DNA of 64,000 nucleotides from Marinobacter sp. ELB17 (GTDB taxonomy: Bacteria; Pseudomonadota; Gammaproteobacteria; Pseudomonadales; Oleiphilaceae), in contig NZ_AAXY01000004.1 of NCBI RefSeq assembly GCF_000169375.1, positions 186,001 through 250,000 of the forward strand. The letters are read 5' to 3'. Shown one piece after another: positions 1 to 64,000 of this stretch. Position 1 is the first letter of the stretch. Each line of letters starts with the position of its first letter. A program made the translations under genes and the position numbers. Under the pieces are notes generated by a model. The model did no database searches. It was not told where the DNA came from and worked only from the letters and a program-made list of their open reading frames with translations.

Positions 1-532
1 GGCTAAGCGGCCAGTCTTCATGGGGACGCTCCTTGAGTATCAGCGTGTCTCCGTTGCTGATCATGCCGAGCTGCAGAACCCGGTAGTACCACCCTGTTCT
101 AAGGCTGTTTTGCAGTCGGCGGGACATATCCGGTATGTCAAAGCGCAGATTCAGCCGCCAGCAGGGTTGGCGCGGCTGGGATACCTGAATGATGGCCTCT
201 CCAAGCTCAAAAATATCTCCGGCGCAAACATCGGATTCGGTAAGTCCGTCAGTCACCAGGTTTTCGCCAAAAGCACCAGGTTGGCAATGTTCTGAGGCTG
301 GAACAGGGAGCTTGCGCCGTAACCAAGCATAGTGGTCTGAGGCAAAATGATGCAACGCTTTTTCAGGACCGCCGTGGTGGCGCTTGTCACCCTGCTGGTC
401 ATCGCTTAGGCCGCTGGCATTCAGGTAGGCGGAATCGATCTCCCGTTTGTGTATGCCCGTTAGCGTTTCGGTACCCGCAAGCTTTTCCAGGCTGCCAATC
501 CTGAGCTGCCTGATCACAATGCATTTTGCCAT
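1..532 (-). CDS. MOSC-domain protein, YiiM-like (3' end cut by window edge)
   Basis: An open minus-strand frame runs from an ATG at 532 to the left edge without a stop, so the C-terminus is missing. A good AGGAGGT ribosome site lies at about 537-543. The readable protein has MOSC/YiiM hallmarks: DQQGDKRHHGGPEKALHHF near residues 46-64, GENLVTDG, SQPRQPCWRLN, and a late GWYYRVLQLGMISNGDTL block. MOSC proteins are built on the Moco sulfurase C-terminal fold, and YiiM-type members reduce N-hydroxylated substrates using a molybdenum cofactor bound at a conserved Cys. Here that is probably the Cys of QPRQPC. A Mo-dependent role would fit the nar genes and moaA nearby, but the substrate is inferred only. 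Confidence 0.85.
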   Translation of the reverse strand, partial: MAKCIVIRQLRIGSLEKLAGTETLTGIHKREIDSAYLNASGLSDDQQGDKRHHGGPEKALHHFASDHYAWLRRKLPVPASEHCQPGAFGENLVTDGLTESDVCAGDIFELGEAIIQVSQPRQPCWRLNLRFDIPDMSRRLQNSLRTGWYYRVLQLGMISNGDTLILKERPHEDWPLS

Positions 533-615
533 GCAAAACCTCCTAAACTTCGTAAACCGAGGGAGCCATCCCATAGGGCGGCACGGATTTGATATGGCTC
601 CAGCAGTAAAAGATT

Positions 616-1176
616 TCAGAAGAAAAGCAATTGGCGGATATTAAGTTTCCATTCCAGGCTGTCCAGCAGGTTTTTCAGTGCCAGGCCCAGTTCAGTGTCG
701 CCCTCAATCACAATGCGGCGCTGGAAAAACAGCTGGTCTGGGTCCTGATTCTGTTCGGCCAGGGTTTTGAAAGCGCTCAGAGAACCCCGAATGGTCGCCT
801 CACCTGGGCCGTCTACAATGCGCAGCCTGCCCGCCCAGAACCCAAAGGTGACGCCGGGCTGACCGCCATTCAGTTCCAGGCGAATTCTGTGCCCTTCAAA
901 ATCATCAAACTCGCCGTCGGCAATGGCCTCGGCAAACAACCCGTTCAACGGCGCTTCGATGATCAGCTGCTTCAACACCAGCGGAATATGATGATCAATA
1001 GTGGCCAATAACGGAGAAGGCGAGGGTAGATACTCGTTCAGCAGCGCCAGTGAATCGGTCATTAACGGGTTAGCGATCAGTTTTTGGCTTGTGGCCTGCA
1101 CACGCGACATGCCTGGCAGGGTATGGAATGCGGTTAGCGAGGGGCGAGGCAAAAAGGTTGGCATGTGCAGGGCCAT
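616..1176 (-). CDS. ubiT: Ubiquinone biosynthesis accessory factor UbiT (SCP2 lipid-binding domain)
   Basis: This 186-residue protein consists mostly of an SCP2 sterol-carrier domain. It ends with the block FFQRRIVIEGDTELGLALKN, typical of UbiT (YhbT). UbiT is a lipid-binding partner of UbiU and UbiV in the O2-independent ubiquinone pathway, where it probably presents the hydrophobic intermediates. The start at 1176 has GGAG about 7 bases upstream. It is downstream of narXL on the same strand with a 92-base gap, so co-transcription is possible. The ubiUV peptidase-U32 genes are not in the window. Placement inside a nitrate respiration locus fits the need for quinone made without oxygen. A generic SCP2 protein is the alternative, but the C-terminal signature argues for UbiT. 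Confidence 0.85.
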   Translation of the reverse strand: MALHMPTFLPRPSLTAFHTLPGMSRVQATSQKLIANPLMTDSLALLNEYLPSPSPLLATIDHHIPLVLKQLIIEAPLNGLFAEAIADGEFDDFEGHRIRLELNGGQPGVTFGFWAGRLRIVDGPGEATIRGSLSAFKTLAEQNQDPDQLFFQRRIVIEGDTELGLALKNLLDSLEWKLNIRQLLFF

Positions 1177-1268
1177 GAGTGTCTCCGTTGTTGGTCAAAC
1201 ACGCCGCTAAGGGCGCGTCTGGAAACACCTACATTAACCAAGGCTGGCCCGTGCCGCGTTGATATCGC

Positions 1269-1928
1269 TCAGCTCTTGTGCAGACCCTCTTCAACAGCCC
1301 ACACTGCGACTTCCACCCGCGACCGCAAATTGAGTTTTTTTAGCAAGTGCTTCACGTGCACTTTGACCGTGCCGTCGCTGATATCCAGCTTGCGGCCGAT
1401 CATCTTGTTAGACAGACCTTCGGCGATGAGATTCAGAATGTCTTTTTCTCTTGGCGTCAGGCTGTCGAAGTCTGGCCGCGCCGGCTGTTGCGATTTGTTA
1501 TTGCGCAGTGCGTCTGCCAGCAGGGAGGTAAGGCGTTCGCTGATGACCAGCTTTCCTACGGCGGCCTGGTGCAGCTGTTTAATCATATCCTCCGGTTCCA
1601 TATCCTTTAGAAGATAGCCGTCGGCACCAGCGCGTAATGCTTCAACCACATCGTCTTGCTGATCTGACACGGTGAACATAATAATGCGCGAGCTGATGTT
1701 GTGGGCTCGTAGCTGCCGCAAGGCTTCAATACCGCTCACATCCGGCATATTCAGATCCATCAGGATCAGGTCTGGCTCCAGTTCCAGAGCAATGCGCACG
1801 CCGTCCGTCGCATTGCTGGCCTCGCCTGCTACCTCAAGATCTGGTTCCATTTCGATCAGTTGCTTGATGCCCTTGCGCAATAAAGGGTGATCATCTATCA
1901 ACAATATGCTTGCAGGTGTATCAGACAT
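1269..1928 (-). CDS. narL: Nitrate/nitrite response regulator NarL
   Basis: This is a 219-residue cytoplasmic response regulator. The N-terminal receiver domain contains [17 protein letters not shown] and the phospho-acceptor aspartate in [10 protein letters not shown]. The C-terminal LuxR/GerE helix-turn-helix reads [19 protein letters not shown]. NarL activates nitrate respiration genes when NarX phosphorylates it. The frame can be extended to a TTG at 1958 that overlaps the narX stop. The ATG at 1928 is preferred because a purine-rich AAGAGAGAG sits just upstream and the receiver domain begins right after it. It lies immediately downstream of narX in the same transcription unit. Confidence 0.93.
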
Positions 1929-1954
1929 GGCTCTCTCTTTGTGTGGGTAAACCG

Positions 1955-3841
1955 TCAATTGGAATCCGCGGTTTGCGGGTTGTTTGCCGGTTTAACCGGG
2001 ATCAGGTTTCGGGCGTGGGGAATAAAATGCAAACTCACTTCCACCCCTCCTTGCGGATGATTAGCGACCGTTAGCTGGCCGCCCAGTGAGCGGGCGCGGT
2101 CTTGCATAATGATCATGCCGTAATGGTTCTCTGGCTGACCTGAATCGGGTAGCCCGCGACCGTTGTCACGGATTTTAGCCTTAACCTGCGGAGATTCGAA
2201 ACTGACGTCGACCCACACCGCTTCGGCCTTGCTGTGCTTTACCGCGTTGGCCAGCGCCTCGCGCACAACTTGAAGCGTGTGGATTTCTTCATTGGGTGAA
2301 AGCGTCTGTGCGGGCAGCTTGTACACCAGATTGACGGGTTTGGCCATGCGCCCGGAAAACTCGTGCACGGTCTGGCGCAGTGCGGCGCCAAGGTCCGGTG
2401 TGTCCAGCTTCAAGCGGAAGGTCGCTAACAGTTCCCGTAACTGACGATAGGCGCTGCTTAAACCGGTGCTCAGTTCGTCTAATACCGCGTCATAACCGGT
2501 TTTTTGTGGGCCGTCCATGTTCATTCTGCGCAATCGAGTAACCTGGATTTTAAGGTATGACAAAGACTGGGCCAGGGAATCGTGGAGCTCGCGGGCAATA
2601 ACGGTGCGTTCTTCGGCCAGCGTCCGCTGTTGTTCTTCGGTAATTTGCCGCTCCAGAAATATGGCTGTGGCCAGCTGATCGCTTAGAGTTTCCAACAGCC
2701 TTCGTGCGGTTTTAGACAACTCCTGTGAGGCCGGGTACCAGACTTCCAGTGTGCCCAGCAGTTGGCCGGGGGTGCGAATGGGCAGCAGCAAACGGCGCCC
2801 GTCATTGCCGGGCATTGGCAGCTCGTCGTGTTCCTCTTCGGTCACCAGGCAGGCGCTGCAGCTGTGATCGCGGCAGTAAAATGGGCGCACCATTGTAGCA
2901 GTAGTGACGGCTTGAACCGGCTCTGCGGAGGCTTTGTCGTGCAGATACAGATTGATAGGGCCTATGCCGAGCATCTGCTCCAGCTGCTTCAACATGGGCA
3001 ATGCACCATCGCACAAGCTGTGATTCGCAAACAGAGTGCGGCTGGACGAATGCAGTAATTCGAGCGCAGCGTGGCTTTTCTCCAGCTCTTCGGTTTTGGC
3101 TTTGACCTTGCTTTCCAGTTCGTAGTAGGTGAGCGCCAGCTCGCTGGTCATCTGGTCAAACGCCGACCCGAGCTGCGCCAGCTCATCAGAGCCGCTCAGC
3201 TCGGCCTTGCGGGAAAAATCTTGCTTGCTCACGGATTCGGCAATGCTCACCAGTTTTCGTAGCGGCCGCAGAACTCGCTTTTTCAAGTCCAGAAACAATG
3301 CCAATACGATCAGGATAGCGAACACCAGACTGATCACCTGTATCAGGTCCAGCAGGCGGATGCGGGCTTCGGTGCGATGTTCAAGCATAGACACCAGCAC
3401 ATCGACATTGTCCACGTAGCTTTGGGTGGTGTTAATCATAGAGCCTGTTAGCGGGTCTCCGGGACGGTGTTGTGCCAGCATGGGGCTAACGCTGGAGTCC
3501 CACTGGTTGACTACGTCGCGGTAGCGTTGCGCCAGCGGGTGATCGGTAGCAAGTGGTAATGACTGGATAATATCAGCGTGGACCAGGCGTTGATCGTAGC
3601 GGCTTACCATCTGGTCCAGGGCCTGGCGCCCATTGGCGGTATTCTGGTCTTCCAGTCGCGCTACCTGCGCCAACAACTGATACGCGCCCATACGCAGAGT
3701 GCCCGCCAGGTTGATGGCGGTGGCGTTACCGGCAATGCTTTGTGACACCCCTAGAGTGGCCCCCATACTGACAATGGCGGTGAGTACAACCGCACTGACG
3801 GCAATGGCAATCCGGTTAACGAGTGAGCTTCTGGAGGTCAT
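1955..3841 (-). CDS. narX: Nitrate/nitrite sensor histidine kinase NarX
   Basis: This is a 628-residue membrane sensor kinase. A first membrane segment lies at residues 8-33. The periplasmic part carries a P-box-like nitrate-binding helix, [20 protein letters not shown] (about 44-63). A second membrane segment follows at about 165-185, then a HAMP domain and a coiled coil. The central module has a cysteine cluster, CRDHSCSAC, as in NarX/NarQ. The kinase core has the HisKA_3 H-box [15 protein letters not shown] and an ATPase domain with RDNGRGLP. Known NarX proteins sense nitrate in the periplasm and phosphorylate NarL. The gene is divergent from narK, with a shared 156-base intergenic region that probably contains the control sites. 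Confidence 0.93.
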
Positions 3842-3997
3842 AGGGTTTTTTAGGTGGCGAGTGGGTATTGATTGAATGCCAACTACCTCTTTACGGATAG
3901 ACAGCTACCCACGAGGTTGTTAAGCCATCATAGTCTTTGACCGCCAGACAGGTAAAGTAAGACACTCAAAGTCACGTCTGCCAACAGGATAAAGCCG
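3842..3997. promoter_or_regulatory. Divergent narX/narK control region with a candidate NarL heptamer
   Basis: The 156-base gap between divergent narX and narK must hold both promoters. TACCTCT at 3884-3890 fits the NarL heptamer consensus TACYYMT. GTGGGTA (3861-3867) and TACCCAC (3907-3913) form an inverted pair that is close to the consensus. TTGATTGAATGCCA at 3868-3881 has one good FNR/DNR half-site only. This is pattern matching by eye; none of the sites is proven. Confidence 0.35.
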
Positions 3998-5323
3998 ATG
4001 AATGTGGGGCCAGGGCCGTCCGAAATCCGAGCTTTACAGCTATCGGTCGACAGCACCGAATCGGATGACGAACGGGGCGAAGAGCGCTATGCATCGCTGT
4101 TGTTAGTGTTACCACTAGCGCTGGCCGGTTTCATTATTGCGGCCGCCTGCTGGACCCTGTTTGCGGTGGTCGGCGTAACTCTGCGCAACGATTTTCAGCT
4201 GAGCGAGCTTCAGTTTGGCCTGTTATTGGCAATGCCGATGGCGGTGAGCGCATTGCTAGCGGTCCCGGCAGGACTGTTTGCGGGTATGTGGGGTGCCAGA
4301 AAAGTCATGTTGTGGTGCCTTACAGGCCTGGCGTTAAGTATGGCGCTAGTGTTCTTTGCCGATAGTTTTGCTGGTTATATTCTCGCCGCTGGTGGTTTAG
4401 GCCTGGCCGGTGGTTTTTACAGTGCGGGTCTGCAATTTGTAACCATTCATTGCCGGCCGCAACGGCTCGGGCTGGTGTTGGGTGTGTTTGGTGCGGGTAT
4501 TACCGGGGCCGATTTCAATTATTACTTGGTGCCACTTCTGCACCAGGCCTACTCCTGGCAAGGCGTTCCTTTGGCTTATGTCATTGTGCTGCTGCTGATA
4601 TTGGCACTGTTTCTGATGCTCACCGAGCCCGACGACCAAACCACACCTTTTGCGAGCAATGCCACGGCCTGGCGCAAATGTTGTGCGCCAGGAGTTTGGC
4701 ATTTGTGTGGTTATTTTTCTGTTATTGCCGGCAGTTTTTTCGCATTGGCCCTGTGGCTGCCGGATTACCTGTCAGCACGCTCGGGCCTGCCGGTAGGCCT
4801 GGGTGCGCATCAGGCTTTGTGGTTTGTATTGCCGGGCGCTCTGGCACAGATTGCGGGCGGTGCGCTGGCCGATCGTTTAGGTAGCAGCCGGGTCGTTATA
4901 TGGGCTTTGCTGTTGGCGCTGGCGGCGCTATTTGTGTTGTCTTACCCACCGATGACTCTCTCGGTACAAGGTGTTGGGCGCTCTTATCATCTAGAACTTT
5001 TGCTGCCGCGGGTGTGCGAAGGCGGTGTGATGATTATGCTCGGAGCAGCCCTGGGCTCAGCTATTGGTGCTCTGCAGCGGATGATTATTTTAGCCAGCCG
5101 TGAAGCGGCTGCGGTAGTGGCGGGCGTTTTGCTGCTGGGTGCGTTCGCTGTGGCATTCATGTTGCCCATTGTATTTGCCGCCATCAACGCCTGGCTGAAT
5201 GTGCGTTCTGCCGTGTTCATGCTGCTGTTCGTGATGCTGGTAGCCTGTATTTTATTGTTCGCCCGAAACACCCGGCGGCGTGAACGCCGGGAGCTGTCTT
5301 TCTCACAGTCTCGGGTGGTCTAG
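3998..5323 (+). CDS. narK: NarK-like major facilitator transporter, divergent
   Basis: This 441-residue protein is a 12-helix major facilitator transporter placed between narXL and narGHJI, where nitrate/nitrite transporters are usual. The overall pattern matches NarK: QLSELQFGLLLAMPMAVSAL in the first pair of helices, GVFGAGITGAD near residues 162-172, and a GALADRLGSSR loop. Several residues expected for nitrate binding are absent. The helix-2 arginine position of LLRLP is Ala88 here (LLAVP). The helix-8 arginine of LARPLGG is Gln284 (LAQIAGG). The glycine-rich nitrate signatures are degenerate. Position suggests nitrate or nitrite transport, but the residues leave the substrate open. The start has only a weak upstream ribosome site. 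Confidence 0.75.
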   Translation: MNVGPGPSEIRALQLSVDSTESDDERGEERYASLLLVLPLALAGFIIAAACWTLFAVVGVTLRNDFQLSELQFGLLLAMPMAVSALLAVPAGLFAGMWGARKVMLWCLTGLALSMALVFFADSFAGYILAAGGLGLAGGFYSAGLQFVTIHCRPQRLGLVLGVFGAGITGADFNYYLVPLLHQAYSWQGVPLAYVIVLLLILALFLMLTEPDDQTTPFASNATAWRKCCAPGVWHLCGYFSVIAGSFFALALWLPDYLSARSGLPVGLGAHQALWFVLPGALAQIAGGALADRLGSSRVVIWALLLALAALFVLSYPPMTLSVQGVGRSYHLELLLPRVCEGGVMIMLGAALGSAIGALQRMIILASREAAAVVAGVLLLGAFAVAFMLPIVFAAINAWLNVRSAVFMLLFVMLVACILLFARNTRRRERRELSFSQSRVV

Positions 5324-5447
5324 GTGCCGTCTACCCCCCTGGTGGTAGGGGCTGGTTAAGAGGTAGTAACCACGCTGCTTTCGCTATTGGGTTGTCACAC
5401 AATGGTCTCAAATCGTTAACGCGATCCGGCAAACGGAGAGAGAGACC
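5324..5447 (+). promoter_or_regulatory. narG upstream region with a candidate NarL heptamer
   Basis: This 124-base gap lies between the transporter and narG. AGAGGTA at 5359-5365 is the reverse complement of TACCTCT, the same heptamer seen in the narX/narK gap. CTACCCCCCTGGTGGTAGGG at 5331-5350 can form a short hairpin but has no following T-run. The ribosome site GGAGAGAGAG precedes narG. A separate narG promoter is possible; read-through from narK is equally possible. Confidence 0.3.
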
Positions 5448-8400
5448 ATGAGTCATTTGATCGACAAGCTGAGCTACTTCAGCAAAAAGCGTGAATCCTT
5501 TTCTGGCGACCACGGCGAAACCCATACCGAAAACCGTGACTGGGAAGACAGCTATCGCCAGCGCTGGCAGCACGACAAAGTTGTGCGTTCCACCCACGGC
5601 GTAAACTGCACCGGCTCTTGCAGCTGGAAAATCTACGTTAAAAACGGTCTGGTAACCTGGGAAACCCAGCAAACCGATTACCCCCGTACCCGCCCGGATC
5701 TGCCGAACCACGAGCCCCGTGGTTGCCCTCGTGGCGCGAGCTATTCCTGGTACATGTACAGCGCTAACCGCCTGAAGTACCCACTGATGCGCAAGCATCT
5801 GATGCAGCTCTGGCGCGCCGCTCGCATCCAGTTTAACGACCCGGTCGATGCCTGGGCTTCCATCGTGGAAGATCCGAAGAAAACCGCTGAATACAAGCCA
5901 CGCCGCGGTATGGGCGGTTTTGTGCGTTCCGACTGGAACGAAGTGAACGAGCTGATTGCAGCGTCTAACGTTTATACCGCGAAAAAGCACGGCCCGGACC
6001 GCATCATCGGCTTCTCGCCGATTCCTGCGATGTCCATGGTGTCTTACGCGGCGGGCAGCCGTTACCTGTCGCTGATTGGTGGCACGTGCCTGAGCTTCTA
6101 CGACTGGTACTGCGACCTGCCGCCGGCTTCCCCACAAACCTGGGGCGAGCAAACCGACGTTCCCGAATCCGCAGACTGGTACAACTCCAGCTACATCATT
6201 GCCTGGGGCTCCAACGTTCCACAAACCCGTACTCCGGATGCCCACTTCTTTACCGAAGTGCGCTACAAAGGCACCAAGACCGTTGCCATTACCCCGGATT
6301 ACGCCGAAGTTGCCAAGTTGTCTGATGAGTGGCTGAACCCCAAGCAAGGCACCGACGCCGCGCTGGGTATGGCCATGGGCCACGTGATTCTGAAAGAGTT
6401 TCACGTTGATAACCCCAGCGCTTACTTTACCGATTATGTGCGCCGCTACACCGATATGCCGTACCTGGTGAAACTCGACAAAATGGAAGACGGCCGTTAT
6501 GTGCCGGGCCGGTTCCTGCGCGCCAGCGATCTGGTGGGCGGACTGGGCGAAGAGAACAACCCCGAGTGGAAAACCATTGCCATTGATGAAACCACCAACC
6601 AGCTAACCGCGCCAAACGGCTCCATTGGTTACCGCTGGGGTCAAAAAGGCAAGTGGAACCTGAAGCAAACTGCAAAAACAGAAGACGTGAACCTGCAGTT
6701 GTCGATGGTTAAAAAGCACGACGAAATTGTGGACGTTGCCTTCCCGTATTTCGGCGGTATCAAGCACGAGCACTTCAAATCCGTTGAGATCAGCGACACC
6801 CTGACCCACAAACTGGGCAGCCGTAAAATTGAACTGGCAGACGGCGAGGAAGCTTTAGTCGTCACCGTGTACGACCTGATGATCGCCAACTACGGCATCA
6901 GCCGTGGCCTGGGTGAAGACGACGGTGCTACCGACTACGACCAGATCAAGCCGTACACACCTGCCTGGCAAGAAAAGATCACCGGCGTACCCGCCCACAA
7001 AGTGACCCGCATTGCCCGTGAATTCGCCGAGACTGCCCACAAAACCAATGGTCGCTCCATGATCATTGTGGGTGCCGGTATGAATCACTGGTACCACATG
7101 GACATGAACTACCGTGCGCTGATCAATATGCTGATCATGTGTGGTTGTGTCGGCCAGAGCGGTGGCGGTTGGGCCCACTATGTAGGTCAGGAAAAACTGC
7201 GCCCACAGACCGGCTGGCAGCCTTTGGCCTTCGGCCTGGATTGGCAGCGCCCGCCACGCCAGATGAACGGCACATCCTTCTTCTACGCCCACTCTGGCCA
7301 GTGGCGCTACGAGAAACTGGATGTGAGCGAAATCTTGTCGCCGCTGGCAGACAAGTCCAAATTCGGTGGCAGCCTGATCGATTACAACGTACGCGCCGAG
7401 CGTATGGGCTGGTTGCCGTCTGCGCCGCAGTTTAACCGTAACCCGCTGGGCATTGCCGCCGAAGCGGAAAGCGCCGGTATGGATGTGCCAGCGTACGTGA
7501 CTCAGTCCTTGAAGGACGGCTCACTGGCGTTTGCCTCGGAAGATCCGGAAGCCCCGGAAAACCACCCGCGCAATATGTTCATCTGGCGTTCCAACCTGTT
7601 GGGTTCTTCCGGCAAGGGCCACGAGTACATGCTTAAGTACCTGCTGGGTACGACGAGTGGTTTGCAGGGCAAAGACCTGGGTCACGATGGCGGCGTTAAG
7701 CCGCAGGAAGTGAAATGGCACGACGAAGCGCCCGAAGGCAAACTGGATCTGCTGGTGACTCTGGACTTCCGTATGTCCACCACCTGCCTGTATTCCGACA
7801 TCGTTCTGCCTACCGCTACCTGGTATGAAAAAGACGACCTGAATACCTCGGATATGCACCCGTTCATTCACCCGCTAACCGCGGCTACGGATCCGGCGTG
7901 GGAATCCCGCAGTGACTGGGAAATCTACAAAGGCATTGCCAAGGCATTCTCCAAAGCGTCTGAAGGCCATCTGGGTGTCCAGAAAGACGTGGTTACGGTG
8001 CCGTTGTTGCACGACGCGCCCGCTGAGCTGGGTCAGCCGTTTGATGTAAAAGATTGGAAAAAAGGCGAATGTGAACTGATTCCGGGCAAAACCGCGCCTA
8101 ACTTCATGACGGTTGAGCGGGACTACCCGAACACCTACGCGCGCTTCACGTCCCTTGGCCCTCTGTTGGACAAGCTGGGTAACGGCGGCAAAGGCATCAA
8201 CTGGAACACCGAAAAAGAAGTGGAGTTCCTGGGTCAGTTGAACCACAAACACCTTGACGGCGCCAATGCGGGTCGACCGAAAATTAACACGGCCATTAAT
8301 GCATGTGAAGTGATTCTGAGCCTGGCTCCGGAAACCAACGGCCAGGTCGCCGTGAAAGCCTGGGCTGCGCTGTCTGAATTCACCGGGCTGGATCACACGC

Positions 8401-9191
8401 ACCTGGCACTGAACAAAGAAGACGAAAAAATCCGCTTCCGCGACATCGTAGCGCAGCCGCGCAAAATCATCTCCAGCCCGACCTGGTCTGGCCTGGAAGA
8501 CGAGCATGTGTCCTACAGCGCCGGCTACACCAACGTGCACGAGCTGATTCCCTGGCGCACGCTGACCGGTCGCCAGCAGTTCTATCAAGACCACGAGTGG
8601 ATGCGCGCCTTTGGCGAAAGCCTGCTGGTGTATCGCCCGCCCATCAACACCAAAGCGGCGGCACCGCTGCTGAACGCCAAGCCCAACGGCAACCCGGAGA
8701 AGGCGTTGAACTTCCTTACACCGCACCAGAAGTGGGGTATACACAGTACCTACAGCGACAACCTGCTGATGCTGACCCTGTCTCGTGGCGGCCCCATTGT
8801 GTGGCTGAGTGAAGACGACGCCCGCGATATAGGTGTGGAAGACAACGACTGGATAGAAGTGTTCAACGCCAACGGGTCTTTGTCAGCGCGGGCGGTGGTT
8901 AGCCAGCGGGTGATGCCGGGCATGGTGATGATGTACCACGCTCAGGAGCGCATTGTGAATATTCCCGGCTCGGAAATTACCGGCAGCCGCGGTGGTATTC
9001 ACAACTCGGTTACCCGGGTGTGCCCGAAGCCCACTCACATGATTGGTGGCTATGCCCAGTTCTCGTACGGCTTCAACTACTACGGCACCGTGGGTTCCAA
9101 CCGCGACGAGTTCGTTGTAGTGCGCAAAATGAAGAACGTTGACTGGCTTGATGGCGAGGGCAGCGACACTGTTCAGGAGAGTGTGAAATGA
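5448..9191 (+). CDS. narG: Respiratory nitrate reductase alpha subunit NarG
   Basis: This 1247-residue protein is the catalytic subunit of the membrane-bound nitrate reductase. It reduces nitrate to nitrite at a Mo-bis-MGD centre on the cytoplasmic side. The FS0 cluster motif HGVNCTGSCSWKIYVKNG starts with His50 and Cys54, matching His49 and Cys53 of the E. coli enzyme. The WYCDLPP block contains Asp223, which corresponds to the Mo-ligating aspartate. Length and motifs are full and normal for the family, and there is no Tat leader beyond the short N-terminal sequence. It overlaps narH by four bases (ATGA), so translation is probably coupled. MoaA, needed for its cofactor, is encoded downstream. 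Confidence 0.98.
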   Translation: MSHLIDKLSYFSKKRESFSGDHGETHTENRDWEDSYRQRWQHDKVVRSTHGVNCTGSCSWKIYVKNGLVTWETQQTDYPRTRPDLPNHEPRGCPRGASYSWYMYSANRLKYPLMRKHLMQLWRAARIQFNDPVDAWASIVEDPKKTAEYKPRRGMGGFVRSDWNEVNELIAASNVYTAKKHGPDRIIGFSPIPAMSMVSYAAGSRYLSLIGGTCLSFYDWYCDLPPASPQTWGEQTDVPESADWYNSSYIIAWGSNVPQTRTPDAHFFTEVRYKGTKTVAITPDYAEVAKLSDEWLNPKQGTDAALGMAMGHVILKEFHVDNPSAYFTDYVRRYTDMPYLVKLDKMEDGRYVPGRFLRASDLVGGLGEENNPEWKTIAIDETTNQLTAPNGSIGYRWGQKGKWNLKQTAKTEDVNLQLSMVKKHDEIVDVAFPYFGGIKHEHFKSVEISDTLTHKLGSRKIELADGEEALVVTVYDLMIANYGISRGLGEDDGATDYDQIKPYTPAWQEKITGVPAHKVTRIAREFAETAHKTNGRSMIIVGAGMNHWYHMDMNYRALINMLIMCGCVGQSGGGWAHYVGQEKLRPQTGWQPLAFGLDWQRPPRQMNGTSFFYAHSGQWRYEKLDVSEILSPLADKSKFGGSLIDYNVRAERMGWLPSAPQFNRNPLGIAAEAESAGMDVPAYVTQSLKDGSLAFASEDPEAPENHPRNMFIWRSNLLGSSGKGHEYMLKYLLGTTSGLQGKDLGHDGGVKPQEVKWHDEAPEGKLDLLVTLDFRMSTTCLYSDIVLPTATWYEKDDLNTSDMHPFIHPLTAATDPAWESRSDWEIYKGIAKAFSKASEGHLGVQKDVVTVPLLHDAPAELGQPFDVKDWKKGECELIPGKTAPNFMTVERDYPNTYARFTSLGPLLDKLGNGGKGINWNTEKEVEFLGQLNHKHLDGANAGRPKINTAINACEVILSLAPETNGQVAVKAWAALSEFTGLDHTHLALNKEDEKIRFRDIVAQPRKIISSPTWSGLEDEHVSYSAGYTNVHELIPWRTLTGRQQFYQDHEWMRAFGESLLVYRPPINTKAAAPLLNAKPNGNPEKALNFLTPHQKWGIHSTYSDNLLMLTLSRGGPIVWLSEDDARDIGVEDNDWIEVFNANGSLSARAVVSQRVMPGMVMMYHAQERIVNIPGSEITGSRGGIHNSVTRVCPKPTHMIGGYAQFSYGFNYYGTVGSNRDEFVVVRKMKNVDWLDGEGSDTVQESVK

Positions 9192-10747
9192 AAATCCGTT
9201 CCCAAGTAGGCATGGTGCTGAACCTGGATAAGTGCATTGGTTGCCACACCTGTTCAGTGACCTGTAAAAACGTATGGACCAGCCGTGAAGGCATGGAGTA
9301 CGCCTGGTTCAACAACGTTGAAACCAAGCCTGGTATTGGTTACCCGAAAGAGTGGGAAAACCAGGACAAGTGGAAAGGCGGTTGGCTGCGCGACCCTAGC
9401 GGCAAAATCCGCCCCCGCATCGGTGGCAAGTTCCGGGTGTTGGCGAACATTTTCGCCAACCCCGATCTGCCGGAAATTGACGACTACTACGAACCGTTCG
9501 ATTTCGACTATCAGCACCTGCACACCGCTGGCGACAGCAAACACCAGCCGGTTGCACGGCCGCGCTCGCTGATTACCGGCAAGCGTATGCAGAAAATTGA
9601 ATGGGGCCCAAACTGGGAAGAAATCCTGGGCACCGAGTTTGCCAAGCGTCGCAAGGACAAAAACTTCGATCAGATTCAGGCCGACATCTACGGCCAGTTT
9701 GAAAGCACATTCATGATGTACCTGCCGCGTCTGTGCGAGCACTGTCTGAACCCCACCTGTGTGGCCAGCTGCCCCAGCGGCGCTATTTACAAGCGGGAAG
9801 AAGACGGAATCGTGCTGATTGACCAGGACAAATGTCGCGGCTGGCGCATGTGTGTATCTGGCTGCCCGTACAAGAAAATCTACTTCAACTGGAAAACCGG
9901 TAAATCCGAGAAATGCATTTTCTGCTACCCACGGATTGAAGCCGGTATGCCCACCGTGTGTTCGGAAACCTGCGTAGGCCGCATTCGCTACCTGGGCGTG
10001 CTGCTGTATGACGCTGACCGGATCGAAGAAGTGGCCAGTACCCCCGGCGAGCACGAGTTGTACGAGAAGCAGCTGGAAATTTTCCTGGACCCGTTTGATC
10101 CGAAAGTGATCGAGCAGGCAACGAAAGACGGCGTGCCGATGAACGTGATCGACGCGGCCCAGCGCAGCCCGGTGTACAAGATGGCGGTTGAGTGGAAACT
10201 GGCCCTGCCGTTGCACCCGGAATACCGCACTCTGCCCATGGTGTGGTACGTGCCGCCCCTGAGTCCGATTCAGTCAGCTGCCGAAGCTGGCCAGGTCGAA
10301 TTTAATGGCGTACTGCCAAAAATCGAAAGCCTGCGCATTCCGGTGAAATACTTGGCCAACCTGCTCACCGCCGGTAACGAAAAGCCCATCGTACGTGCGC
10401 TAAAACGCATCATGGCCATGCGTCTGTACAAGCGTGCTGAAACCGTAGACGGCGTGGAAGACCTGCGGGCACTGGAAGAAGTCGGGCTGACCAAAGCTCA
10501 GGCGGATGAGATGTACCGCTATCTGGCCATTGCCAATTACGAAGACCGTTTCGTGATTCCCACCGGTCATCGCGAAATGGCCAAAGAAGCTTTTCCCGAG
10601 CGTGGCGGCTGTGGTTTCAGCTTTGGTGACGGCTGTGGTGGCAGCACCAGTGAATTCAACATGTTCGGCGGCAAAAGCCAGACCACCACCATGGTGCAAA
10701 AATTGACCACGGTGAAACAGGTTGACCCGAAACAGCTGCAGGATTGA
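9188..10747 (+). CDS. narH: Respiratory nitrate reductase beta subunit NarH
   Basis: This is the 519-residue iron-sulfur subunit that passes electrons from NarI to NarG. Four cysteine groups are visible: CIGCHTCSVTC near the N-terminus, CEHCLNPTCVASCP, CRGWRMCVSGCPYKK and CIFCYPRIEAG with the following CSETCVGR. The Trp in CRGWRMC replaces one cysteine and is the known mark of the [3Fe-4S] cluster in NarH. The start codon overlaps the narG stop, and narJ follows after ten bases. Length is normal. Confidence 0.98.
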   Translation: MKIRSQVGMVLNLDKCIGCHTCSVTCKNVWTSREGMEYAWFNNVETKPGIGYPKEWENQDKWKGGWLRDPSGKIRPRIGGKFRVLANIFANPDLPEIDDYYEPFDFDYQHLHTAGDSKHQPVARPRSLITGKRMQKIEWGPNWEEILGTEFAKRRKDKNFDQIQADIYGQFESTFMMYLPRLCEHCLNPTCVASCPSGAIYKREEDGIVLIDQDKCRGWRMCVSGCPYKKIYFNWKTGKSEKCIFCYPRIEAGMPTVCSETCVGRIRYLGVLLYDADRIEEVASTPGEHELYEKQLEIFLDPFDPKVIEQATKDGVPMNVIDAAQRSPVYKMAVEWKLALPLHPEYRTLPMVWYVPPLSPIQSAAEAGQVEFNGVLPKIESLRIPVKYLANLLTAGNEKPIVRALKRIMAMRLYKRAETVDGVEDLRALEEVGLTKAQADEMYRYLAIANYEDRFVIPTGHREMAKEAFPERGGCGFSFGDGCGGSTSEFNMFGGKSQTTTMVQKLTTVKQVDPKQLQD

Positions 10748-10757
10748 GGAGCAGATT

Positions 10758-11510
10758 ATGAAAATTCTAAAAGTGATGGCGCTGTTGCTGGAATACCCGA
10801 ACGCCGATCTGCAGCGTGGCCGCGATGAGCTGACGGCTGCGGTGCTGGAAGACAGCCGCTTGCCGCGCAAAAACAAAGAGCAGCTGCTGCGCTGCATTGA
10901 CATGCTCTGCGACGGCAATCTGCTGGACCTGCAGGAAAGCTACGTAGCCACCTTTGACCGGGGCCGCGCCACGTCCTTGCTGTTGTTCGAACACGTGCAC
11001 GGCGAATCCCGCGATCGCGGGCAGGCGATGGTAGACCTGATGGAGCAATACAAAACCAACGGTCTGGAGATTGATGCCCGCGAACTGCCGGATTACCTGC
11101 CGCTGTTCATGGAGTATCTGTCTACCCGGCCATGGGAAGAGATCAAAAACTGGCTGGAAGATATTCACCACATTTTGGGCTTGCTGGGTGAGCGTCTGTA
11201 CCAGCGTGAAAGCGTGTACCACGGAATTATGGATTCGCTGCTTGAACTGTCTGGCCGCAAAACCGACCGCAAGGAACTGGCGAAGATTGTGGCCTCGGAA
11301 GAGCGCGACGACACCCCCGAAGCGCTGGACAAAGTGTGGGAAGAGGAAATGGTTAAGTTTGTGGATGATCAGGGCAGCTCCTGCAGCACCGGTGGTGTAG
11401 TAGGTCAGCGCCGCCGTGAATTGGAGCAAACCCAGACCATTCACTTGAGCGATCAGCTGATGGCGGATGTCACACCTCGCCCGGCTCAACAACCGGTGAG
11501 TAACGCCTGA
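10758..11510 (+). CDS. narJ: Nitrate reductase molybdenum cofactor assembly chaperone NarJ
   Basis: This 250-residue cytoplasmic chaperone belongs to the NarJ/TorD family. It holds apo-NarGH until the Mo cofactor is inserted and the complex docks on NarI. The family pattern is seen in LLEYPNADLQRGRDEL at the N-terminus, LLLFEHVHGESRDRGQAM in the middle, and DYLPLFMEYLSTRP. An upstream in-frame start at 10722 would overlap narH. The ATG at 10758 is preferred because GAGGAG precedes it closely. narI follows after 20 bases, so it sits in the narGHJI operon. The tail after residue 210 is Ser/Cys-rich and poorly conserved. Confidence 0.96.
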   Translation: MKILKVMALLLEYPNADLQRGRDELTAAVLEDSRLPRKNKEQLLRCIDMLCDGNLLDLQESYVATFDRGRATSLLLFEHVHGESRDRGQAMVDLMEQYKTNGLEIDARELPDYLPLFMEYLSTRPWEEIKNWLEDIHHILGLLGERLYQRESVYHGIMDSLLELSGRKTDRKELAKIVASEERDDTPEALDKVWEEEMVKFVDDQGSSCSTGGVVGQRRRELEQTQTIHLSDQLMADVTPRPAQQPVSNA

Positions 11511-11530
11511 GCGCGTAGGAGGAGAGAACA

Positions 11531-12208
11531 ATGTCCTATTTAAATACACTGGTGTTCGGAATTTATCCTTACATTGCCATTCTGATTATGTTGGTTGGTA
11601 CCTGGGCCCGCTACGATAACAGCCAGTTTACCTGGCGCGCCCAGTCCAGCCAGATTTTAAGCAAGAAAAACATGGTGTGGGCCAGCGTGATGTTCCACGT
11701 GGGCGTATTGGTGATCTTCTTTGGCCACTTGGTGGGCTTGCTGACGCCGCACTTTGTGTATGAGCCCTTTATGAGCGCCGGCACCAAACAGGTAATGGCG
11801 ATTGTCGTGGGCGGCATCGCCGGAATCATGGCGTTGATCGGTGGCATCGCGTTGGCGGTTCGCCGCCTGACCAATCCGCGGGTTCAAGCCAGTAGCAGCT
11901 TCTCTGACAATATGATCATTGTGATACTGATGGTTCAGGTTGCGTTGGGCATGCTGACTATTTACCCCACATTGGGCCATTTGGATGGCAGCACCATGTT
12001 GCTGCTGGCATCTTGGGCCCAGGGCATTCTGACCTTTCAGGGTGATGCCGCATCGCATATTGCCGGTGTGCATTGGATCTACAAGACTCATATTTTCTTG
12101 GGTCTGACCATCTTTGTGCTGTTCCCGTTTACCCGCCTGGTGCACATGCTGAGCGTGCCACTGGAGTATTTCGGCCGCAGGTACCAAGTGGTGCGTAAGC
12201 GGGTTTAG
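11531..12208 (+). CDS. narI: Respiratory nitrate reductase gamma subunit NarI (cytochrome b)
   Basis: This is the 225-residue membrane anchor and quinol oxidase subunit, with five predicted membrane helices. Histidine pairs suitable for the two b hemes are present: MFHVGVLVIFFGHLVGLL in helix 2, and GVHWIYKTHIFLG with TRLVHML near the end. NarI takes electrons from quinol at the periplasmic side and passes them to NarH. The start has the ribosome site AGGAGGAG. The last cytoplasmic residues are basic, as usual. It is followed after 24 bases by the isomerase gene, so the operon continues. Confidence 0.97.
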   Translation: MSYLNTLVFGIYPYIAILIMLVGTWARYDNSQFTWRAQSSQILSKKNMVWASVMFHVGVLVIFFGHLVGLLTPHFVYEPFMSAGTKQVMAIVVGGIAGIMALIGGIALAVRRLTNPRVQASSSFSDNMIIVILMVQVALGMLTIYPTLGHLDGSTMLLLASWAQGILTFQGDAASHIAGVHWIYKTHIFLGLTIFVLFPFTRLVHMLSVPLEYFGRRYQVVRKRV

Positions 12209-12232
12209 GTCCATCGTGAAGAGGGTAATACC

Positions 12233-13039
12233 ATGCAATTGATTCCTACTGGCGATGCCGAACAACCCAGAAACCGGTTTCCGCCGGTGACTGTTGGCGA
12301 TACGCTGATCAACGAAGACGACATAGCGCGGGAAATGCAGTATCACCCCGCCGAAGAAGCCGCGACGGCCTGGCACGACGCGGCCAAAAGCCTGGTAATA
12401 AGGCAGTTGCTGCTGGATCAGGCCAGGCTGTTGAAACTGCCTGAAGAGCTGGATGAAGAAGACCGTATCGCCAAAGTGCTTGAATCAGAGCTGGGTGTTC
12501 CAGACCCGACAGAGCAGGACTGCGAGCGCTTCTTTAACGCCAACCCCAGGCGGTTTTGCAGCCCGGTGGTAATGGCCGTGAGCCACATATTGTTGGCGGC
12601 AGCACCGGATGACGTGGCCGAGCTTATGCGCCAGGAAGAAGTAGGGGATCAGTTGCTGAAAGCACTGTTTGAAGGTCGGTCACGGTTTGATGACCTGGCC
12701 AAGCAGTATTCAGCCTGCGAATCCCGCCACCAGAGCGGTAGCCTCGGGCAGATCAGTAAAGGCCAGACTGTAGACGAGTTTGAGCGCCCGGTGCTGAATT
12801 TGAAGGAGGGCCTGCATTCCGGGCTGATCGAAACCCGGTACGGCTACCACATTGTGCGCGTAGACCAGCGCATTGATGGCCAGCCATTGCCTTACGAGCA
12901 TGTAAAACCAAAAATCCGCCAGTACCTGAGCGAAAGTGTGACCCGCCGCGCATGCCGCCAGTACTTGCAGGTGCTGGCGGCCGAAGCCGGTGTTGAAGGG
13001 GTTGATCTGGAACTGCCGGATTCACCACTGATGCAATAG
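12233..13039 (+). CDS. PpiC-type (parvulin/NifM-like) peptidyl-prolyl cis-trans isomerase of the nar operon
   Basis: This 268-residue protein has an N-terminal helical part and a C-terminal parvulin domain. The domain is recognised from VVMAVSHILLAA, QYSACESRHQSGSLGQISKG, and the end block GLIETRYGYHIVRVDQR. No signal peptide is visible, so it should act in the cytoplasm. A PpiC-type gene directly downstream of narI is also found in Pseudomonas, where it is taken to help nitrate reductase folding. The role of this copy is inferred from position. It is the last gene before a strong hairpin at 13068-13100. Confidence 0.88.
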   Translation: MQLIPTGDAEQPRNRFPPVTVGDTLINEDDIAREMQYHPAEEAATAWHDAAKSLVIRQLLLDQARLLKLPEELDEEDRIAKVLESELGVPDPTEQDCERFFNANPRRFCSPVVMAVSHILLAAAPDDVAELMRQEEVGDQLLKALFEGRSRFDDLAKQYSACESRHQSGSLGQISKGQTVDEFERPVLNLKEGLHSGLIETRYGYHIVRVDQRIDGQPLPYEHVKPKIRQYLSESVTRRACRQYLQVLAAEAGVEGVDLELPDSPLMQ

Positions 13040-13067
13040 ATCCGGTTGCGGATTTTAAAAGCAATAT

Positions 13068-13100
13068 GTGCGGCCTGGCTGGAAACAGTGCAGGCCGCAC
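13068..13100. terminator. Strong hairpin at the end of the nar operon
   Basis: GTGCGGCCTG (13068-13077) pairs perfectly with CAGGCCGCAC (13091-13100). The loop itself contains CTG-GAAA-CAG. It follows the isomerase gene by 28 bases. There is no T-run after it, so it may act as an mRNA-stabilising 3' end or a weak terminator rather than a classical one. Confidence 0.5.
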
Positions 13101-13203
13101 TGCTAATGGGTTACCTCCGAAGAGGGAGCGATTTTTACAGTTAATCCCTCTAGTATTCATACATAGATTATGAATGCATGAACACGCTAAAGAGGATGCC
13201 GCC

Positions 13204-13971
13204 ATGGCGCTGATACAGGCTGCCGATACTCGCACGCAGGACACCCCCATGAACTACTCAAAACCGGTTCTGGTTGCGGTTAAGCCTGGTGACCACGAAG
13301 ACAGCCTGGCGCTTTTGCGTAGCCACGCCATGTTCAGCGCTCTGGCAGAAGACGACCTGCAAGAGCTTCTGCATCATGCCCGCCGCTTGCGGTTGGGCCA
13401 TCACCAGTTGCTGTATCGCCAGGACATGCCGGCCCACCACTTCTTCTTTGTGTTGTCCGGCCGTTTGCGCTTGTACCGGCTGGATGCATCAGGCATCGAC
13501 CGCACTCTGGACAGCATCGCGCCAGGCGACTGCATTGCCGAAGTGATGATATACGCCGATCCCGCCCGCTACGCCTGTTACGCCGAAGCCCTGAAAACCA
13601 GCGAAGTGCTGATGATTCCCGTGAAAGCGTATCAGGACTTGCTGGACACCAATCACAGCTATACCCAGGCCGCTTTGCGCCATTACGCCATGCGCGCAGT
13701 GACTCGTTTTCACGATCTCGAAATCATGACCGTGCAGAGCGCCCGCGATCGGCTGATTCGCTATTTAGTAGATTTGTTGCCAGAAGGCAGCGAGCAGGGT
13801 GGTGAAGTGGAATTGCCACTGCCCAAATGCCTGGTGGCATCGCGCCTTGCCATGCAGCCGGAAACTTTTTCGCGCATTCTGGCCGACCTGAAATCCAACG
13901 GCCTGGTGCGGGTAAATCGCAGCCGGGTGTTTATTTCCGACCCGAGCAAGCTGATTCAGATCAGCCAATAA
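13204..13971 (+). CDS. Crp/Fnr-family regulator, DNR-like (NO-responsive type)
   Basis: This 255-residue regulator has an N-terminal cyclic-nucleotide-type sensor domain and a C-terminal winged helix. The recognition helix reads PETFSRILADLKSNGLVRV, with the E-x2-S-R pattern that reads TTGAT half-sites in FNR/DNR proteins. There is no N-terminal cysteine cluster, so it is not an FNR/ANR oxygen sensor. LLRSHAMFSALAEDDLQELL resembles DNR, which senses NO through heme and activates denitrification genes. The reading frame opens at 13174, but the ATG at 13204 has AAAGAGG upstream. Placement between the nar and nos genes supports control of both. Heme binding is inferred. Confidence 0.85.
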   Translation: MALIQAADTRTQDTPMNYSKPVLVAVKPGDHEDSLALLRSHAMFSALAEDDLQELLHHARRLRLGHHQLLYRQDMPAHHFFFVLSGRLRLYRLDASGIDRTLDSIAPGDCIAEVMIYADPARYACYAEALKTSEVLMIPVKAYQDLLDTNHSYTQAALRHYAMRAVTRFHDLEIMTVQSARDRLIRYLVDLLPEGSEQGGEVELPLPKCLVASRLAMQPETFSRILADLKSNGLVRVNRSRVFISDPSKLIQISQ

Positions 13972-14003
13972 TTCGCCCTCCACCTTCACAGGAGGATTTT
14001 GCC

Positions 14004-14402
14004 ATGAGTGAACAGCCAACACCGCGAAAGCAACGCCCGCTGATCTATTCCTGCTCTGGCTGCTCCGATGTAGCACAGCTGGCAAACAATGCAGCGGTTG
14101 CTCTCGACCACGCCGGCGACTTCGAAATGTCGTGCATCTCTGGCGTTGGTGGCCAGGTACCAGCATTGGTGAGAGTGGCCCAATCCGGTCGCTCTATCAC
14201 CGTGATCGACGGCTGCCCGCTGCAATGCGCCAAGGCCTGCCTGGCGAACGTAGGCGTGGCACCCGACCGACATATATTGTTGTATGAATACGGTTTCAAA
14301 AAACACTATGGGCAAAGCTACGGTGAAGAGGCTGTTGCCGAAGTTTGCGCCGAAGTGCGCGAGCTCGGCAAACCACTGATCGCCCGCCAGACGGGACACT
14401 AG
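14004..14402 (+). CDS. DGC-domain putative zinc-binding protein
   Basis: This small 132-residue cytoplasmic protein contains a DGC domain. The cysteine pattern is clear: YSCSGCSD near residue 17, MSCISGVGG in the middle, and VIDGCPLQCAKACL about residues 71-84, which includes the name-giving Asp-Gly-Cys. The family is described as a putative metal-binding fold and its biochemical role is unknown. An AGGAGG ribosome site precedes the ATG at 14004; the longer open frame from 13827 overlaps the regulator gene and is not credible. It lies between the DNR-like regulator and nosR, as in several denitrifiers, which suggests a link to anaerobic respiration or metal supply to N-oxide reductases. Confidence 0.85.
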   Translation: MSEQPTPRKQRPLIYSCSGCSDVAQLANNAAVALDHAGDFEMSCISGVGGQVPALVRVAQSGRSITVIDGCPLQCAKACLANVGVAPDRHILLYEYGFKKHYGQSYGEEAVAEVCAEVRELGKPLIARQTGH

Positions 14403-14442
14403 GCGCTTGTCCGACATCGTTTAACATTTAAAGGTTTATCAA

Positions 14443-14844
14443 ATGATCAGCAACTACCGCGAATTGATTGCCGCTACCAAACAAGAACACGAACCCCAGC
14501 GTCTCTTGTTTGTGTTCTGCCGCGTCGAGCTGCCAGACGATGCCAATGCCGACGAACGCGCAGCGTTTGAGCGAGGCGAGGGCGGCGCACTTTCGCCGGT
14601 GATCTGCGTTGATAAAACCCCTGCCGAAGTCGCAGATTTCAGTCAGCTGGTGGACGAGTCCCGCAACACGGGTCAGAACTGGGACGTCGTATTCGTGGCG
14701 GCTATGTCTGGCCGTGGCGGCGTGCCCCCGTCCAGCGACGAAGCGCAGCAGCCCATGACCATGATGGTCGAAAGCATTCGCATGGGCCACGTTGGCAATT
14801 ATTTGCCTTTAGACGTCAGCGGCGAAGCGGTTGATTTGGGTTAG
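14443..14844 (+). CDS. Conserved hypothetical protein of denitrification loci
   Basis: This 133-residue protein has no signal peptide, no membrane segment and no clear motif. It starts MISNYRELIAATKQEHEPQR and contains LLFVFCRVELP, which suggests a beta strand, and an acidic stretch of Asp and Glu. A proline/glycine-rich SGRGGVPPSSDEAQQP lies near residue 90. Similar small proteins sit beside the nar genes in Pseudomonas and are sometimes mislabelled as a ribonucleotide reductase subunit; I recall this from memory and cannot verify it. The gene is 40 bases after the DGC gene on the same strand, so the two are probably co-expressed. No function is proposed. Confidence 0.75.
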   Translation: MISNYRELIAATKQEHEPQRLLFVFCRVELPDDANADERAAFERGEGGALSPVICVDKTPAEVADFSQLVDESRNTGQNWDVVFVAAMSGRGGVPPSSDEAQQPMTMMVESIRMGHVGNYLPLDVSGEAVDLG

Positions 14845-14864
14845 CGCCCGCTGATCAGGCTGAT

Positions 14865-14888
14865 TTGATAGGGATAGTTTCCTATCAA
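14865..14888. promoter_or_regulatory. Inverted repeat upstream of nosR
   Basis: TTGATAGG (14865-14872) is perfectly inverted as CCTATCAA (14881-14888) with an 8-base spacer. The outer TTGAT and ATCAA are exactly the FNR/DNR half-sites, but they are separated by 14 bases instead of 4. The repeat lies 80 bases before the nosR start. It could be an unusual operator for the DNR-like regulator or a hairpin ending the previous transcript; no T-run follows. Confidence 0.45.
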
Positions 14889-14967
14889 GCAGTAACCAAT
14901 AAGAGGTATTTCATTTACTTTTCAATAATCTAATCTGTGCAGCAACTATCGTCAGCGGGGACATGTT

Positions 14968-17133
14968 GTGAGTATCCGTTTCAGCAGTATCGTAAATCTG
15001 ATTGTAATGGCGTTGGTACTGGCACTGCTCGCAGGTGTCACCCATGTAAAAGCGGAACCCGTTGACCAATACCAGCCGGTTGCCGGTCGCCAAGTGATCA
15101 CGCAAACCCTGCCCCAGGTAACCGAAGTACGCCTCCGCGATAGCAATCGCGCCATTGGCGAGCTCTTCGCCGGCGAAGAGCTGTTGGGCTACACCTACCA
15201 AAGCCTCGATTTCGTGCAAACGCCCGCCTATTCGGGCAAACCCCTGAACATTCAGGTATTGATGAATACCGACGGTGAAATCCTTAAAACCCGCGTGATT
15301 CATCACTCCGAGCCGATTTTGCTGGTCGGTATCCCCGAGTACAAACTGCACGACTTTACCGACCAGTACACCGGTCTGAAAGCTGATCAGCGGGTTACTG
15401 TGGGCGGCAACACGAACGAGCGCAAGGTGGCAGTAGACGGCTTGTCCGGCGCGACCGTTACGGTGATGGTGGTGAACGAAGTCATCATGCGTTCGGCTCA
15501 CAGAGTCGGCGTAGAACTCGGCTTGGTGGAAGATGCGGGCGTAAAGAGACCACCCATTGCGGAAGTTAATAACGAGCAGTTTCAGCAAGCCAACTGGCAG
15601 CAACTGACGGACGATGGCTCCATTCGCCGCCTGCTGCTGACCCGTGGCCAAGTGGATGACTCATTTAAAGGCACCGACGCGGAAGGCGTAGAGGCCGCCA
15701 CTCCCGATCAGCGTGAAGACGCATTGATAGACCTGTATGCAGCCTATCTGAACGCCCCCACCATTGGTCGCAATCTGCTGGGTGAAAGCCAGTACGAATG
15801 GTTGAACTCTCTGCTGAAAGAAGGCGAACACGCCATTGCGGTGATGGCCAGCGGCTCCTATTCGTTCAAGGGCTCCGGCTATGTGCGCGGCGGCATTTTC
15901 GACCGCATTCAGATTCGCCAGTTTGGTGACACCTTCAACTTCCGCGATCTCGATTTTTATCGTTTAAGCGATGTATACAGCGAGGGAATGCCCGACTTTT
16001 CCGAAATGGCGATCTTCATTATCCGCCAACAGTACAACGTTGACCCGGGCACGCCCTGGACCCTCGAACTGACCGTAAAGCGCCAGACCGGCCCGCTGGA
16101 CAGCAAATTCCAAGTGTTCCCGCTGGAGTACCAGCTACCCGAGCAGTATTACACCCGTGCGGACGTTGTGGTCAGCCAGGACGAATGGCTGGAAACCCAA
16201 CTCATGTGGGTGCAGGTGTGGTACCAGAAACAGTTCCAGATTGTTGTGCTGGGCGGGGGCATATTGGTGCTGCTGTTTGTCCTGTTTTTTCAGGACTGGC
16301 TGGTAAAGCGGCCCAATTTGACCCGCTGGATTCGCCATGGCTTCCTCACCTACACCCTGTTTTTTATTGGTTGGTACGCCCTGGGTCAGTTATCCATCGT
16401 GAACGTGCTGACGTTTGTGCACAGCTTCATGTCTGGCTTTAGCTGGCAGACGTTTCTGATCGACCCGATCATGTTCATATTGTGGGCAGTGGTGGCGGGC
16501 ATTGTGTTGCTTTGGGGCCGCGCGGTCTATTGCGGTTGGCTGTGCCCGTTTGGTGCGCTGCAAGAGTTGCTGAATGAAATCGCCCGCAAGCTAAAAATAC
16601 CTCAGTACAACGTGCCGTTTGCCGTGCACGAACGCCTATGGGCCATCAAGTACATCATTCTGCTGGTGCTGTTCGGGGTGTCGCTGGAATCCATGGCGAT
16701 GGCAGAAAGGCTGGCGGAAATTGAACCTTTCAAAACGTCCATCACTCTGCATTTCGCCCGCTCCTGGCCGTTTGTGCTTTACGCGGTGGTGTTGCTGGTG
16801 ATCAACCTGTTCACTCGCAAGGTTTACTGCCGCTACCTGTGCCCGCTGGGCGCCGCGCTGGCGCTGCCCACCAAACTGCGGGTATTCGATTGGCTCAAGC
16901 GCCGCAAAGAATGTGGCACCCCCTGCCGCCTGTGCGAAAAAGAGTGCGAGGTACAGGCCATTCACCCAGACGGCACCATCAATTTCATGGAATGCCACTA
17001 CTGCCTTGACTGCCAGGTGACTTATTTCGACGACAACAAGTGCCCGCCGTTGATTGTGAAGCATCGCGGCAAGCGCCGTGGCCAAAATTCGCCGGGGCGC
17101 CCGGAACAGATTCCAGTCGTCGAAGTAAAATGA
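14968..17133 (+). CDS. nosR: NosR, membrane flavo-iron-sulfur protein for N2O reduction
   Basis: NosR supplies electrons to NosZ and is needed for its activity and expression. This 721-residue protein starts with a signal anchor (about residues 8-28). A periplasmic FMN-binding domain contains DGLSGATVTV, in which Thr163 is the expected covalent flavin site. Several membrane helices follow from about residue 420, with two CxxxCP-type motifs (CGWLCPFGAL and CRYLCPLGAA). The C-terminus carries two ferredoxin-like cysteine groups, CGTPCRLCEKEC and CHYCLDCQ. A GTG at 14968 is chosen because the ATG just upstream is followed at once by a stop. It heads the nosRZDFYL cluster. No ApbE/NosX flavin transferase gene is in the window. 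Confidence 0.96.
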   Translation: MSIRFSSIVNLIVMALVLALLAGVTHVKAEPVDQYQPVAGRQVITQTLPQVTEVRLRDSNRAIGELFAGEELLGYTYQSLDFVQTPAYSGKPLNIQVLMNTDGEILKTRVIHHSEPILLVGIPEYKLHDFTDQYTGLKADQRVTVGGNTNERKVAVDGLSGATVTVMVVNEVIMRSAHRVGVELGLVEDAGVKRPPIAEVNNEQFQQANWQQLTDDGSIRRLLLTRGQVDDSFKGTDAEGVEAATPDQREDALIDLYAAYLNAPTIGRNLLGESQYEWLNSLLKEGEHAIAVMASGSYSFKGSGYVRGGIFDRIQIRQFGDTFNFRDLDFYRLSDVYSEGMPDFSEMAIFIIRQQYNVDPGTPWTLELTVKRQTGPLDSKFQVFPLEYQLPEQYYTRADVVVSQDEWLETQLMWVQVWYQKQFQIVVLGGGILVLLFVLFFQDWLVKRPNLTRWIRHGFLTYTLFFIGWYALGQLSIVNVLTFVHSFMSGFSWQTFLIDPIMFILWAVVAGIVLLWGRAVYCGWLCPFGALQELLNEIARKLKIPQYNVPFAVHERLWAIKYIILLVLFGVSLESMAMAERLAEIEPFKTSITLHFARSWPFVLYAVVLLVINLFTRKVYCRYLCPLGAALALPTKLRVFDWLKRRKECGTPCRLCEKECEVQAIHPDGTINFMECHYCLDCQVTYFDDNKCPPLIVKHRGKRRGQNSPGRPEQIPVVEVK

Positions 17134-17243
17134 AAGGCAGTGAAGTGACGGACATTGAATAAATCAGAGCCTTAACGGCCAAAAAAAAGCAGTGCCATAA
17201 CGAAAAAAGAACAACCCCTAAAACTGAAACGGAGCTGAGCATC

Positions 17244-19142
17244 ATGAGCAAAGACCATGAGCAAGATCATAAAGAACGGGCGAAAACGGAACATCTTGGC
17301 CTGAGTCGCCGGCGTTTTCTGGGTGCCACCGCGGCGGCTGGTGTCGCTGGTGTAGCTGGCCTTGGCGGCGCAGTCATGAGCCGTGAGGCTTTTGCAGCCG
17401 CAGCCAAAGAGGCACGCAACAACATTCACGTGGGCCCGGGCGAGCTGGATGAGTACTACGGTTTCTGGAGTGGTGGTCACCAAGGCGAAGTGCGAGTAAT
17501 GGGTATACCGTCTATGCGCGAGCTGATGCGTATTCCGGTGTTCAATGTGGATTCGGCGACTGGATGGGGCCTGACCAACGAGAGCAAAGACGTACTCGGC
17601 CACGACAACACGTTTTTGAACGGCGACTGTCACCACCCGCACATCTCCATGACCGACGGCCGTTACGATGGCAAGTATCTGTTCATCAACGACAAAGCTA
17701 ACACCCGTGTGGCCCGTATCCGTCTGGACATCATGAAGTGCGATAAGATTACCCACATTCCTAACGTGCAGGCCATTCACGGTTTGCGCCTGCAGAAAGT
17801 GCCTTACACAAAATACGTGTTCTGCAACGCAGAATATGTGATTCCGCACCCGAACGATGGCAGCGATTTCTCGATGGAGAACAGCTACACCATGTTTAAT
17901 GCCCTGGATGCGGAAACCATGGAAGTGGCCTGGCAGGTGATTGTCGACGGTAACCTGGACAACACTGACGCTGACTACACTGGAAAATACGCGGCCTCTA
18001 GCTGCTACAACTCCGAGAAAGCGAAAGATCTGGCCGGTACCATGCGTAACGACCGCGACTGGGTGGTGGTGTTTAACGTTGAACGCATCGAGCAAGCGGT
18101 TAAAAACGGCGACTTCAAAACCCTGGGCGATTCCAAAGTGCCCGTGGTGGATGGCCGCAGCAAATCCCCGTTGACCCGTTACATTCCGGTGCCGAAGAAT
18201 CCGCACGGCGTGAACACGTCACCGGATGGCAAGTACTTCATTGCTGCCGGCAAGCTGTCGCCAACCTGTTCGGTGATTGCCATCGACAAGCTGGACGACG
18301 TGTTTGACGACAAAATCGAACTGCGTGACGTGATTGTCGCCGAACCGGAGTTGGGCCTTGGACCCCTTCACACCACGTACGATGGCCGCGGTAACGCCTA
18401 CACCACGTTGTTTATCGACAGCCAGGTGGTGAAGTGGAACATTGCAGATGCCATCAAGCATTACAACGGTGAAGACGTAAACTACCTGCGCCAGAAGCTG
18501 GATGTGCATTATCAGCCAGGCCACAACCACGCGTCGTTGACGGAATCCCGCGATGCCGATGGCAAGTGGCTGGTGGTGTTGTCGAAGTTCTCGAAAGACC
18601 GTTTCCTGCCGGTTGGGCCTTTGCACCCGGAGAACGATCAGCTGATCGATATTTCTGGCGATGAAATGAAGCTGGTTCACGATGGCCCGGCCTTCGCCGA
18701 ACCACACGATTGCATTATGGTGCGTCGTGATCAGATCAAAACCAAGAAAATCTATACCCGTGACGATCCGTACTTCGCCAGTGCCCGCGCCCAGGCCGAG
18801 AAAGACGGTGTCACGCTGGAAGGCGATAACAAGATCATCCGCGACGGCAAAAAAGTGCGCGTTTATATGACGTCGGTGGCGCCTATTTACGGTACAACCG
18901 AGTTCACGGTGAAGCAGGGTGACGAGGTGACGGTGTATGTGACTAACCTGGACACCATTGAAGACGTTACCCACGGCTTTTCGGTGGTGAACCACGGTGT
19001 GAGCATGGAAATCAGCCCGCAGCAGACGTCGTCGGTGACCTTCGTGGCTGATAAGCCAGGTGTGCATTGGTACTACTGCAACTGGTTCTGTCACGCTCTG
19101 CATATGGAGATGACGGGGCGGATGTTGGTCGAAAAGGCTTAA
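17244..19142 (+). CDS. nosZ: Nitrous oxide reductase NosZ (clade I, Tat-exported)
   Basis: This 632-residue periplasmic enzyme reduces N2O to N2. The N-terminus has a twin-arginine leader, [16 protein letters not shown], which places it with clade I enzymes. A seven-bladed propeller domain holds the CuZ centre; His130, His131 and His133 in CHHPHISM are among the ligands. The C-terminal cupredoxin has the CuA motif [12 protein letters not shown], with two Cys, His and Met in the right spacing, plus DVTHGFSV. Length and motifs are complete. The start has GGAGCTGAG upstream. It is followed by a 213-base gap with a large folded element before nosD. Confidence 0.98.
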
Positions 19143-19210
19143 TTTCGTATTTGGGCTGGAGTCCTTTATACAGGGCTCCGGCTTTTTACGGTATTTCGGA
19201 GAAGCGAATC

Positions 19211-19310
19211 AAAAGAAGAAGGCTTTCCAAAACACGCTCAAGCCCGTCCATGGGACGCTTGAGCTCCGCCATCCATGGCTCCGCACAGTTTTGGAAAGCC
19301 TTTTTCTTTT
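19211..19310. repeat. Composite palindromic element between nosZ and nosD
   Basis: A 23-base arm (19211-19233) is inverted at 19288-19310 with one mismatch. The outer stem encloses two smaller hairpins: GCTCAAGC paired with GCTTGAGC, whose top is GTCC-ATG-GGAC, and GCCAT-CC-ATGGC. The right arm ends in a T-rich run, so it can terminate plus-strand transcription; the left arm is A-rich and mirrors this on the other strand. The size and nested symmetry look like a REP- or MITE-like dispersed repeat. Only one copy was seen in this window. Confidence 0.65.
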
Positions 19311-19355
19311 GTTTTGCCAGAGTTTGGCGGCTTTTACCTTACTGAGTAATGATTG

Positions 19356-20654
19356 ATGCACCGACTTTTACGCCTAGTGGTGGCTCTTACCGTCGCTTTG
19401 CTACCGCTAACCGCACAAGCGGACATCCAGCAACAGCTGGATGCGCTGGAACCGCGGGCGGTTTTTGAGCTGCCGCCTGAACAGGTTTCACCGATCGTTA
19501 TCCGGGTGGCGAATGTGACGGTTCGCTGCCATGCCGATACGGTGATTAATGGCGGAGGCGAGGGCAATGCGGTGCATATTTTGGCTGCCGGCGTTACGTT
19601 CAGTGGCTGCACGGTGCGTAACTGGGGCTCGGATTTGAATGAGCTGGATGCGGGGATTTTTGTGGCCCGTGAGGCGCGCGGCGTTACGGTTGCGAACAAC
19701 AACTTGCAGGGTCCGGCGTTTGGGGTGTGGCTGGATGCTACGCCGGATGCGACGGTTCTTAGCAATGTGATTCGTGGCGATGCCAGTATGCGTTCCAATG
19801 ACCGGGGCAACGGGATTCATTTGTTCAACACTCAGGGCGCGTTGATTGAAGGCAATGACATCCGTCAGACCCGCGATGCGATTTATATTGAAACCTCCAA
19901 CAACAACCGCATTCGCAATAATGTGATGGTCGATTTGCGCTATGGCATTCATTACATGTATTCGATGGACAACCTGCTGGAAAACAATGTTACCCGTGGC
20001 ACGCGCACGGGTTATGCGTTGATGCAGAGCAAGCGGCTGACGGTGCTGAATAACCGTTCCGAGAACGATGAGAATTACGGCATTTTGATGAATTTTATTA
20101 CCCAGTCCGAGCTGCGGGGCAATGTGGTTACCGGTGTGTCGAAGGGGCAGTTTGCCGGGGCAGCGATGTTGGGTGCCGAGGGTAAGGCGGTGTTTATTTA
20201 CAACTCTCTGTACAACACCTTTACCGATAACGTGTTTGCCAACAGCAATATTGGCATTCACTTAACCGCCGGCTCGGAAGACAATACAATGTTCAACAAT
20301 GCCTTCGTGAATAACCAGCGCCAGGTGAAGTATGTGGCCACCCGCACCCAGGAGTGGTCGAAAGATGGCGTGGGTAATTACTGGAGTGACTACCTGGGCT
20401 GGGATCGTAACCAGGACGGCACCGGTGACGTTCCTTACGAGCCTAATGACAACGTCGATCGTCTTCTATGGACCTATCCGGAAGCCAAGGTGCTGATGTT
20501 CAGCCCGGCGGTGGATACCCTGCGCAGGGTGCAGGATGCGTTTCCGGTGATCAAGGCCGCCGGGGTTCAGGATTCCCATCCACTGATGTATCCACCTGAG
20601 CCTGAACGTGTTCCATCGGCTGTTTCTAACCCGAATTCTGCGGAGCCGAAATGA
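19356..20654 (+). CDS. nosD: NosD, periplasmic CuZ-maturation protein
   Basis: This 432-residue periplasmic protein starts with a signal peptide, HRLLRLVVALTVALLPLTAQA. The rest is a right-handed beta-helix of the CASH/pectate-lyase type, seen as repeated Asn-rich turns such as IEGNDIRQTRDAIYIETSNN and LLENNVTRGTRTG. NosD works with the NosFY transporter to deliver sulfur for the CuZ cluster of NosZ. The frame includes a TTG at 19353 directly before the ATG; the ATG at 19356 is preferred. Its stop overlaps the nosF start by four bases. Length is typical. Confidence 0.95.
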   Translation: MHRLLRLVVALTVALLPLTAQADIQQQLDALEPRAVFELPPEQVSPIVIRVANVTVRCHADTVINGGGEGNAVHILAAGVTFSGCTVRNWGSDLNELDAGIFVAREARGVTVANNNLQGPAFGVWLDATPDATVLSNVIRGDASMRSNDRGNGIHLFNTQGALIEGNDIRQTRDAIYIETSNNNRIRNNVMVDLRYGIHYMYSMDNLLENNVTRGTRTGYALMQSKRLTVLNNRSENDENYGILMNFITQSELRGNVVTGVSKGQFAGAAMLGAEGKAVFIYNSLYNTFTDNVFANSNIGIHLTAGSEDNTMFNNAFVNNQRQVKYVATRTQEWSKDGVGNYWSDYLGWDRNQDGTGDVPYEPNDNVDRLLWTYPEAKVLMFSPAVDTLRRVQDAFPVIKAAGVQDSHPLMYPPEPERVPSAVSNPNSAEPK

Positions 20655-21583
20655 GCTGTTTTCGTCTTGAAAATGTCAGTTACCGTTACCACAAAGCCCC
20701 CGTGCTGCAGGGTGTGGATTTGCGCCTGGAGCCTGGGGAAATTCTGGGTCTGTTTGGCCATAACGGTGCCGGTAAAACCACCACCATCAAGCTGATTCTG
20801 GGTCTGATGCAGCCGGTAGGGGGGTTTTTGTCGGTGCTGGATGGCAGCGCGGGCGACCCCCAGGTAACTCGGCACATCGGCTATTTGCCAGAAAACGTCA
20901 TGTTCTATCCGCAGCTGACCGGCCGTGAAATTCTGGCGCACTTCGCTCGTTTAAAGGGCGCAGACTTGCGCCAGGTGCCAGAGTTGCTGACTCAGGTTGG
21001 GTTAGACGATGCCATGGACGGGCGGGTGAAAACCTACTCGAAAGGCATGCGCCAACGCTTGGGCCTGGCTCAGGCGTTATTGGGAAAGCCCAAACTGTTG
21101 ATGTTAGACGAGCCCACGGTGGGGCTTGACCCAGTCGCGACCGCCGATCTGTACCGGCTGCTGCGCACCTTGCGCGATAGTGGAACCGGCATTGTGCTTT
21201 GTTCCCATGTGTTGCCAGGTGTGGAGCCCTACATCGACCGCGCGGCGATTCTGACCGACGGCGCCTTAAAGGCCAGCGGCAATCTGGAAGCGCTGCGGCG
21301 CCAGGCTAATATGCCGGTCACGTTGATGTTGGAGCCAACGGGCTCTTTGGATTCCTTGGAAAACGCCATTCGCCAGTGCAACGGCGTCACCAGACCGGTG
21401 ATGAAAAACATCAACAACCGATTGCAGGTAGACGTACGCCCCGCCGATAAAATGCCACTGCTGACGGCACTGATGGCCTCCGGCGAAGTAGCGGATGTGG
21501 GCATTCATCAGCCCACCCTGGAGGACATATACGTGCATTTTATCGGTTCCGGTGGCTTGGCTCACCGTGGGGAAGTGCAATGA
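20651..21583 (+). CDS. nosF: NosF, ABC transporter ATPase for CuZ assembly
   Basis: This is the 310-residue cytoplasmic ATPase of the NosDFY complex. The Walker A motif is GHNGAGKTTTIKL, the signature is YSKGMRQRLGLAQ, and the Walker B is LLMLDEPTVGLDP. A C-terminal extension of about 90 residues after the ATPase core is normal in this subfamily. With NosY it forms an ABC transporter thought to move a sulfur species to NosD. The gene overlaps nosD and nosY by four bases at each end, so the three proteins should be made in a fixed ratio. Confidence 0.95.
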   Translation: MSCFRLENVSYRYHKAPVLQGVDLRLEPGEILGLFGHNGAGKTTTIKLILGLMQPVGGFLSVLDGSAGDPQVTRHIGYLPENVMFYPQLTGREILAHFARLKGADLRQVPELLTQVGLDDAMDGRVKTYSKGMRQRLGLAQALLGKPKLLMLDEPTVGLDPVATADLYRLLRTLRDSGTGIVLCSHVLPGVEPYIDRAAILTDGALKASGNLEALRRQANMPVTLMLEPTGSLDSLENAIRQCNGVTRPVMKNINNRLQVDVRPADKMPLLTALMASGEVADVGIHQPTLEDIYVHFIGSGGLAHRGEVQ

Positions 21584-22410
21584 ACAGCGTATGGACCATC
21601 GCCCGTAAAGAGCTCAGCGACAGCTTGCGTAACCGCTGGCTGCTGGCCATTGCTATTGTGTTTGCTGTTCTGGCCGCGGGCATCGCCTGGTTTGGTGCGG
21701 CTGCCTCTGGTCAGGTTGGCTACGCCTCCACCCCAGCGACCATTGCCAGCTTGGCCAGCCTGGGCATATTCCTGATTCCGCTGATTGCCTTGCTGCTGGC
21801 CTACGATGCAATCGTTGGCGAAGACGAGGGCGGTACTTTATTGCTTCTGATGACCTATCCCCTTAGCCGCGGTCAGTTGTTGTTCGGCAAATTTCTGGGC
21901 CACGGCCTGACATTGGCGTTTGCTACGATTCTGGGTTTTGGCGTAGCGGGTATTGCCATTGCGGTGCTGGTAGAAGACGTAGGCATCACAGACCTTGCAC
22001 TGGCGATGCTACGATTTATTGGCTCTACCATTTTGTTGGGATGGAGCTTTATTGCCCTGGCTTATGTGGTGAGCGTGCGCGCGAGCGAGAAGCCGGTTGC
22101 CGCGGGCCTGGCCTTGGCGATCTGGTTCTTCTTTGTGCTGGTGTTTGATTTGCTGCTACTGGGCTCTTTGGTGGCCAGCGAAGGCAAGCTGAATCCGGAG
22201 CTGCTGCCCTGGTTGCTGATGCTGAACCCGACAGATATCTACCGTTTGTTGAATATTCTGGCCTTCGGTGAGGGGCGCCAGCTCAGTGGCGTGCTGAGTC
22301 TGGGTAGTGATTTACCCATCGGCCAGGGCGGGCTTTGGTTGGCTTTGCTGCTTTGGTGTGTGCTGCCGTTAACGGCGGCTTGGGCGCTATTTCGCAATCG
22401 TCGCATTTAG
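21580..22410 (+). CDS. nosY: NosY, ABC-2-type permease for CuZ assembly
   Basis: This 276-residue inner membrane protein is the permease partner of NosF. Six hydrophobic segments can be seen, starting with NRWLLAIAIVFAVLAAGIAW and ending with LWLALLLWCVLPLTAAWALF. The block DAIVGEDEGGTLLLLMTYPL after helix 2 is characteristic of ABC-2 permeases of the NosY type. It overlaps nosF by four bases and is followed by nosL after a 66-base gap. Length and topology are as expected. Confidence 0.95.
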   Translation: MNSVWTIARKELSDSLRNRWLLAIAIVFAVLAAGIAWFGAAASGQVGYASTPATIASLASLGIFLIPLIALLLAYDAIVGEDEGGTLLLLMTYPLSRGQLLFGKFLGHGLTLAFATILGFGVAGIAIAVLVEDVGITDLALAMLRFIGSTILLGWSFIALAYVVSVRASEKPVAAGLALAIWFFFVLVFDLLLLGSLVASEGKLNPELLPWLLMLNPTDIYRLLNILAFGEGRQLSGVLSLGSDLPIGQGGLWLALLLWCVLPLTAAWALFRNRRI

Positions 22411-22476
22411 CCGCGAGCGTCTTTGCCGGAGCTCTCGGTGTGGCCCGAACTTTTTTCTACAACGGAGTGGTCGTTA

Positions 22477-23049
22477 ATGAGCATGGATAGTGGAAATCGT
22501 TGGTGTATTAGGAAGTCGATTCTGGGGCTGGGCCTTTTGTTGATAAGCCTGCTGGCGTTGGCAGGCTGTTCCGAGCCTCAGAAAAGTGCCGCGACGGAAA
22601 AGCCGGCAGCCGTGCACATCGAAGATGGCGAAGAGTGCCACGTTTGCGGCATGGCCATTACCGGCTTCCCCGGCCCGAAGGGTGAAGTTATTACGGAGAA
22701 ACGACAGCAGGTACATAAGTTCTGTTCAACCAGGGATATGTTTTCGTGGGTGTTGCAGCCGGAAAATATCAAACGCGATCACACCTTATACGTTCACGAC
22801 ATGGCGCAATCGGAGTGGGACAGCCCGCTGGATACGGCGCTCATTGATGCCCGCGAGGCGTTTTACGTGATTGGTTCCGAACGGATGGGCGCCATGGGGC
22901 CCACGTTGGCGTCGTTTGCAGACAGCACCGCTGCCGATGGATTTGCCGCTCAATTTGGTGGCCAGGTAAAGGCGTTTGCTGACATCACAATGTCTGACCT
23001 GAATGCTGCCAGCCCGGCAGCTATGGATCACGGTTCGATGGAGCACTGA
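22477..23049 (+). CDS. nosL: NosL, outer-membrane copper chaperone lipoprotein
   Basis: This 190-residue lipoprotein has a signal ending in the lipobox LLALAGC. NosL binds Cu(I) and delivers it to NosZ. The binding motif EECHVCGMAITG lies shortly after the anchor, with Cys and Met ligands. A second region, KFCSTRDMFSWVL, is also typical. The ATG at 22477 has ACGGAGTGG upstream; the open frame extends 18 codons further to a TTG but adds a poor leader. It is the last gene of the nos cluster seen here. A Met/His tail, MDHGSMEH, may add metal binding. Confidence 0.94.
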   Translation: MSMDSGNRWCIRKSILGLGLLLISLLALAGCSEPQKSAATEKPAAVHIEDGEECHVCGMAITGFPGPKGEVITEKRQQVHKFCSTRDMFSWVLQPENIKRDHTLYVHDMAQSEWDSPLDTALIDAREAFYVIGSERMGAMGPTLASFADSTAADGFAAQFGGQVKAFADITMSDLNAASPAAMDHGSMEH

Positions 23050-23094
23050 TCGCACCGCAACCAAGCGGTCATCGACTTTGGTGCGCTGGCCGGC

Positions 23095-24828
23095 TTACGA
23101 CCGCACTCTTCTCCATAGCGCTCTTCCCACAATTCGTACTTTGTCACGAGTGGCCATTCTGGCCAGATTTGTTTTTACCACGCCTTGGGTGAAGCGGGTG
23201 GGTTTGCTGTAGTCGATGCGCACATCCACCAGCACCGGATGCCCAGCTGCTGCGCGCGCCAGAGCGTTGTCCAGCGCATCACCAACGTCCTCGTTACCAG
23301 CCATGGAAACGTACTCTGCCCCGCAGGCCTGGGCGAACGCCTGGTAATTCACCAGGCCCAGTACGGTGCAAGTTTTCTGGTTGTAGGGGATTTGTTGGGC
23401 CTGTGCGATTTGTGACAGTTCGCCATCGTTGAACACGAAGATCATCACTCCGATTTGCTGGCGCACCGCCGTCACCAGCTCCATGCCTGTCATCAATAAC
23501 GCGCCGTCGCCTACAATTCCCACTACCTGACGCTGCGGGTTGGCCAGTTTGGCGCCGATAGCGCCGGGCACGCAGTAGCCCATGGCGTTGAAGTCGCTGG
23601 GGGACATGTAGTTTCTTGGCCCCAGTATGGGCATCAGTTCGGCCACAAGAAACGTATGGTTGCCGTCGTCTGCTACCACAATGGCGTTGTCGTCCAGGCG
23701 TTGGTTCAGCTGGCTGAAAAATAGTTCCGGGTTTACCCGGTCACCGCTGTCGTGATCCGTCCATTCTTTGCGGTAGGCGGCTTTGTCTGCGGCAATCTGT
23801 TTCGCCAATTCAGTGCTGTCTGCCGCTTCTGATTTTTGGGCCTTTACGGCTGCGAGCAACGCCGGAAGCAGGCTTTTGGCGTCGCCTTCCAGGGTTATGC
23901 TGGCAGGGTAGTTGGCGCTGAATACTCGCGGGTTTATGTCCAGGTGAATCAGGTTTTTCGGTGGTTTTATACCGTAGCTGCCGGTGGGTATTTCCGCGAA
24001 ACGGGTGCCGATGGCCAGTAGGCAGTCGATGTGGGCAAAGGCATTGGTGGCGGCCGGCACGGCGTAATTGCCCATGCCCATGCCGGTATGCAGAGCGTGG
24101 TCGCCGGGGAAGGCGCTCAGGCCTTGCAATGTGGTGGCGACCGGCGCGCCAAGGTGCTCGGCCAGTTCGATCAGCGCAGGTTGTGCGTCTACTGCGCCCC
24201 AGCCGGCGAAAATTCCAGGCTGGCGCGCGGCGATCAGGGCTTTCGCTGCGACGTCTATTTGAGTCTGGTCGGGCAGGGGGTGGGCGTCTGGCTTCTGATA
24301 GGCGGGCATGTCGTCTACATCGCCCAGGAAGTTGCTTAGGTTGTAGGGTATTTCCACAAATACCGGGCCGGGTTCGCCGCTGATGGCGGTGTTATAAGCC
24401 TGGTAAAGCGTGGAGATAATGTCGCGGTGGCTGGTTACGCGCCAGGTTTTTTTGGTGATGGGTTTCAGTAACGCGTGCTGGTCCATTTCGTGCAGTTGGT
24501 AGCGGTGGCCGCTGGCGGAGTGTATGCCACCGGAGATGATCAGCATGGGTATGCCGTCTATACCAGCTTCGCCGATGCCGCTGGCGGCGTGGGTTACGCC
24601 GGCAGCCGGTACGATCAGCAGGGTGCCAATATCGGCGCCGCTGCGGCTGACGGCGTCGGCCATGAACGCCGCGCCGCATTCATGGGTAACGAGTATGGGT
24701 GTGATGGTTTCGGAGCGATTCAGTTCGTCGTAGATTTCAGTGGTGTGAACGCCCGGTATGCCGAAAGTGTGGCGGATGCCCAGTTGTTCCAGTGCGTGTC
24801 TTACTAAGGTGGCGCCTGTTTTTTTCAT
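23095..24828 (-). CDS. Thiamine diphosphate-dependent enzyme, acetolactate synthase-like
   Basis: This 577-residue protein has the three-domain layout of ThDP enzymes. The catalytic glutamate is Glu50 in VTHECGAAF. The ThDP/Mg motif runs GDGALLMTGMELV to FVFNDGELSQ. The family includes acetolactate synthase, benzoylformate decarboxylase and related 2-oxoacid enzymes. No regulatory subunit gene is adjacent, and there is no ilv context, so a branched-chain amino acid role is unlikely. It lies 36 bases downstream of the remnant of an FAD-dependent dehydrogenase on the same strand, and the two may once have formed an operon. The substrate cannot be deduced. Confidence 0.8.
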   Translation of the reverse strand: MKKTGATLVRHALEQLGIRHTFGIPGVHTTEIYDELNRSETITPILVTHECGAAFMADAVSRSGADIGTLLIVPAAGVTHAASGIGEAGIDGIPMLIISGGIHSASGHRYQLHEMDQHALLKPITKKTWRVTSHRDIISTLYQAYNTAISGEPGPVFVEIPYNLSNFLGDVDDMPAYQKPDAHPLPDQTQIDVAAKALIAARQPGIFAGWGAVDAQPALIELAEHLGAPVATTLQGLSAFPGDHALHTGMGMGNYAVPAATNAFAHIDCLLAIGTRFAEIPTGSYGIKPPKNLIHLDINPRVFSANYPASITLEGDAKSLLPALLAAVKAQKSEAADSTELAKQIAADKAAYRKEWTDHDSGDRVNPELFFSQLNQRLDDNAIVVADDGNHTFLVAELMPILGPRNYMSPSDFNAMGYCVPGAIGAKLANPQRQVVGIVGDGALLMTGMELVTAVRQQIGVMIFVFNDGELSQIAQAQQIPYNQKTCTVLGLVNYQAFAQACGAEYVSMAGNEDVGDALDNALARAAAGHPVLVDVRIDYSKPTRFTQGVVKTNLARMATRDKVRIVGRALWRRVRS

Positions 24829-24864
24829 GTCGTGGCCTTTTCCCTATGGGGTAAATATCTCGGT

Positions 24865-25183
24865 CTATTCGGTTTGCAGAGCTCGGTAATAGCACCAAAC
24901 TAAGTCGGTGGCTGGAGCAGCTCGTCTTCCGTTAAGTACGCAGTTTGATAAAAACGTACCTTCCAGCGAGCGTATGCCGCTGATGCCCCCGCCACCAAAT
25001 CCTGCCGCTTCGACCGCTGCGTATAGGCCGGGTATGGGGCTGCCGTTTTTTGACAGCACTCTTGAACAGGTGTCGGTTTGTATGCCTCCAGTTCGCGTAC
25101 GGCAATTCGGTAGTTCATTACTTACCAGGAGTATTGGCCAGGCCGGCACCGATTACGGCAACATCGGTTTGATAGTGTTTCAT
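24865..25183 (-). pseudogene. FAD-binding dehydrogenase remnant with a large internal deletion
   Basis: On the minus strand from 25183 the first codons read MKHYQTDVAVIGAGLA, the typical FAD-binding N-terminus. After about 20 codons the frame stops. The next frame gives the C-terminus of the same family: PGLYAAVEAAGFGGGGISG followed by RSLEGTFLSNCVLNGRRAA. The central 1 kb or more is gone. What remains cannot make a functional enzyme. It precedes the ThDP enzyme gene on the same strand. Confidence 0.8.
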
Positions 25184-25284
25184 GGCGTTTTATGATTGGT
25201 TTTATTGAAGATCACATCAAAACAGCATAGCTGCCTTGCAAATATTTGTGTGAAAAATAAGCGACGTTGGCGGGGCGCCAGGCA

Positions 25285-25310
25285 ATAAAAAACCCCGCGA
25301 TTGCGGGGTT
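25285..25310 (-). terminator. Rho-independent terminator of moaA
   Basis: AACCCCGC (25291-25298), loop GATT, GCGGGGTT (25303-25310). On the minus strand the stem is followed by TTTTTT. It lies 73 bases past the moaA stop and so ends the moaA transcript. Confidence 0.85.
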
Positions 25311-25382
25311 CCTCGGTTCTGACGGTGCTTTGGTTTACAGGCAGCGTGCCTGAAGCGTGTTTGACGTGCGGCTTGGGCCGCC

Positions 25383-26375
25383 CTAGCCGCCGGTCATGTT
25401 CATAAAGCGCAGCACCTGCACCTCACCGTTGATGGAAAAGTGGTGTTTTTCCGGTTTCAGATCCATCGCCTGGGCGATGGCATCTTGCAGGCGTTGGTCA
25501 GAAATGGGGTTGGCGCGCAGCACTCGTCGCAGGTCCACGGAGTGTTCGTTGCCCAAACACAGCAGAAGGCGGCCTTCCACAGTGACCCGCACCCGGTTGC
25601 ACGTGGAGCAGAAGTTGTGGGAATGGGGTGAAATAAAACCGACCTGAATCGGGCTGTCTGCCATGCGGTAATAGCGCGCCGGGCCACCGGAGTCTGCGGC
25701 GGAAGGAATCAGGTCGTGATGGCGGGTAATGATCTCGCGCACTTCGTCGCTGGTGCAAAGAGCTTCGCCGCGATCATGTTCTGAAATCTCGCCCAGGGGC
25801 ATTTCTTCAATAAAGGTGATGTCTACCTGCTTGCGGCGGGCGTACTCAACCAGTTCGGGCACATCCTGATCGTTACGGCCTTTCATCACCACTGTGTTCA
25901 GTTTAATACCACGGAAACCGGCCTCGCGGGCGGCGTCTATGCCCTCAAGCACCTGCGACAGTTTGCCTGTGCGGGTAATGCTTCGAAATTTTTCGGCGTC
26001 CAGCGAATCCAGACTGATGTTCAAGCGATGAAGCCCTGCTTTGCGCAGCGGTTCTGCCATAGAGGACAGCTGGCTGCCGTTGGTGGTCATGGCGAAATCA
26101 CGCAGGCCATAACCGCCGATTTCTGTCACCAGATCAACGATGCCCCTTCGCACCAGTGGTTCACCGCCGGTCAGGCGTATTTTTTCGGTGCCCAGTTCCA
26201 CAAAGTTATGGGCCAACCTTGCGATTTCTTCCAGGGTGAGCACTTGTTGGCGGGGCAGGAAGGTCATGTCTTCCGCCATGCAATAAACGCAGCGGAAGTC
26301 GCAGCGGTCGGTCACTGATAAACGGACATAATTGATGGTGCGCCCGAAGCGATCCGTTAGCTTGTTGTTAGACAT
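25383..26375 (-). CDS. moaA: GTP 3',8-cyclase MoaA (molybdopterin synthesis)
   Basis: This 330-residue radical-SAM enzyme converts GTP to the 3',8-cyclized intermediate in the first step of Mo cofactor synthesis. The N-terminal [4Fe-4S] motif is CDFRCVYC and the C-terminal one is [18 protein letters not shown]. The protein ends in Gly-Gly, which is required in MoaA for catalysis. An upstream start at 26501 is open, but the conserved sequence begins at the ATG at 26375. It lies in the nar/nos island, where Mo-dependent NarG creates demand for the cofactor. A terminator follows at 25285-25310. Confidence 0.95.
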
Positions 26376-26541
26376 TGGCACAGTTCCCGTGGCAGCCAGT
26401 TCGAATCTTTTAAAAGTTATAGCACAGATTATCGCAGACCGGAGCGTGAAATCCGATACCCCCAGCGGGGTAGCTTTGCCTGACTTTCGAGTGCACATCA
26501 TTTAGATCATTCGCAGGGCAGAAAAAAGTGTGCTTCTCTCA

Positions 26542-26564
26542 AAGATATCTATAAAATAGATGTT
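26542..26564. promoter_or_regulatory. Candidate NsrR operator
   Basis: Two 11-base half-sites separated by one base: AAGATATCTAT (26542-26552) and AAATAGATGTT (26554-26564), the second inverted. The known NsrR arrangement is 11-1-11 with half-site AAGATGCATTT; by my count 7 and 8 of 11 bases agree. It lies 33 bases before the start of the small membrane protein, and an NsrR-type gene is encoded 550 bases downstream. The inner ATCTAT-AAA-ATAGAT is a perfect palindrome. Confidence 0.4.
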
Positions 26565-26596
26565 TAAAAGTAGCCGAGGGTAAAAAGGTGGAAAAG

Positions 26597-26803
26597 ATGC
26601 TGTTTCGTGCCAATAGCGCAATTGTCTGGTCGGTGCTGGGTCTGCTGGTGACCGTTGTGTTGGCGTACCCGTTGGCGGCCCGGTTGCCAATGATGCTGCA
26701 GGTTCTAGCTCACATTGGTACCTTGTTGTTCGCGGTGGGTATCAAAATTTCCTACATTGTGCGGCTGGTTTTTCTGAGCCGTTTGGGCAGACCGATCCAC
26801 TGA
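26597..26803 (+). CDS. Small two-helix membrane protein
   Basis: This 68-residue protein has two hydrophobic segments: AIVWSVLGLLVTVVLAYPLA and the stretch from MMLQVLAHIGTLLFAVGIKI through YIVRLVFL. The end is basic. The ATG at 26597 has AAAGGTGG at ideal spacing; a GTG nine bases earlier lies inside that site. No family is recognised with certainty. It lies downstream of a candidate NsrR site and upstream of the nsrR-type gene, so it may belong to an NO-responsive unit. The function is unknown. Confidence 0.65.
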   Translation: MLFRANSAIVWSVLGLLVTVVLAYPLAARLPMMLQVLAHIGTLLFAVGIKISYIVRLVFLSRLGRPIH

Positions 26804-26854
26804 TCAACGTTATACTGAAGCCACAGTTTAATGGTTGTGAAATCAGCACTATGA

Positions 26855-27112
26855 GTAACCATTATCGTAAAACCGGATTCGGTATATCTCGACGTTTTTC
26901 GGTTAGATAATCATCCTACGTTTGGCCCCGCTATTTTGCAGTGGCGCACCCGCCAAGCCGTTCCGGCCAGCGCCAAAGTGCTGGCCTGCTCGATGATGAC
27001 GCTAAGCTGGGGTTTTTTGTTCAGGGGCGGCGCGAAGCCGCTGGTTTTGATGATAGTGGGGATTACGCTGGTGGCTGTTGCATGCTATTTGCTGACCCGT
27101 CCGACTTATTAG
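26855..27112 (+). pseudogene. YbaN/DUF454-type membrane protein, 5'-truncated remnant
   Basis: The frame 26855-27112 has no usable start before about 26996, and a stop precedes it. Its translation includes LDNHPTFGPAILQWRTRQAV followed by PASAKVLACSMMTLSWG, then a hydrophobic end. This matches the C-terminal half of YbaN/DUF454 proteins (xxHxTFGPxIxxWxxxxAIPxxAK). The N-terminal helix and the PTTPFLLLA motif are absent. The overlapping ATG at 26851 leads to a stop after 19 codons. Confidence 0.6.
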
Positions 27113-27141
27113 TGTCAGATGCACGCTAGCTGGAGTTGTTT

Positions 27142-27579
27142 ATGCACATCACCCGTTACACCGATTATTCGCTGCGAGTGCTGGTTTACCTGGCTGCTTG
27201 TGGTGACCGCCTGGTTACCATTCAGGACGTAGCCGATGCCTATGATATTTCCAAAAACCACCTGATGAAGGTGGTGCACCAGCTCAACCTTAAGGGCTAC
27301 ATAGAAACAGTGAGAGGCAAAAACGGCGGCATGCGGCTGCGACGTCAGCCCAGCTCCATCAATATTGGTGCTCTAGTTCGCGATACCGAGCCGGATCTCA
27401 ATCTGGTTGAGTGCTTTTCCGCGAACAATCAGTGTTGTATTACCCCGGTTTGCAGTTTGCAATCGATGTTACGGGAAGCCTTGCAGGCTTTTTTAGCGAC
27501 CCTGGATACTTACACCCTCGCCGACGTGGTGCGCCAGCCACAGCAATCGCAGTTGCTGCAGCTGCTGCAGATCAGCTAG
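27142..27579 (+). CDS. nsrR: Rrf2-family NO-sensing repressor NsrR
   Basis: This 145-residue repressor has an N-terminal winged helix (TIQDVADAYDISKNHLMKVV is the DNA-reading part). It has a cysteine group near the C-terminus: Cys91, Cys98, Cys99 and Cys104 in CFSANNQCCITPVC. NsrR uses an iron-sulfur cluster on such cysteines to sense NO and then releases its targets. The ATG at 27142 has GGAG six bases upstream; a TTG two codons earlier is less likely. Its 3' end overlaps the convergent wax synthase gene by eight bases. Other Rrf2 members such as IscR have different cysteine spacing. Confidence 0.88.
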   Translation: MHITRYTDYSLRVLVYLAACGDRLVTIQDVADAYDISKNHLMKVVHQLNLKGYIETVRGKNGGMRLRRQPSSINIGALVRDTEPDLNLVECFSANNQCCITPVCSLQSMLREALQAFLATLDTYTLADVVRQPQQSQLLQLLQIS

Positions 27580-29041
27580 CGTTGCTGTTCACCGCGGGCT
27601 TCTTTTTCGCGGCCGTTCTAGGTTTGCGTGGGCTGGGTTTTTTCTTTGGCGGTAACAGCAGGGTTCTGAGTTCTTCCAATGCTTCCCCGGTATACACGGC
27701 CAGCTTCTGCATGCTGGGTAAGGTGTCGCGGCAACCAGTGAAACCAAAGTTCAATGATCCGGCATAGCTCAGGCAAGTAATGTTCAACGCTCCGCCGTGG
27801 GTGATCAGCGACACCGGATACATGGCTTCGAGTTTGGCGCCTTCGTAATAAAGATCTTCGGTGGGCCCCGGAACGTTGGAGATGGTTACGTTAAATACCG
27901 GTCGCATGCGCCCGCCCAAGCCAGACATCAGCTGCAATATGTAGGGCGACATCAGCATCATGGTGTATTGGGTCAACGCTTTCTTGGGCAATTTTTGCAA
28001 GTGCTCTTTGGCTTTGCACGAAGATTCCTTGATGCATTTCAGGCGCGTTAGCGGATCAGGTTGGTTGGTGGCCAGGGCGGCAATCATGAAGCTGATCTGG
28101 GTTCCTGTGCCTTCGTCATCCGCCGGGCGAATGTTGACCGGTATGCCTGCTGTTAATGATATTTCAGGCAAATCGTCCTGTTCCAGCAGAAAACGCCGCA
28201 ACGCAGTACCGCACAAATACAGCACAATGTCGTTCATCGAGCTGCCCGAGGCGCGGGCCATGGCTTTCATATCTTCTAACTGATACTGCTGGGTGGCGAA
28301 GCGGCGCTGGCCAGTAACCCGATGATTGATCTTGGAAACCGGGCCGGTGAAGGGCGCGGTCAGACCGTCTTCCGGATGGCGTACCGAGTGAATCAGGCGA
28401 TTGCTGGCTTGCCACAGCCGTGGTGCCAAGCCCAACTGCAGTTTGAGAGCTTCCATAGCTTGGGATATAGCACCCGGCACGCTGGCCTCGCTGTCGGTCT
28501 TTTTGCCGCGCGTGCTTTCCGGGCGTACTGACCAGGGTGGCAGCATGTCGCGCTCGTCGGGGGATTTGCTCAGCACCCTTTGCATCAGGCGTACACCACT
28601 GATGCCATCAATCATGCAGTGATGCATCTTCGTGTACAGGGCAAAACGGTTGTGTTCCAGCCCTTCGATCATGTGGCACTCCCACAGCGGCCGCGACAGA
28701 TCCAGCGGGTTGGAGTGCAGGCGCGATACCAGTTCCCCCAGTTCGCGTTCACCACCGGGTTTTGGTAGGGCCGAGTGGCGCACGTGATAATCCAGATCAA
28801 TATGCTTGTCGTGCTTCCAGGTGGGCGCCAGAACGCGGCCCAGAAAGCCTGGCCATACCAGCTTGCAGCCCCAGGGAAGCTCAACATTACCGGCTTGCTT
28901 CATGCTTTTGACCAAGTCGCCCGCGAATGTAGATGGGGCGTTGTCGGGCAGGCTGAAAATCTGCAAGTTGCCCACGTGCATGGGTGTATCGTCAGACTCG
29001 ACCGCTAGCCAAGACGCGTCCAATGTTGCCAGGCGTTTCAT
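27572..29041 (-). CDS. Wax ester synthase / diacylglycerol acyltransferase (WS/DGAT)
   Basis: This 489-residue acyltransferase joins acyl-CoA to fatty alcohols or diacylglycerol to make storage lipid. The catalytic motif HHxxxDG is His140-His141-CMI-Asp145-Gly146. The second conserved region is NDIVLYLCGTALRRFL, and the third is PVFNVTISNVPGP. The whole sequence closely resembles what I recall of the Marinobacter enzyme WS2/Ma2, which supports the genus assignment. The C-terminus is a strongly basic Lys/Pro/Ala tail of about 30 residues. It is transcribed toward nsrR and overlaps it by eight bases. It probably works at the membrane surface. Confidence 0.93.
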   Translation of the reverse strand: MKRLATLDASWLAVESDDTPMHVGNLQIFSLPDNAPSTFAGDLVKSMKQAGNVELPWGCKLVWPGFLGRVLAPTWKHDKHIDLDYHVRHSALPKPGGERELGELVSRLHSNPLDLSRPLWECHMIEGLEHNRFALYTKMHHCMIDGISGVRLMQRVLSKSPDERDMLPPWSVRPESTRGKKTDSEASVPGAISQAMEALKLQLGLAPRLWQASNRLIHSVRHPEDGLTAPFTGPVSKINHRVTGQRRFATQQYQLEDMKAMARASGSSMNDIVLYLCGTALRRFLLEQDDLPEISLTAGIPVNIRPADDEGTGTQISFMIAALATNQPDPLTRLKCIKESSCKAKEHLQKLPKKALTQYTMMLMSPYILQLMSGLGGRMRPVFNVTISNVPGPTEDLYYEGAKLEAMYPVSLITHGGALNITCLSYAGSLNFGFTGCRDTLPSMQKLAVYTGEALEELRTLLLPPKKKPSPRKPRTAAKKKPAVNSNAS

Positions 29042-29271
29042 TCCGTGCGCACCCCTACTGTATCTGGAACATGAAAAAGGGCAGAGAACCCTGACCTTTC
29101 AGTATATGAGGTACTGTCACGATAAACGAATGCTGACACAAGAGAATTTTGCAGAAACGGCAAGACAGCCACCAGAGCCTAAGCGCCGATAGCAGGGGTT
29201 TTTTGCTTAGCTGCGGTCATCCAGCTTCAATTTGCGGCATGCCTTCGTTTACGGTGGCATGGATGTAACGA

Positions 29272-29423
29272 ACCGCTGCCGGTAATCTGGCCCACGTGTT
29301 GAAAACACCTGTTGCCGTGTTGATCACCCTGGCGGAACGCCTGCCTAAAACCTGCCAGTACGGATGGACGCCCAGGATTTGCAGGAAATCGTCGGCAATC
29401 TTCTGGAAAACGCCGTTAAGTCT
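29272..29423 (+). pseudogene. Sensor histidine kinase remnant
   Basis: The frame at 29272 reads TAAGNLAHVLKTPVAVL, a typical H-box of a PhoQ-like kinase with the phospho-acceptor His. Shifted by one frame, 29364-29423 reads [20 protein letters not shown], the N-box of the ATPase domain. About 60 residues normally lie between them, but only some 20 bases do here. The remaining 374-base gap between the wax synthase and spoVR (29042-29415) holds nothing else I can identify. Confidence 0.65.
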
Positions 29424-30987
29424 TTGGCGCTGCCGAAGGGCACTGATATTTTGTCACCACTTTGCCGTCACTGACACTTTGCAGGTGCACATCGAAGCCC
29501 CACAGCCGGTGTATGTGGCGCAGCACTTCTTCGCTATCGTCCGCTAACGGCCTACGTTCATTCACAATGTGGCGTAGAGTCAGCGAGCGGTCGCCACGCA
29601 AGTCCACATTCCACACCTGAATATCCGGCTCGCGACTGCTCAGGTTGTATTGCCGCGCCAGCTTCTCACGCAGTGTGCGGTACCCGGTTTCATCGTGAAT
29701 GGCGGTCACCAGGTAGGCGTCTTCTTTATCGTCGTTTTCAATGGCAAACAGTTTTAAATCGCGCATCACTTTGGGCGACAGAAACTGCTGGATGAAACTC
29801 TCGTCTTTGAAGTTTTTCATGGCGAAATGCAGGGTTTCCCGCCAATCGGAGCCGGCAATGTCGGGGAACCATTCGTGATCTTCGTCTGTGGGCTGCTCAC
29901 AAAGTCGGCGTAAGTCGGTGAAGATCGCAAACCCCAGGGTGTAAGGGTTTATGCCGGAATAATAACGGCTGTTGAACGGTGGTTGGTAAACCACCGCGGT
30001 ATGGCTAGCCAGCAGTTCCAGCATGAAACCGTCGGTTACCAGCCCTTTGTCGTACAGCGCGTGAATCAGGGTGTAGTGCCAGAAAGTTGCCCAGCCTTCG
30101 TTCATCACCTGGGTTTGCCGCTGTGGATAAAAATACTGCCCCAGTTTGCGCACAATGCGAATAATTTCCCGCTGCCAGGTTTCCAGCAAAGGCGCGTTCT
30201 TTTCAATGAAGTACAGAATGTTTTCTTGGGGCTCCTCCGGGAAACGCTTTTTCTTACTTTCGGGGTCGCTGTCATCGGTGGGCAGGGGAATGGTGCGCCA
30301 CAAATCGTTGATGCGGCGTTGCTGGTATTCTTCGCGTTCGGTCTGGCGCAGCTTCTCCTCGCCGGCGGAAATGGGCGATGGCCGCTTGTAGCGATCAACC
30401 CCGTAGTTCATCAGCGCGTGGCAGGAGTCCAGCACTTCCTCCACCGCGTCTACACCGTGGCGCTCCTCACATTCAGCGATGTAATGGCGGGCAAATACCA
30501 GGTAATCAATAATCGCGCTGGCGTCGGTCCAGGTGCGAAAAAGATAGTTGCCTTTAAAGAAAGAATTGTGGCCATAGCAGGCGTGGGCAATCACCAGCGC
30601 TTGCATGGGCAGGGTGTTCTCTTCCATCAGGTAGGCGATACACGGGTCTGAGTTGATGACGATTTCATAGGCCAGCCCCATTTGCCCGCGCTGGTAACCT
30701 TTCGATGTGTTGAGGAACTGCTTGCCGAACGACCAGTGATTGTAGCCTACCGGCATGCCCACAGAGCTGTAAGCGTCCATCATCTGTTCGGCGCTGATCA
30801 CCTCTACTTGATTGGGGTAGGTGTCCAGGCCGAGTTCAGCTGCACATTTTGCGATTTCTTCGTCGTAGCGCTGGATCAGGTCAAAGGTCCATTCTGACCC
30901 GGTCGAAATCGGCTCCCGCGCCTTTACCGCCTTAGACGGCTCGGGCGGGCTGTCAACGCGCGGTGTGCGGTCGTCGTGTTCATTCAT
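29416..30987 (-). CDS. SpoVR family protein
   Basis: This 523-residue cytoplasmic protein belongs to the SpoVR family, recognised from [38 protein letters not shown] and [20 protein letters not shown]. The name comes from a sporulation gene in Bacillus, but in Gram-negative bacteria it is linked to stress and stationary phase. It is the third gene of the prkA-yeaH-spoVR set, which is conserved in proteobacteria. The start at 30987 overlaps the yeaH stop in an ATGA, and the longer frame to 31191 lies inside yeaH. The molecular activity is not established. Confidence 0.93.
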
Positions 30988-32279
30988 GCGGCTTTCCTCT
31001 CGAACAGCCGGCGGAAGACCGGGTAAATATCGCTGGCATCGGCAATTTGCTGCATCGCGAATGCGTGCGGAAAGCGCGCCAGAATTTTCTCGTATTCGTA
31101 CCAGAGCATCTGGTGGTTCTGGGGCGTAATCTCTATGTAGGCGTAATACTGCACCAGCGGAAGCAGCCGCTCTGTTAACAGTTTGCTGCACACCGGGGAG
31201 TCGTCATTCCAGTTGTCGCCGTCGGATGCCTGGGCGGCGTAAATGTTCCACTCGGCCGGTGAATAGCGGCTGTCGATGATTTTCTGCATCAGATTCAGGG
31301 CGCTGGACACAATGGTTCCGCCGGTTTCCCGCGAATAGAAAAACTCTTCTTCGTTCACCTCTTTGGCGCTGGTGTGGTGGCGAATAAACACCACGTCGAT
31401 TTTTTTGTAGTTCTTCTGCAAGAACAGGTACAGCAAAATAAAGAAGCGTTTAGCGATGTCTTTGTGGGTTTGCGTCATAGAGCCTGACACGTCCATCAGA
31501 CAGAACATCACCGCGCTGGTGGCTGGTTGCGGCTGCTTCAGGTGCTGGCGGTAGCGCAAGTCGATTTCGTCAATAAACGGAATGTGCTTCACGTTGGTTT
31601 TCAGCCGTGCGATTTCTTCTTCCAGAACCTGAATCTGATCGGCGTGGCTGAACGCAGCGTCCAGATCATCTGGCGCGATTCTCAGTGCTGCGAGCTGCTC
31701 TTCCAGTTCGCGGATTTTATGTCGGCGGGCTCCACTTAAGCCCAGGCGGCGGGCGTGGGCCCCGCGTAGAGAACGAATAACGTCCAGCTTGGCGGGCACC
31801 CCTTGGGTGCTGAAGCCAGAACGCACGTATTTGAACGATTCGGTGTCTTTCAGACGTTTTCGCACCAGATTGGGCAGCGCCAAATCGTCAAAAAGGAAGT
31901 TCAGGAATTCTTCCTGAGTAATCTGAAAGGCGAAGTCGTCCATTCCCTCGCCATCTTGGCTGGCCTGGCCATTGCCTTGACCCTGTCCGCCACCGTCGGG
32001 CGGTTTGGGAAGGGTGTCGCCTGCCAGAAACTCCTGATTGCCGGGGTGCACCACTTCCTGGCGCCCGCCCTGGCCGTGGTGAAAGATCGGTTCCTGAATG
32101 TCGCGGTTGGGAATGCTCACGCTTTCCCCGTGCTCCACATCGGTAATGGAACGCTTTTTCACCGCTTCAGCCACGGCCTTTTTTATGTGATGGCGATAAC
32201 GGCGCAGGAATCGTTCCCGATTCACTGCGCTTTTGTTTTTACCGTTCAGACGTCGGTCAATAATGTGGGTGCTTCCCAT
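30984..32279 (-). CDS. yeaH: YeaH-type DUF444 protein
   Basis: This 431-residue protein is of the DUF444 family. The N-terminus is highly charged, with a Gly/Gln-rich linker near residues 80-105. The C-terminal half is a von Willebrand A-like domain; the metal site motif is [12 protein letters not shown]. In E. coli the yeaG-yeaH pair is used under nitrogen and stationary-phase stress, YeaG being the PrkA-type kinase. The gene lies 46 bases after prkA and overlaps spoVR by four bases, so the three should be co-expressed. Its partner in the cell is probably the kinase. Confidence 0.93.
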
Positions 32280-32325
32280 AACGCTTCCCTCTATGCAGTG
32301 CGCTATACAGTGCGCCCATTACCGG

Positions 32326-34248
32326 TTAATGGGATTTGCGAACCCGCAGGTACCACTCGGCGAGCAACCGCACCTGTTTTTCGGTATAACCGCGGTCTAC
32401 CATCCGGTCGACGAACTGCTTGTGCTTTTTCTGGTCTTCGTTGCTGGCTTTGGGATTGAATGAAATCACCGGCAGCAAGTCTTCGGTGTTCGAGAACATT
32501 TTCTTCTCGATCACACTGCGCAGTTTTTCATAGCTCAGCCAGGAAGGGTTGTCGCCCTGGTTATTGGCACGGGCGCGCAGCACAAAGTTGACGACCTCGT
32601 TGCGGAAATCTTTGGGGTTGCTGATACCCGCCGGCTTCTCGATTTTCTCCAGTTCTTCGTTAATAGAGACTCTGTCCAGAATTTCCCCGGTGTCCGGGTC
32701 GCGGAATTCCTGATCTTGAATCCACAAGTCGGCATAGGTGACGTAGCGATCGAACAGGTTCTGGCCGTATTCGCTGTAGCTTTCCAGGTACGCAGTCTGA
32801 ATTTCTTTACCAATAAACTGCACGTAGTGGGGCGCCAGGAATTCCTTGATGTAGCGCAGGTAGCGCTCCTGAATTTCGGGCTGGAACTGTTCCTGCTCAA
32901 TCTGTTTTTCAATCACATACAGCAGGTGCACCGGGTTGGCGGCAACTTCGTTAGTGTCGAAGTTGAACACTTTCGACAGGATCTTGAAGGCGAAACGGGT
33001 AGACAGGCCATCCATGCCTTCATTCACACCGGCCGCATCGCGGTATTCCTGAATCGATTTGGCCTTGGGGTCGGTGTCTTTGATGTTCTGGCCATCGTAG
33101 ACCCGCATTTTCGAGAAAATACTGGAATTGTCCGGGTCTTTTATGCGTGACAGCACAGAGAACTGGGCCAGCATGTCCAGGGTGTCCGGCGCGCAGGGCG
33201 CACCGGACAGGGAACTGTGTTCCAGCAGCTTGCGATAGATATCAACCTCTTCAGTTACCCGCACGCAGTAGGGCACTTTCACAATGTACACACGGTCCAG
33301 GAAGGCTTCGTTGTGTTTGTTGTTGCGAAAGGTTTGCCACTCGGATTCGTTAGAATGAGCCAGGATAACGCCATCAAAGGGCACAGAGCCCATGCCTTCG
33401 GTTGTGTTGTAGTTGCCTTCTTGGGTGGCGGTCAGCAGGGGGTGCAGAACTTTGATGGGCGCCTTGAACATCTCTACAAATTCAAGCAAGCCCTGGTTGG
33501 CTTTGCACAGGCCGCCGCTGAAACTGTATGCGTCTGGGTCATCCTGGGAATAGTCTTCTAGCATGCGGATATTCACTTTGCCCACTAGGGCGGAAATATC
33601 CTGGTTGTTGTCGTCGCCCGGTTCGGTTTTGGATACGCCTATCTGGTCCAGAATGGACGGATAACGTTTCACCACTCGGAACTGGCTGACGTCGCCGCCA
33701 AATTCGTGCAGGCGCTTCACGGCCCAAGGCGACATGATGTTTTTTAGATAACGCGGGGGGATGCCGTATTCTTCGTGCAGAATTTCGGTGTCTTCGGCTG
33801 GATCAAACAAGCCCAGTGGTGACTCGTTAACCGGGGAGCCCTTGATGGCGTAAAATGGCACCTTTTGCACCAGGGATTTGAGCTTTTCTGCCAGTGACGA
33901 TTTACCACCGCCTACCGGGCCCAGCAGGTATAAAATCTGTTTCTTTTCCTCTAGCCCTTGGGCCGCATGGCGGAAGAAAGACACGATGTTTTCCACCGCT
34001 TCTTCCATACCGTAGAACTCGGAAAATTCCGGGTAGCGTTTGATGACTTTGTTGGAAAAGATACGCGACAATCTGGTATCACGTGAGGTGTCTATCAGTT
34101 CGGGTTCGCCAATAGCCAGTAGTAGGCGCTCGGAAGCGCTAGCATAAGCTCCGGGGTCGTTTTTGCAGATCTCCAAGTATTCCTCTAGAGAAAATTCTTC
34201 TTCTTGAGTCCTTTCATAACGGTTTTTGTACTGTTGCAGAATGCTCAT
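32326..34248 (-). CDS. prkA: PrkA-family serine protein kinase (YeaG)
   Basis: This 640-residue protein has an N-terminal AAA+ module with Walker A GPVGGGKSSLAEK and a C-terminal kinase-like domain of the PrkA family. Family members phosphorylate serine in stress conditions, and later work suggests ATPase/protease activity as well. The open frame extends to 34299, but the ATG at 34248 has GAGGGG upstream and begins the conserved MSILQQYKNRYERTQEEEF. It is the first gene of the prkA-yeaH-spoVR unit. Sequence is full length with no breaks. Confidence 0.94.
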   Translation of the reverse strand: MSILQQYKNRYERTQEEEFSLEEYLEICKNDPGAYASASERLLLAIGEPELIDTSRDTRLSRIFSNKVIKRYPEFSEFYGMEEAVENIVSFFRHAAQGLEEKKQILYLLGPVGGGKSSLAEKLKSLVQKVPFYAIKGSPVNESPLGLFDPAEDTEILHEEYGIPPRYLKNIMSPWAVKRLHEFGGDVSQFRVVKRYPSILDQIGVSKTEPGDDNNQDISALVGKVNIRMLEDYSQDDPDAYSFSGGLCKANQGLLEFVEMFKAPIKVLHPLLTATQEGNYNTTEGMGSVPFDGVILAHSNESEWQTFRNNKHNEAFLDRVYIVKVPYCVRVTEEVDIYRKLLEHSSLSGAPCAPDTLDMLAQFSVLSRIKDPDNSSIFSKMRVYDGQNIKDTDPKAKSIQEYRDAAGVNEGMDGLSTRFAFKILSKVFNFDTNEVAANPVHLLYVIEKQIEQEQFQPEIQERYLRYIKEFLAPHYVQFIGKEIQTAYLESYSEYGQNLFDRYVTYADLWIQDQEFRDPDTGEILDRVSINEELEKIEKPAGISNPKDFRNEVVNFVLRARANNQGDNPSWLSYEKLRSVIEKKMFSNTEDLLPVISFNPKASNEDQKKHKQFVDRMVDRGYTEKQVRLLAEWYLRVRKSH

Positions 34249-34478
34249 GGATGCCCCTCGCTTGCAATGGTTTAGCCGTTCGTAACGCGTATTCCTCATC
34301 AGTATATTGTCGCCGCACGTCTGGGCGGGACTGCCCGCAGCTAGGCGTGCGTGATGTGACTAGTTATAGGGTTCTTTTTTGTTTTTGGCCTACTTATCGG
34401 AAGCTTAGTTTAACTTTGCCGGTTTGGACAGTGGCTTAGCGGTAGCAGTTCCGCGGCCAAAACGATAAATTCGCCCAA

Positions 34479-35138
34479 TCAGCGTTTGTGTAGCCGGAAC
34501 ACACTTTCTGTGGCGCCACCCAGGCCTTTGCGTTTGGCGAAGGGGTCGTCTTTTGCCATCTTATCTTGGCGCAGGCGCTCAACAGTAAAGTCATCGCTGA
34601 ACAATTCGTACACCTCGGTGTCAGTAACGTTGAACGGCGGCCCGGTCATTTCACTGCCATCGTAATCCAAGGTAATGAGTAGTATGCCACAGCTCTCAGG
34701 CAAGATGGCGCTCAGGTGGCTGGCATAGCGCTGGCGCATGGACGGTGGCAGGGCGATTAGTGCGGCGCGGTCGTACACCCAACGTACGTTGTTTACGTCC
34801 GCCGGGGATAGCTGGTAAAAGTCACCGCACCACAATTCCAGGGTGTCGTCATGGCGGAAGCGGGTAAACGGCGAACCGGGTGTCACCATTGCTTTTTCGC
34901 CGGCTTCTTCAAAAAAATCTTTGCAGGCAATGCTGCTAAGTTCCACGCCCAGAACGGGATGGCCGCGATCATGAAGCCACCAGAGATCATGGGATTTACC
35001 GCACAGTGGTACCAGAACCTGGCTTTTTTCTGGCCCTGTCAGGTCTGGCCAGTGCTCATGTAAATAGTGATTGACCGACTTTTGGTGGAATCCGATCTCT
35101 TTGCGTTCCCAGCGGGCATGCCAGAATTCATGATCCAT
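34479..35138 (-). CDS. tpm: Thiopurine S-methyltransferase
   Basis: This 219-residue SAM-dependent methyltransferase matches bacterial TPMT. The N-terminus, FWHARWERKEIGFHQKSVN, and the nucleotide-binding block VLVPLCGKSHDLWWLHDRGH are diagnostic. WVYDRAALIALPPSMRQRYA is the later conserved part. In Pseudomonas the enzyme methylates selenium and tellurium compounds as well as thiopurines, so a role in metalloid detoxification is possible. It stands alone, with 229 bases to prkA and 130 bases to the divergent lipoprotein operon. Confidence 0.93.
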   Translation of the reverse strand: MDHEFWHARWERKEIGFHQKSVNHYLHEHWPDLTGPEKSQVLVPLCGKSHDLWWLHDRGHPVLGVELSSIACKDFFEEAGEKAMVTPGSPFTRFRHDDTLELWCGDFYQLSPADVNNVRWVYDRAALIALPPSMRQRYASHLSAILPESCGILLITLDYDGSEMTGPPFNVTDTEVYELFSDDFTVERLRQDKMAKDDPFAKRKGLGGATESVFRLHKR

Positions 35139-35268
35139 AATGTTGCCTTTTGCAATTGGTTTTTGACGTGTGGAGCAGAATTTCGCCGTATGATGAGAGT
35201 AGGAATAATATCAGTATAGACAAAATCGGGCGGCCCCGGCCGCACTTGTAAGCTCAGGGAGTGTTTGA

Positions 35269-36768
35269 GTGGAGGTTGTGTTTCGTTTTTTGGTGGCAAC
35301 TTTTCTGGCAACGCTGTTGGTGGGATGTTCTTCATTCCAGCAAAAAAATCAAATGAGCGCTTTTAATGATGCTTATGCGGTAGGCAATTATGACCTTGCG
35401 TTGCAAGTGGTGAGCTTTAAAACCGCCAAGGGTAAGGCTGTAGATACCGATGAGCATTTGCTGGATTTGTTGCATCAGGCGGAGCTGTACCGTTTGTTGG
35501 GCCGCTATCAAGAGGCCACCAAAACCTATGATTTGGCTGAAGAGGGTATGAAGAACCTGGACCTGGCCAATATCCTGGAAAAATCATCAACGGCTTTCGT
35601 GGCGTTGATGGTGAACGACTCCGAACGCAATTATCAAGCGCTGATGTCGGAGGCGATTCTTGTCAACACCTATAAAAGTCTGGCGTTTCTGGCTGAGGGC
35701 AATAACGAATTTGCACGTGTCGAGCTTAACCGCGCGGATGACCGCACACGGCGTGCGGTGGAATACTTCAGTAAGGAAATCGCCGAACAGCGGGAGGCGT
35801 TGAACCAGCAGGCGCAGAGCGGGCAAAACACGGCCGCCATGGTTCGCAACAGCCTGAATAACCAAAGCCTGCGCAATGCTGTGTCGCAGCGCTATGAGGT
35901 AGAGTCTGAGTGGTCGGTGCTGCCCGAGTTTATTGTGCCGGCCAGCACCTATTTGCATGGCATTTACTTCCTGGCCAACGCCAGTAGCCGTGCCGATTAC
36001 GAGAAGGCCGCCACGTCCCTCACACGTGTTGCCGCGATGAACAGGGCAAGCGATGTTCTGCAGCGTGACGCCAAACTTGCCGAGGCGTTGGCCGCTGGCA
36101 GGCAGTCGATGGCTGAACTGGCCCCGCAGGTGTGGGTTGTTTATGAAAACGGCCTGGGCCCGGTATTGGAAGAGGCCCGGATTGATGTGCCTTTGCTTAT
36201 ATTTCATGGTAACCAGCAGGCACCTGCTTACTTTGGCATTGCACTGCCCAGATACAGAGATCGTGCGGCTGTTCCGGGGAGCCTGGGCGTAATTGCCGGC
36301 GCTGACATCGCTGTGCAAACAGAGCGTATATCGGACATGGGGTCGGTGATTCGCACTGAAATGAAAGAGCGGTTCCCCAGTGTTCTGGCGCGAGCAGTGT
36401 CGTCTGCCGTGATAAAAGCGGTCATCCAGAACGAAGCCGCAGAAAATTTTGGCGTGTGGGGTCAGCTAGGTGCTGCCGCGCTGACCATTGCCACAACCCA
36501 GGCTGATTTGCGCAGCTGGCAGGCCTTGCCCAACCACTGGCAGGCCGCTCGGATCGATCGCCCCGAGAGTGGTAAACTAACGCTAACAAGCACAAATGGT
36601 CATTCCTTGGGTACTATTGTGATACCTGACCAGCCGTTTACTCTGCTTTACGTTAAACGGCCCACTTTGGCTGGCCCGGCCAGTGTCGTCGCGCTTGATT
36701 TGCAAGGGCGTAACCCGGCATCAACGGTGCAATTGTCGGGAAAGGATTTGCTGACAGCCACTCACTGA
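35269..36768 (+). CDS. COG3014-family lipoprotein with TPR-like N-terminus
   Basis: This 499-residue lipoprotein begins with a signal and lipobox, LLVGCSS. Residues 30-160 are helical and repeat-like (for example LLDLLHQAELYRLLGRYQEA), similar to TPR. The C-terminal half is beta-rich. It starts with GTG; the ribosome site GGGAGTGTTTGA is weak. It is the first gene of a three-lipoprotein operon with YcfL and LpoB, and the same trio is seen in Vibrio and Shewanella from memory. The trio suggests a role in regulating peptidoglycan synthesis from the outer membrane. Function is not shown directly. Confidence 0.75.
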   Translation: MEVVFRFLVATFLATLLVGCSSFQQKNQMSAFNDAYAVGNYDLALQVVSFKTAKGKAVDTDEHLLDLLHQAELYRLLGRYQEATKTYDLAEEGMKNLDLANILEKSSTAFVALMVNDSERNYQALMSEAILVNTYKSLAFLAEGNNEFARVELNRADDRTRRAVEYFSKEIAEQREALNQQAQSGQNTAAMVRNSLNNQSLRNAVSQRYEVESEWSVLPEFIVPASTYLHGIYFLANASSRADYEKAATSLTRVAAMNRASDVLQRDAKLAEALAAGRQSMAELAPQVWVVYENGLGPVLEEARIDVPLLIFHGNQQAPAYFGIALPRYRDRAAVPGSLGVIAGADIAVQTERISDMGSVIRTEMKERFPSVLARAVSSAVIKAVIQNEAAENFGVWGQLGAAALTIATTQADLRSWQALPNHWQAARIDRPESGKLTLTSTNGHSLGTIVIPDQPFTLLYVKRPTLAGPASVVALDLQGRNPASTVQLSGKDLLTATH

Positions 36769-36780
36769 ACTCAATCAGGG

Positions 36781-36825
36781 CCAAGCCATGAGAGTCCAAG
36801 CCATGAAAACCCAAGCCATGAGATT
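36781..36825 (+). repeat. Triple 15-base direct repeat over the ycfL start
   Basis: Three copies of a 15-base unit, CCAAGCCATGA plus four varying bases, lie at 36781, 36796 and 36811. Each contains an in-frame ATG, so the repeat adds five codons per unit and offers three alternative starts for the next gene. Confidence 0.85.
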
Positions 36826-37222
36826 TCAAAAACAGATCATCGCCTTTAGTTGTGCACTGGCATTGGTCGGTTGCGCTATTCAGCCACCCGCCGAAACAGC
36901 GGCTGCAATCGACCGCGAGCAACTTCAGATCGACCCGGAAGTAAACTATTTTGTGGCCGTAACAGAGCTGCTAAGCCAGCGCATTGCTCAGCCTGGCGGA
37001 GAGGCCCTGTTGCAAATCCAGTACGCTGTTGAGGCACGCTCTAACGGCGATCTGGCTTGGAAAGTGACCTGGTTTGATCCCAACGGCATGGTCGTAAAAG
37101 GCGTTGGCGAGGGCTATCGAAAAGTCTCGCTATTAACCGGTCAAACCCGTTATTTCACCGCAACGGCGCCCCACGCCCGCGTTACCGATTATCAGCTCCA
37201 TCTTCGTGAGCCTCAGCAATAA
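36788..37222 (+). CDS. YcfL-family lipoprotein (DUF1425)
   Basis: This is a short lipoprotein of 144 residues from the first ATG, or 134 from the third at 36818. The lipobox is LALVGC. The domain matches YcfL: LQIQYAVEARSNGDLAWKVT, WFDPNGMVV and a YRKVSLLTGQTRYF block. YcfL is encoded beside LpoB in E. coli (ycfL-lpoB/ycfM). The start is uncertain because of the triple repeat; the third ATG leaves a signal of 18 residues before the Cys, the most usual length. It sits between the large lipoprotein and LpoB in the same operon. Confidence 0.85.
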   Translation: MRVQAMKTQAMRFQKQIIAFSCALALVGCAIQPPAETAAAIDREQLQIDPEVNYFVAVTELLSQRIAQPGGEALLQIQYAVEARSNGDLAWKVTWFDPNGMVVKGVGEGYRKVSLLTGQTRYFTATAPHARVTDYQLHLREPQQ

Positions 37223-37231
37223 GGATTCTGT

Positions 37232-37834
37232 ATGTTCAAACTTCCCATTGTGTTTTGTGTCAGCATGCTCATGCTTGCCGGCTGTGCGACTCCTACCCGA
37301 TATATCGACCCGGCTGCTGACGATGGCCCTGTGACCATGACCATGGATTACCGGGATTTCGAAAAAGCGGCCACCGAGGCCGTTGATGACATGCTTGCCA
37401 GCGGCGCCGTTAGTAAACCCAATGGCGAGCGTTACATCATGGTGGTCAGTCGCGTTACCAATGACACGATGCAGCGTATCGACACAGATCAGCTCACCAA
37501 GAAGATCCGTGTGGCGCTGCTGCGCTCCGGCAAAGTCGTGACCACCACAGCGGTAGGTCTTGATGGTGCTGAAGATGAAATGAGCGCGCGTGCGCGCGAG
37601 TTGCGTGATTCTGAAGAGTTTGACCAGTCGAATGTGCAACGCAAAGGCACCTTGAAGGCGCCAGACCTGAGCCTGTCCGGTAAGATTCTGCAGCGCAATC
37701 ACAAAGCAGGTAAAGAGCAGCAAGTTGAATATTACATTCAACTGTCACTGACCGACCTGGTGACAGGCCTGGCAACCTGGGAGGTAGAAACGCCCATTAT
37801 CAAGCGTGGGCCCAATGAATCCGTTTCCTGGTAA
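37232..37834 (+). CDS. lpoB: Penicillin-binding protein activator LpoB-like lipoprotein
   Basis: This 200-residue outer membrane lipoprotein has a signal and lipobox, LMLAGC. The mature part resembles LpoB, with YRDFEKAATEAVDDMLASGA near residue 37, NGERYIMVVSRVTNDT in the first strand pair and EYYIQLSLTDLVTGLATWE near the end. LpoB activates the bifunctional cell wall synthase PBP1b in E. coli. It is last in the three-gene operon and a hairpin follows. The linker between anchor and domain is shorter than in E. coli. I rate the family as sure and the PBP partner as inferred. Confidence 0.88.
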   Translation: MFKLPIVFCVSMLMLAGCATPTRYIDPAADDGPVTMTMDYRDFEKAATEAVDDMLASGAVSKPNGERYIMVVSRVTNDTMQRIDTDQLTKKIRVALLRSGKVVTTTAVGLDGAEDEMSARARELRDSEEFDQSNVQRKGTLKAPDLSLSGKILQRNHKAGKEQQVEYYIQLSLTDLVTGLATWEVETPIIKRGPNESVSW

Positions 37835-37859
37835 ACGGCTGCGGCTGAAGGTGCCGTTT
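37833..37859 (+). terminator. Possible terminator hairpin after lpoB
   Basis: AAACGGC (37833-37839) pairs with GCCGTTT (37853-37859), with the second arm ending in TTT then CTTG. It begins on the lpoB stop codon. A second hairpin, TGCCCCTG/CAGGGGCA, lies at 37920-37942. Both are plausible 3' ends, but the T-runs are short. Confidence 0.4.
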
Positions 37860-37970
37860 CTTGCGCACCAGCGGCCGGTTTTCCACCCGGCACTTATTTG
37901 AGCCATACTTGAATTTGTATGCCCCTGCTTGAAACAGGGGCACTTTCATAGTCTGGCAACGGGACAAAAA

Positions 37971-39296
37971 GTGGCTTCTCTTCAGATACAAGAACGTCTT
38001 GCTGCTGCTGAAAAATGGATACTGGCAAATCCTAATCCGCCGCAAAACTGGCCCTGGACCTGGCTCTATAAAACCGGGCGTTCGCTGTACGCGCTGATTC
38101 GTGACTTTATCAGCGGCCAGCTTACTCTTCACGCCATGAGCTTGGTTTACACCACGTTATTGAGCATTGTGCCGTTGCTGGCGCTAAGCTTTTCGGTGTT
38201 GAAGGCTCTGGGCGTGCATCAGAAAATGGAGCCGTTCCTGTACCAGTTTTTCCAGCCGCTGGGCCCCCAGGGTATTGAAATAGCAGAGCGCATTTTGGGC
38301 TTTGTGGACAATATGAAAGTGGGTGTGTTGGGCTCGGTGGGCCTTGCGGTGCTGGTGTACACGGTGGTGTCGCTGGTGCAGAAAATAGAGCGCTCGTTTA
38401 ATATGATTTGGCGGGTGCCAGAGATGCGCTCTTTGGCACAGCGCTTCAGTAACTATTTAAGCGTTATCATGGTGGGGCCGCTGCTGATGGTGTCCGCTAT
38501 TGGTATTAGCGCCACCATTTTTTCCTCATCGTTTGTGCAAACCCTGATTGAGATAGAACCTTTCGGTTCGGTGATTTTACTGGTCAGCCGCTTTACACCG
38601 TTCTTTCTGGTAGTGGGAGCCTTCACGTTTGTTTATGTGTTCATTCCCAACACACGAGTAAAGTTACGTTACGCGTTTCTGGCAGGCCTGATTGCTGGCG
38701 TGTCCTGGCAGGGGGCTGGGATGCTGTTTGCGTCGTTCGTGGCCGGGTCTGCCAAATACGCCGCCATTTACTCCAGCTTTGCCATCGGCATTATCATGCT
38801 GATCTGGATCTACCTGAACTGGATGATACTGCTGCTGGGCGCCAGTTTGAGCTTTTACTTGCAGAATCCGGGCTCTGTGGCCAAGCGCCATCAGGTGCAG
38901 CTGGCGCCGGAGTTGCAGGAACATGTCGCCTTGGCGTTGATGTGGATGGTGGCCAAGCCGTTTCACGAGGGCCGGCCCGCGCCGCGGCAGGAAGCGGTTG
39001 AGCACGAGCTCAGAGTTCCGGGGGAGGTCACCCGTAATGTCAGTGACAAACTCATCCGCGCCAAACTGCTGACGCTGGCAGGCAGCCAGGGCGACTGCTT
39101 GCACCCGGCCCGGTCGCTGGAGCGAATTTCGGTGGGTGACGTACTGAAGGCCGTGCGTAATGATGAAGATAACGTGGTGGCCCGTTTGCCAGCGCTGCTA
39201 CCAAAAAGCCTGTTTGGCCGATCCACGAAGGGCGACGAGATCACCTTTGCTGAACTGCTGGCCGGTGAAGACAGACAGAGCCCGTTAGCGCCTTAG
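37971..39296 (+). CDS. YihY/BrkB-family inner membrane protein
   Basis: This 441-residue protein carries the YihY/BrkB domain, often mislabelled as ribonuclease BN. Six hydrophobic segments lie between residues 60 and 290, including LVYTTLLSIVPLLALSFSVL and YSSFAIGIIMLIWIYLNWMI. After the membrane part is a soluble C-terminus of about 150 residues with winged-helix character. The GTG at 37971 is chosen; an upstream TTG start at 37929 lies inside the 37920-37942 hairpin and is unlikely. The 3' end overlaps the convergent HDOD gene by four bases. The transported or regulated molecule is unknown. Confidence 0.88.
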   Translation: MASLQIQERLAAAEKWILANPNPPQNWPWTWLYKTGRSLYALIRDFISGQLTLHAMSLVYTTLLSIVPLLALSFSVLKALGVHQKMEPFLYQFFQPLGPQGIEIAERILGFVDNMKVGVLGSVGLAVLVYTVVSLVQKIERSFNMIWRVPEMRSLAQRFSNYLSVIMVGPLLMVSAIGISATIFSSSFVQTLIEIEPFGSVILLVSRFTPFFLVVGAFTFVYVFIPNTRVKLRYAFLAGLIAGVSWQGAGMLFASFVAGSAKYAAIYSSFAIGIIMLIWIYLNWMILLLGASLSFYLQNPGSVAKRHQVQLAPELQEHVALALMWMVAKPFHEGRPAPRQEAVEHELRVPGEVTRNVSDKLIRAKLLTLAGSQGDCLHPARSLERISVGDVLKAVRNDEDNVVARLPALLPKSLFGRSTKGDEITFAELLAGEDRQSPLAP

Positions 39297-40345
39297 TCAT
39301 GAGCTGCCGGCGTATTTTTGGTATCTTCGAGCATGGGCTTCAGGGCAGCCTGAACCCGCGTGACGTCTTGCTTGCTCAAGTGCACCAATGCTGGAAGGTC
39401 TTCTTCTGCCAAATTGCGCTGACGCGCTTGGCGTAGCACTTCGCGAGTGGCAATAATAATGCCGTCGATTAACGCGGAGTTTTCGTGGCTGCGTGGGTTC
39501 TCGGGCCCGTGCAGAAGGCCCTGATAGTTGTCAGAAAGTCCCCAAGTGCGGGCGATAAGCCGGGCCACCGGCCATTGATAGCGCACTAGAATCTGGTGCA
39601 AAGTGGCCGGCTTGAGTTTGACTAAAGTGCCATCTGCGCCGGCGGGCACCAGGCGATGAGCCTCGCGGTAAAGCGTTATATAGGCTAGAGCAGGCAGCAA
39701 GCCCGCCATAAAATAAATGCTGGCGTCCTTACCCTGAAGGCGGGCAACGGTTTCTGCTGCGCGTGCGCTAGCCATGCCCCAGCGCCAGGCACGATCGGTG
39801 AAGGTGGTTTCTTCACTGTCACGTGATGACATCATTGGTCGCATTAATGCGGCGGATACAACACTGCGGATTCCGTTCATGCCTAGCATTAAAATTGCTT
39901 GATCTACGGTTTCAATGTCATTTTTGTCCGGACGAAAAAACGGACTGTTGGCGATTTTTAGCAGCTGATCCGTCAGCGCTGGATCACGCAGGATAATATT
40001 ACCCAGATCCTGGCGCGTGGTGGTGTCATCAGACAGCGCACTCATCAGCATGGGCAGGCTCATGGGTTGGCGCGGTAGTTCGCTGAGCTCACCGGCGCGC
40101 AAGCGCTTTGCCATCGCTTCGATCGTCGCCTCTGCGTTTTCCAGGTTGGCTCCCAACGTTTGCGGCCGCGTATCCAGCAACCAGCAAAAAAGGTGCTGGC
40201 GCAGTGCCTCAGCGAGCGGACTATGGGCTTCCGCCTTGCTACTGGAACCACCTTTGCTGAAGAAACCATTGCCGAGGGCTGACGTCGGCGTGGTTGTGTC
40301 GGCGCGGTTGAAGTAACCGCTGATCCAGGAAAGCAGTCCTGGCAT
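39293..40345 (-). CDS. HDOD-domain protein
   Basis: This 350-residue cytoplasmic protein has an HDOD domain, a catalytically modified relative of HD phosphohydrolases. It is recognised from LPMLMSALSDDTTTRQDLGN, LRDPALTDQLLKIANSPFF and AILMLGMNGIRSVVSAALM. Members act as signalling scaffolds, often in motility or surface control. The ATG at 40345 has CGGAGG five bases upstream; the frame opens at 40399 but lacks a ribosome site there. It stands alone on the minus strand. The partner is unknown. Confidence 0.87.
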   Translation of the reverse strand: MPGLLSWISGYFNRADTTTPTSALGNGFFSKGGSSSKAEAHSPLAEALRQHLFCWLLDTRPQTLGANLENAEATIEAMAKRLRAGELSELPRQPMSLPMLMSALSDDTTTRQDLGNIILRDPALTDQLLKIANSPFFRPDKNDIETVDQAILMLGMNGIRSVVSAALMRPMMSSRDSEETTFTDRAWRWGMASARAAETVARLQGKDASIYFMAGLLPALAYITLYREAHRLVPAGADGTLVKLKPATLHQILVRYQWPVARLIARTWGLSDNYQGLLHGPENPRSHENSALIDGIIIATREVLRQARQRNLAEEDLPALVHLSKQDVTRVQAALKPMLEDTKNTPAAHD

Positions 40346-40470
40346 TAAAACCTCCGGAGCAGAATGCAGGCGAGTGGTTGAGTGTGCAGACAGATCCATG
40401 CCGCGAATCCGACACGTTATACTATAGATCTAAAATGGCACGTTTCCATGTTTACTGCATGCTGAATGAC

Positions 40471-41700
40471 CTACGCCAAGGCCTGCCCAAACACCAGAAT
40501 CAGCTGGCCAATACCGGCCAACATACCCAGCACTGCACCCACCAGAATCAGTTTGATTTCATCTTCCTGAAAGCACGGCCGCAGCAAGTCCTGAAACTCG
40601 CCGGAAGACAACGCCAGCATGCGCTCGACCATAATGGATTCAATGGCTCGTGCACGATCTTTTTGAAAAGCCGGTTGGCTTAAGGATCTGCGGGACAGCT
40701 CAACGGCCTTGCTTTCCAGCTGGTTGCGTAAGCTGGCTGCGGCAGCGGGACCCAGCGCCATGTGTGCCAGAGTTTGATTGACGCCTGCGTCTGCGTTAAG
40801 CAGCGGCCGTAAATGTGCTTTGATGATATCCAGCGCCTGCCCGCCCCGGGGGCCATCCAGTATGGCATCTATAATATTACCCACCGTGAGTATGTCGTGG
40901 GCCACAATGTGGCAGAAGGATTCGGCCACCTCTGGTTGACGTTTCAGAAACAACCCCTGAATGCGCCAACGGCCAATGCGCACTGGGTACAGCGGGCGGA
41001 AAATAACGTTTAGGGCAATCCAGTTGGTGGCAAAGCCCACCAGTAAACCGCCCAGCGGCAGTACCCACCACACTGGAAATACGTACCACAGCAGCATCTG
41101 TAACAGGCCAAAGCCAAAACCCAGATACAGGCCTGATTTTACAATAAAATGGAATTCACGGTAGCCGCAGGTCAGAAATATGCGGTTCAGCAGGGTTTTG
41201 TCGGCGGTGAGCCGGTCTACTACCATGGTTTTGATGTCTAACAGCTGTTCCGCGTTTTGCGCTATGTCGTCCATTACTTGCATCACCAGCGCGGGCAAGG
41301 CTTTGCGCGCTCGCTCGTACACCAGCCGTTTGGCCGGGCCTGGCAAGCTCTGCCACAACGCCGGCGATTCGCGCATCATTAGCTCGTTTACGTAGCCTTC
41401 AAGCCGCGGGTTTATGGTGTGGATGAGCTGGGTTGCGAGTACGTTGGGGTCTAGCTGCTGGAAGATTTGCGGCACGGTGCCAATCTTGGCGATGGTGGCG
41501 TCGACGCTGATGAACGCCATTTTTCGGGCTTTTGAGGGAATAATGCCTTGCCAGCCCAGGTACGGTGGCCAGCCAAAAAATTCGATGGGGTAAAAAGTCA
41601 TCTTGATGGCCAGCCAGTTGGTGCCCCAGCCGATACAGGCTGCGATTACCGGGATGCTGAGGTACTGCAAGAGTTCGATGGAAGTGGCCAGGCTTGTCAT
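40471..41700 (-). CDS. DUF445-family membrane protein
   Basis: This 409-residue protein belongs to DUF445. The start contains a hydrophobic segment with IAACIGWGTNWLAIKMTFYP, and the pattern is echoed in the middle as LGGLLVGFATNWIALNVIF, the mark of the family. A further helix, LILVGAVLGMLAGIGQLILV, lies at the end. Members anchor in the cell envelope; their role is unknown, though a membrane-attached scaffold is suggested. The ATG at 41700 is preferred to a GTG six bases upstream. It follows rsmE with a 63-base gap and may share its transcript. Confidence 0.88.
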   Translation of the reverse strand: MTSLATSIELLQYLSIPVIAACIGWGTNWLAIKMTFYPIEFFGWPPYLGWQGIIPSKARKMAFISVDATIAKIGTVPQIFQQLDPNVLATQLIHTINPRLEGYVNELMMRESPALWQSLPGPAKRLVYERARKALPALVMQVMDDIAQNAEQLLDIKTMVVDRLTADKTLLNRIFLTCGYREFHFIVKSGLYLGFGFGLLQMLLWYVFPVWWVLPLGGLLVGFATNWIALNVIFRPLYPVRIGRWRIQGLFLKRQPEVAESFCHIVAHDILTVGNIIDAILDGPRGGQALDIIKAHLRPLLNADAGVNQTLAHMALGPAAAASLRNQLESKAVELSRRSLSQPAFQKDRARAIESIMVERMLALSSGEFQDLLRPCFQEDEIKLILVGAVLGMLAGIGQLILVFGQALA

Positions 41701-41763
41701 CCGCACGTCTTAACGATTGGGTGTGTGGGTGATTTAGCCAGCTCGGGAAAGCACATACGGGGA

Positions 41764-42498
41764 TCAGGCACCAAAATCACCCCACAGCCACTGGCAGAGT
41801 GCCATGGCGGCAACCGGTGCGGTTTCCGTGCGGAGCACTCTCGGGCCGAGAGCAATCGGGAGGAAGCCGGATTTTTCGGCTTGGGCAATTTCGTCGGCGC
41901 TCAGGCCGCCTTCGGGACCGATCATCAGGGCAACGCTGTTGGGCTTGGCCAGAGAATCCAGTGACTGTTCGGTGCGGTGGTGGAGCACCAGGCGCACGTC
42001 GCAGCGCTGGCTGTATTCCAGCCATTCGGTGATGTTCATCACCGGTAGAATGTCCGGCACCCGTGCGCGGCCGCATTGTTCGGCGGCGCTGATGGCTACC
42101 GAGCGCCAGTGGCTCAGGCGCTTGTCTTCGCGGTCGCCTTTCAGGCGTACATCGCAGCGTTCGGTGGAAAGAGGCACGATTCGGGTAACGCCCATTTCCG
42201 TCGCTTTCTGCACTGCGTAGTCCATGCGGTCACCCTTTGACAGGGTCTGCCCGAGCACGATCTCCAACGCCGATTCACTGCTGTTTGCAGTGGGTTGTTC
42301 CACCTGAACCGTCACGTTTTTCTTGCTGGCGCTGGCAATCAGCGCCCGGTAGTCCTGGCCATCGCCGTTGAACAGGCTTAATGCCTGGCCAGGTTGCATG
42401 CGCAATACCCGGCCCACATGTTGTGCGGCGTTGTCGTCCAGCTGCGCGTCTGCGCCGGCCTGTAACGGAGTGTCGGTGTAGATTCGTGGTATTCGCAA
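41764..42498 (-). CDS. rsmE: 16S rRNA (uracil1498-N3)-methyltransferase RsmE
   Basis: This 244-residue SPOUT enzyme methylates U1498 of 16S rRNA. The N-terminal PUA-like part starts MRIPRIYTDTPL and contains QHVGRVLRMQPGQAL. The C-terminal knot binds SAM; the motif is MIGPEGGLSADEIAQAEKSG followed by LGPRVLRTETAPVAAM. Length is typical. It lies 24 bases after bioA on the minus strand, so the two share an operon. Confidence 0.96.
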   Translation of the reverse strand: MRIPRIYTDTPLQAGADAQLDDNAAQHVGRVLRMQPGQALSLFNGDGQDYRALIASASKKNVTVQVEQPTANSSESALEIVLGQTLSKGDRMDYAVQKATEMGVTRIVPLSTERCDVRLKGDREDKRLSHWRSVAISAAEQCGRARVPDILPVMNITEWLEYSQRCDVRLVLHHRTEQSLDSLAKPNSVALMIGPEGGLSADEIAQAEKSGFLPIALGPRVLRTETAPVAAMALCQWLWGDFGA

Positions 42499-42522
42499 CG
42501 CAGTTTTCCTTAAAGGCGCGAA

Positions 42523-43872
42523 TCAGTCGCGCACAGCGATATTAATGCCCTCCGTGGCTACCCGGGCCAGATGCTGAATCTGGTCTTCGGTGATCACATA
42601 GGGCGGCATAAAATACACCACATTGCCCAGCGGGCGTAACAAGGCCTGGCGGGTGAGCGAGTGCTGGTACACTTTCAAACCGCGCCTTTCCTTCCAGTGG
42701 AAGGGCGTTTTGTCGGCTTTGTTTTTAACCATTTCAATGGCCAGCGTCATGCCGTGTTGGCGAATATCACCCACGTTGGGGTGATCAGCCAGATGAGCGA
42801 CCGACTCAGCCATACAGGCCGACAGGCGCCGGTTATTCTCAATGACTCGATCATCACGGAAAATGTCGAGAGTTGCCAGTGCTACGGCGCAGCCAATGGG
42901 GTTGCCGGTGTAACTGTGGCTGTGCAAAAACGCCCGCATGGTTTCGTAATCGTCGTAAAACCCGTTGTAGACGGTATCAGTGGTCAGCACCACAGACAAT
43001 GGCAGGTAGCCTGCGGTCAGGCCTTTTGACAAGCACATGAAATCCGGTGTGATGCCCGCCTGCTCGCAGGCGAATAGGGTACCAGTGCGGCCAAAGCCCA
43101 CGGCAATTTCGTCAGCAATCAGATGTACGCCGTACCGGTCACACGCTTCGCGCAGTTTGGTGTGGTAAATCGGGTGGTGCATGCGCATGCCGCCGGCGCA
43201 TTGAATGAGCGGCTCCACCACCACCGCGGAGATTTCGTGGTGCCTTTCTGCCAGCAGCGCTTCCATCGCTTCAAACTGACGCAGGGCGAAGGCTTCGTCG
43301 GTTTCACCGGGCTCTTTCAGGTAGGCGTCCGGTGAGGGCGCAGTAATCACTTCCATCAACAATGGCTGGTAGGTGTCTTTGTAAATCGCCACATCACCGA
43401 GTGCCAGCGCGCCCAAGGTTTCACCGTGGTAGCTGTTGGCGAGATTCACGAAGTACTTTTTGTTCGGCTGGCCCTGGTTCTTCCAGTAGTGAAAACTCAT
43501 CTTCAGTGCCGCTTCGATAGCCGACGAACCATTGTCGGCGTAAAAGCACTTGTTCAGTCCTTCCGGCGTTACCTCAATCAATCGCTCTGACAGGTTCACC
43601 ACGGGCTCGTGGCTGAAACCAGCCAGAATAACGTGTTCCAGCTGGCCGATCTGTTCGATGATCGCGTTGTTGATGCGGTCGTTGGAGTGGCCAAACAGAT
43701 TCACCCACCAAGAGCTTACCGCGTCGATATAGCGGTTATTTTCGAAGTCTTCCAGCCACACCCCTTTGCCTTTTTTAATCGGGATCAGCGGCAAGGTTTC
43801 GTGGTCTTTCATCTGGGTACAGGGGTGCCACACGGACTTAAGGTCACGGGCTACGAGGTCGGCATTGCGCAT
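42523..43872 (-). CDS. bioA: Adenosylmethionine-8-amino-7-oxononanoate aminotransferase BioA
   Basis: This 449-residue PLP enzyme makes 7,8-diaminopelargonate in biotin synthesis, using SAM as amino donor. The start DLVARDLKSVWHPCTQMKDH is typical for BioA. The substrate-binding part SSWWVNLFGHSN and the PLP lysine in LSKGLTAGYLPLS are present, with DEIAVGFGRTGTLFACEQ before it. Length is normal. The other bio genes are not in the window. SAM demand could link it loosely to the metK region, but the distance is large. Confidence 0.96.
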   Translation of the reverse strand: MRNADLVARDLKSVWHPCTQMKDHETLPLIPIKKGKGVWLEDFENNRYIDAVSSWWVNLFGHSNDRINNAIIEQIGQLEHVILAGFSHEPVVNLSERLIEVTPEGLNKCFYADNGSSAIEAALKMSFHYWKNQGQPNKKYFVNLANSYHGETLGALALGDVAIYKDTYQPLLMEVITAPSPDAYLKEPGETDEAFALRQFEAMEALLAERHHEISAVVVEPLIQCAGGMRMHHPIYHTKLREACDRYGVHLIADEIAVGFGRTGTLFACEQAGITPDFMCLSKGLTAGYLPLSVVLTTDTVYNGFYDDYETMRAFLHSHSYTGNPIGCAVALATLDIFRDDRVIENNRRLSACMAESVAHLADHPNVGDIRQHGMTLAIEMVKNKADKTPFHWKERRGLKVYQHSLTRQALLRPLGNVVYFMPPYVITEDQIQHLARVATEGINIAVRD

Positions 43873-44087
43873 GTTAGCTCTCCGATAAGGCGATGGTTCT
43901 GACGTAATAACTTGGCGGCTGTTAACCTTTGGCGATAATACAGTTAACAGCGCTGACTGACCACAGTGCCTTAGCCCCCCGGGGATTTATTAGTCACCGC
44001 ATTCAGGTCTGCTAAGCTATTAAAAGCCCGACCCGAAACCGGCGCTTTCCACATGACGTAAACTGATCCGAAGCGCGGCGGTGGCAT

Positions 44088-45158
44088 ATGAGGCAGCGAA
44101 TTAGTTTCTGCACGACATCGGATGGTGTACGCATTGCGTACGCTGTTGCAGGCAGTGGCCCTCCGCTCATTCGCGTCGGGGGTTGGCTAACGCATGTGGA
44201 ACGCGATTGGGATAGCCCTGTGTGGCAACATTGGATGCGCGAGCTTACCCATGAGCACACTCTCGCTCGCTTCGACATCCGTGGTAGCGGATTGTCTGAT
44301 CAAGAGGTCTGCGAACAGGGCATGGAAGCGTGGGTTAGAGACCTTGAGGCAGTTGCCGACAGCCTGGGCTGGAAACGCTTCTCGCTGATCGGTCTATGCC
44401 AGGGCGGCCCCATCGCTTTGCTGTACGCCTTTCGTCATCCCGAACGGGTAGACCGGGTGGTGCTCTACAACGCCTATACCAACGGGGCGTTCACTAGCGG
44501 AGCCAGTGAACGCAGTAGCGAAGAGGCCGAGGCGTTGGCGACCATGATAAAAATCGGTTGGGGACGCAAATCCGGTGCTTTCCGCGAGCTATTTGCCCGT
44601 CGTTTGTCTCCTGGTCACAGTGCGGAGCAGATTGACTGGTGGGACGAACTGCAAAAGATCACGGCCTCACCGGAGAATGCCGTCCGGTTGTGGCGCGGCT
44701 TCCACGAGATTGACGTCCGCGACGTGCTTCAGGATATCCATGTTCCGACACTGGTCGCTCATGTTGAGGGTGATGCCATGGTGCCCTTCGAGCTGGGGCG
44801 CAGCCTTGCATCGCAACTACCCGATTCACGATTTTTACCGCTTAAGGGCGCAAACCACATACTGCAGCTCGAAGACAGTTCCTGGCCGGTGTTCGTTGGT
44901 GAATTGCGCCGCTTTCTCTCCGATGGGCCTGCGACACCCTGGAGTTCGGCTGCCGAGGTTGGCGAGCTGACGCCCCGCCAGCGAATGATTCTCGACCGGG
45001 TAGCACGGGGGCAGTCGAATATCGAAATCGCCCAGGCCCTGTCGATTGCTAGCAAGACCGTCCGCAATCATGTCAGTGCCATTTGCAGCAAGCTCGATAT
45101 TTCGAGCCGCGCACAATTGATCGTGCAGGCACGAGAAAAGGGGTTCGGCACAGATTGA
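44088..45158 (+). CDS. Alpha/beta hydrolase fused to a LuxR-type helix-turn-helix
   Basis: Residues 1-275 of this 356-residue protein form an alpha/beta hydrolase fold; residues 290-350 are a LuxR DNA-binding domain (LTPRQRMILDRVARGQSNIE). The nucleophile elbow is GLCQGG, with Cys104 in the place of the usual Ser. The general-acid pair may be the Asp in VEGDAMVPF and the His in GANHILQL. It may thus sense a small molecule that fits the pocket and regulate transcription. The neighbours on the same strand are OsmC and a small membrane protein, which are likely targets. No known regulator name is assigned. Confidence 0.85.
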   Translation: MRQRISFCTTSDGVRIAYAVAGSGPPLIRVGGWLTHVERDWDSPVWQHWMRELTHEHTLARFDIRGSGLSDQEVCEQGMEAWVRDLEAVADSLGWKRFSLIGLCQGGPIALLYAFRHPERVDRVVLYNAYTNGAFTSGASERSSEEAEALATMIKIGWGRKSGAFRELFARRLSPGHSAEQIDWWDELQKITASPENAVRLWRGFHEIDVRDVLQDIHVPTLVAHVEGDAMVPFELGRSLASQLPDSRFLPLKGANHILQLEDSSWPVFVGELRRFLSDGPATPWSSAAEVGELTPRQRMILDRVARGQSNIEIAQALSIASKTVRNHVSAICSKLDISSRAQLIVQAREKGFGTD

Positions 45159-45287
45159 TCTCCATCCGGGACGTTTGTCCCCTATAACCGCAATACTTTC
45201 CGTCGAACCGGGACAGCTGCCTCATGCCCCGGCCTCCCGTTGTGACGTAGTTTGGAGTCTCATTCTTCGAACAGAAGGCGCTAAATC

Positions 45288-45857
45288 ATGAACACCAATG
45301 CTACGAACACCGAATCGAAGCTGGTTGCAGCTCGCCAGACCCCATTGCGGCAACGCTATCTTAAAGAACCCGAAGCCGCCTGGATTCGCGATGAAGCCCG
45401 GGCGGTCATAGGAAGCAGTGCTGACCCCTTCCACAGTGAGATCGAACCGGCAAACAACGCCGGAAAGCGCTGGTCTTTAGGTATCCATCAAGCGGTTGGG
45501 GGTTATCACGATGCCCCGAACCCGGGTGATCTGCTCGCGGCCTCACTCGCCGCATGTCTGCATTCAACCACTCGCATGATCGCACAGTGGCTAGAGATCG
45601 AACTCGCTGACGTCGAGGTTATGGTTGGGGCAGAGTGCGACGCGCGGGGCACCCTAATGGTGGACTCATCCGTGCCGGTAGGTTTCCAGCGCATGGATTG
45701 CAATGTGTGGCTTCAGATTGCTACGCGTACCGATGAAAAAAGACTAAAAGCCTTGATGGCGCGTTCGGAGGCCTGCTGTGTCGTCATGCAGACCCTTCGG
45801 GGAGGAGTAGACGTCAAGACACTCTGGCACATTGAGCAGGAGACATCTCATGCATGA
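45288..45857 (+). CDS. OsmC-family peroxiredoxin-like protein
   Basis: This 189-residue protein has the OsmC fold. Two conserved cysteines that act on organic peroxides can be placed: ACLHSTTRM near residue 91 and SEACCVV near residue 163. The N-terminal 60 residues are less conserved and longer than in E. coli OsmC. It lies 129 bases after the hydrolase/LuxR gene and overlaps the next gene by eight bases. The pair could respond to electrophile or peroxide stress. Whether it is a hydroperoxidase or a thiol-reactive relative is open. Confidence 0.85.
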   Translation: MNTNATNTESKLVAARQTPLRQRYLKEPEAAWIRDEARAVIGSSADPFHSEIEPANNAGKRWSLGIHQAVGGYHDAPNPGDLLAASLAACLHSTTRMIAQWLEIELADVEVMVGAECDARGTLMVDSSVPVGFQRMDCNVWLQIATRTDEKRLKALMARSEACCVVMQTLRGGVDVKTLWHIEQETSHA

Positions 45858-46236
45858 CCAATTGAAGCTTAAGTATTTGAAAGTCGCCCTTGTGGTGATC
45901 GGTATTTTCTTCATTGCAGGCATCTATTTAATGATGATGTGGGTATGGCCGTCTGGTTGGGCCTGGACGCCCAAGCAACCCGAATACGAACAAATGATTA
46001 TGGGGATGTACGCCACTCTGGGTGTGTTCCTCATTCGGGCTGCAAAAGCCCCGCTAGCCAATGCAAGCCTGATATGGTTCACGATCTGGTCGAGCATTGT
46101 TCACGCTGGAATTATGCTGGTGCAAGCGCTCGTCGATGAAACAGAGCGAGCGAACCTGTTAGGAGATATTCCTGCTCTGTTTCTTGTAGCGATTATCCTT
46201 TGGTATCTTATGCCAAAAGGAACCCCGGCTAGCTGA
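45850..46236 (+). CDS. Small four-helix membrane protein (DUF6632-like)
   Basis: This 128-residue protein has four hydrophobic segments: VALVVIGIFFIAGIYLMMMW, MIMGMYATLGVFLIRAA, SLIWFTIWSSIVHAGIMLVQ and DIPALFLVAIILWYLM. It resembles DUF6632 proteins, whose role is unknown. The start at 45850 has AGGAG upstream and overlaps the osmC stop by eight bases; the open frame starts at 45832. It belongs to the same small operon as the OsmC protein. Confidence 0.72.
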   Translation: MHDQLKLKYLKVALVVIGIFFIAGIYLMMMWVWPSGWAWTPKQPEYEQMIMGMYATLGVFLIRAAKAPLANASLIWFTIWSSIVHAGIMLVQALVDETERANLLGDIPALFLVAIILWYLMPKGTPAS

Positions 46237-46391
46237 GAACTGCGGGCCGCTCGACCGCATCACATTGTGAGCTCAGGTGATTTGGCCAGCGAGAGCAGGC
46301 GGTATAAGATAGGCCCTTCATCGCCGGGGCGAGAATTGCCCGATCACAGGCGATGATTCAACAAGGACGAACTCAACGCAAAGGATGCGAC

Positions 46392-47888
46392 ATGAGCAAA
46401 GCAGTGGTGCTTCTCGGAGACCTGGGTTCCGATCATAGTGGATTCCCGCCAACGCCGGTGATTGCCGGTTCAACCAATGTTTTAATTGACGGCAAACCCG
46501 TTGCCCGCCTGGGCGACCCCTTAGCACCCCATTCAAAGCCCAAACACCCACCCCATCCGCGGGCCATTGCCGCTGGCTCTTCCACCGTTGTTATTAACGG
46601 GATACCTGCCGGCGTAACGGGCAGTGCGATTTCCTGTGGCGGTGTGGTTATTGGCTCGGGTTCGGTGGTGATTGGGGATGCTCATACGCCGGCGGCGTTT
46701 TCGGGAGTGTCACCGATGGTAGCGTTAGCCAGAAGCTCTGCTGCAGTGGCCAAAACTGCGCCGATACGAGAGAAAGCTGTTACGCCTCAAAAAACAGAGG
46801 CTACCTCTAACCCATCAGTGTCAAATGAAGCTCTGGGCTTTAGTGGGCGTTCGCGACCAAAAAATACGTCGTCTCCCGGCTCGAACGAGAAGTCTGATAA
46901 GGATTTGAGCGAGCCAGGCTTTCACGTAGTGCGTCGCCCTATGAGTAAAAATGAACTGCTGACACTGCTGTATGGAGATGCATCCGCCAAACCGGATAAT
47001 TTCGAGCGCCTTAATCCTGGTATAGGAAATCGCGCATTACCTGGCGAAATGATTGTCGTCGCCGACCCGAAAAGCCTTGAATGCACGACTGAAGAAAACG
47101 ACCTGATGCAGGTTGCCCAACAATTCAACTCAGAGGTCCGTCAACTTGGTGATCAAGAGGCCCAGTTTGTTATCGATCACTACGACTTGCTGGAAGTAAT
47201 GACGTCTAACTCTGCCACAGGCCTTGGTGTAGGCGCGACAATGATTGGCCAGCAAATCAAGAGTATCAACTCGACTCTGAAAGAGCTGGAAGTTCTGCAT
47301 CAGGATACGTTTCGCAAGTATGGCTCACTCAATTATTCGGAGTTTTTTGAGCAGCGACAACGGCTGTTTACCAAGCTGGATTTCGCGCTTGGCAAAGTGG
47401 CCAGAAAAGGGATGTCTCTCGGCGATGATCCAAAACTAAAACGAGCGTTGGGTTTGTCGTCTAAGAGTATAGTTCATGAGTGGAAGGCTTCCGGTATTGG
47501 AAGTATTCCGGGTTATAGAGCGAATTACACGAAAGCTTCTAATGCTGCTGATTTTATCAAAAAAGGGGGGCGTCTAGCGATTGCGCTGGATGTTGGGCTC
47601 ACCGGCTATAAAATCTACGAGGCGTGCTCGATTGGTCGAGCTGAGCAGTGTGAGCAAGTGAGCCATACTGAATCTGGGCGTCTGGTTGGCTCAATCCTCG
47701 GTGGTTCTGTTGGAGCGTATGTTGCACCGTTACTATGTACCGTGGTCGGGGCGGGCACTATGGGCCTTGGAGGGGTTGCATGTGGGATTATTGCTGCTGG
47801 TATTGGCGGTGCTTTGGGCGGCCAGATCTCTGGAGATGCAGGTGAGGACATGGGGCAGTTGATTTACGAGGTTCGAAATCGTGACTGA
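46392..47888 (+). CDS. PAAR-domain protein, probable type VI secretion effector
   Basis: This 498-residue protein begins with a PAAR domain (residues 1 to about 100), recognised from TPVIAGSTNVLIDGKPVARL with further NVLI/TVVI strands and GSGSVVIGDAHTP. A linker rich in Ser and Pro leads to a LysM-like module (about 176-221: GFHVVRRPMSKNELL to LPGEMIVVAD). The C-terminus from about residue 391 is hydrophobic and glycine-rich (GLGGVACGIIAAGIGGALGG) and may insert in membranes. PAAR proteins sit on the tip of the type VI spike and carry toxins. No type VI structural genes lie in the window, so it is an orphan effector. The toxic activity is inferred. Confidence 0.8.
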   Translation: MSKAVVLLGDLGSDHSGFPPTPVIAGSTNVLIDGKPVARLGDPLAPHSKPKHPPHPRAIAAGSSTVVINGIPAGVTGSAISCGGVVIGSGSVVIGDAHTPAAFSGVSPMVALARSSAAVAKTAPIREKAVTPQKTEATSNPSVSNEALGFSGRSRPKNTSSPGSNEKSDKDLSEPGFHVVRRPMSKNELLTLLYGDASAKPDNFERLNPGIGNRALPGEMIVVADPKSLECTTEENDLMQVAQQFNSEVRQLGDQEAQFVIDHYDLLEVMTSNSATGLGVGATMIGQQIKSINSTLKELEVLHQDTFRKYGSLNYSEFFEQRQRLFTKLDFALGKVARKGMSLGDDPKLKRALGLSSKSIVHEWKASGIGSIPGYRANYTKASNAADFIKKGGRLAIALDVGLTGYKIYEACSIGRAEQCEQVSHTESGRLVGSILGGSVGAYVAPLLCTVVGAGTMGLGGVACGIIAAGIGGALGGQISGDAGEDMGQLIYEVRNRD

Positions 47889-48276
47889 AGAAACCATTGC
47901 CATCTTGGCATATATCGGCTTTTACAGTCTTTTTTTGGGGCTTCTACCACTTCTTGTTATTATTACCATAGGATTCAGATATGTAGTGCTAATTGAAGAT
48001 CGCGTTGCTGACGATGCTGGAGGCATTGCAACCGCCCGAATGCTCTGGCGGGGGGGGGTGATCAGCCGGTTTATAAGAAGTAGTAACGTGTTTGCATATA
48101 TTTTGTTGCGAAGCTTCCCCGGCCCTTTCTTCAAGCAAAGAGCGGCGCTACTCGGGGATCCGGATGTCAATTTACCGAAAATCTGGCAAGCCTGGGTGCT
48201 AGTGCCGGCTCTGTTTCTCTTCGGCATGCTTGCCATTGCGCTAATTGCGAATGCAATTCTCAAAACATTAGTATGA
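47881..48276 (+). CDS. Membrane protein, candidate immunity to the PAAR effector
   Basis: This 131-residue protein starts with GTG and overlaps the effector gene by eight bases. It has an N-terminal hydrophobic segment (IGFYSLFLGLLPLLVIITIG) and a C-terminal one (WVLVPALFLFGMLAIALIAN); the middle is basic. The tight overlap and membrane location are usual for immunity proteins that protect against a membrane-acting toxin. No family is recognised. Immunity is inferred from position only. Confidence 0.65.
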   Translation: MTEETIAILAYIGFYSLFLGLLPLLVIITIGFRYVVLIEDRVADDAGGIATARMLWRGGVISRFIRSSNVFAYILLRSFPGPFFKQRAALLGDPDVNLPKIWQAWVLVPALFLFGMLAIALIANAILKTLV

Positions 48277-48455
48277 GTGATGTCAAAGTGAGCATTTTGG
48301 AATATTCAATATTGTTTTCACTCATTCTGTGTTTGCTTTCTGTGTTAACCGTTGCCTTTGGTGGGGTTCGGCAAATAGAGACTTTAATCGCAACCCCAGG
48401 TAATCATGCTCCGCAGATCCGTCGTTTGCTGGCACAGCTGAGAGCTATTGCTTGA
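48273..48455 (+). CDS. Small single-helix membrane protein, part of the effector unit
   Basis: This 60-residue protein overlaps the previous gene by four bases (ATGA). One hydrophobic segment, LFSLILCLLSVLTVAFGG, is followed by a basic soluble tail. Its end overlaps the convergent vapC by eleven bases. It may be a second immunity component or an accessory. No family is recognised. Confidence 0.5.
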   Translation: MSDVKVSILEYSILFSLILCLLSVLTVAFGGVRQIETLIATPGNHAPQIRRLLAQLRAIA

Positions 48456-48825
48456 GCCCTGAATAATGGATATCGAAACGCTCCGCCAATCTTTCCAGTC
48501 GCTTGTCGAAGGTCCATAGTTGGGCACTCGGTGTAATCAATGTGGACGCCAGGAGAACAATATCCACTAGTCCACAACCTAAACCGTAGAGCTTTTCCTG
48601 TTCAATCAGAGTCCGCACTTCGGCAAGACTTGCCTGCTTCGCGGGCTCCAGCAGGCCGATATCGGAGAGTGTTTGTGCGCGCGGTGAGGGCGGCGTACCA
48701 CAAGCCAGTTCGGCAACCACCATGGGGTGTGTCAGAACTCGATCTGAGAACAACAGCTTGGTAAGCGTTGTATTGCGATGACGAAAGTGGTCTGCCCAGA
48801 CGGATGTATCAACCAGTACATTCAT
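48445..48825 (-). CDS. vapC: PIN-domain toxin VapC
   Basis: This 126-residue PIN domain protein has the acidic residues of the active site: Asp6 in VLVDTSVW, Glu39 in VVAELACG, and Asp in GLVDIVLLAS, with WTFDKRL near the end. VapC toxins cut RNA, often tRNA or rRNA. The gene overlaps the antitoxin by four bases (ATGA). The pair is inserted between the PAAR unit and a region of remnants. Length is typical. Confidence 0.9.
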   Translation of the reverse strand: MNVLVDTSVWADHFRHRNTTLTKLLFSDRVLTHPMVVAELACGTPPSPRAQTLSDIGLLEPAKQASLAEVRTLIEQEKLYGLGCGLVDIVLLASTLITPSAQLWTFDKRLERLAERFDIHYSGLKQ

Positions 48826-49028
48826 GACGCCGGAGCGTCTTCATGGTGGCGGGGGATGTCTTGCATTTCGGGTGCGGTACCACCCAGCGCCGCCAAGCGT
48901 TTGGCTGCGCGAGTTCTTACAAACACTTTTATGGCTTCCCGAAACAGTTCTGCCTTGTCCATGCCGGGATCAGCCATGCTGAGCGCCTGCTGATATAACT
49001 CGTCGTCGATGGTTACGGTTGTCCGCAT
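48822..49028 (-). CDS. vapB: Type II antitoxin VapB
   Basis: This 68-residue antitoxin has an N-terminal ribbon-helix-helix-like part (MRTTVTIDDELYQQALSMAD) followed by a tail that binds VapC. It overlaps vapC by four bases; antitoxin first is the normal order. The leader has GGAGGCGTC close to the ATG. The complex should repress its own promoter. Upstream (49029-49070) repeated TGATG/CATCA motifs could be the operator, which I could not confirm. Confidence 0.85.
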   Translation of the reverse strand: MRTTVTIDDELYQQALSMADPGMDKAELFREAIKVFVRTRAAKRLAALGGTAPEMQDIPRHHEDAPAS

Positions 49029-49161
49029 GACGCCTCCTGATCTTTAATTTGATGACTATATGCATCAAAATTAGCATCAACAGATGGCACGTTCAAGTAA
49101 GGTTTGCCCGAAGTTCCTGCTGGCTACGTCGACCCGGCCAGTGAGCGAGGCTTAAAACAAC

Positions 49162-49185
49162 AAAGCCCCCGAATACGGGGGCTTT
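49162..49185 (-). terminator. Terminator hairpin, relic of a lost minus-strand gene
   Basis: AAAGCCCCCG (49162-49171), loop AATA, CGGGGGCTTT (49176-49185). On the minus strand the stem is followed by TGTTGTTTT. No intact gene ends here, but an ABC ATPase C-terminus lies just upstream on that strand, so it is probably the former terminator of that gene. Confidence 0.7.
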
Positions 49186-49226
49186 GTCGCTGTTCTGTAA
49201 CTTTTTAACTCAACTTCAATAACCGA

Positions 49227-49289
49227 TCAATTCCCCAGTACCCGCGACAGAAACGCTTGGGTAAGCTTTTTTTTCGGTTTGCCGAACAT
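49227..49289 (-). pseudogene. ABC-transporter ATPase C-terminal remnant
   Basis: The minus-strand frame ends with [12 protein letters not shown] and a stop. This matches the C-terminus of polar amino acid ABC ATPases, including the intact one at 58441-59187, which ends [12 protein letters not shown]. Only about 20 codons survive, with MFGKPKKK before them in place of the family VFDNPQNE. The rest of the gene is missing. Confidence 0.7.
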
Positions 49290-49671
49290 CCCGTTCCATT
49301 TAGCCCTTCATTAAAACAGGGAAGAGTGACATGGAAATTTTTGATAAGCGAGTTGCTAGGCGCCATAAGTATTAAAAGCACTCATGACTGTTCGTATTAC
49401 TGCAGCTATATAAACCCGTCTGTTACAAACCAATAACCGTGAATGTTGCCAGTCATGACCTGATTTAGGACATGTGACTAAGGAATCTACGGGATGTCGT
49501 TTTATCGTTACTATCCGTCGATTTTTATGAATTCAGCGGATGGATAGGTGGGTGACACTAGCGGCCTTGCTGGGAAGGATCGATGTTGTGAGGGTTATTC
49601 CAGAGGTACCTACCGGAATAAATGGTGAAGTAGAGCAAAAACAATATTTTAAAGCCGGAGTGATCTTATCC
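49290..49671. other. Gene-free stretch with traces only
   Basis: I see no convincing gene here. A short ATG frame at 49331 gives 14 codons (MEIFDKRVARRHKY) and then stops. The region just before 49540 could hold the promoter for the acyl-CoA synthetase operon. The frame open from 49540 overlaps it, but the family sequence starts only at 49672. Confidence 0.5.
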
Positions 49672-51771
49672 ATGTTATCTGCACGTTTCCTGCACCCTAA
49701 ATCCATTGCCGTATTTGGTGGACGAGAGGCCAAAAAAGTTATTGAGCAATGTGAAACTGTTGGTTTTACCGGAGAAATTTGGCCAGTTCATCCAAAGCAT
49801 GACGAAGTTTCTGGGCGTAAAGCTTATCGGTCAGTGGCTGAGTTACCTGATAGTCCTGATGCGGCTTATATTGCCGTCAACCGCGATCTAAGTATTCAGA
49901 TTGTGGCCGAACTGGCTGCTCGGGGCGCAGGTGGTGCCGTGTGTTATGCCACCGGATTTTCTGAGTCCGGTGAGGCGGGCAAAGCCCTCGAGAAAAGTCT
50001 GTTACGGGCCGCCGGTGATATGTCGTTGCTGGGGCCGAATTGCTACGGTTTTCTGAACTACATTCAGGGCGCCATGATGTGGCCGGACCAGCAGGGTGGT
50101 CGCCGGGTAGACCGCGGTGTTGCCTTTATCACCATGTCTAGCAACATCGCCTTTAACCTCACCATGCAGCGTCGTGGCTTGCCAGTGTCCTACTTGGTGT
50201 CTTTGGGCAATCGCTTGAAATTTGATCTTCACGATGCAATCACTACCTTTGCGCAACAAGACGAAGTGTCGGCGATCGGCTTGTATGTCGAGGGGGTTTC
50301 CGACCCGCGGGCGTTTCAACAGGCCGCAGAGATTGCTCGTAAATTTGGCAAGCCGATTGTTGCTTTGAAATCCGGCTATTCTGAGGTCGCCAGTCAGGTG
50401 GTGATATCCCACACAGCCGCTTTGAGTGGTTCAGATTCACTGATCGATGCATTGTTTGAACGCTGTGGGGTCGCGCGGGTGAGCTCGCTGGAAACCCTGA
50501 TTGAAACTTTGAAGTTGTTGCATGTGCACGGTCCCCTAAGCGGCGTTCGCGTCGGTGCGATGAGCACTTCTGGAGGCGATATGTCAATTTTGGCTGATGC
50601 TATCAGCGAGACAATGCTGGTGCTTCCGCCACTTTCAGACAGCGGTGCTATGGCTCTGAAACGCGTTGTGCATGAACGAATGGTGGTAGCTAACCCGCTG
50701 GATTACCAGCTGTTTGATTGGGGTAATCGGGAAGGTTTGCGGCGCACCTACGAAGCTTTTATGAACGAAGGGTTTGACCTGATTATCAGCATGTTGGACT
50801 TGCCAAGAGAAGATCGCTGTGATGCCTCGGATTGGGAAAGTGCCGAGCTGGCCATTATTGACGCGTCCAAAAATCTGAAGTATCCGACGGCCGTGATGTC
50901 AACCCTTTCGGACAATCTACCTGAAGCGCTGGCGCTGCGTTTGCTTGATTACGGAATCGTACCTTTGAATGGAGTTCAGGCGGCAATCCCTGCTATTGAG
51001 GCTGCGGCCCGCATAGGCCAACTCTGGGGCCGTATGGAGCCAACGCAACTGCTTCTGTCTGGAGCTCACGTTGACATTGTTGGCGAGCACGTCATTGACG
51101 AAGCGAGTGCTAAAGAAGCGTTGGCGGCGTGCGGCTTGAGTATACCCCGGTTCCGGATAGTGTCGTCGACAGCCGATGGTGTTGCTGCTGCAGAAGAGTT
51201 GGGCTATCCGGTGGTTGTCAAAGCACTGGGTGTAGCCCACAAAACCGATGTAGGGGGCGTGCGCTTGAACTTAGTTCAACCCGGCGAAGTTGCAGCGGCC
51301 GTGAGCCACATGTTGACGATGGGCCGCGACGTTCTGATCGAGAAAATGGTTTCTGGCAGCGTTGCTGAACTCATTGTCGGTGTCAGTCGCGATGACCAGT
51401 TCGGTCTGCATTTGGTGGTCGGTGCTGGCGGTATCTTAGTGGAACTGCTCAAAGACAGTCATCCGTTGCTGCTGCCGACTAACCGCACCGAGGTTGAGAA
51501 GGCGTTGCGTTCGCTACAGACGTCACGTCTGTTGTTCGGTTTTCGCGGCCGGTCCGAGGGAGATCTTGAGGCAGTTATTGATGCTGTTCTAGCAATTGCG
51601 GCTTATGCCGAAAATCACACTGACTCTTTGATCGAACTCGACGTTAACCCACTCATGGTAATGCCCGAAGGACACGGTGCGATGGCTGCGGATGCGTTGA
51701 TACGGTTTGTTCCCGGCCATTACCAGAGCCGTCAGCCCGCGAGATTGGTTGGCGTTCAGGAGATTGTGTAA
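49672..51771 (+). CDS. ADP/NDP-forming acyl-CoA synthetase (acetate-CoA ligase family)
   Basis: This 699-residue enzyme joins a CoA-binding/ligase half to a C-terminal ATP-grasp half, as in one-chain ADP-forming acyl-CoA synthetases. Residues 1-130 are the CoA-binding Rossmann part (LHPKSIAVFGG). His247 in VVISHTAALSGSDSL is the phospho-histidine. The ATP-grasp starts near residue 480, with YPVVVKALGVAHKTDVGGV. ATP energy is used to make an acyl-CoA, and the product here is probably fed to the following hydratase and dehydrogenase. The frame opens at 49540, but the ATG at 49672 has GGAG upstream and begins the domain. It starts an operon of six genes. DddX, a DMSP-CoA ligase/lyase, is in the same superfamily. 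Confidence 0.85.
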   Translation: MLSARFLHPKSIAVFGGREAKKVIEQCETVGFTGEIWPVHPKHDEVSGRKAYRSVAELPDSPDAAYIAVNRDLSIQIVAELAARGAGGAVCYATGFSESGEAGKALEKSLLRAAGDMSLLGPNCYGFLNYIQGAMMWPDQQGGRRVDRGVAFITMSSNIAFNLTMQRRGLPVSYLVSLGNRLKFDLHDAITTFAQQDEVSAIGLYVEGVSDPRAFQQAAEIARKFGKPIVALKSGYSEVASQVVISHTAALSGSDSLIDALFERCGVARVSSLETLIETLKLLHVHGPLSGVRVGAMSTSGGDMSILADAISETMLVLPPLSDSGAMALKRVVHERMVVANPLDYQLFDWGNREGLRRTYEAFMNEGFDLIISMLDLPREDRCDASDWESAELAIIDASKNLKYPTAVMSTLSDNLPEALALRLLDYGIVPLNGVQAAIPAIEAAARIGQLWGRMEPTQLLLSGAHVDIVGEHVIDEASAKEALAACGLSIPRFRIVSSTADGVAAAEELGYPVVVKALGVAHKTDVGGVRLNLVQPGEVAAAVSHMLTMGRDVLIEKMVSGSVAELIVGVSRDDQFGLHLVVGAGGILVELLKDSHPLLLPTNRTEVEKALRSLQTSRLLFGFRGRSEGDLEAVIDAVLAIAAYAENHTDSLIELDVNPLMVMPEGHGAMAADALIRFVPGHYQSRQPARLVGVQEIV

Positions 51772-52553
51772 TGAGTGAATTTCTATTGTTGGAGCGTCGC
51801 GGGGCGGTGCTTGAGATTACTCTCAACCGCCCTAAAGCAAACACCATTGACATCCCTCTGAGTCTGGAACTGGGTCGTGTCTTTGCAGAATTTCGCGATG
51901 ATCGACAATTACGGGTTGCCATCATGACCGGTGCTGGCGATCGTTTTTATTCTGCAGGCTGGGATCTGAATGCGGTAGCCCAGGGCGAGGAATATATTGG
52001 CGATTTTGGGGAAGGTGGCTTTGCCGGTTTCCCCGAAATGAAAGATCTCAATAAACCGGTAATTTGTGCCGTCAATGGTATGGCTGTGGGTGCTGGGTTC
52101 GAAATGCTGATGCGGGCTGATTTTGTGGTGGCCGCTGAACACGCTGAGTTTTTGCTGCCGGAGGTGCGTATCGGCATTGCGCCGGATGTTGGCACTTTTA
52201 TGTTGCCCAAGCTACTGACACGTCAACGTGCAATGGAAGTGCTGATGACTGGGCGCCGTTTTTCGGCCCAACGCATGGCGGATTGGGGTCTGGTGAATCA
52301 GGTAGTTCCGCAATCAGAACTGATGCCCACGGCCCGGTCGTGGGCAGACACTCTGCTTAAGGCTGCGCCTTTATCTTTGGCAGCGATAAAAGAAGTGGTT
52401 AACAGTACCGAAACCAGCACCTTTGCCGAATGCTACGGGCGCTTACGCAAAGACACCTGGCCGGCGTTCAAAACCATGCTGGAAAGCGACGATTCGATGG
52501 AAGGTGCCAAAGCATTTGGTGAAGGCCGCGAACCCCGCTGGGTTGGCGAATAG
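51771..52553 (+). CDS. CaiD-like enoyl-CoA hydratase, copy 1
   Basis: This 260-residue crotonase-family enzyme resembles crotonobetainyl-CoA hydratase CaiD. The oxyanion loop is FYSAGWDLNAVA. The two catalytic glutamates are in GAGFEMLMRADF and LLPEVRIGIAPD. It starts directly at the synthetase stop (GTGTAATG). Length equals that of its tandem neighbour, and about two thirds of residues appear alike by eye. It should add water to, or isomerise, a CoA-linked alkenoate with a charged head group. The true substrate is not known. Confidence 0.85.
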   Translation: MSEFLLLERRGAVLEITLNRPKANTIDIPLSLELGRVFAEFRDDRQLRVAIMTGAGDRFYSAGWDLNAVAQGEEYIGDFGEGGFAGFPEMKDLNKPVICAVNGMAVGAGFEMLMRADFVVAAEHAEFLLPEVRIGIAPDVGTFMLPKLLTRQRAMEVLMTGRRFSAQRMADWGLVNQVVPQSELMPTARSWADTLLKAAPLSLAAIKEVVNSTETSTFAECYGRLRKDTWPAFKTMLESDDSMEGAKAFGEGREPRWVGE

Positions 52554-52592
52554 ATAACGATTTTCTATTCAGAACAAAAAAGGAATATACCA

Positions 52593-53375
52593 ATGTCGGA
52601 ATATTTACACGCTGTTCGTAACGGTGAAATTTTTGAGATAACCCTGGATAAACCCAAAGGCAATGCGGTCAGCGCAGCGCTGAGTCGTGAGATGGGCAAA
52701 TTATTTGCGCAATTTCGTGACGACCCATCGCTACGGGTGGCCATTCTTACCGGCGCCGGGGAGAAGTTTTTCTGTGGTGGCTGGGACTTGAGTTCGGTCG
52801 CAGACGGTGAAGATTACATCGGTGACTTTGGCGAAGGCGGTTTTGGTGGCTTTATTGAATTGCCGAATCTAAACAAACCGGTGATCTGCGCGATCAATGG
52901 TTATGCCATCGGTGCCGGTTTTGAAATGCTGCTGCGTTCAGACTTTGTGATTGCCGATGAAAGTGCGAAGTTCTGGTTACCAGAGGCGCAACTAGGCGTG
53001 GCTCCTGATGTGGCTACCTTCTTGCTGCCGAAATTGCTGCCACGGCAAAAAGCCTTTGCCATTCTGATGACCGCACAACGTTTGTCTGCCCAGGAGCTTA
53101 TGGACCTTGGTTTGGTGAATACCGTCGTGCCCAAGGGCGAAGCCATGACCGCCGCCCGTGAGTTGGCACACGAACTGATCAAGGCTGCGCCACTTTCGTT
53201 GGCGGCTATTAAAGAAGCGGTCGAACTGACTGAAGGCCTGACCTTCGCTGAAAGCTACGCGGCCCTGCGGGCAAAAGAGTGGCCGGCGTTTATGGCCATG
53301 CTTGAAAGTAGTGATGCCCAAGAGGGCGCCAATGCATTCCTTGAAGGCCGTGCCCCTGAGTGGACTGGACAATAA
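52593..53375 (+). CDS. CaiD-like enoyl-CoA hydratase, copy 2
   Basis: This 260-residue crotonase-family enzyme is a close paralogue of the preceding gene. The N-terminus MSEYLHAVRNGEIFEITLDK matches E. coli CaiD even better (MSESLHLTRNGSILEITLDR). The oxyanion loop is FFCGGWDLSSVA and the catalytic glutamates are in GAGFEMLLRSDF and WLPEAQLGVAPD. It follows copy 1 by 39 bases with AAAGGAA upstream. The duplication suggests one copy has a different step or substrate, such as a second double bond or another head group. Confidence 0.87.
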   Translation: MSEYLHAVRNGEIFEITLDKPKGNAVSAALSREMGKLFAQFRDDPSLRVAILTGAGEKFFCGGWDLSSVADGEDYIGDFGEGGFGGFIELPNLNKPVICAINGYAIGAGFEMLLRSDFVIADESAKFWLPEAQLGVAPDVATFLLPKLLPRQKAFAILMTAQRLSAQELMDLGLVNTVVPKGEAMTAARELAHELIKAAPLSLAAIKEAVELTEGLTFAESYAALRAKEWPAFMAMLESSDAQEGANAFLEGRAPEWTGQ

Positions 53376-53399
53376 CGAATTCCTAATTGGGAGAAGGCC

Positions 53400-54560
53400 A
53401 TGAATTTTCAGTTGACCGACGAACAAAACATGCTGGTGCGTACCACCGTCGCCTTTGTCGAAAAAGAGCTGCTGCCGCATGAAAATGCCGTTGAAGCCAG
53501 CGGCGAGGTTACCCCGGAGCTTGCTGTCACTATCAAACAGAAAGCACTAGAAGCCGGTATATATGCGTTTAATATGCCCGAGTCTGTGGGTGGGCTAGGG
53601 ATTGATCACGTTTCCCAAGCGTTGATTGAGCGAGAGTTGGCAAAGGTGTCCTGGGCGCTGCAAGTGTATGTCGCGCGTCCCAGCAATATCTTGATGGTAT
53701 GCCGTGATGAGCAGATTAATGACTACCTGATGCCGTGTGTGCGCGGCGAAAAGACGGACTGTTTTGCCCTGACCGAACCCGGAGCGGGTTCGGATGCTGC
53801 AGGCATCACCACGCGTGCACGTAAAGATGGCGACAGTTTCGTGATCAACGGCAGTAAACACTTTATCAGTCATGCCGGTGAGGCCGATTTTGCCATTGTG
53901 TTTGCGGTTACCGGTACCGATAGCTCTTCAGGACGTCCCCGTAATCAGGTCACCTCTTTTCTGGTGGATAAAGGTACCCCGGGTTTTACCGTCCGTCGTG
54001 GCCCCATCTGTGTCAGTAACCGTGGTTATCACCAGTATGAAATATTTTTTGATGATTGTCGGGTGCATGAGTCCAAAGTACTTGGTGAAGTGGGTAAGGG
54101 CTGGGATGTCGCCAATTCCTGGCTGACTGCGGGGCGGGTCATGGTAGCTGCTCACTGTGTTGGTCAGGCACAGCGCGCGCAGGTGCTGGCAACGCAATGG
54201 GCCGCCGACAGAAAGCAATTTGGCAAAGCGATCGGTGCCAACCAGGGTGTTTCCTTCAAGCTGGCGGACATGGTCACTGAGATCCGGGCGGCTGAGCTGA
54301 TGACGTTGCACGCCGCCTGGAAAATGGATGAGGGCACGATGACCGATGGCGATGCCGGTATGGCAAAACTGTATGCCAGTGAAATGCTGGGGCGTGTGAC
54401 CGATGAGGCGGTACAGATCTACGGTGGTATGGGGCTAATGAATGAAACGGTCGTGGAGCGGTTGTGGCGGAATGCCCGAATCGAGCGGATTTGGGAAGGC
54501 ACGTCGGAAATTCAGCGCCACATTATTTCGAAGGAACTGATGAGGGCTCAGGCGCAGTAA
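53400..54560 (+). CDS. Acyl-CoA dehydrogenase, CaiA/crotonobetainyl-CoA reductase-like
   Basis: This 386-residue flavoprotein has the acyl-CoA dehydrogenase fold. The FAD-binding part contains CFALTEPGAGSDAAGITT. The end block RIERIWEGTSEIQRHIISKE holds the catalytic base Glu and the usual RxIxEGTSEIQ signature. It should oxidise or, in the reverse sense like CaiA, reduce the alpha-beta bond of the CoA-linked substrate. It lies 24 bases after the second hydratase, with GGGAGAAGG upstream. No etf genes lie beside it, so electrons go to the cell's general ETF. Confidence 0.87.
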   Translation: MNFQLTDEQNMLVRTTVAFVEKELLPHENAVEASGEVTPELAVTIKQKALEAGIYAFNMPESVGGLGIDHVSQALIERELAKVSWALQVYVARPSNILMVCRDEQINDYLMPCVRGEKTDCFALTEPGAGSDAAGITTRARKDGDSFVINGSKHFISHAGEADFAIVFAVTGTDSSSGRPRNQVTSFLVDKGTPGFTVRRGPICVSNRGYHQYEIFFDDCRVHESKVLGEVGKGWDVANSWLTAGRVMVAAHCVGQAQRAQVLATQWAADRKQFGKAIGANQGVSFKLADMVTEIRAAELMTLHAAWKMDEGTMTDGDAGMAKLYASEMLGRVTDEAVQIYGGMGLMNETVVERLWRNARIERIWEGTSEIQRHIISKELMRAQAQ

Positions 54561-54626
54561 CTGTTTTTGCCCAAAGAAAGCTTTAGATCGTCCAATAATA
54601 AATAGATCACATAGAGGTACTGCAGA

Positions 54627-56255
54627 ATGAACTCAACAACAAAAAAGGTTGTGAAAAAGCAGGAGGCCCAGATAGATAGCCATATTTTCTGGCCCGCTTG
54701 CATTATCGTTACCGCCGTAATCATCGTAATGGTCATGTTCGAAAGCCAGACGCAAGCAGCTATCAAAGTTGCGTTTGACTTTGTCACCAATCAATTAGGT
54801 TTTGCCTATATCTGGGCTGGAGCGTTTTTCTTCGGTGCGGTGTTATGGCTATCGCTAGGGCGCTACAACCAGGTTCGGCTCGGTGGGCCGGATGCCAAGC
54901 CGGAATTCTCAAGGCTTAGTTGGATCGTGATGTTTTTTTGCTCCGGCATTGGCACGGCGCTGATTTTTTGGTCGTCCATTGAGTGGACCTACTACTTCAC
55001 AGCGCCACCCTTTTATCTGGAACCGAAAAGTGATTTGGCGGCAGACTACGCGGCGATGTACGGCATGTTCCACTGGGGGCCGTTAGCCTGGGCGTTTTAT
55101 TGTTTGACGGCGTTCCCTATCGGTTATGCGTTCTATAACCGCAAGCAATCAGGGTTGCGCTTGAGTTTGGGCTGCGCGGGGCTCATTGGTGACAAACATG
55201 CCAATGGTCTTGTTGGCAAGGGGATTGATATCTTGATGGTGTTCGGCCTGGTGGGAGGAATTGGTACCGTTCTGGCTTCGGGCACGCCAATGCTGGCAGA
55301 AGCCATCAGTCGTTTACTGGGCATTGAACACACCTTCAAGGTTGATATTGGGGTGGTGTTGATCTGGGGTGTCATTTTTATCACCTCGGTGGTGCTGGGC
55401 TTAAAGCGGGGTATTCAGCGCTTAAGCCAGATCAATCTGTATGCTCTGAGTATCCTCTGCGTCATCATTTTCATTGTTGGTCCGACTTTCTTCATGCTGA
55501 ACAGCTTTACCAACAGTATGGGCCTGCTGATCACTGACTTCGCCCGCATGGCGTTCTACACCGACCCAGTGGGCAAAAGTATGTTCCCACAATGGTGGAC
55601 CATTTTTTACTGGGCTTGGTGGGCTGCGATGGGGCCGTATATGGGTATTTTCATCGCCCGTATATCCCGTGGCCGCACCTTCCGTGATATGGGGTTGACA
55701 GTAATAGGCGCAGGCAGTGCCGGGTGCATTTTGTTCTTCGTCCTGTTTGGCAGCCTCTCCATGCATGCCGAGCTGAGCGGAACGTTCCCTGTGCTCGATA
55801 CCATCGCCAATGAAAGTCCCTCAGCTGCCATTTTGGGCACCTTGGAGCAGTTGCCACTCTATAACGTTATTTTGGTGCTATTTATCTTCGTGGGCTTTGT
55901 CTACTCCGGCACTACCGTGGATTCGTCCGCGTATGTATTGGCGTCGGTGACGTCGCGCAACCTTAGTGAAGGTATTGAACCTCACGTTGCCAACCGGTTT
56001 TTCTGGGCAGTAGCGTTGGGGGCATCCGGGCTAGTATTGATGAACATCGGCGGGCTGGAGCCACTAAAAACCGCGAGTCTGATCGTTGGCGTACCCTTGA
56101 TGGTGGTGATGTTCATGTCGTTCTTCTCGTTACTGCGGTGGTTACGAGTAGATCACCCGGAGCTGCAGCCATCATCAACGGTGGAAGTAGGCAGGGGCAT
56201 GGCTGGCAAAGCATCACAAATCAGGGTCAGAGAACCTGTAACAGGAGCGAAATAA
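54627..56255 (+). CDS. BCCT-family transporter, CaiT-like
   Basis: This 542-residue protein has twelve membrane helices of the betaine/carnitine/choline transporter family. The Trp box WTIFYWAWW lies near residues 324-332. Met339 in WWAAMGPYMGIF stands at the position of CaiT Met331, which replaces the second sodium ion; BetP has Val there. This favours a sodium-independent exchange like CaiT. The rest, IFIARISRGRTFRDMG, is conserved. It brings in the substrate of the cluster, probably a trimethylammonium or sulfonium acid. The short cytoplasmic ends are like CaiT, not like the long regulatory tails of BetP. Confidence 0.88.
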   Translation: MNSTTKKVVKKQEAQIDSHIFWPACIIVTAVIIVMVMFESQTQAAIKVAFDFVTNQLGFAYIWAGAFFFGAVLWLSLGRYNQVRLGGPDAKPEFSRLSWIVMFFCSGIGTALIFWSSIEWTYYFTAPPFYLEPKSDLAADYAAMYGMFHWGPLAWAFYCLTAFPIGYAFYNRKQSGLRLSLGCAGLIGDKHANGLVGKGIDILMVFGLVGGIGTVLASGTPMLAEAISRLLGIEHTFKVDIGVVLIWGVIFITSVVLGLKRGIQRLSQINLYALSILCVIIFIVGPTFFMLNSFTNSMGLLITDFARMAFYTDPVGKSMFPQWWTIFYWAWWAAMGPYMGIFIARISRGRTFRDMGLTVIGAGSAGCILFFVLFGSLSMHAELSGTFPVLDTIANESPSAAILGTLEQLPLYNVILVLFIFVGFVYSGTTVDSSAYVLASVTSRNLSEGIEPHVANRFFWAVALGASGLVLMNIGGLEPLKTASLIVGVPLMVVMFMSFFSLLRWLRVDHPELQPSSTVEVGRGMAGKASQIRVREPVTGAK

Positions 56256-56256
56256 T

Positions 56257-57234
56257 ATGTTTAAGACGCGGATTACCGAACTGTTCGGAGTTGAGCACCC
56301 GGTCCTTCAGGGTGGCATGCAGAGAGTATCAACGGCAGAGCTGGTTTCGGCAGTTGCCAACGCAGGAGCAATGGGGTTTCTTACCGCGTTGACACAGCCA
56401 ACGCCCGAGGCCTTGGCGCAGGAGATCGCTCGTACCCAATCAATGACTAATAAACCGTTTGGCGTAAACTTAACAATTTTGCCCACCCTTACACCGCCCC
56501 CTTACGCGGAATATGCGCAGGTTATCATCGATTCTGGCGTTAAATTTGTCGAAACCGCGGGGCGCAGCCCTGAGCCGTTTATGGCCGCGTTCAAGGCTGC
56601 CGGCATCAAGGTCGTCCATAAGTGCACCTCGGTGCGTCATGCACTAAAGGCACAAGAGGTTGGTTGCGACGCTGTGACCATTGATGGTTTTGAGGCCGCA
56701 GGTCATCCTGGCGAAGACGATATTCCGTCACTGGTGTTGGTGCCGCGCACGGTGGATGCGCTGGATATCCCAGTCATTGCTTGTGGTGGCTTTAGTGATG
56801 GCCGTGGTTTGGTCGCAGCCTTAGCCATGGGCGCTGAGGGTATCAGCATGGGCACCCGCTTTTTGTGCACGGTAGAGGCGCCGGTGCATCAAAATCTGAA
56901 AAACAAGCTGGTAGCCAGTAGCGAGCTGGATACCCAGCTTATTTTCCGTAAGTTCCGCAATACCGCACGAGTGCATCGTAATTCTGTTGCAAAAGAAGTG
57001 GCAAATATTGAGCAGCGCGAAGGCAGCGAGTTTGCGGATGTGGCGGAACTGGTGTCAGGCAAGCGTGGTGCAATAGTGCTGGAAACCGGTGATATGGAAC
57101 AGGGTATCTGGTGGGCGGGAATGTCGCAGGGGCTGATCCATGATATTCCAACCGTCGACGAGTTAGTTCAGCGGATTGTGAAGGATGCCACCGAGATTGT
57201 TCGCGGGCGCCTGCCTAGACTGATGGTTGACTGA
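56257..57234 (+). CDS. Nitronate monooxygenase-type flavoprotein
   Basis: This 325-residue enzyme has the FMN TIM barrel of nitronate monooxygenase. Typical blocks are EHPVLQGGMQRVSTAELVSA, the CDAVTIDGFEAAGHPGEDD loop and the phosphate site VIACGGFSDGRGLVAALAMG with GAEGISMGTRF. The family also covers FabK-type enoyl reductases. It follows the transporter by one base and is the last gene of the operon. Its role in this pathway is unclear; it may reduce or oxidise an intermediate or protect from a toxic nitronate. The terminator follows at 57273. Confidence 0.82.
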   Translation: MFKTRITELFGVEHPVLQGGMQRVSTAELVSAVANAGAMGFLTALTQPTPEALAQEIARTQSMTNKPFGVNLTILPTLTPPPYAEYAQVIIDSGVKFVETAGRSPEPFMAAFKAAGIKVVHKCTSVRHALKAQEVGCDAVTIDGFEAAGHPGEDDIPSLVLVPRTVDALDIPVIACGGFSDGRGLVAALAMGAEGISMGTRFLCTVEAPVHQNLKNKLVASSELDTQLIFRKFRNTARVHRNSVAKEVANIEQREGSEFADVAELVSGKRGAIVLETGDMEQGIWWAGMSQGLIHDIPTVDELVQRIVKDATEIVRGRLPRLMVD

Positions 57235-57272
57235 TCTGAGTTGAATTGCATTGTTGTGTTGTTGTGACCTTT

Positions 57273-57292
57273 GCCCCTTCGGGGGCTTTTTT
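57273..57292 (+). terminator. Terminator of the carnitine-like operon
   Basis: GCCCC (57273-57277), TTCG loop, GGGGC (57282-57286), TTTTTT. The T-run overlaps the stop codon of the convergent regulator gene. Confidence 0.85.
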
Positions 57293-58292
57293 ATGGCTGG
57301 TCGGCGGGCATCGTGCGTAATTTATGTAACTTACGATCGGTTGACGGGGTGCAATTATAAATAGTCCGGTAATTTCGGATGAGTGCCGCAGAAGAGTTAA
57401 AGCCGCTTCGCATAGCGATCTGGGTAATATTGAAGTTGGTTTCCTGTAATAATCGTCGGGCAGCCGCAGCACGAAGAAAAGTATAGTAGCTGGCCGGCGT
57501 TGTTTTTAAAACGTCGCGAAATTCCCGTTCCAGTTGTCGTTGAGACGTACCCACTGTTTGAGCTACGTCCGAGATGGCGAGTGGCGTTTCGATATTGGCT
57601 TCCATAACCTTAACGGCTTTGGCCAGGCGGGGTGCGCGTAAACTGAGCCGTGCGGGGGCAAATTCCCGTTGCTGATTGCTGCCGGGACGTTCGATATCAA
57701 AAATAAGGAACTCGGCAACCGCAATGGCCAATTGCTCGCCGTGGTGCTGGCGAATGACTTCCAGTATCAGATCCATCGAGGTGCTGGCGCCGCCCGTTGT
57801 AATCCGGTCTCGATCTATAACATAGCGGTCGGCACACACGTTAATTTCAGGGAAGGTTTCCTGAAACACTTCAAGTTCTGCCCAATGAATGGTGGCTCGA
57901 TAACCATTCAGCAAACCTGCCTTGGCTAGGGCAAACGGGCCAGCATCCAAACCGGCAATTTGTTTTGCGTAAGGTTTCAGCTTGCGAAGCTGCCGAACCA
58001 GCGCCAGCGTGATGTAAGACTCGTAGTTGTAACTGGCAAGAATAAAAAGAATATCCAGCGGTGCGGTGTCTGGAATATCAGCGATGCTTTTGTTAATCGG
58101 AAACGTCAGGCCGCTGGTGCTGTAAACACTGCGGCCATCCAGCGAAAACAAATGCCACTTGGCGACCGGCTGACTGGATAGGTCATTGGCGGCCCTGAGT
58201 GGTTCAATCAGGTTGGAAAAGCATAAATTACTGAATTCTGGTAATAGCAGGATGCCGTAGTTTTTGATCATAACGCTGTTGACTCTAGCCAT
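57291..58292 (-). CDS. GlxA/CdhR-type AraC-family transcription regulator
   Basis: This 333-residue regulator has an N-terminal GATase1-like domain of the GlxA class (residues 8-190) and a C-terminal AraC-type double helix-turn-helix (about 225-320). Motifs are GLDAGPFALAKAGLLNGYRA with THW-like IHWAELE, TTGGASTSMDLILEVI, and IAMRSGFNSSAALIRNYR. This class includes GbdR and CdhR of Pseudomonas, which respond to glycine betaine and carnitine. Its place beside the CaiT/CaiD/CaiA genes makes it the likely activator. The gene is convergent with the operon and needs a site upstream of 49672 or elsewhere, which I could not identify. Confidence 0.85.
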   Translation of the reverse strand: MARVNSVMIKNYGILLLPEFSNLCFSNLIEPLRAANDLSSQPVAKWHLFSLDGRSVYSTSGLTFPINKSIADIPDTAPLDILFILASYNYESYITLALVRQLRKLKPYAKQIAGLDAGPFALAKAGLLNGYRATIHWAELEVFQETFPEINVCADRYVIDRDRITTGGASTSMDLILEVIRQHHGEQLAIAVAEFLIFDIERPGSNQQREFAPARLSLRAPRLAKAVKVMEANIETPLAISDVAQTVGTSQRQLEREFRDVLKTTPASYYTFLRAAAARRLLQETNFNITQIAMRSGFNSSAALIRNYRTIYNCTPSTDRKLHKLRTMPADQP

Positions 58293-58440
58293 ATTGTTAT
58301 TCAGGCGCTTAGTGACACTTACTTGAGTGTACGCTGTTCCGCGCTTTTACCTAGCGCTGGCTGGTGTTTGTAGCGTTGATATTGCAGAACGCTCTGGGCA
58401 TTCCCAATCAAGAATATGCCAGAGCGAATGACAATATCAC

Positions 58441-59187
58441 TCAGTGCGCCAGCACCCGTGACAGAAACGCCTGGGTACGTTCGTTCTGGGGATTGTCGAA
58501 CACATCGTCGGGTTTGCCTTCTTCCACAATCTGGCCTTCGTGGATGTAAATCACCCGGTCGGCTACTTCGCGGGCGAAGCCCATTTCGTGGGTCACCACC
58601 ATCATGGTCATGCCTTCTTTGGCAAGTTCGCGCATGACGTCCAGCACTTCGCCCACCATTTCCGGGTCTAGCGCCGAGGTGGGTTCGTCAAACAGCATTA
58701 CCCGCGGTTCCATCGCCAGGGCACGGGCGATGGCTACCCGTTGCTGCTGGCCGCCAGACAGCTGGCTGGGATATTTGTCGGCCTGATCGCTGATGCCAAC
58801 GCGCTCAAGCAAGCGATCTGCAGTGGCATTAGCAACGGTTTTATCGGCACTTTTAACCTTCATAGGCGCCAGCATGATGTTCTTTTTCACCGACAGGTGA
58901 GGGAACAGATTGAACTGCTGGAACACCATGCCCACTTCTTTGCGGATTTCAGCCAGAGATTCCTGGTTGCCGCCTTTGGGCGCCAGTTTATGGCCGTCGA
59001 CTTCCAGGTGGCCGGATTCGTATTCTTCCAGACCGTTCACGCAGCGGATCAAGGTGGATTTACCGGAGCCGCTGGCGCCGATAATCACCACCACTTCGCC
59101 GGCCTCTACGGCCAGATCAATATCTTTCAGCACGTGAAGCTTGCCGAAGTACTTGTTCATGCGTTTGAGCTGCACAATATGAGTCAT
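58441..59187 (-). CDS. Polar amino acid ABC transporter ATPase (GlnQ-like)
   Basis: This 248-residue ATPase has Walker [14 protein letters not shown], signature [16 protein letters not shown] and Walker [15 protein letters not shown], all in the HisP/GlnQ style. It energises the uptake system with the permease and binding protein encoded upstream on the same strand. It is last in the three-gene unit, with 13 bases to the permease. The C-terminal stretch, [12 protein letters not shown], has a relic copy at 49227-49289. Confidence 0.95.
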
Positions 59188-59200
59188 CAGTCAGTTTCCT

Positions 59201-59872
59201 TCACACAGAGGCCCGGCCGCGCTTTTCCATGTAGCGCAGAACCATAGACAGTGACAGGGTTATAGCAAGGTACATAAGGGCCACTACAAAATACACCTCA
59301 AAGGCGGTGAAGGTATTGGCGATGTACACCTGGCCCTGGCGAACCAGTTCACCCACGCCGATAACAGAAAACAGCGAGGTATCTTTAATGCTGACGATGG
59401 CTTGGTTACCGAGGGGTGGAATCATCCGGCGAAACGCCTGGGGCCACACAATCGACCAGAAACTCTGGGTACGGGACAAGCCTAACGACAGGCCAGCTTC
59501 GGTTTGGCCGCGGTCAATAGACTGCACACCACCACGAACCACTTCAGAAATATAGGCACCCGAGTTCAGGGCGATGGCCGCAATACCGGCGACAAGCGGA
59601 TCAATCGGGCCGCCAACAAGGTCGGGTAAACCGTAAAATATGAACAGCACCTGCACCAGAATGGGCGTGCCGCGGAATATTTCAATATAAGTTGTTGCGG
59701 GCCAGCGGAAATACCAGTGTTTGTTAATGCTCAGCAAGCCAAACAGAATGCCCAGCAGAAAACCGATAACGAGGCCGCCGAACGAAATCATCAAGGTGTA
59801 AGGAATACCCTTCGCCAGGAAGGGTATGGAATCTATGGCGGCTTGCCAGTCAAATTGGAACTGTGATTCCAC
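59201..59872 (-). CDS. Polar amino acid ABC transporter permease
   Basis: This 223-residue inner membrane protein has five hydrophobic segments and the EAA loop (GLSLGLSRTQSFWSIVWPQA) for contact with the ATPase. The conserved YIEIFRGTPILVQVLFIFYG is typical of HisM/GlnP permeases. Only one permease gene is present, so the channel is a homodimer. A hairpin separates it from the binding-protein gene upstream. Confidence 0.95.
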   Translation of the reverse strand: MESQFQFDWQAAIDSIPFLAKGIPYTLMISFGGLVIGFLLGILFGLLSINKHWYFRWPATTYIEIFRGTPILVQVLFIFYGLPDLVGGPIDPLVAGIAAIALNSGAYISEVVRGGVQSIDRGQTEAGLSLGLSRTQSFWSIVWPQAFRRMIPPLGNQAIVSIKDTSLFSVIGVGELVRQGQVYIANTFTAFEVYFVVALMYLAITLSLSMVLRYMEKRGRASV

Positions 59873-59906
59873 AGTAAATGTCTCCGCAGGAGTTAGCGAG
59901 ATAAAA

Positions 59907-59929
59907 CACCGGGGCTCGTGGCCCCGGTG
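59907..59929 (-). terminator. Hairpin between binding-protein and permease genes
   Basis: CACCGGGGC (59907-59915), loop TCGTG, GCCCCGGTG (59921-59929); on the minus strand TTTTAT follows. It lies inside the operon, so it can cause partial termination and protect the binding-protein mRNA, giving more binding protein than permease. Confidence 0.7.
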
Positions 59930-59957
59930 CAGTAGAACAGATCGTTAAACCCCGAGC

Positions 59958-60716
59958 TTACTTAGCGTCGGGCAGAGGGCCAAACCATTTTTCATAAATG
60001 GTTTTGTAGGTGCCGTCTTCGCGGATTTCTGCCAGAGCAGTGTTCACTTCGTCGACCCATTCGCTACCGGCCTTCAGGGCAATACCATACTGCTGACCTT
60101 CATACAGGGCACCAACGGTTTTTACTTTGCCTTCGCCTTTGGTACGGGCGAAATAGGCCACGTTGGGGGCGTCGTAGAACACGGCATCAACAGCGCCGGA
60201 CATCAGCGCCAGGTACATATCTGCGCTGCCCGGGTAGGGCGTTACGCCGGCGCTATCTTCCAGATTGCCGGTCAGGTAGTCGTAGCTGGTGCTGCCGATT
60301 TTGGAGCCGATCTTTTTGCCTTCAAGATCTTTGAATTCTAGAATTTCGTTGTTATCAACGCGCACCAGCAGGCGCAGGCCCGAATCGTAGTACGGGTCAG
60401 AGAAGTCGACGATTTTCCCGCGAGCTTCAGTGATGGTGATGCCCGCAATAGCAATATCGATACTGCCCGTCTGCAGGGCTGGAATAATGCCGTTGAAATC
60501 CATGGTGTTCATGTCGTATTCAAAGCCAGCCCGTTTGGCGACTTCGGCGATCATTTCCATGTCAAAACCGATCATTTCACCGGTTTCTATGTCCAGCATT
60601 TCGAAGGGTACAAAGCTGGGGTCGGTCGCAATTTTCAGTTTTTCTGCGCTCACAGTGCCAGCTGCTACGGTCAGAACCAGACCCGCAGTCAGTGTTTTCA
60701 GCCATTTTTTGCTCAT
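59958..60716 (-). CDS. Amino acid ABC transporter periplasmic binding protein
   Basis: This 252-residue protein has a signal peptide, KKWLKTLTAGLVLTVAAGTV ending SAEK, and a type II binding-protein fold (family 3, SBP_bac_3). Conserved parts are IATDPSFVPFEMLD, GFDMEMIAEVAKRAGF and the ligand loop AGITITEARGKIVDFSDPYY. The ATG at 60716 has AAGGAG upstream; the longer frame is not needed. The Arg in the TEARGKIVDFS loop should hold the ligand carboxylate, and the family fits glutamine, arginine or a related amino acid. The substrate is not resolved. Confidence 0.94.
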   Translation of the reverse strand: MSKKWLKTLTAGLVLTVAAGTVSAEKLKIATDPSFVPFEMLDIETGEMIGFDMEMIAEVAKRAGFEYDMNTMDFNGIIPALQTGSIDIAIAGITITEARGKIVDFSDPYYDSGLRLLVRVDNNEILEFKDLEGKKIGSKIGSTSYDYLTGNLEDSAGVTPYPGSADMYLALMSGAVDAVFYDAPNVAYFARTKGEGKVKTVGALYEGQQYGIALKAGSEWVDEVNTALAEIREDGTYKTIYEKWFGPLPDAK

Positions 60717-60956
60717 GTTTTCTCCTTGGTTTTTATAGAACCCCGGCTGTCGCAATATGAACGGCTTTCCGAGCCGATAGGGGCAGGGAATAACCGGAGC
60801 GAATTGTCGGGGCTGTGTTATGAATTGCGCTAAGAGCTACGTATAAGAGCTGTGTTGAAAACCATGCTCAGAATCGCATTAAGTACACTTTAGACTATTA
60901 CTCAGACTACGGTGCAAAATCAAATGCGTGACACTCGGAAAGGCTTTTTCGAAGCA

Positions 60957-60998
60957 AAAAATACCCGTATTAGCAGATGGTTATAAGCTCTTACGGGT
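60957..60998 (-). terminator. Terminator of metF
   Basis: ACCCGTA (60963-60969) pairs with TACGGGT (60992-60998). On the minus strand the stem is followed by ATTTTTT. The 22-base loop is long. It lies ten bases past the metF stop. The remaining gap to the binding-protein gene (60717-60956) holds only its promoter as far as I can tell. Confidence 0.6.
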
Positions 60999-61008
60999 GT
61001 TTTGTCGG

Positions 61009-61878
61009 TTAAAACGGTATTTTTTCGCGCTCGCCCAAGCCAAGGTTTTTCCAGATGCCGAGGCTGGGTTCAACCTGGTTCAACGTGTAAAAGTGCAAAC
61101 CGGGCGCGCCAGCTTTCAACAGTTTTTCACACATGCGGGTAACCACTTCCTCGCCGAACTGGCGAATGCTTTCGCTGTCGTCGCCGTAGGCTTCCAACTG
61201 CTTACGTATCCAGCGTGGAATTTCGGCGCCGCACATGTCGGAAAAACGCACCAGGCTGGAAAAATTAACGATGGGCATAATGCCGGGAACCACCGGGATG
61301 GTAATGCCTGATTTTTCAAGCCGGTCAATAAAATACAAATAGCTGTCGGCGTTGAAGAAATATTGGGTAATAGCGCTGTTGGCGCCGGCTTCTACCTTGC
61401 GTGCGAAGTTCTTCAGGTCTTCCTCGGCGCTGCGGGCCTGAGGATGAAACTCCGGGTAGGCGGCCACTTCCAGATTGAAATAATCGCCGCTGTGCTCGCG
61501 AATAAAGCTCACCAACTCGTTGGCGTAGCGCAATTCACCGGCTGCACCCATTCCTGAGGGCAGGTCGCCGCGAAGCGCCACAATGCGGTTAATACCGTTT
61601 GCTTTATAGGTGTCGAGCAGTTCACTGATTTCTGCCCGAGTGCCACCGACGCAAGACAGGTGCGGGGCGGTTGAGATGCCCTGTTGGTGCAGGCTAAAAA
61701 CGGTTTCCAGTGTGCGGTCCCGAGTCGAGCCACCGGCACCAAAAGTCACTGAAAAGAAATCCGGGTTTACGGCTGCTAGTTCGTCGCGAACGCCTTGCAG
61801 TTTTATTTTGCCCTGTTCGGTCTTGGGCGGGAAGAACTCGAAACTGAACCGCCGCTTGAATTGTTTTTGGGATTCCAT
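61009..61878 (-). CDS. metF: Methylenetetrahydrofolate reductase MetF
   Basis: This 289-residue FAD enzyme reduces 5,10-methylene-THF to 5-methyl-THF for methionine synthesis. The barrel starts FSFEFFPPKTEQGK; the substrate Asp/Glu region is FGAGGSTRDRT; the FAD-binding stretch is ALRGDLP with PSGM. The frame is open to 61965, but the conserved protein begins at the ATG at 61878. It follows ahcY by 110 bases on the same strand; an inverted repeat (61907-61928) lies in the gap. Together with ahcY and metK it forms the SAM cycle set. Confidence 0.95.
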   Translation of the reverse strand: MESQKQFKRRFSFEFFPPKTEQGKIKLQGVRDELAAVNPDFFSVTFGAGGSTRDRTLETVFSLHQQGISTAPHLSCVGGTRAEISELLDTYKANGINRIVALRGDLPSGMGAAGELRYANELVSFIREHSGDYFNLEVAAYPEFHPQARSAEEDLKNFARKVEAGANSAITQYFFNADSYLYFIDRLEKSGITIPVVPGIMPIVNFSSLVRFSDMCGAEIPRWIRKQLEAYGDDSESIRQFGEEVVTRMCEKLLKAGAPGLHFYTLNQVEPSLGIWKNLGLGEREKIPF

Positions 61879-61906
61879 GTTGATGTCCAGAATGTAGGGT
61901 TGGAAC

Positions 61907-61928
61907 CGGGCCAGCCGAAGCTGGCCCG
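61907..61928. other. Hairpin in the ahcY-metF gap
   Basis: CGGGCCAG (61907-61914), loop CCGAAG, CTGGCCCG (61921-61928). It is a perfect 8-base stem without a T-run in either direction. It could stabilise the ahcY mRNA or affect read-through to metF. I see no match to a known SAM or SAH riboswitch. Confidence 0.5.
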
Positions 61929-61988
61929 TGATCGCATCCGCCGTGGCGGCTAAGTGCTTATACAAGTGCGTGTAGATAGCCTTTATAA

Positions 61989-63383
61989 CTAGTACTTGTA
62001 GCTTTCTGGCTTGTACGGGCCTTCCACCGGAACACCGATGTAATCGGCCTGCTTTTGGGTCATCTTGGTGATCACGCCACCAAAGCCTTCGACCATGGCA
62101 CGAGCCACTTCTTCATCCAGGTGCTTGGGCAGAACCTGCACATATACGCCCTTAGCGCGGGCTTCTTCTGGCAGGTCAGCAAACTTGCGCTCAAACAGGT
62201 ACATCTGAGCCAGCACCTGGTTGGCGAAAGAACCGTCCATGATGCGCGATGGGTGACCGGTTGCGTTACCCAGGTTCACCAGGCGGCCTTCAGACAGCAG
62301 AAGCAAGTGGTCGTTGGCCGCTTTGTTGCGGTACACAATGTGAACCTGCGGCTTAACTTCGTCCCATTCCCAGTTCTTACGCATGAACGCGGTGTCAATT
62401 TCGTTATCGAAGTGACCGATGTTGCACACAACCGCGCCAGAGCGCAGGGCTTTCAGCATGTTGGCGTCGCACACGCCGTAGTTACCGGTAGTGGTCACCA
62501 GAATGTCGATTTTAGACAGCAGGGCTTTGTCGATGCTGGCTTCGGTGCCGTCGTTTTCGCCGTTGATGTACGGTGAAACCACTTCAAAACCGTCCATGCA
62601 CGCCTGCATGGCGCAAATGGGGTCGGCTTCGGTGACTTTTACAATCATGCCTTCCTGGTTCAAGGAAGCAGCAGAACCCTTGCCCACATCGCCGTAACCG
62701 ATAACCAGTGCTTTCTTACCAGACAGCAGGTGGTCAGTGGCGCGCTTGATGGCGTCGTTCAGGCTGTGACGGCAACCGTATTTGTTGTCGTTCTTGGCCT
62801 TGGTGACGGAATCATTCACGTTGATGGCCGGAATCTTCAGGGTGCCGTCGCGCAGCATTTCCTGCAGGCGGTGTACACCGGTGGTGGTTTCTTCGGTCAC
62901 GCCGTGGCAGTTGGCCAGAATTGCCGGGTATTCTTTGTGCAGCAGTTCGGTCAAATCACCGCCGTCGTCCAGAATCATGTTGGGCGACCAGCCTTCCACG
63001 TTTGCGCCGACGGTTTGATGCAGGCACCACTCGTATTCGTCGTCGGTCTCGCCTTTCCAGGCAAACACCGGAACGCCTATTGCAGCAACGGCCGCAGCGG
63101 CCTGATCCTGGGTAGAGAAGATGTTGCACGACGACCAGCGCACGTTGGCACCCAGTGCAATCAGGGTTTCAATCAGCACGGCTGTTTGAATGGTCATGTG
63201 GATGCAACCAAGCACATTAGCGCCAGCCAAAGGCTGTTCAGCTTTGTATTTGTTGCGCAGCGCCATCAGCGCCGGCATTTCGCCTTCGGCGATGTTGATT
63301 TCCTTACGGCCCCATGCGGCCAGCGAGATGTCACGTACTTTAAAGTCTTCAACGGTGTTCATTTTTTCTGCGGGAGTGCTCAT
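61989..63383 (-). CDS. ahcY: Adenosylhomocysteinase AhcY
   Basis: This 464-residue NAD enzyme splits S-adenosylhomocysteine to adenosine and homocysteine. The NAD-binding motif is [13 protein letters not shown]. The substrate part includes [20 protein letters not shown] and the end FDVE-type KPESYKY, with Lys and Tyr that close the active site. It is full length, starting at 63383 with GGAG upstream, 26 bases after metK. It removes the product inhibitor of methyltransferases, and homocysteine goes on to methionine through MetF-supplied methyl groups. Confidence 0.97.
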
Positions 63384-63409
63384 TCAGGTATTCTCCAGTT
63401 CATTGTCGA

Positions 63410-64000
63410 TTAAATGCCGGCTGCGTCTTTTAGGATTGCCGCGCGATCGGTTTTTTCCCATGGGAATGTGGTGAATGTTTCGCCATTTACGGTGACTTGT
63501 TGCGGCTCGCGGCCGAAATGACCGTAAGCTGCTGTGGCCCGGTACATAGGGTGCAGCAGGTCCAGCATGTTGGTAATGGCATAAGGACGCAGGTCGAAGT
63601 TCTGGCGTATCAGTTCAATGATCTTGTCATCGCTGATTTTGCCGGTACCGAAAGTGTTTACGGAGATAGACGTGGGTTGTGCCACACCAATCGCGTAAGA
63701 AACCTGAATTTCGCATTTCTCGGCCAAACCGGCAGCCACCAGATTCTTCGCCACATAGCGGCCAGCGTAAGCGGCGGAACGGTCAACTTTTGACGGATCT
63801 TTGCCGGAAAAGGCACCGCCACCGTGGCGTGCCATGCCGCCGTAGGTGTCTACGATGATTTTACGGCCAGTCAGGCCACAGTCGCCGACCGGGCCACCGA
63901 TCACGAATTTGCCGGTGGGATTGATGTGGAACTGGGTGCCTTTGTGCAGCAATTCTGCCGGCAACGCGTGCTTCACAATCATTTCCATCGCGGCTTCTTT
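63410..64000 (-). CDS. metK: S-adenosylmethionine synthetase MetK (5' end cut by window edge)
   Basis: The minus-strand frame is open to the right edge and codes for the C-terminal half of MetK, about 196 residues. It contains [20 protein letters not shown] and the phosphate-binding [19 protein letters not shown], both characteristic. The end has a short insertion, [14 protein letters not shown], before [16 protein letters not shown] compared with the E. coli enzyme. MetK makes SAM from methionine and ATP. The start of the gene lies outside the window. It is upstream of ahcY in the same orientation, only 26 bases away. Confidence 0.96.

Follow-up and report, generated by a model that had tools for sequence, protein, structure and literature searches.

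The stretch of DNA analysed here (the window; 64,000 nucleotides) originates from the genus Marinobacter and carries, between narXL and narGHJI, a gene for a protein of the major facilitator superfamily (MFS) that lacks the two nitrate-binding arginines of NarK and is termed arginine-less below. On the plus strand the MFS gene is followed by narGHJI, then by genes encoding a PpiC-type isomerase, a regulator of the Crp/Fnr type and a DGC-domain protein, and finally by nosRZDFY. The features of the locus are the following:

1269-1958, minus strand: narL, response regulator (NF007935, 335.9 bits, above the cut-off of 250)
1955-3841, minus strand: narX, sensor kinase, divergent (NF007896, 462.7 bits, below the cut-off of 578)
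3842-3997, no strand: intergenic region common to narX and the arginine-less gene (weak)
3998-5323, plus strand: arginine-less NarK1-type MFS protein, 441 amino acids (MFS_1, TIGR00886, tree clade among NarK1)
5448-12208, plus strand: narGHJI, nitrate reductase, downstream of the arginine-less gene (TIGR01580, TIGR01660, TIGR00684 and TIGR00351, all above their cut-offs)
13174-13971, plus strand: Crp/Fnr-type regulator, presumably dnr (Pfam cNMP_binding and HTH_Crp_2)
14968-22410, plus strand: nosRZDFY (nosR, nosZ and nosD by NF046105, TIGR04244 and TIGR04247, above their cut-offs)

The name dnr is our assumption from the position of the gene, and nosF and nosY are likewise presumed from position. 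The reading frame at 3998-5323 is open and intact. Its product belongs to the MFS by its match to Pfam MFS_1 (1.9e-26; 93.3 bits against a gathering score of 33.4), and matches NCBIfam TIGR00886 with 71.7 bits (5.9e-20), below the cut-off of 311.7. A named relative is Marinobacter gelidimuriae (92% identity over the window protein); matches on plasmids are all under 60% identity. The NarX of the window holds a 14-residue segment that we take to be P-box-like. A small DGC-domain protein (PF08859) is encoded at 13986-14402, between the regulator and nosR; in some relatives (L141, L145, L151) such a protein likewise adjoins the regulator or nar genes. The intergenic region 3842-3997 contains a single, weak NarL-type heptamer (TACCTCT) 114 bases before the start of the arginine-less gene, and no FNR-like palindrome was found in it; an FNR-like TTGAGG(A/T)TAGTCAA lies upstream of the gene in 10 of 26 loci, the window not among them. 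This promoter footprint is too weak to serve as evidence.

According to PMC4432589, seven residues of NarK make up its nitrate site: F49, R89, F147, N175, Y263, F267 and R305. The Marinobacter NarK1 at locus L049 served as the first bridge for the site alignment, and later NarK of E. coli K-12 itself (locus L213), which is the reference for the site numbering used here. In the alignment of the window protein with E. coli NarK, all seven residues are altered:

4142-4144, plus strand: Ala49 codon, matching F49 of NarK (alignment)
4259-4261, plus strand: Ala88 codon (GCG), matching R89 of NarK, helix 2 (alignment)
4418-4420, plus strand: Tyr141 codon, matching F147 of NarK (alignment)
4499-4501, plus strand: Ile168 codon, matching N175 of NarK, signature 1 (alignment)
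4715-4717, plus strand: Phe240 codon, matching Y263 of NarK (alignment)
4727-4729, plus strand: Ala244 codon, matching F267 of NarK (alignment)
4847-4849, plus strand: Gln284 codon (CAG), matching R305 of NarK, helix 8 (alignment)

An earlier note, made from the letters of this DNA, had claimed that the NarK arginines are replaced by Ala88 and Gln284, and had proposed a full alignment with NarK; in that alignment Ala88 falls at R89 and Gln284 at R305, no arginine stands at either site, and five further site residues are altered. The note had also described a GAGNVGAA-type signature weakened to GAGITGAD and a second signature that is not visible. Both descriptions hold: helix 5 reads GAGITGAD in the window protein versus GAGNVGAA or GAGNVGSA in most Marinobacter NarK1, and in helix 11 the glycine-rich signature, GMVGVIGGLGGFTLP in the NarK1 at L136, has become GVLLLGAFAVAFMLP. 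The Asp172 of the first motif is a feature of the window copy only, the other Marinobacter family members aligned having Gly. The hinge glycine (NarK G268) is retained as G245. The note's remaining statement, that the gene is intact and in the narK position, agrees with the open frame and with E. coli K-12, where narK lies in the same place between narX and narG.

For E. coli NarK, PMC4432589 reports that Y263F and R305K abolish transport, that Y263 is strictly conserved, and that nitrate relieves the repulsion between the two arginines. As both arginines are gone from the window protein, this arginine-repulsion mechanism cannot apply to it, and, to the extent that sequence allows such a verdict, its residues rule out the canonical nitrate/nitrite mechanism. 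No direct PDB match was obtained for the window protein at E 0.01, and the structure predicted from the window protein and L040 alone had a pLDDT of 41.5 and was not used; the pocket was read from the alignment.

The substitutions extend well beyond the window. Searches covered 124 genomes of the genus, 390 of the order, 201 of family f36 (same order as Marinobacter) and 369 of the class, and residues were read among the matches listed, at most 30 per search; 59 of 60 loci were kept for this reading, the class-search locus L193 having no usable reading frame. Ala88 and Gln284 are invariant in all 29 aligned sequences, and the 54 distinct sequences from Marinobacter all carry Ala at site 89, Phe at 263 and Gln at 305 (both sets contain the window protein). 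With such invariance the substitutions are not due to chance, and the loss of the arginines is a conserved family trait, not a quirk of one gene. In f36, 45 of the 201 genomes have a match of the arginine-less kind (at least 422 bits; one partial). The 30 f36 genomes read, aligned as 31 rows with one gene entered twice, carry Ala (17) or Ser (13) at site 89 and Gln at site 305 throughout; they retain F49, Y263 (Tyr in every row) and Phe or Tyr at site 267, and their copies occupy the same genomic place as the Marinobacter gene.

Arginine-bearing relatives give the opposite picture. All seven site residues are present in 24 of 24 full NarK1 (22 from Marinobacter, two from other families), and 39 further NarK1 have R89 without exception and R305 in 37. 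The two exceptions, at L133 (genome G250; Trp) and L204 (Ser), lost the second arginine only. Among the 30 loci listed from the class search, one is the window gene, and the other 28 with a readable frame have R89 in 28 and R305 in 27. TIGR00886 scores are 60-125 bits in six arginine-less proteins versus 192-303 bits in four arginine-bearing NarKs; the low score was dropped as proof of non-membership, since these four also fall below the cut-off.

The window protein is nevertheless kin of NarK1 by sequence, through its TIGR00886 match and its place in a 68-row tree, where the 34 arginine-less rows group together as a single clade amid the NarK1 rows (support 100/99; 100% of 200 bootstrap trees). 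Five of the seven site columns were excluded from this tree, and the row nearest to the clade is L125, a NarK1 with both arginines. In two genomes, G250 and G294 (L143, L150), a NarK1 followed by a NarK2 fills the same narX-narG gap, and these NarK1s are placed near the arginine-less clade, which suggests a change in place. The tree came with the warning that long branches were joined, so that the case for a single origin draws on the tree in combination with the shared position. An ancestral NarK1 in the narX-narG gap would thus have lost both arginines and the signature-1 Asn, probably once and before the split of the Marinobacter and f36 copies, and the lineage would then have become a clade of its own. 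In two Marinobacter genomes, NarK1 and NarK2 are fused in one frame (L047:6113-8845, 910 amino acids; L055:2368-5034, 888 amino acids), like the fusion described for Paracoccus denitrificans.

The arginine-less gene is under purifying selection and is not dying. The dN/dS ratio is 0.11-0.16 in six pairs formed by the window gene and three close relatives, and 0.044-0.080 in three pairs among the narG-lacking genomes G005, G079 and G112; distant pairs reach 0.30 at dS of 1.2-1.6, near saturation. Such selection indicates some function. Among the arginine-less proteins of Marinobacter, conservation of the seven pocket columns exceeds that of columns drawn at random (P 0.0027; random columns not matched for membrane position), and the same test in f36 is not significant (P 0.06). 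The arginine-less proteins diverge faster than NarK1, with a mean identity of 63% versus 80%, lower in 120 of 120 pairs from 16 genomes. A truncated NarK1 of 332-336 amino acids, with the N-terminal half missing and His at site 305, is present in the genome of the window (L002:1450-2448; C72, about 115.8-116.8 kb) and in two of the window gene's close relatives (L067:6008-7006, L068:6397-7407); it has a dN/dS of 0.36-0.44 in three pairs and is probably a NarK1 in decay.

Among the 124 genomes of the genus, the arginine-less gene is found in 92 (three matches partial: G102, G106, G119), narG in 83 and nosZ in 86, the gene being told from NarK1 by a score gap of 434 versus 283 bits. It accompanies narG in 82 of the 83 narG-bearing genomes. 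Ten genomes carry it without narG, all ten with nosZ; three have nosZ without the gene (completeness 58-82%), and 28 have none of the three. The one genome with narG and without the gene is G062 (L252, G062:C133), where narX and narG are about 430 bases apart and no match to the gene occurs in 12 kb; nar clusters can thus do without it. Mapped onto a tree that comprises 58 of the 92 genes, nine of the ten from narG-lacking genomes among them, the narG state changes three times (two of the changes forced), so the narG-lacking genomes stem from few events.

The order narLX, arginine-less gene, dnr, nosRZDFY (narLX divergent) is found in eight of the ten narG-lacking genomes. G088 has narLX, the gene and dnr, with nosZ on a separate contig, and in G119 the contig ends within the arginine-less gene; in G086 a DGC gene follows dnr, and nosY was not seen in the stretch examined. 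The narG-lacking Marinobacter loci L072-L075 and L144-L148 keep narXL adjoining dnr, and mostly nos too. A NapA match was obtained in one of the ten genomes (G035, in two pieces, each below the cut-off). At 1e-30, one NarK-family match was found in G032 and none in G005, G015 and G035, so that no NarK partner is left in these three. Within the stretches examined, and with NirS, NorB and NirK motifs that we presume to be diagnostic, NorB motifs lie near the locus in G032, G079 and G112, where NirS motifs were not seen; a NirS motif was found in G017 only, and the stretches of G009 showed neither NirS nor NorB, so that absence from the stretches examined says little.

Of the Marinobacter rows 79 of 80, and of the f36 rows 33 of 34, have a divergent narX next to the gene. 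Downstream, the 80 Marinobacter rows show narG 63 times and dnr 16 times; all these counts contain repeats of one gene. The P-box-like segment of NarX is kept in nine of nine narG-lacking genomes read (G119 not among them). In f36, arginine-bearing NarK types lie on the far side of narL at L139, L140 and L142, and none within the stretch examined at L141. The idea that the genome of the window might be without another narK, for which the earlier note had suggested a search, was rejected, as two arginine-bearing NarKs are encoded at C72:117601-118857 and C72:155060-156421, about 34 and 71 kb away.

The arginine-less protein is neither a canonical nitrate/nitrite porter nor the product of a dying gene. 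Taken as a whole, the data lead us to lean towards a re-specialised NarK1 paralogue, most likely a carrier of a less charged, non-nitrate solute. The protein has retained the MFS fold and the hinge position G268. We infer that it most likely still works as an alternating-access carrier for a different solute, neither nitrate nor nitrite, that would be uncharged or weakly charged. In the Marinobacter branch a wider, uncharged pocket is expected, with Ala in place of F49, R89 and F267, Gln in place of R305 and Phe in place of Y263. The solute may be needed or made during N-oxide respiration, with the gene kept together with narXL, and the non-nitrate role is probably tied to NarXL and N-oxide respiration. 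A non-nitrate role as such is favoured by the replaced pocket, by the loss of NarK transport in Y263F and R305K, by the two other NarKs of the genome, and by selection where narG is absent. The earlier note had left three options, namely transport of another anion, nitrate handling by different residues, and a function apart from nitrate transport. The last is the one favoured here, and another anion is possible, but both arginines are gone and no observation points to it. Counting against the preferred reading, the presence of the gene in nearly every narG-bearing genome of the genus would fit a nitrate-linked role too, and the f36 proteins keep F49, Y263 and an aromatic residue at 267 and gave no significant pocket test. 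The dN/dS of up to 0.30 in distant pairs, the small number of events behind the narG-lacking genomes, the joined long branches of the tree, the narX-narG placement, which may be an inheritance given narK at that site in E. coli, and the lack of the gene in G062 weigh on the same side.

A nitrate-linked role would mean that the protein still moves nitrate, nitrite or nitrous acid, either by way of other residues or by serving a NarK as partner subunit, and the position in the nar operon, the co-occurrence with narG and the site residues kept in f36 are consistent with it; according to PMC5217062, moreover, NarK1 and NarK2 of P. denitrificans are mutually dependent. However, all seven site residues are altered in the window protein while nearly all NarK1 read keep both arginines, the gene persists without narG, and the three genomes without a NarK-family match (G035 among them, with its NapA match) offer no partner, all of which makes this reading unlikely. 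A decaying former narK1 without function, to which the faster divergence, the three partial matches and the lack of the gene in G062 might point, is highly improbable: the frame is open, dN/dS is 0.04-0.16 in pairs with dS below 1, the new pocket residues are invariant in a gene present in 92 of 124 genomes, and a real remnant in the same genomes has 0.36-0.44. The relic hypothesis was rejected on dN/dS and conservation.

UhpC is the MFS receptor of the UhpABC system, a sugar-phosphate receptor that works with the kinase UhpB. By analogy, the arginine-less protein might be a receptor instead of a carrier, i.e. a non-transporting NarK-fold partner of NarX, with a possible parallel to UhpC as a transporter-like protein adjoining a sensor kinase, a likeness drawn from gene neighbourhood. 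The divergent narX beside the gene, also where narG is absent, and the P-box-like segment kept in the narG-lacking genomes are in line with this. Yet narK of E. coli sits in the same place, so the narX-narG placement may be merely inherited; NarX has a P-box-like segment of its own, and G062 carries narX beside narG without the gene, so that we consider a receptor unlikely, if slightly more probable than a nitrate-linked role.

Relative to known systems, the re-specialised paralogue favoured here belongs to the same family as the NarK1-type porters (NNP family, MFS), among which its clade nests, but it lacks their two arginines, the Asn of signature 1 and the glycine signature of helix 11. With E. 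coli NarK it shares the gene order narL-narX, narK, narG (narLX divergent) and G268, and it differs in each of the seven nitrate-site residues. For M. hydrocarbonoclasticus, the available part of PMC6152468 describes a narLXKGHJV cluster in which the gene at the same place is called narK, is grouped with nitrate/nitrite transporters and is proposed to share a transcript with narGHJV; missing arginines are not mentioned in that part. Given the presence of the gene in 92 of 124 genomes of the genus, this narK is probably an orthologue of the window gene. An arginine-less NarK paralogue was not described in the titles and abstract openings of the literature surveyed.

The narK of the Marinobacter nar operon is thus very likely not the nitrate porter, and models of nitrate entry built on narK would point to the wrong gene. 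More tentatively, a NarK-fold protein that became either a receptor in the membrane or the carrier of some solute not yet recognised may work with NarXL in N-oxide respiration as a component of the denitrification cluster that has gone unseen because it is annotated narK, and that might be needed even by NO/N2O respirers without nitrate reductase. The clade represents a natural experiment in which the site was swapped residue by residue while selection was maintained, and many of these genomes also encode relatives with the arginines for comparison; it indicates a membrane function common to strains with and without nitrate reductase.
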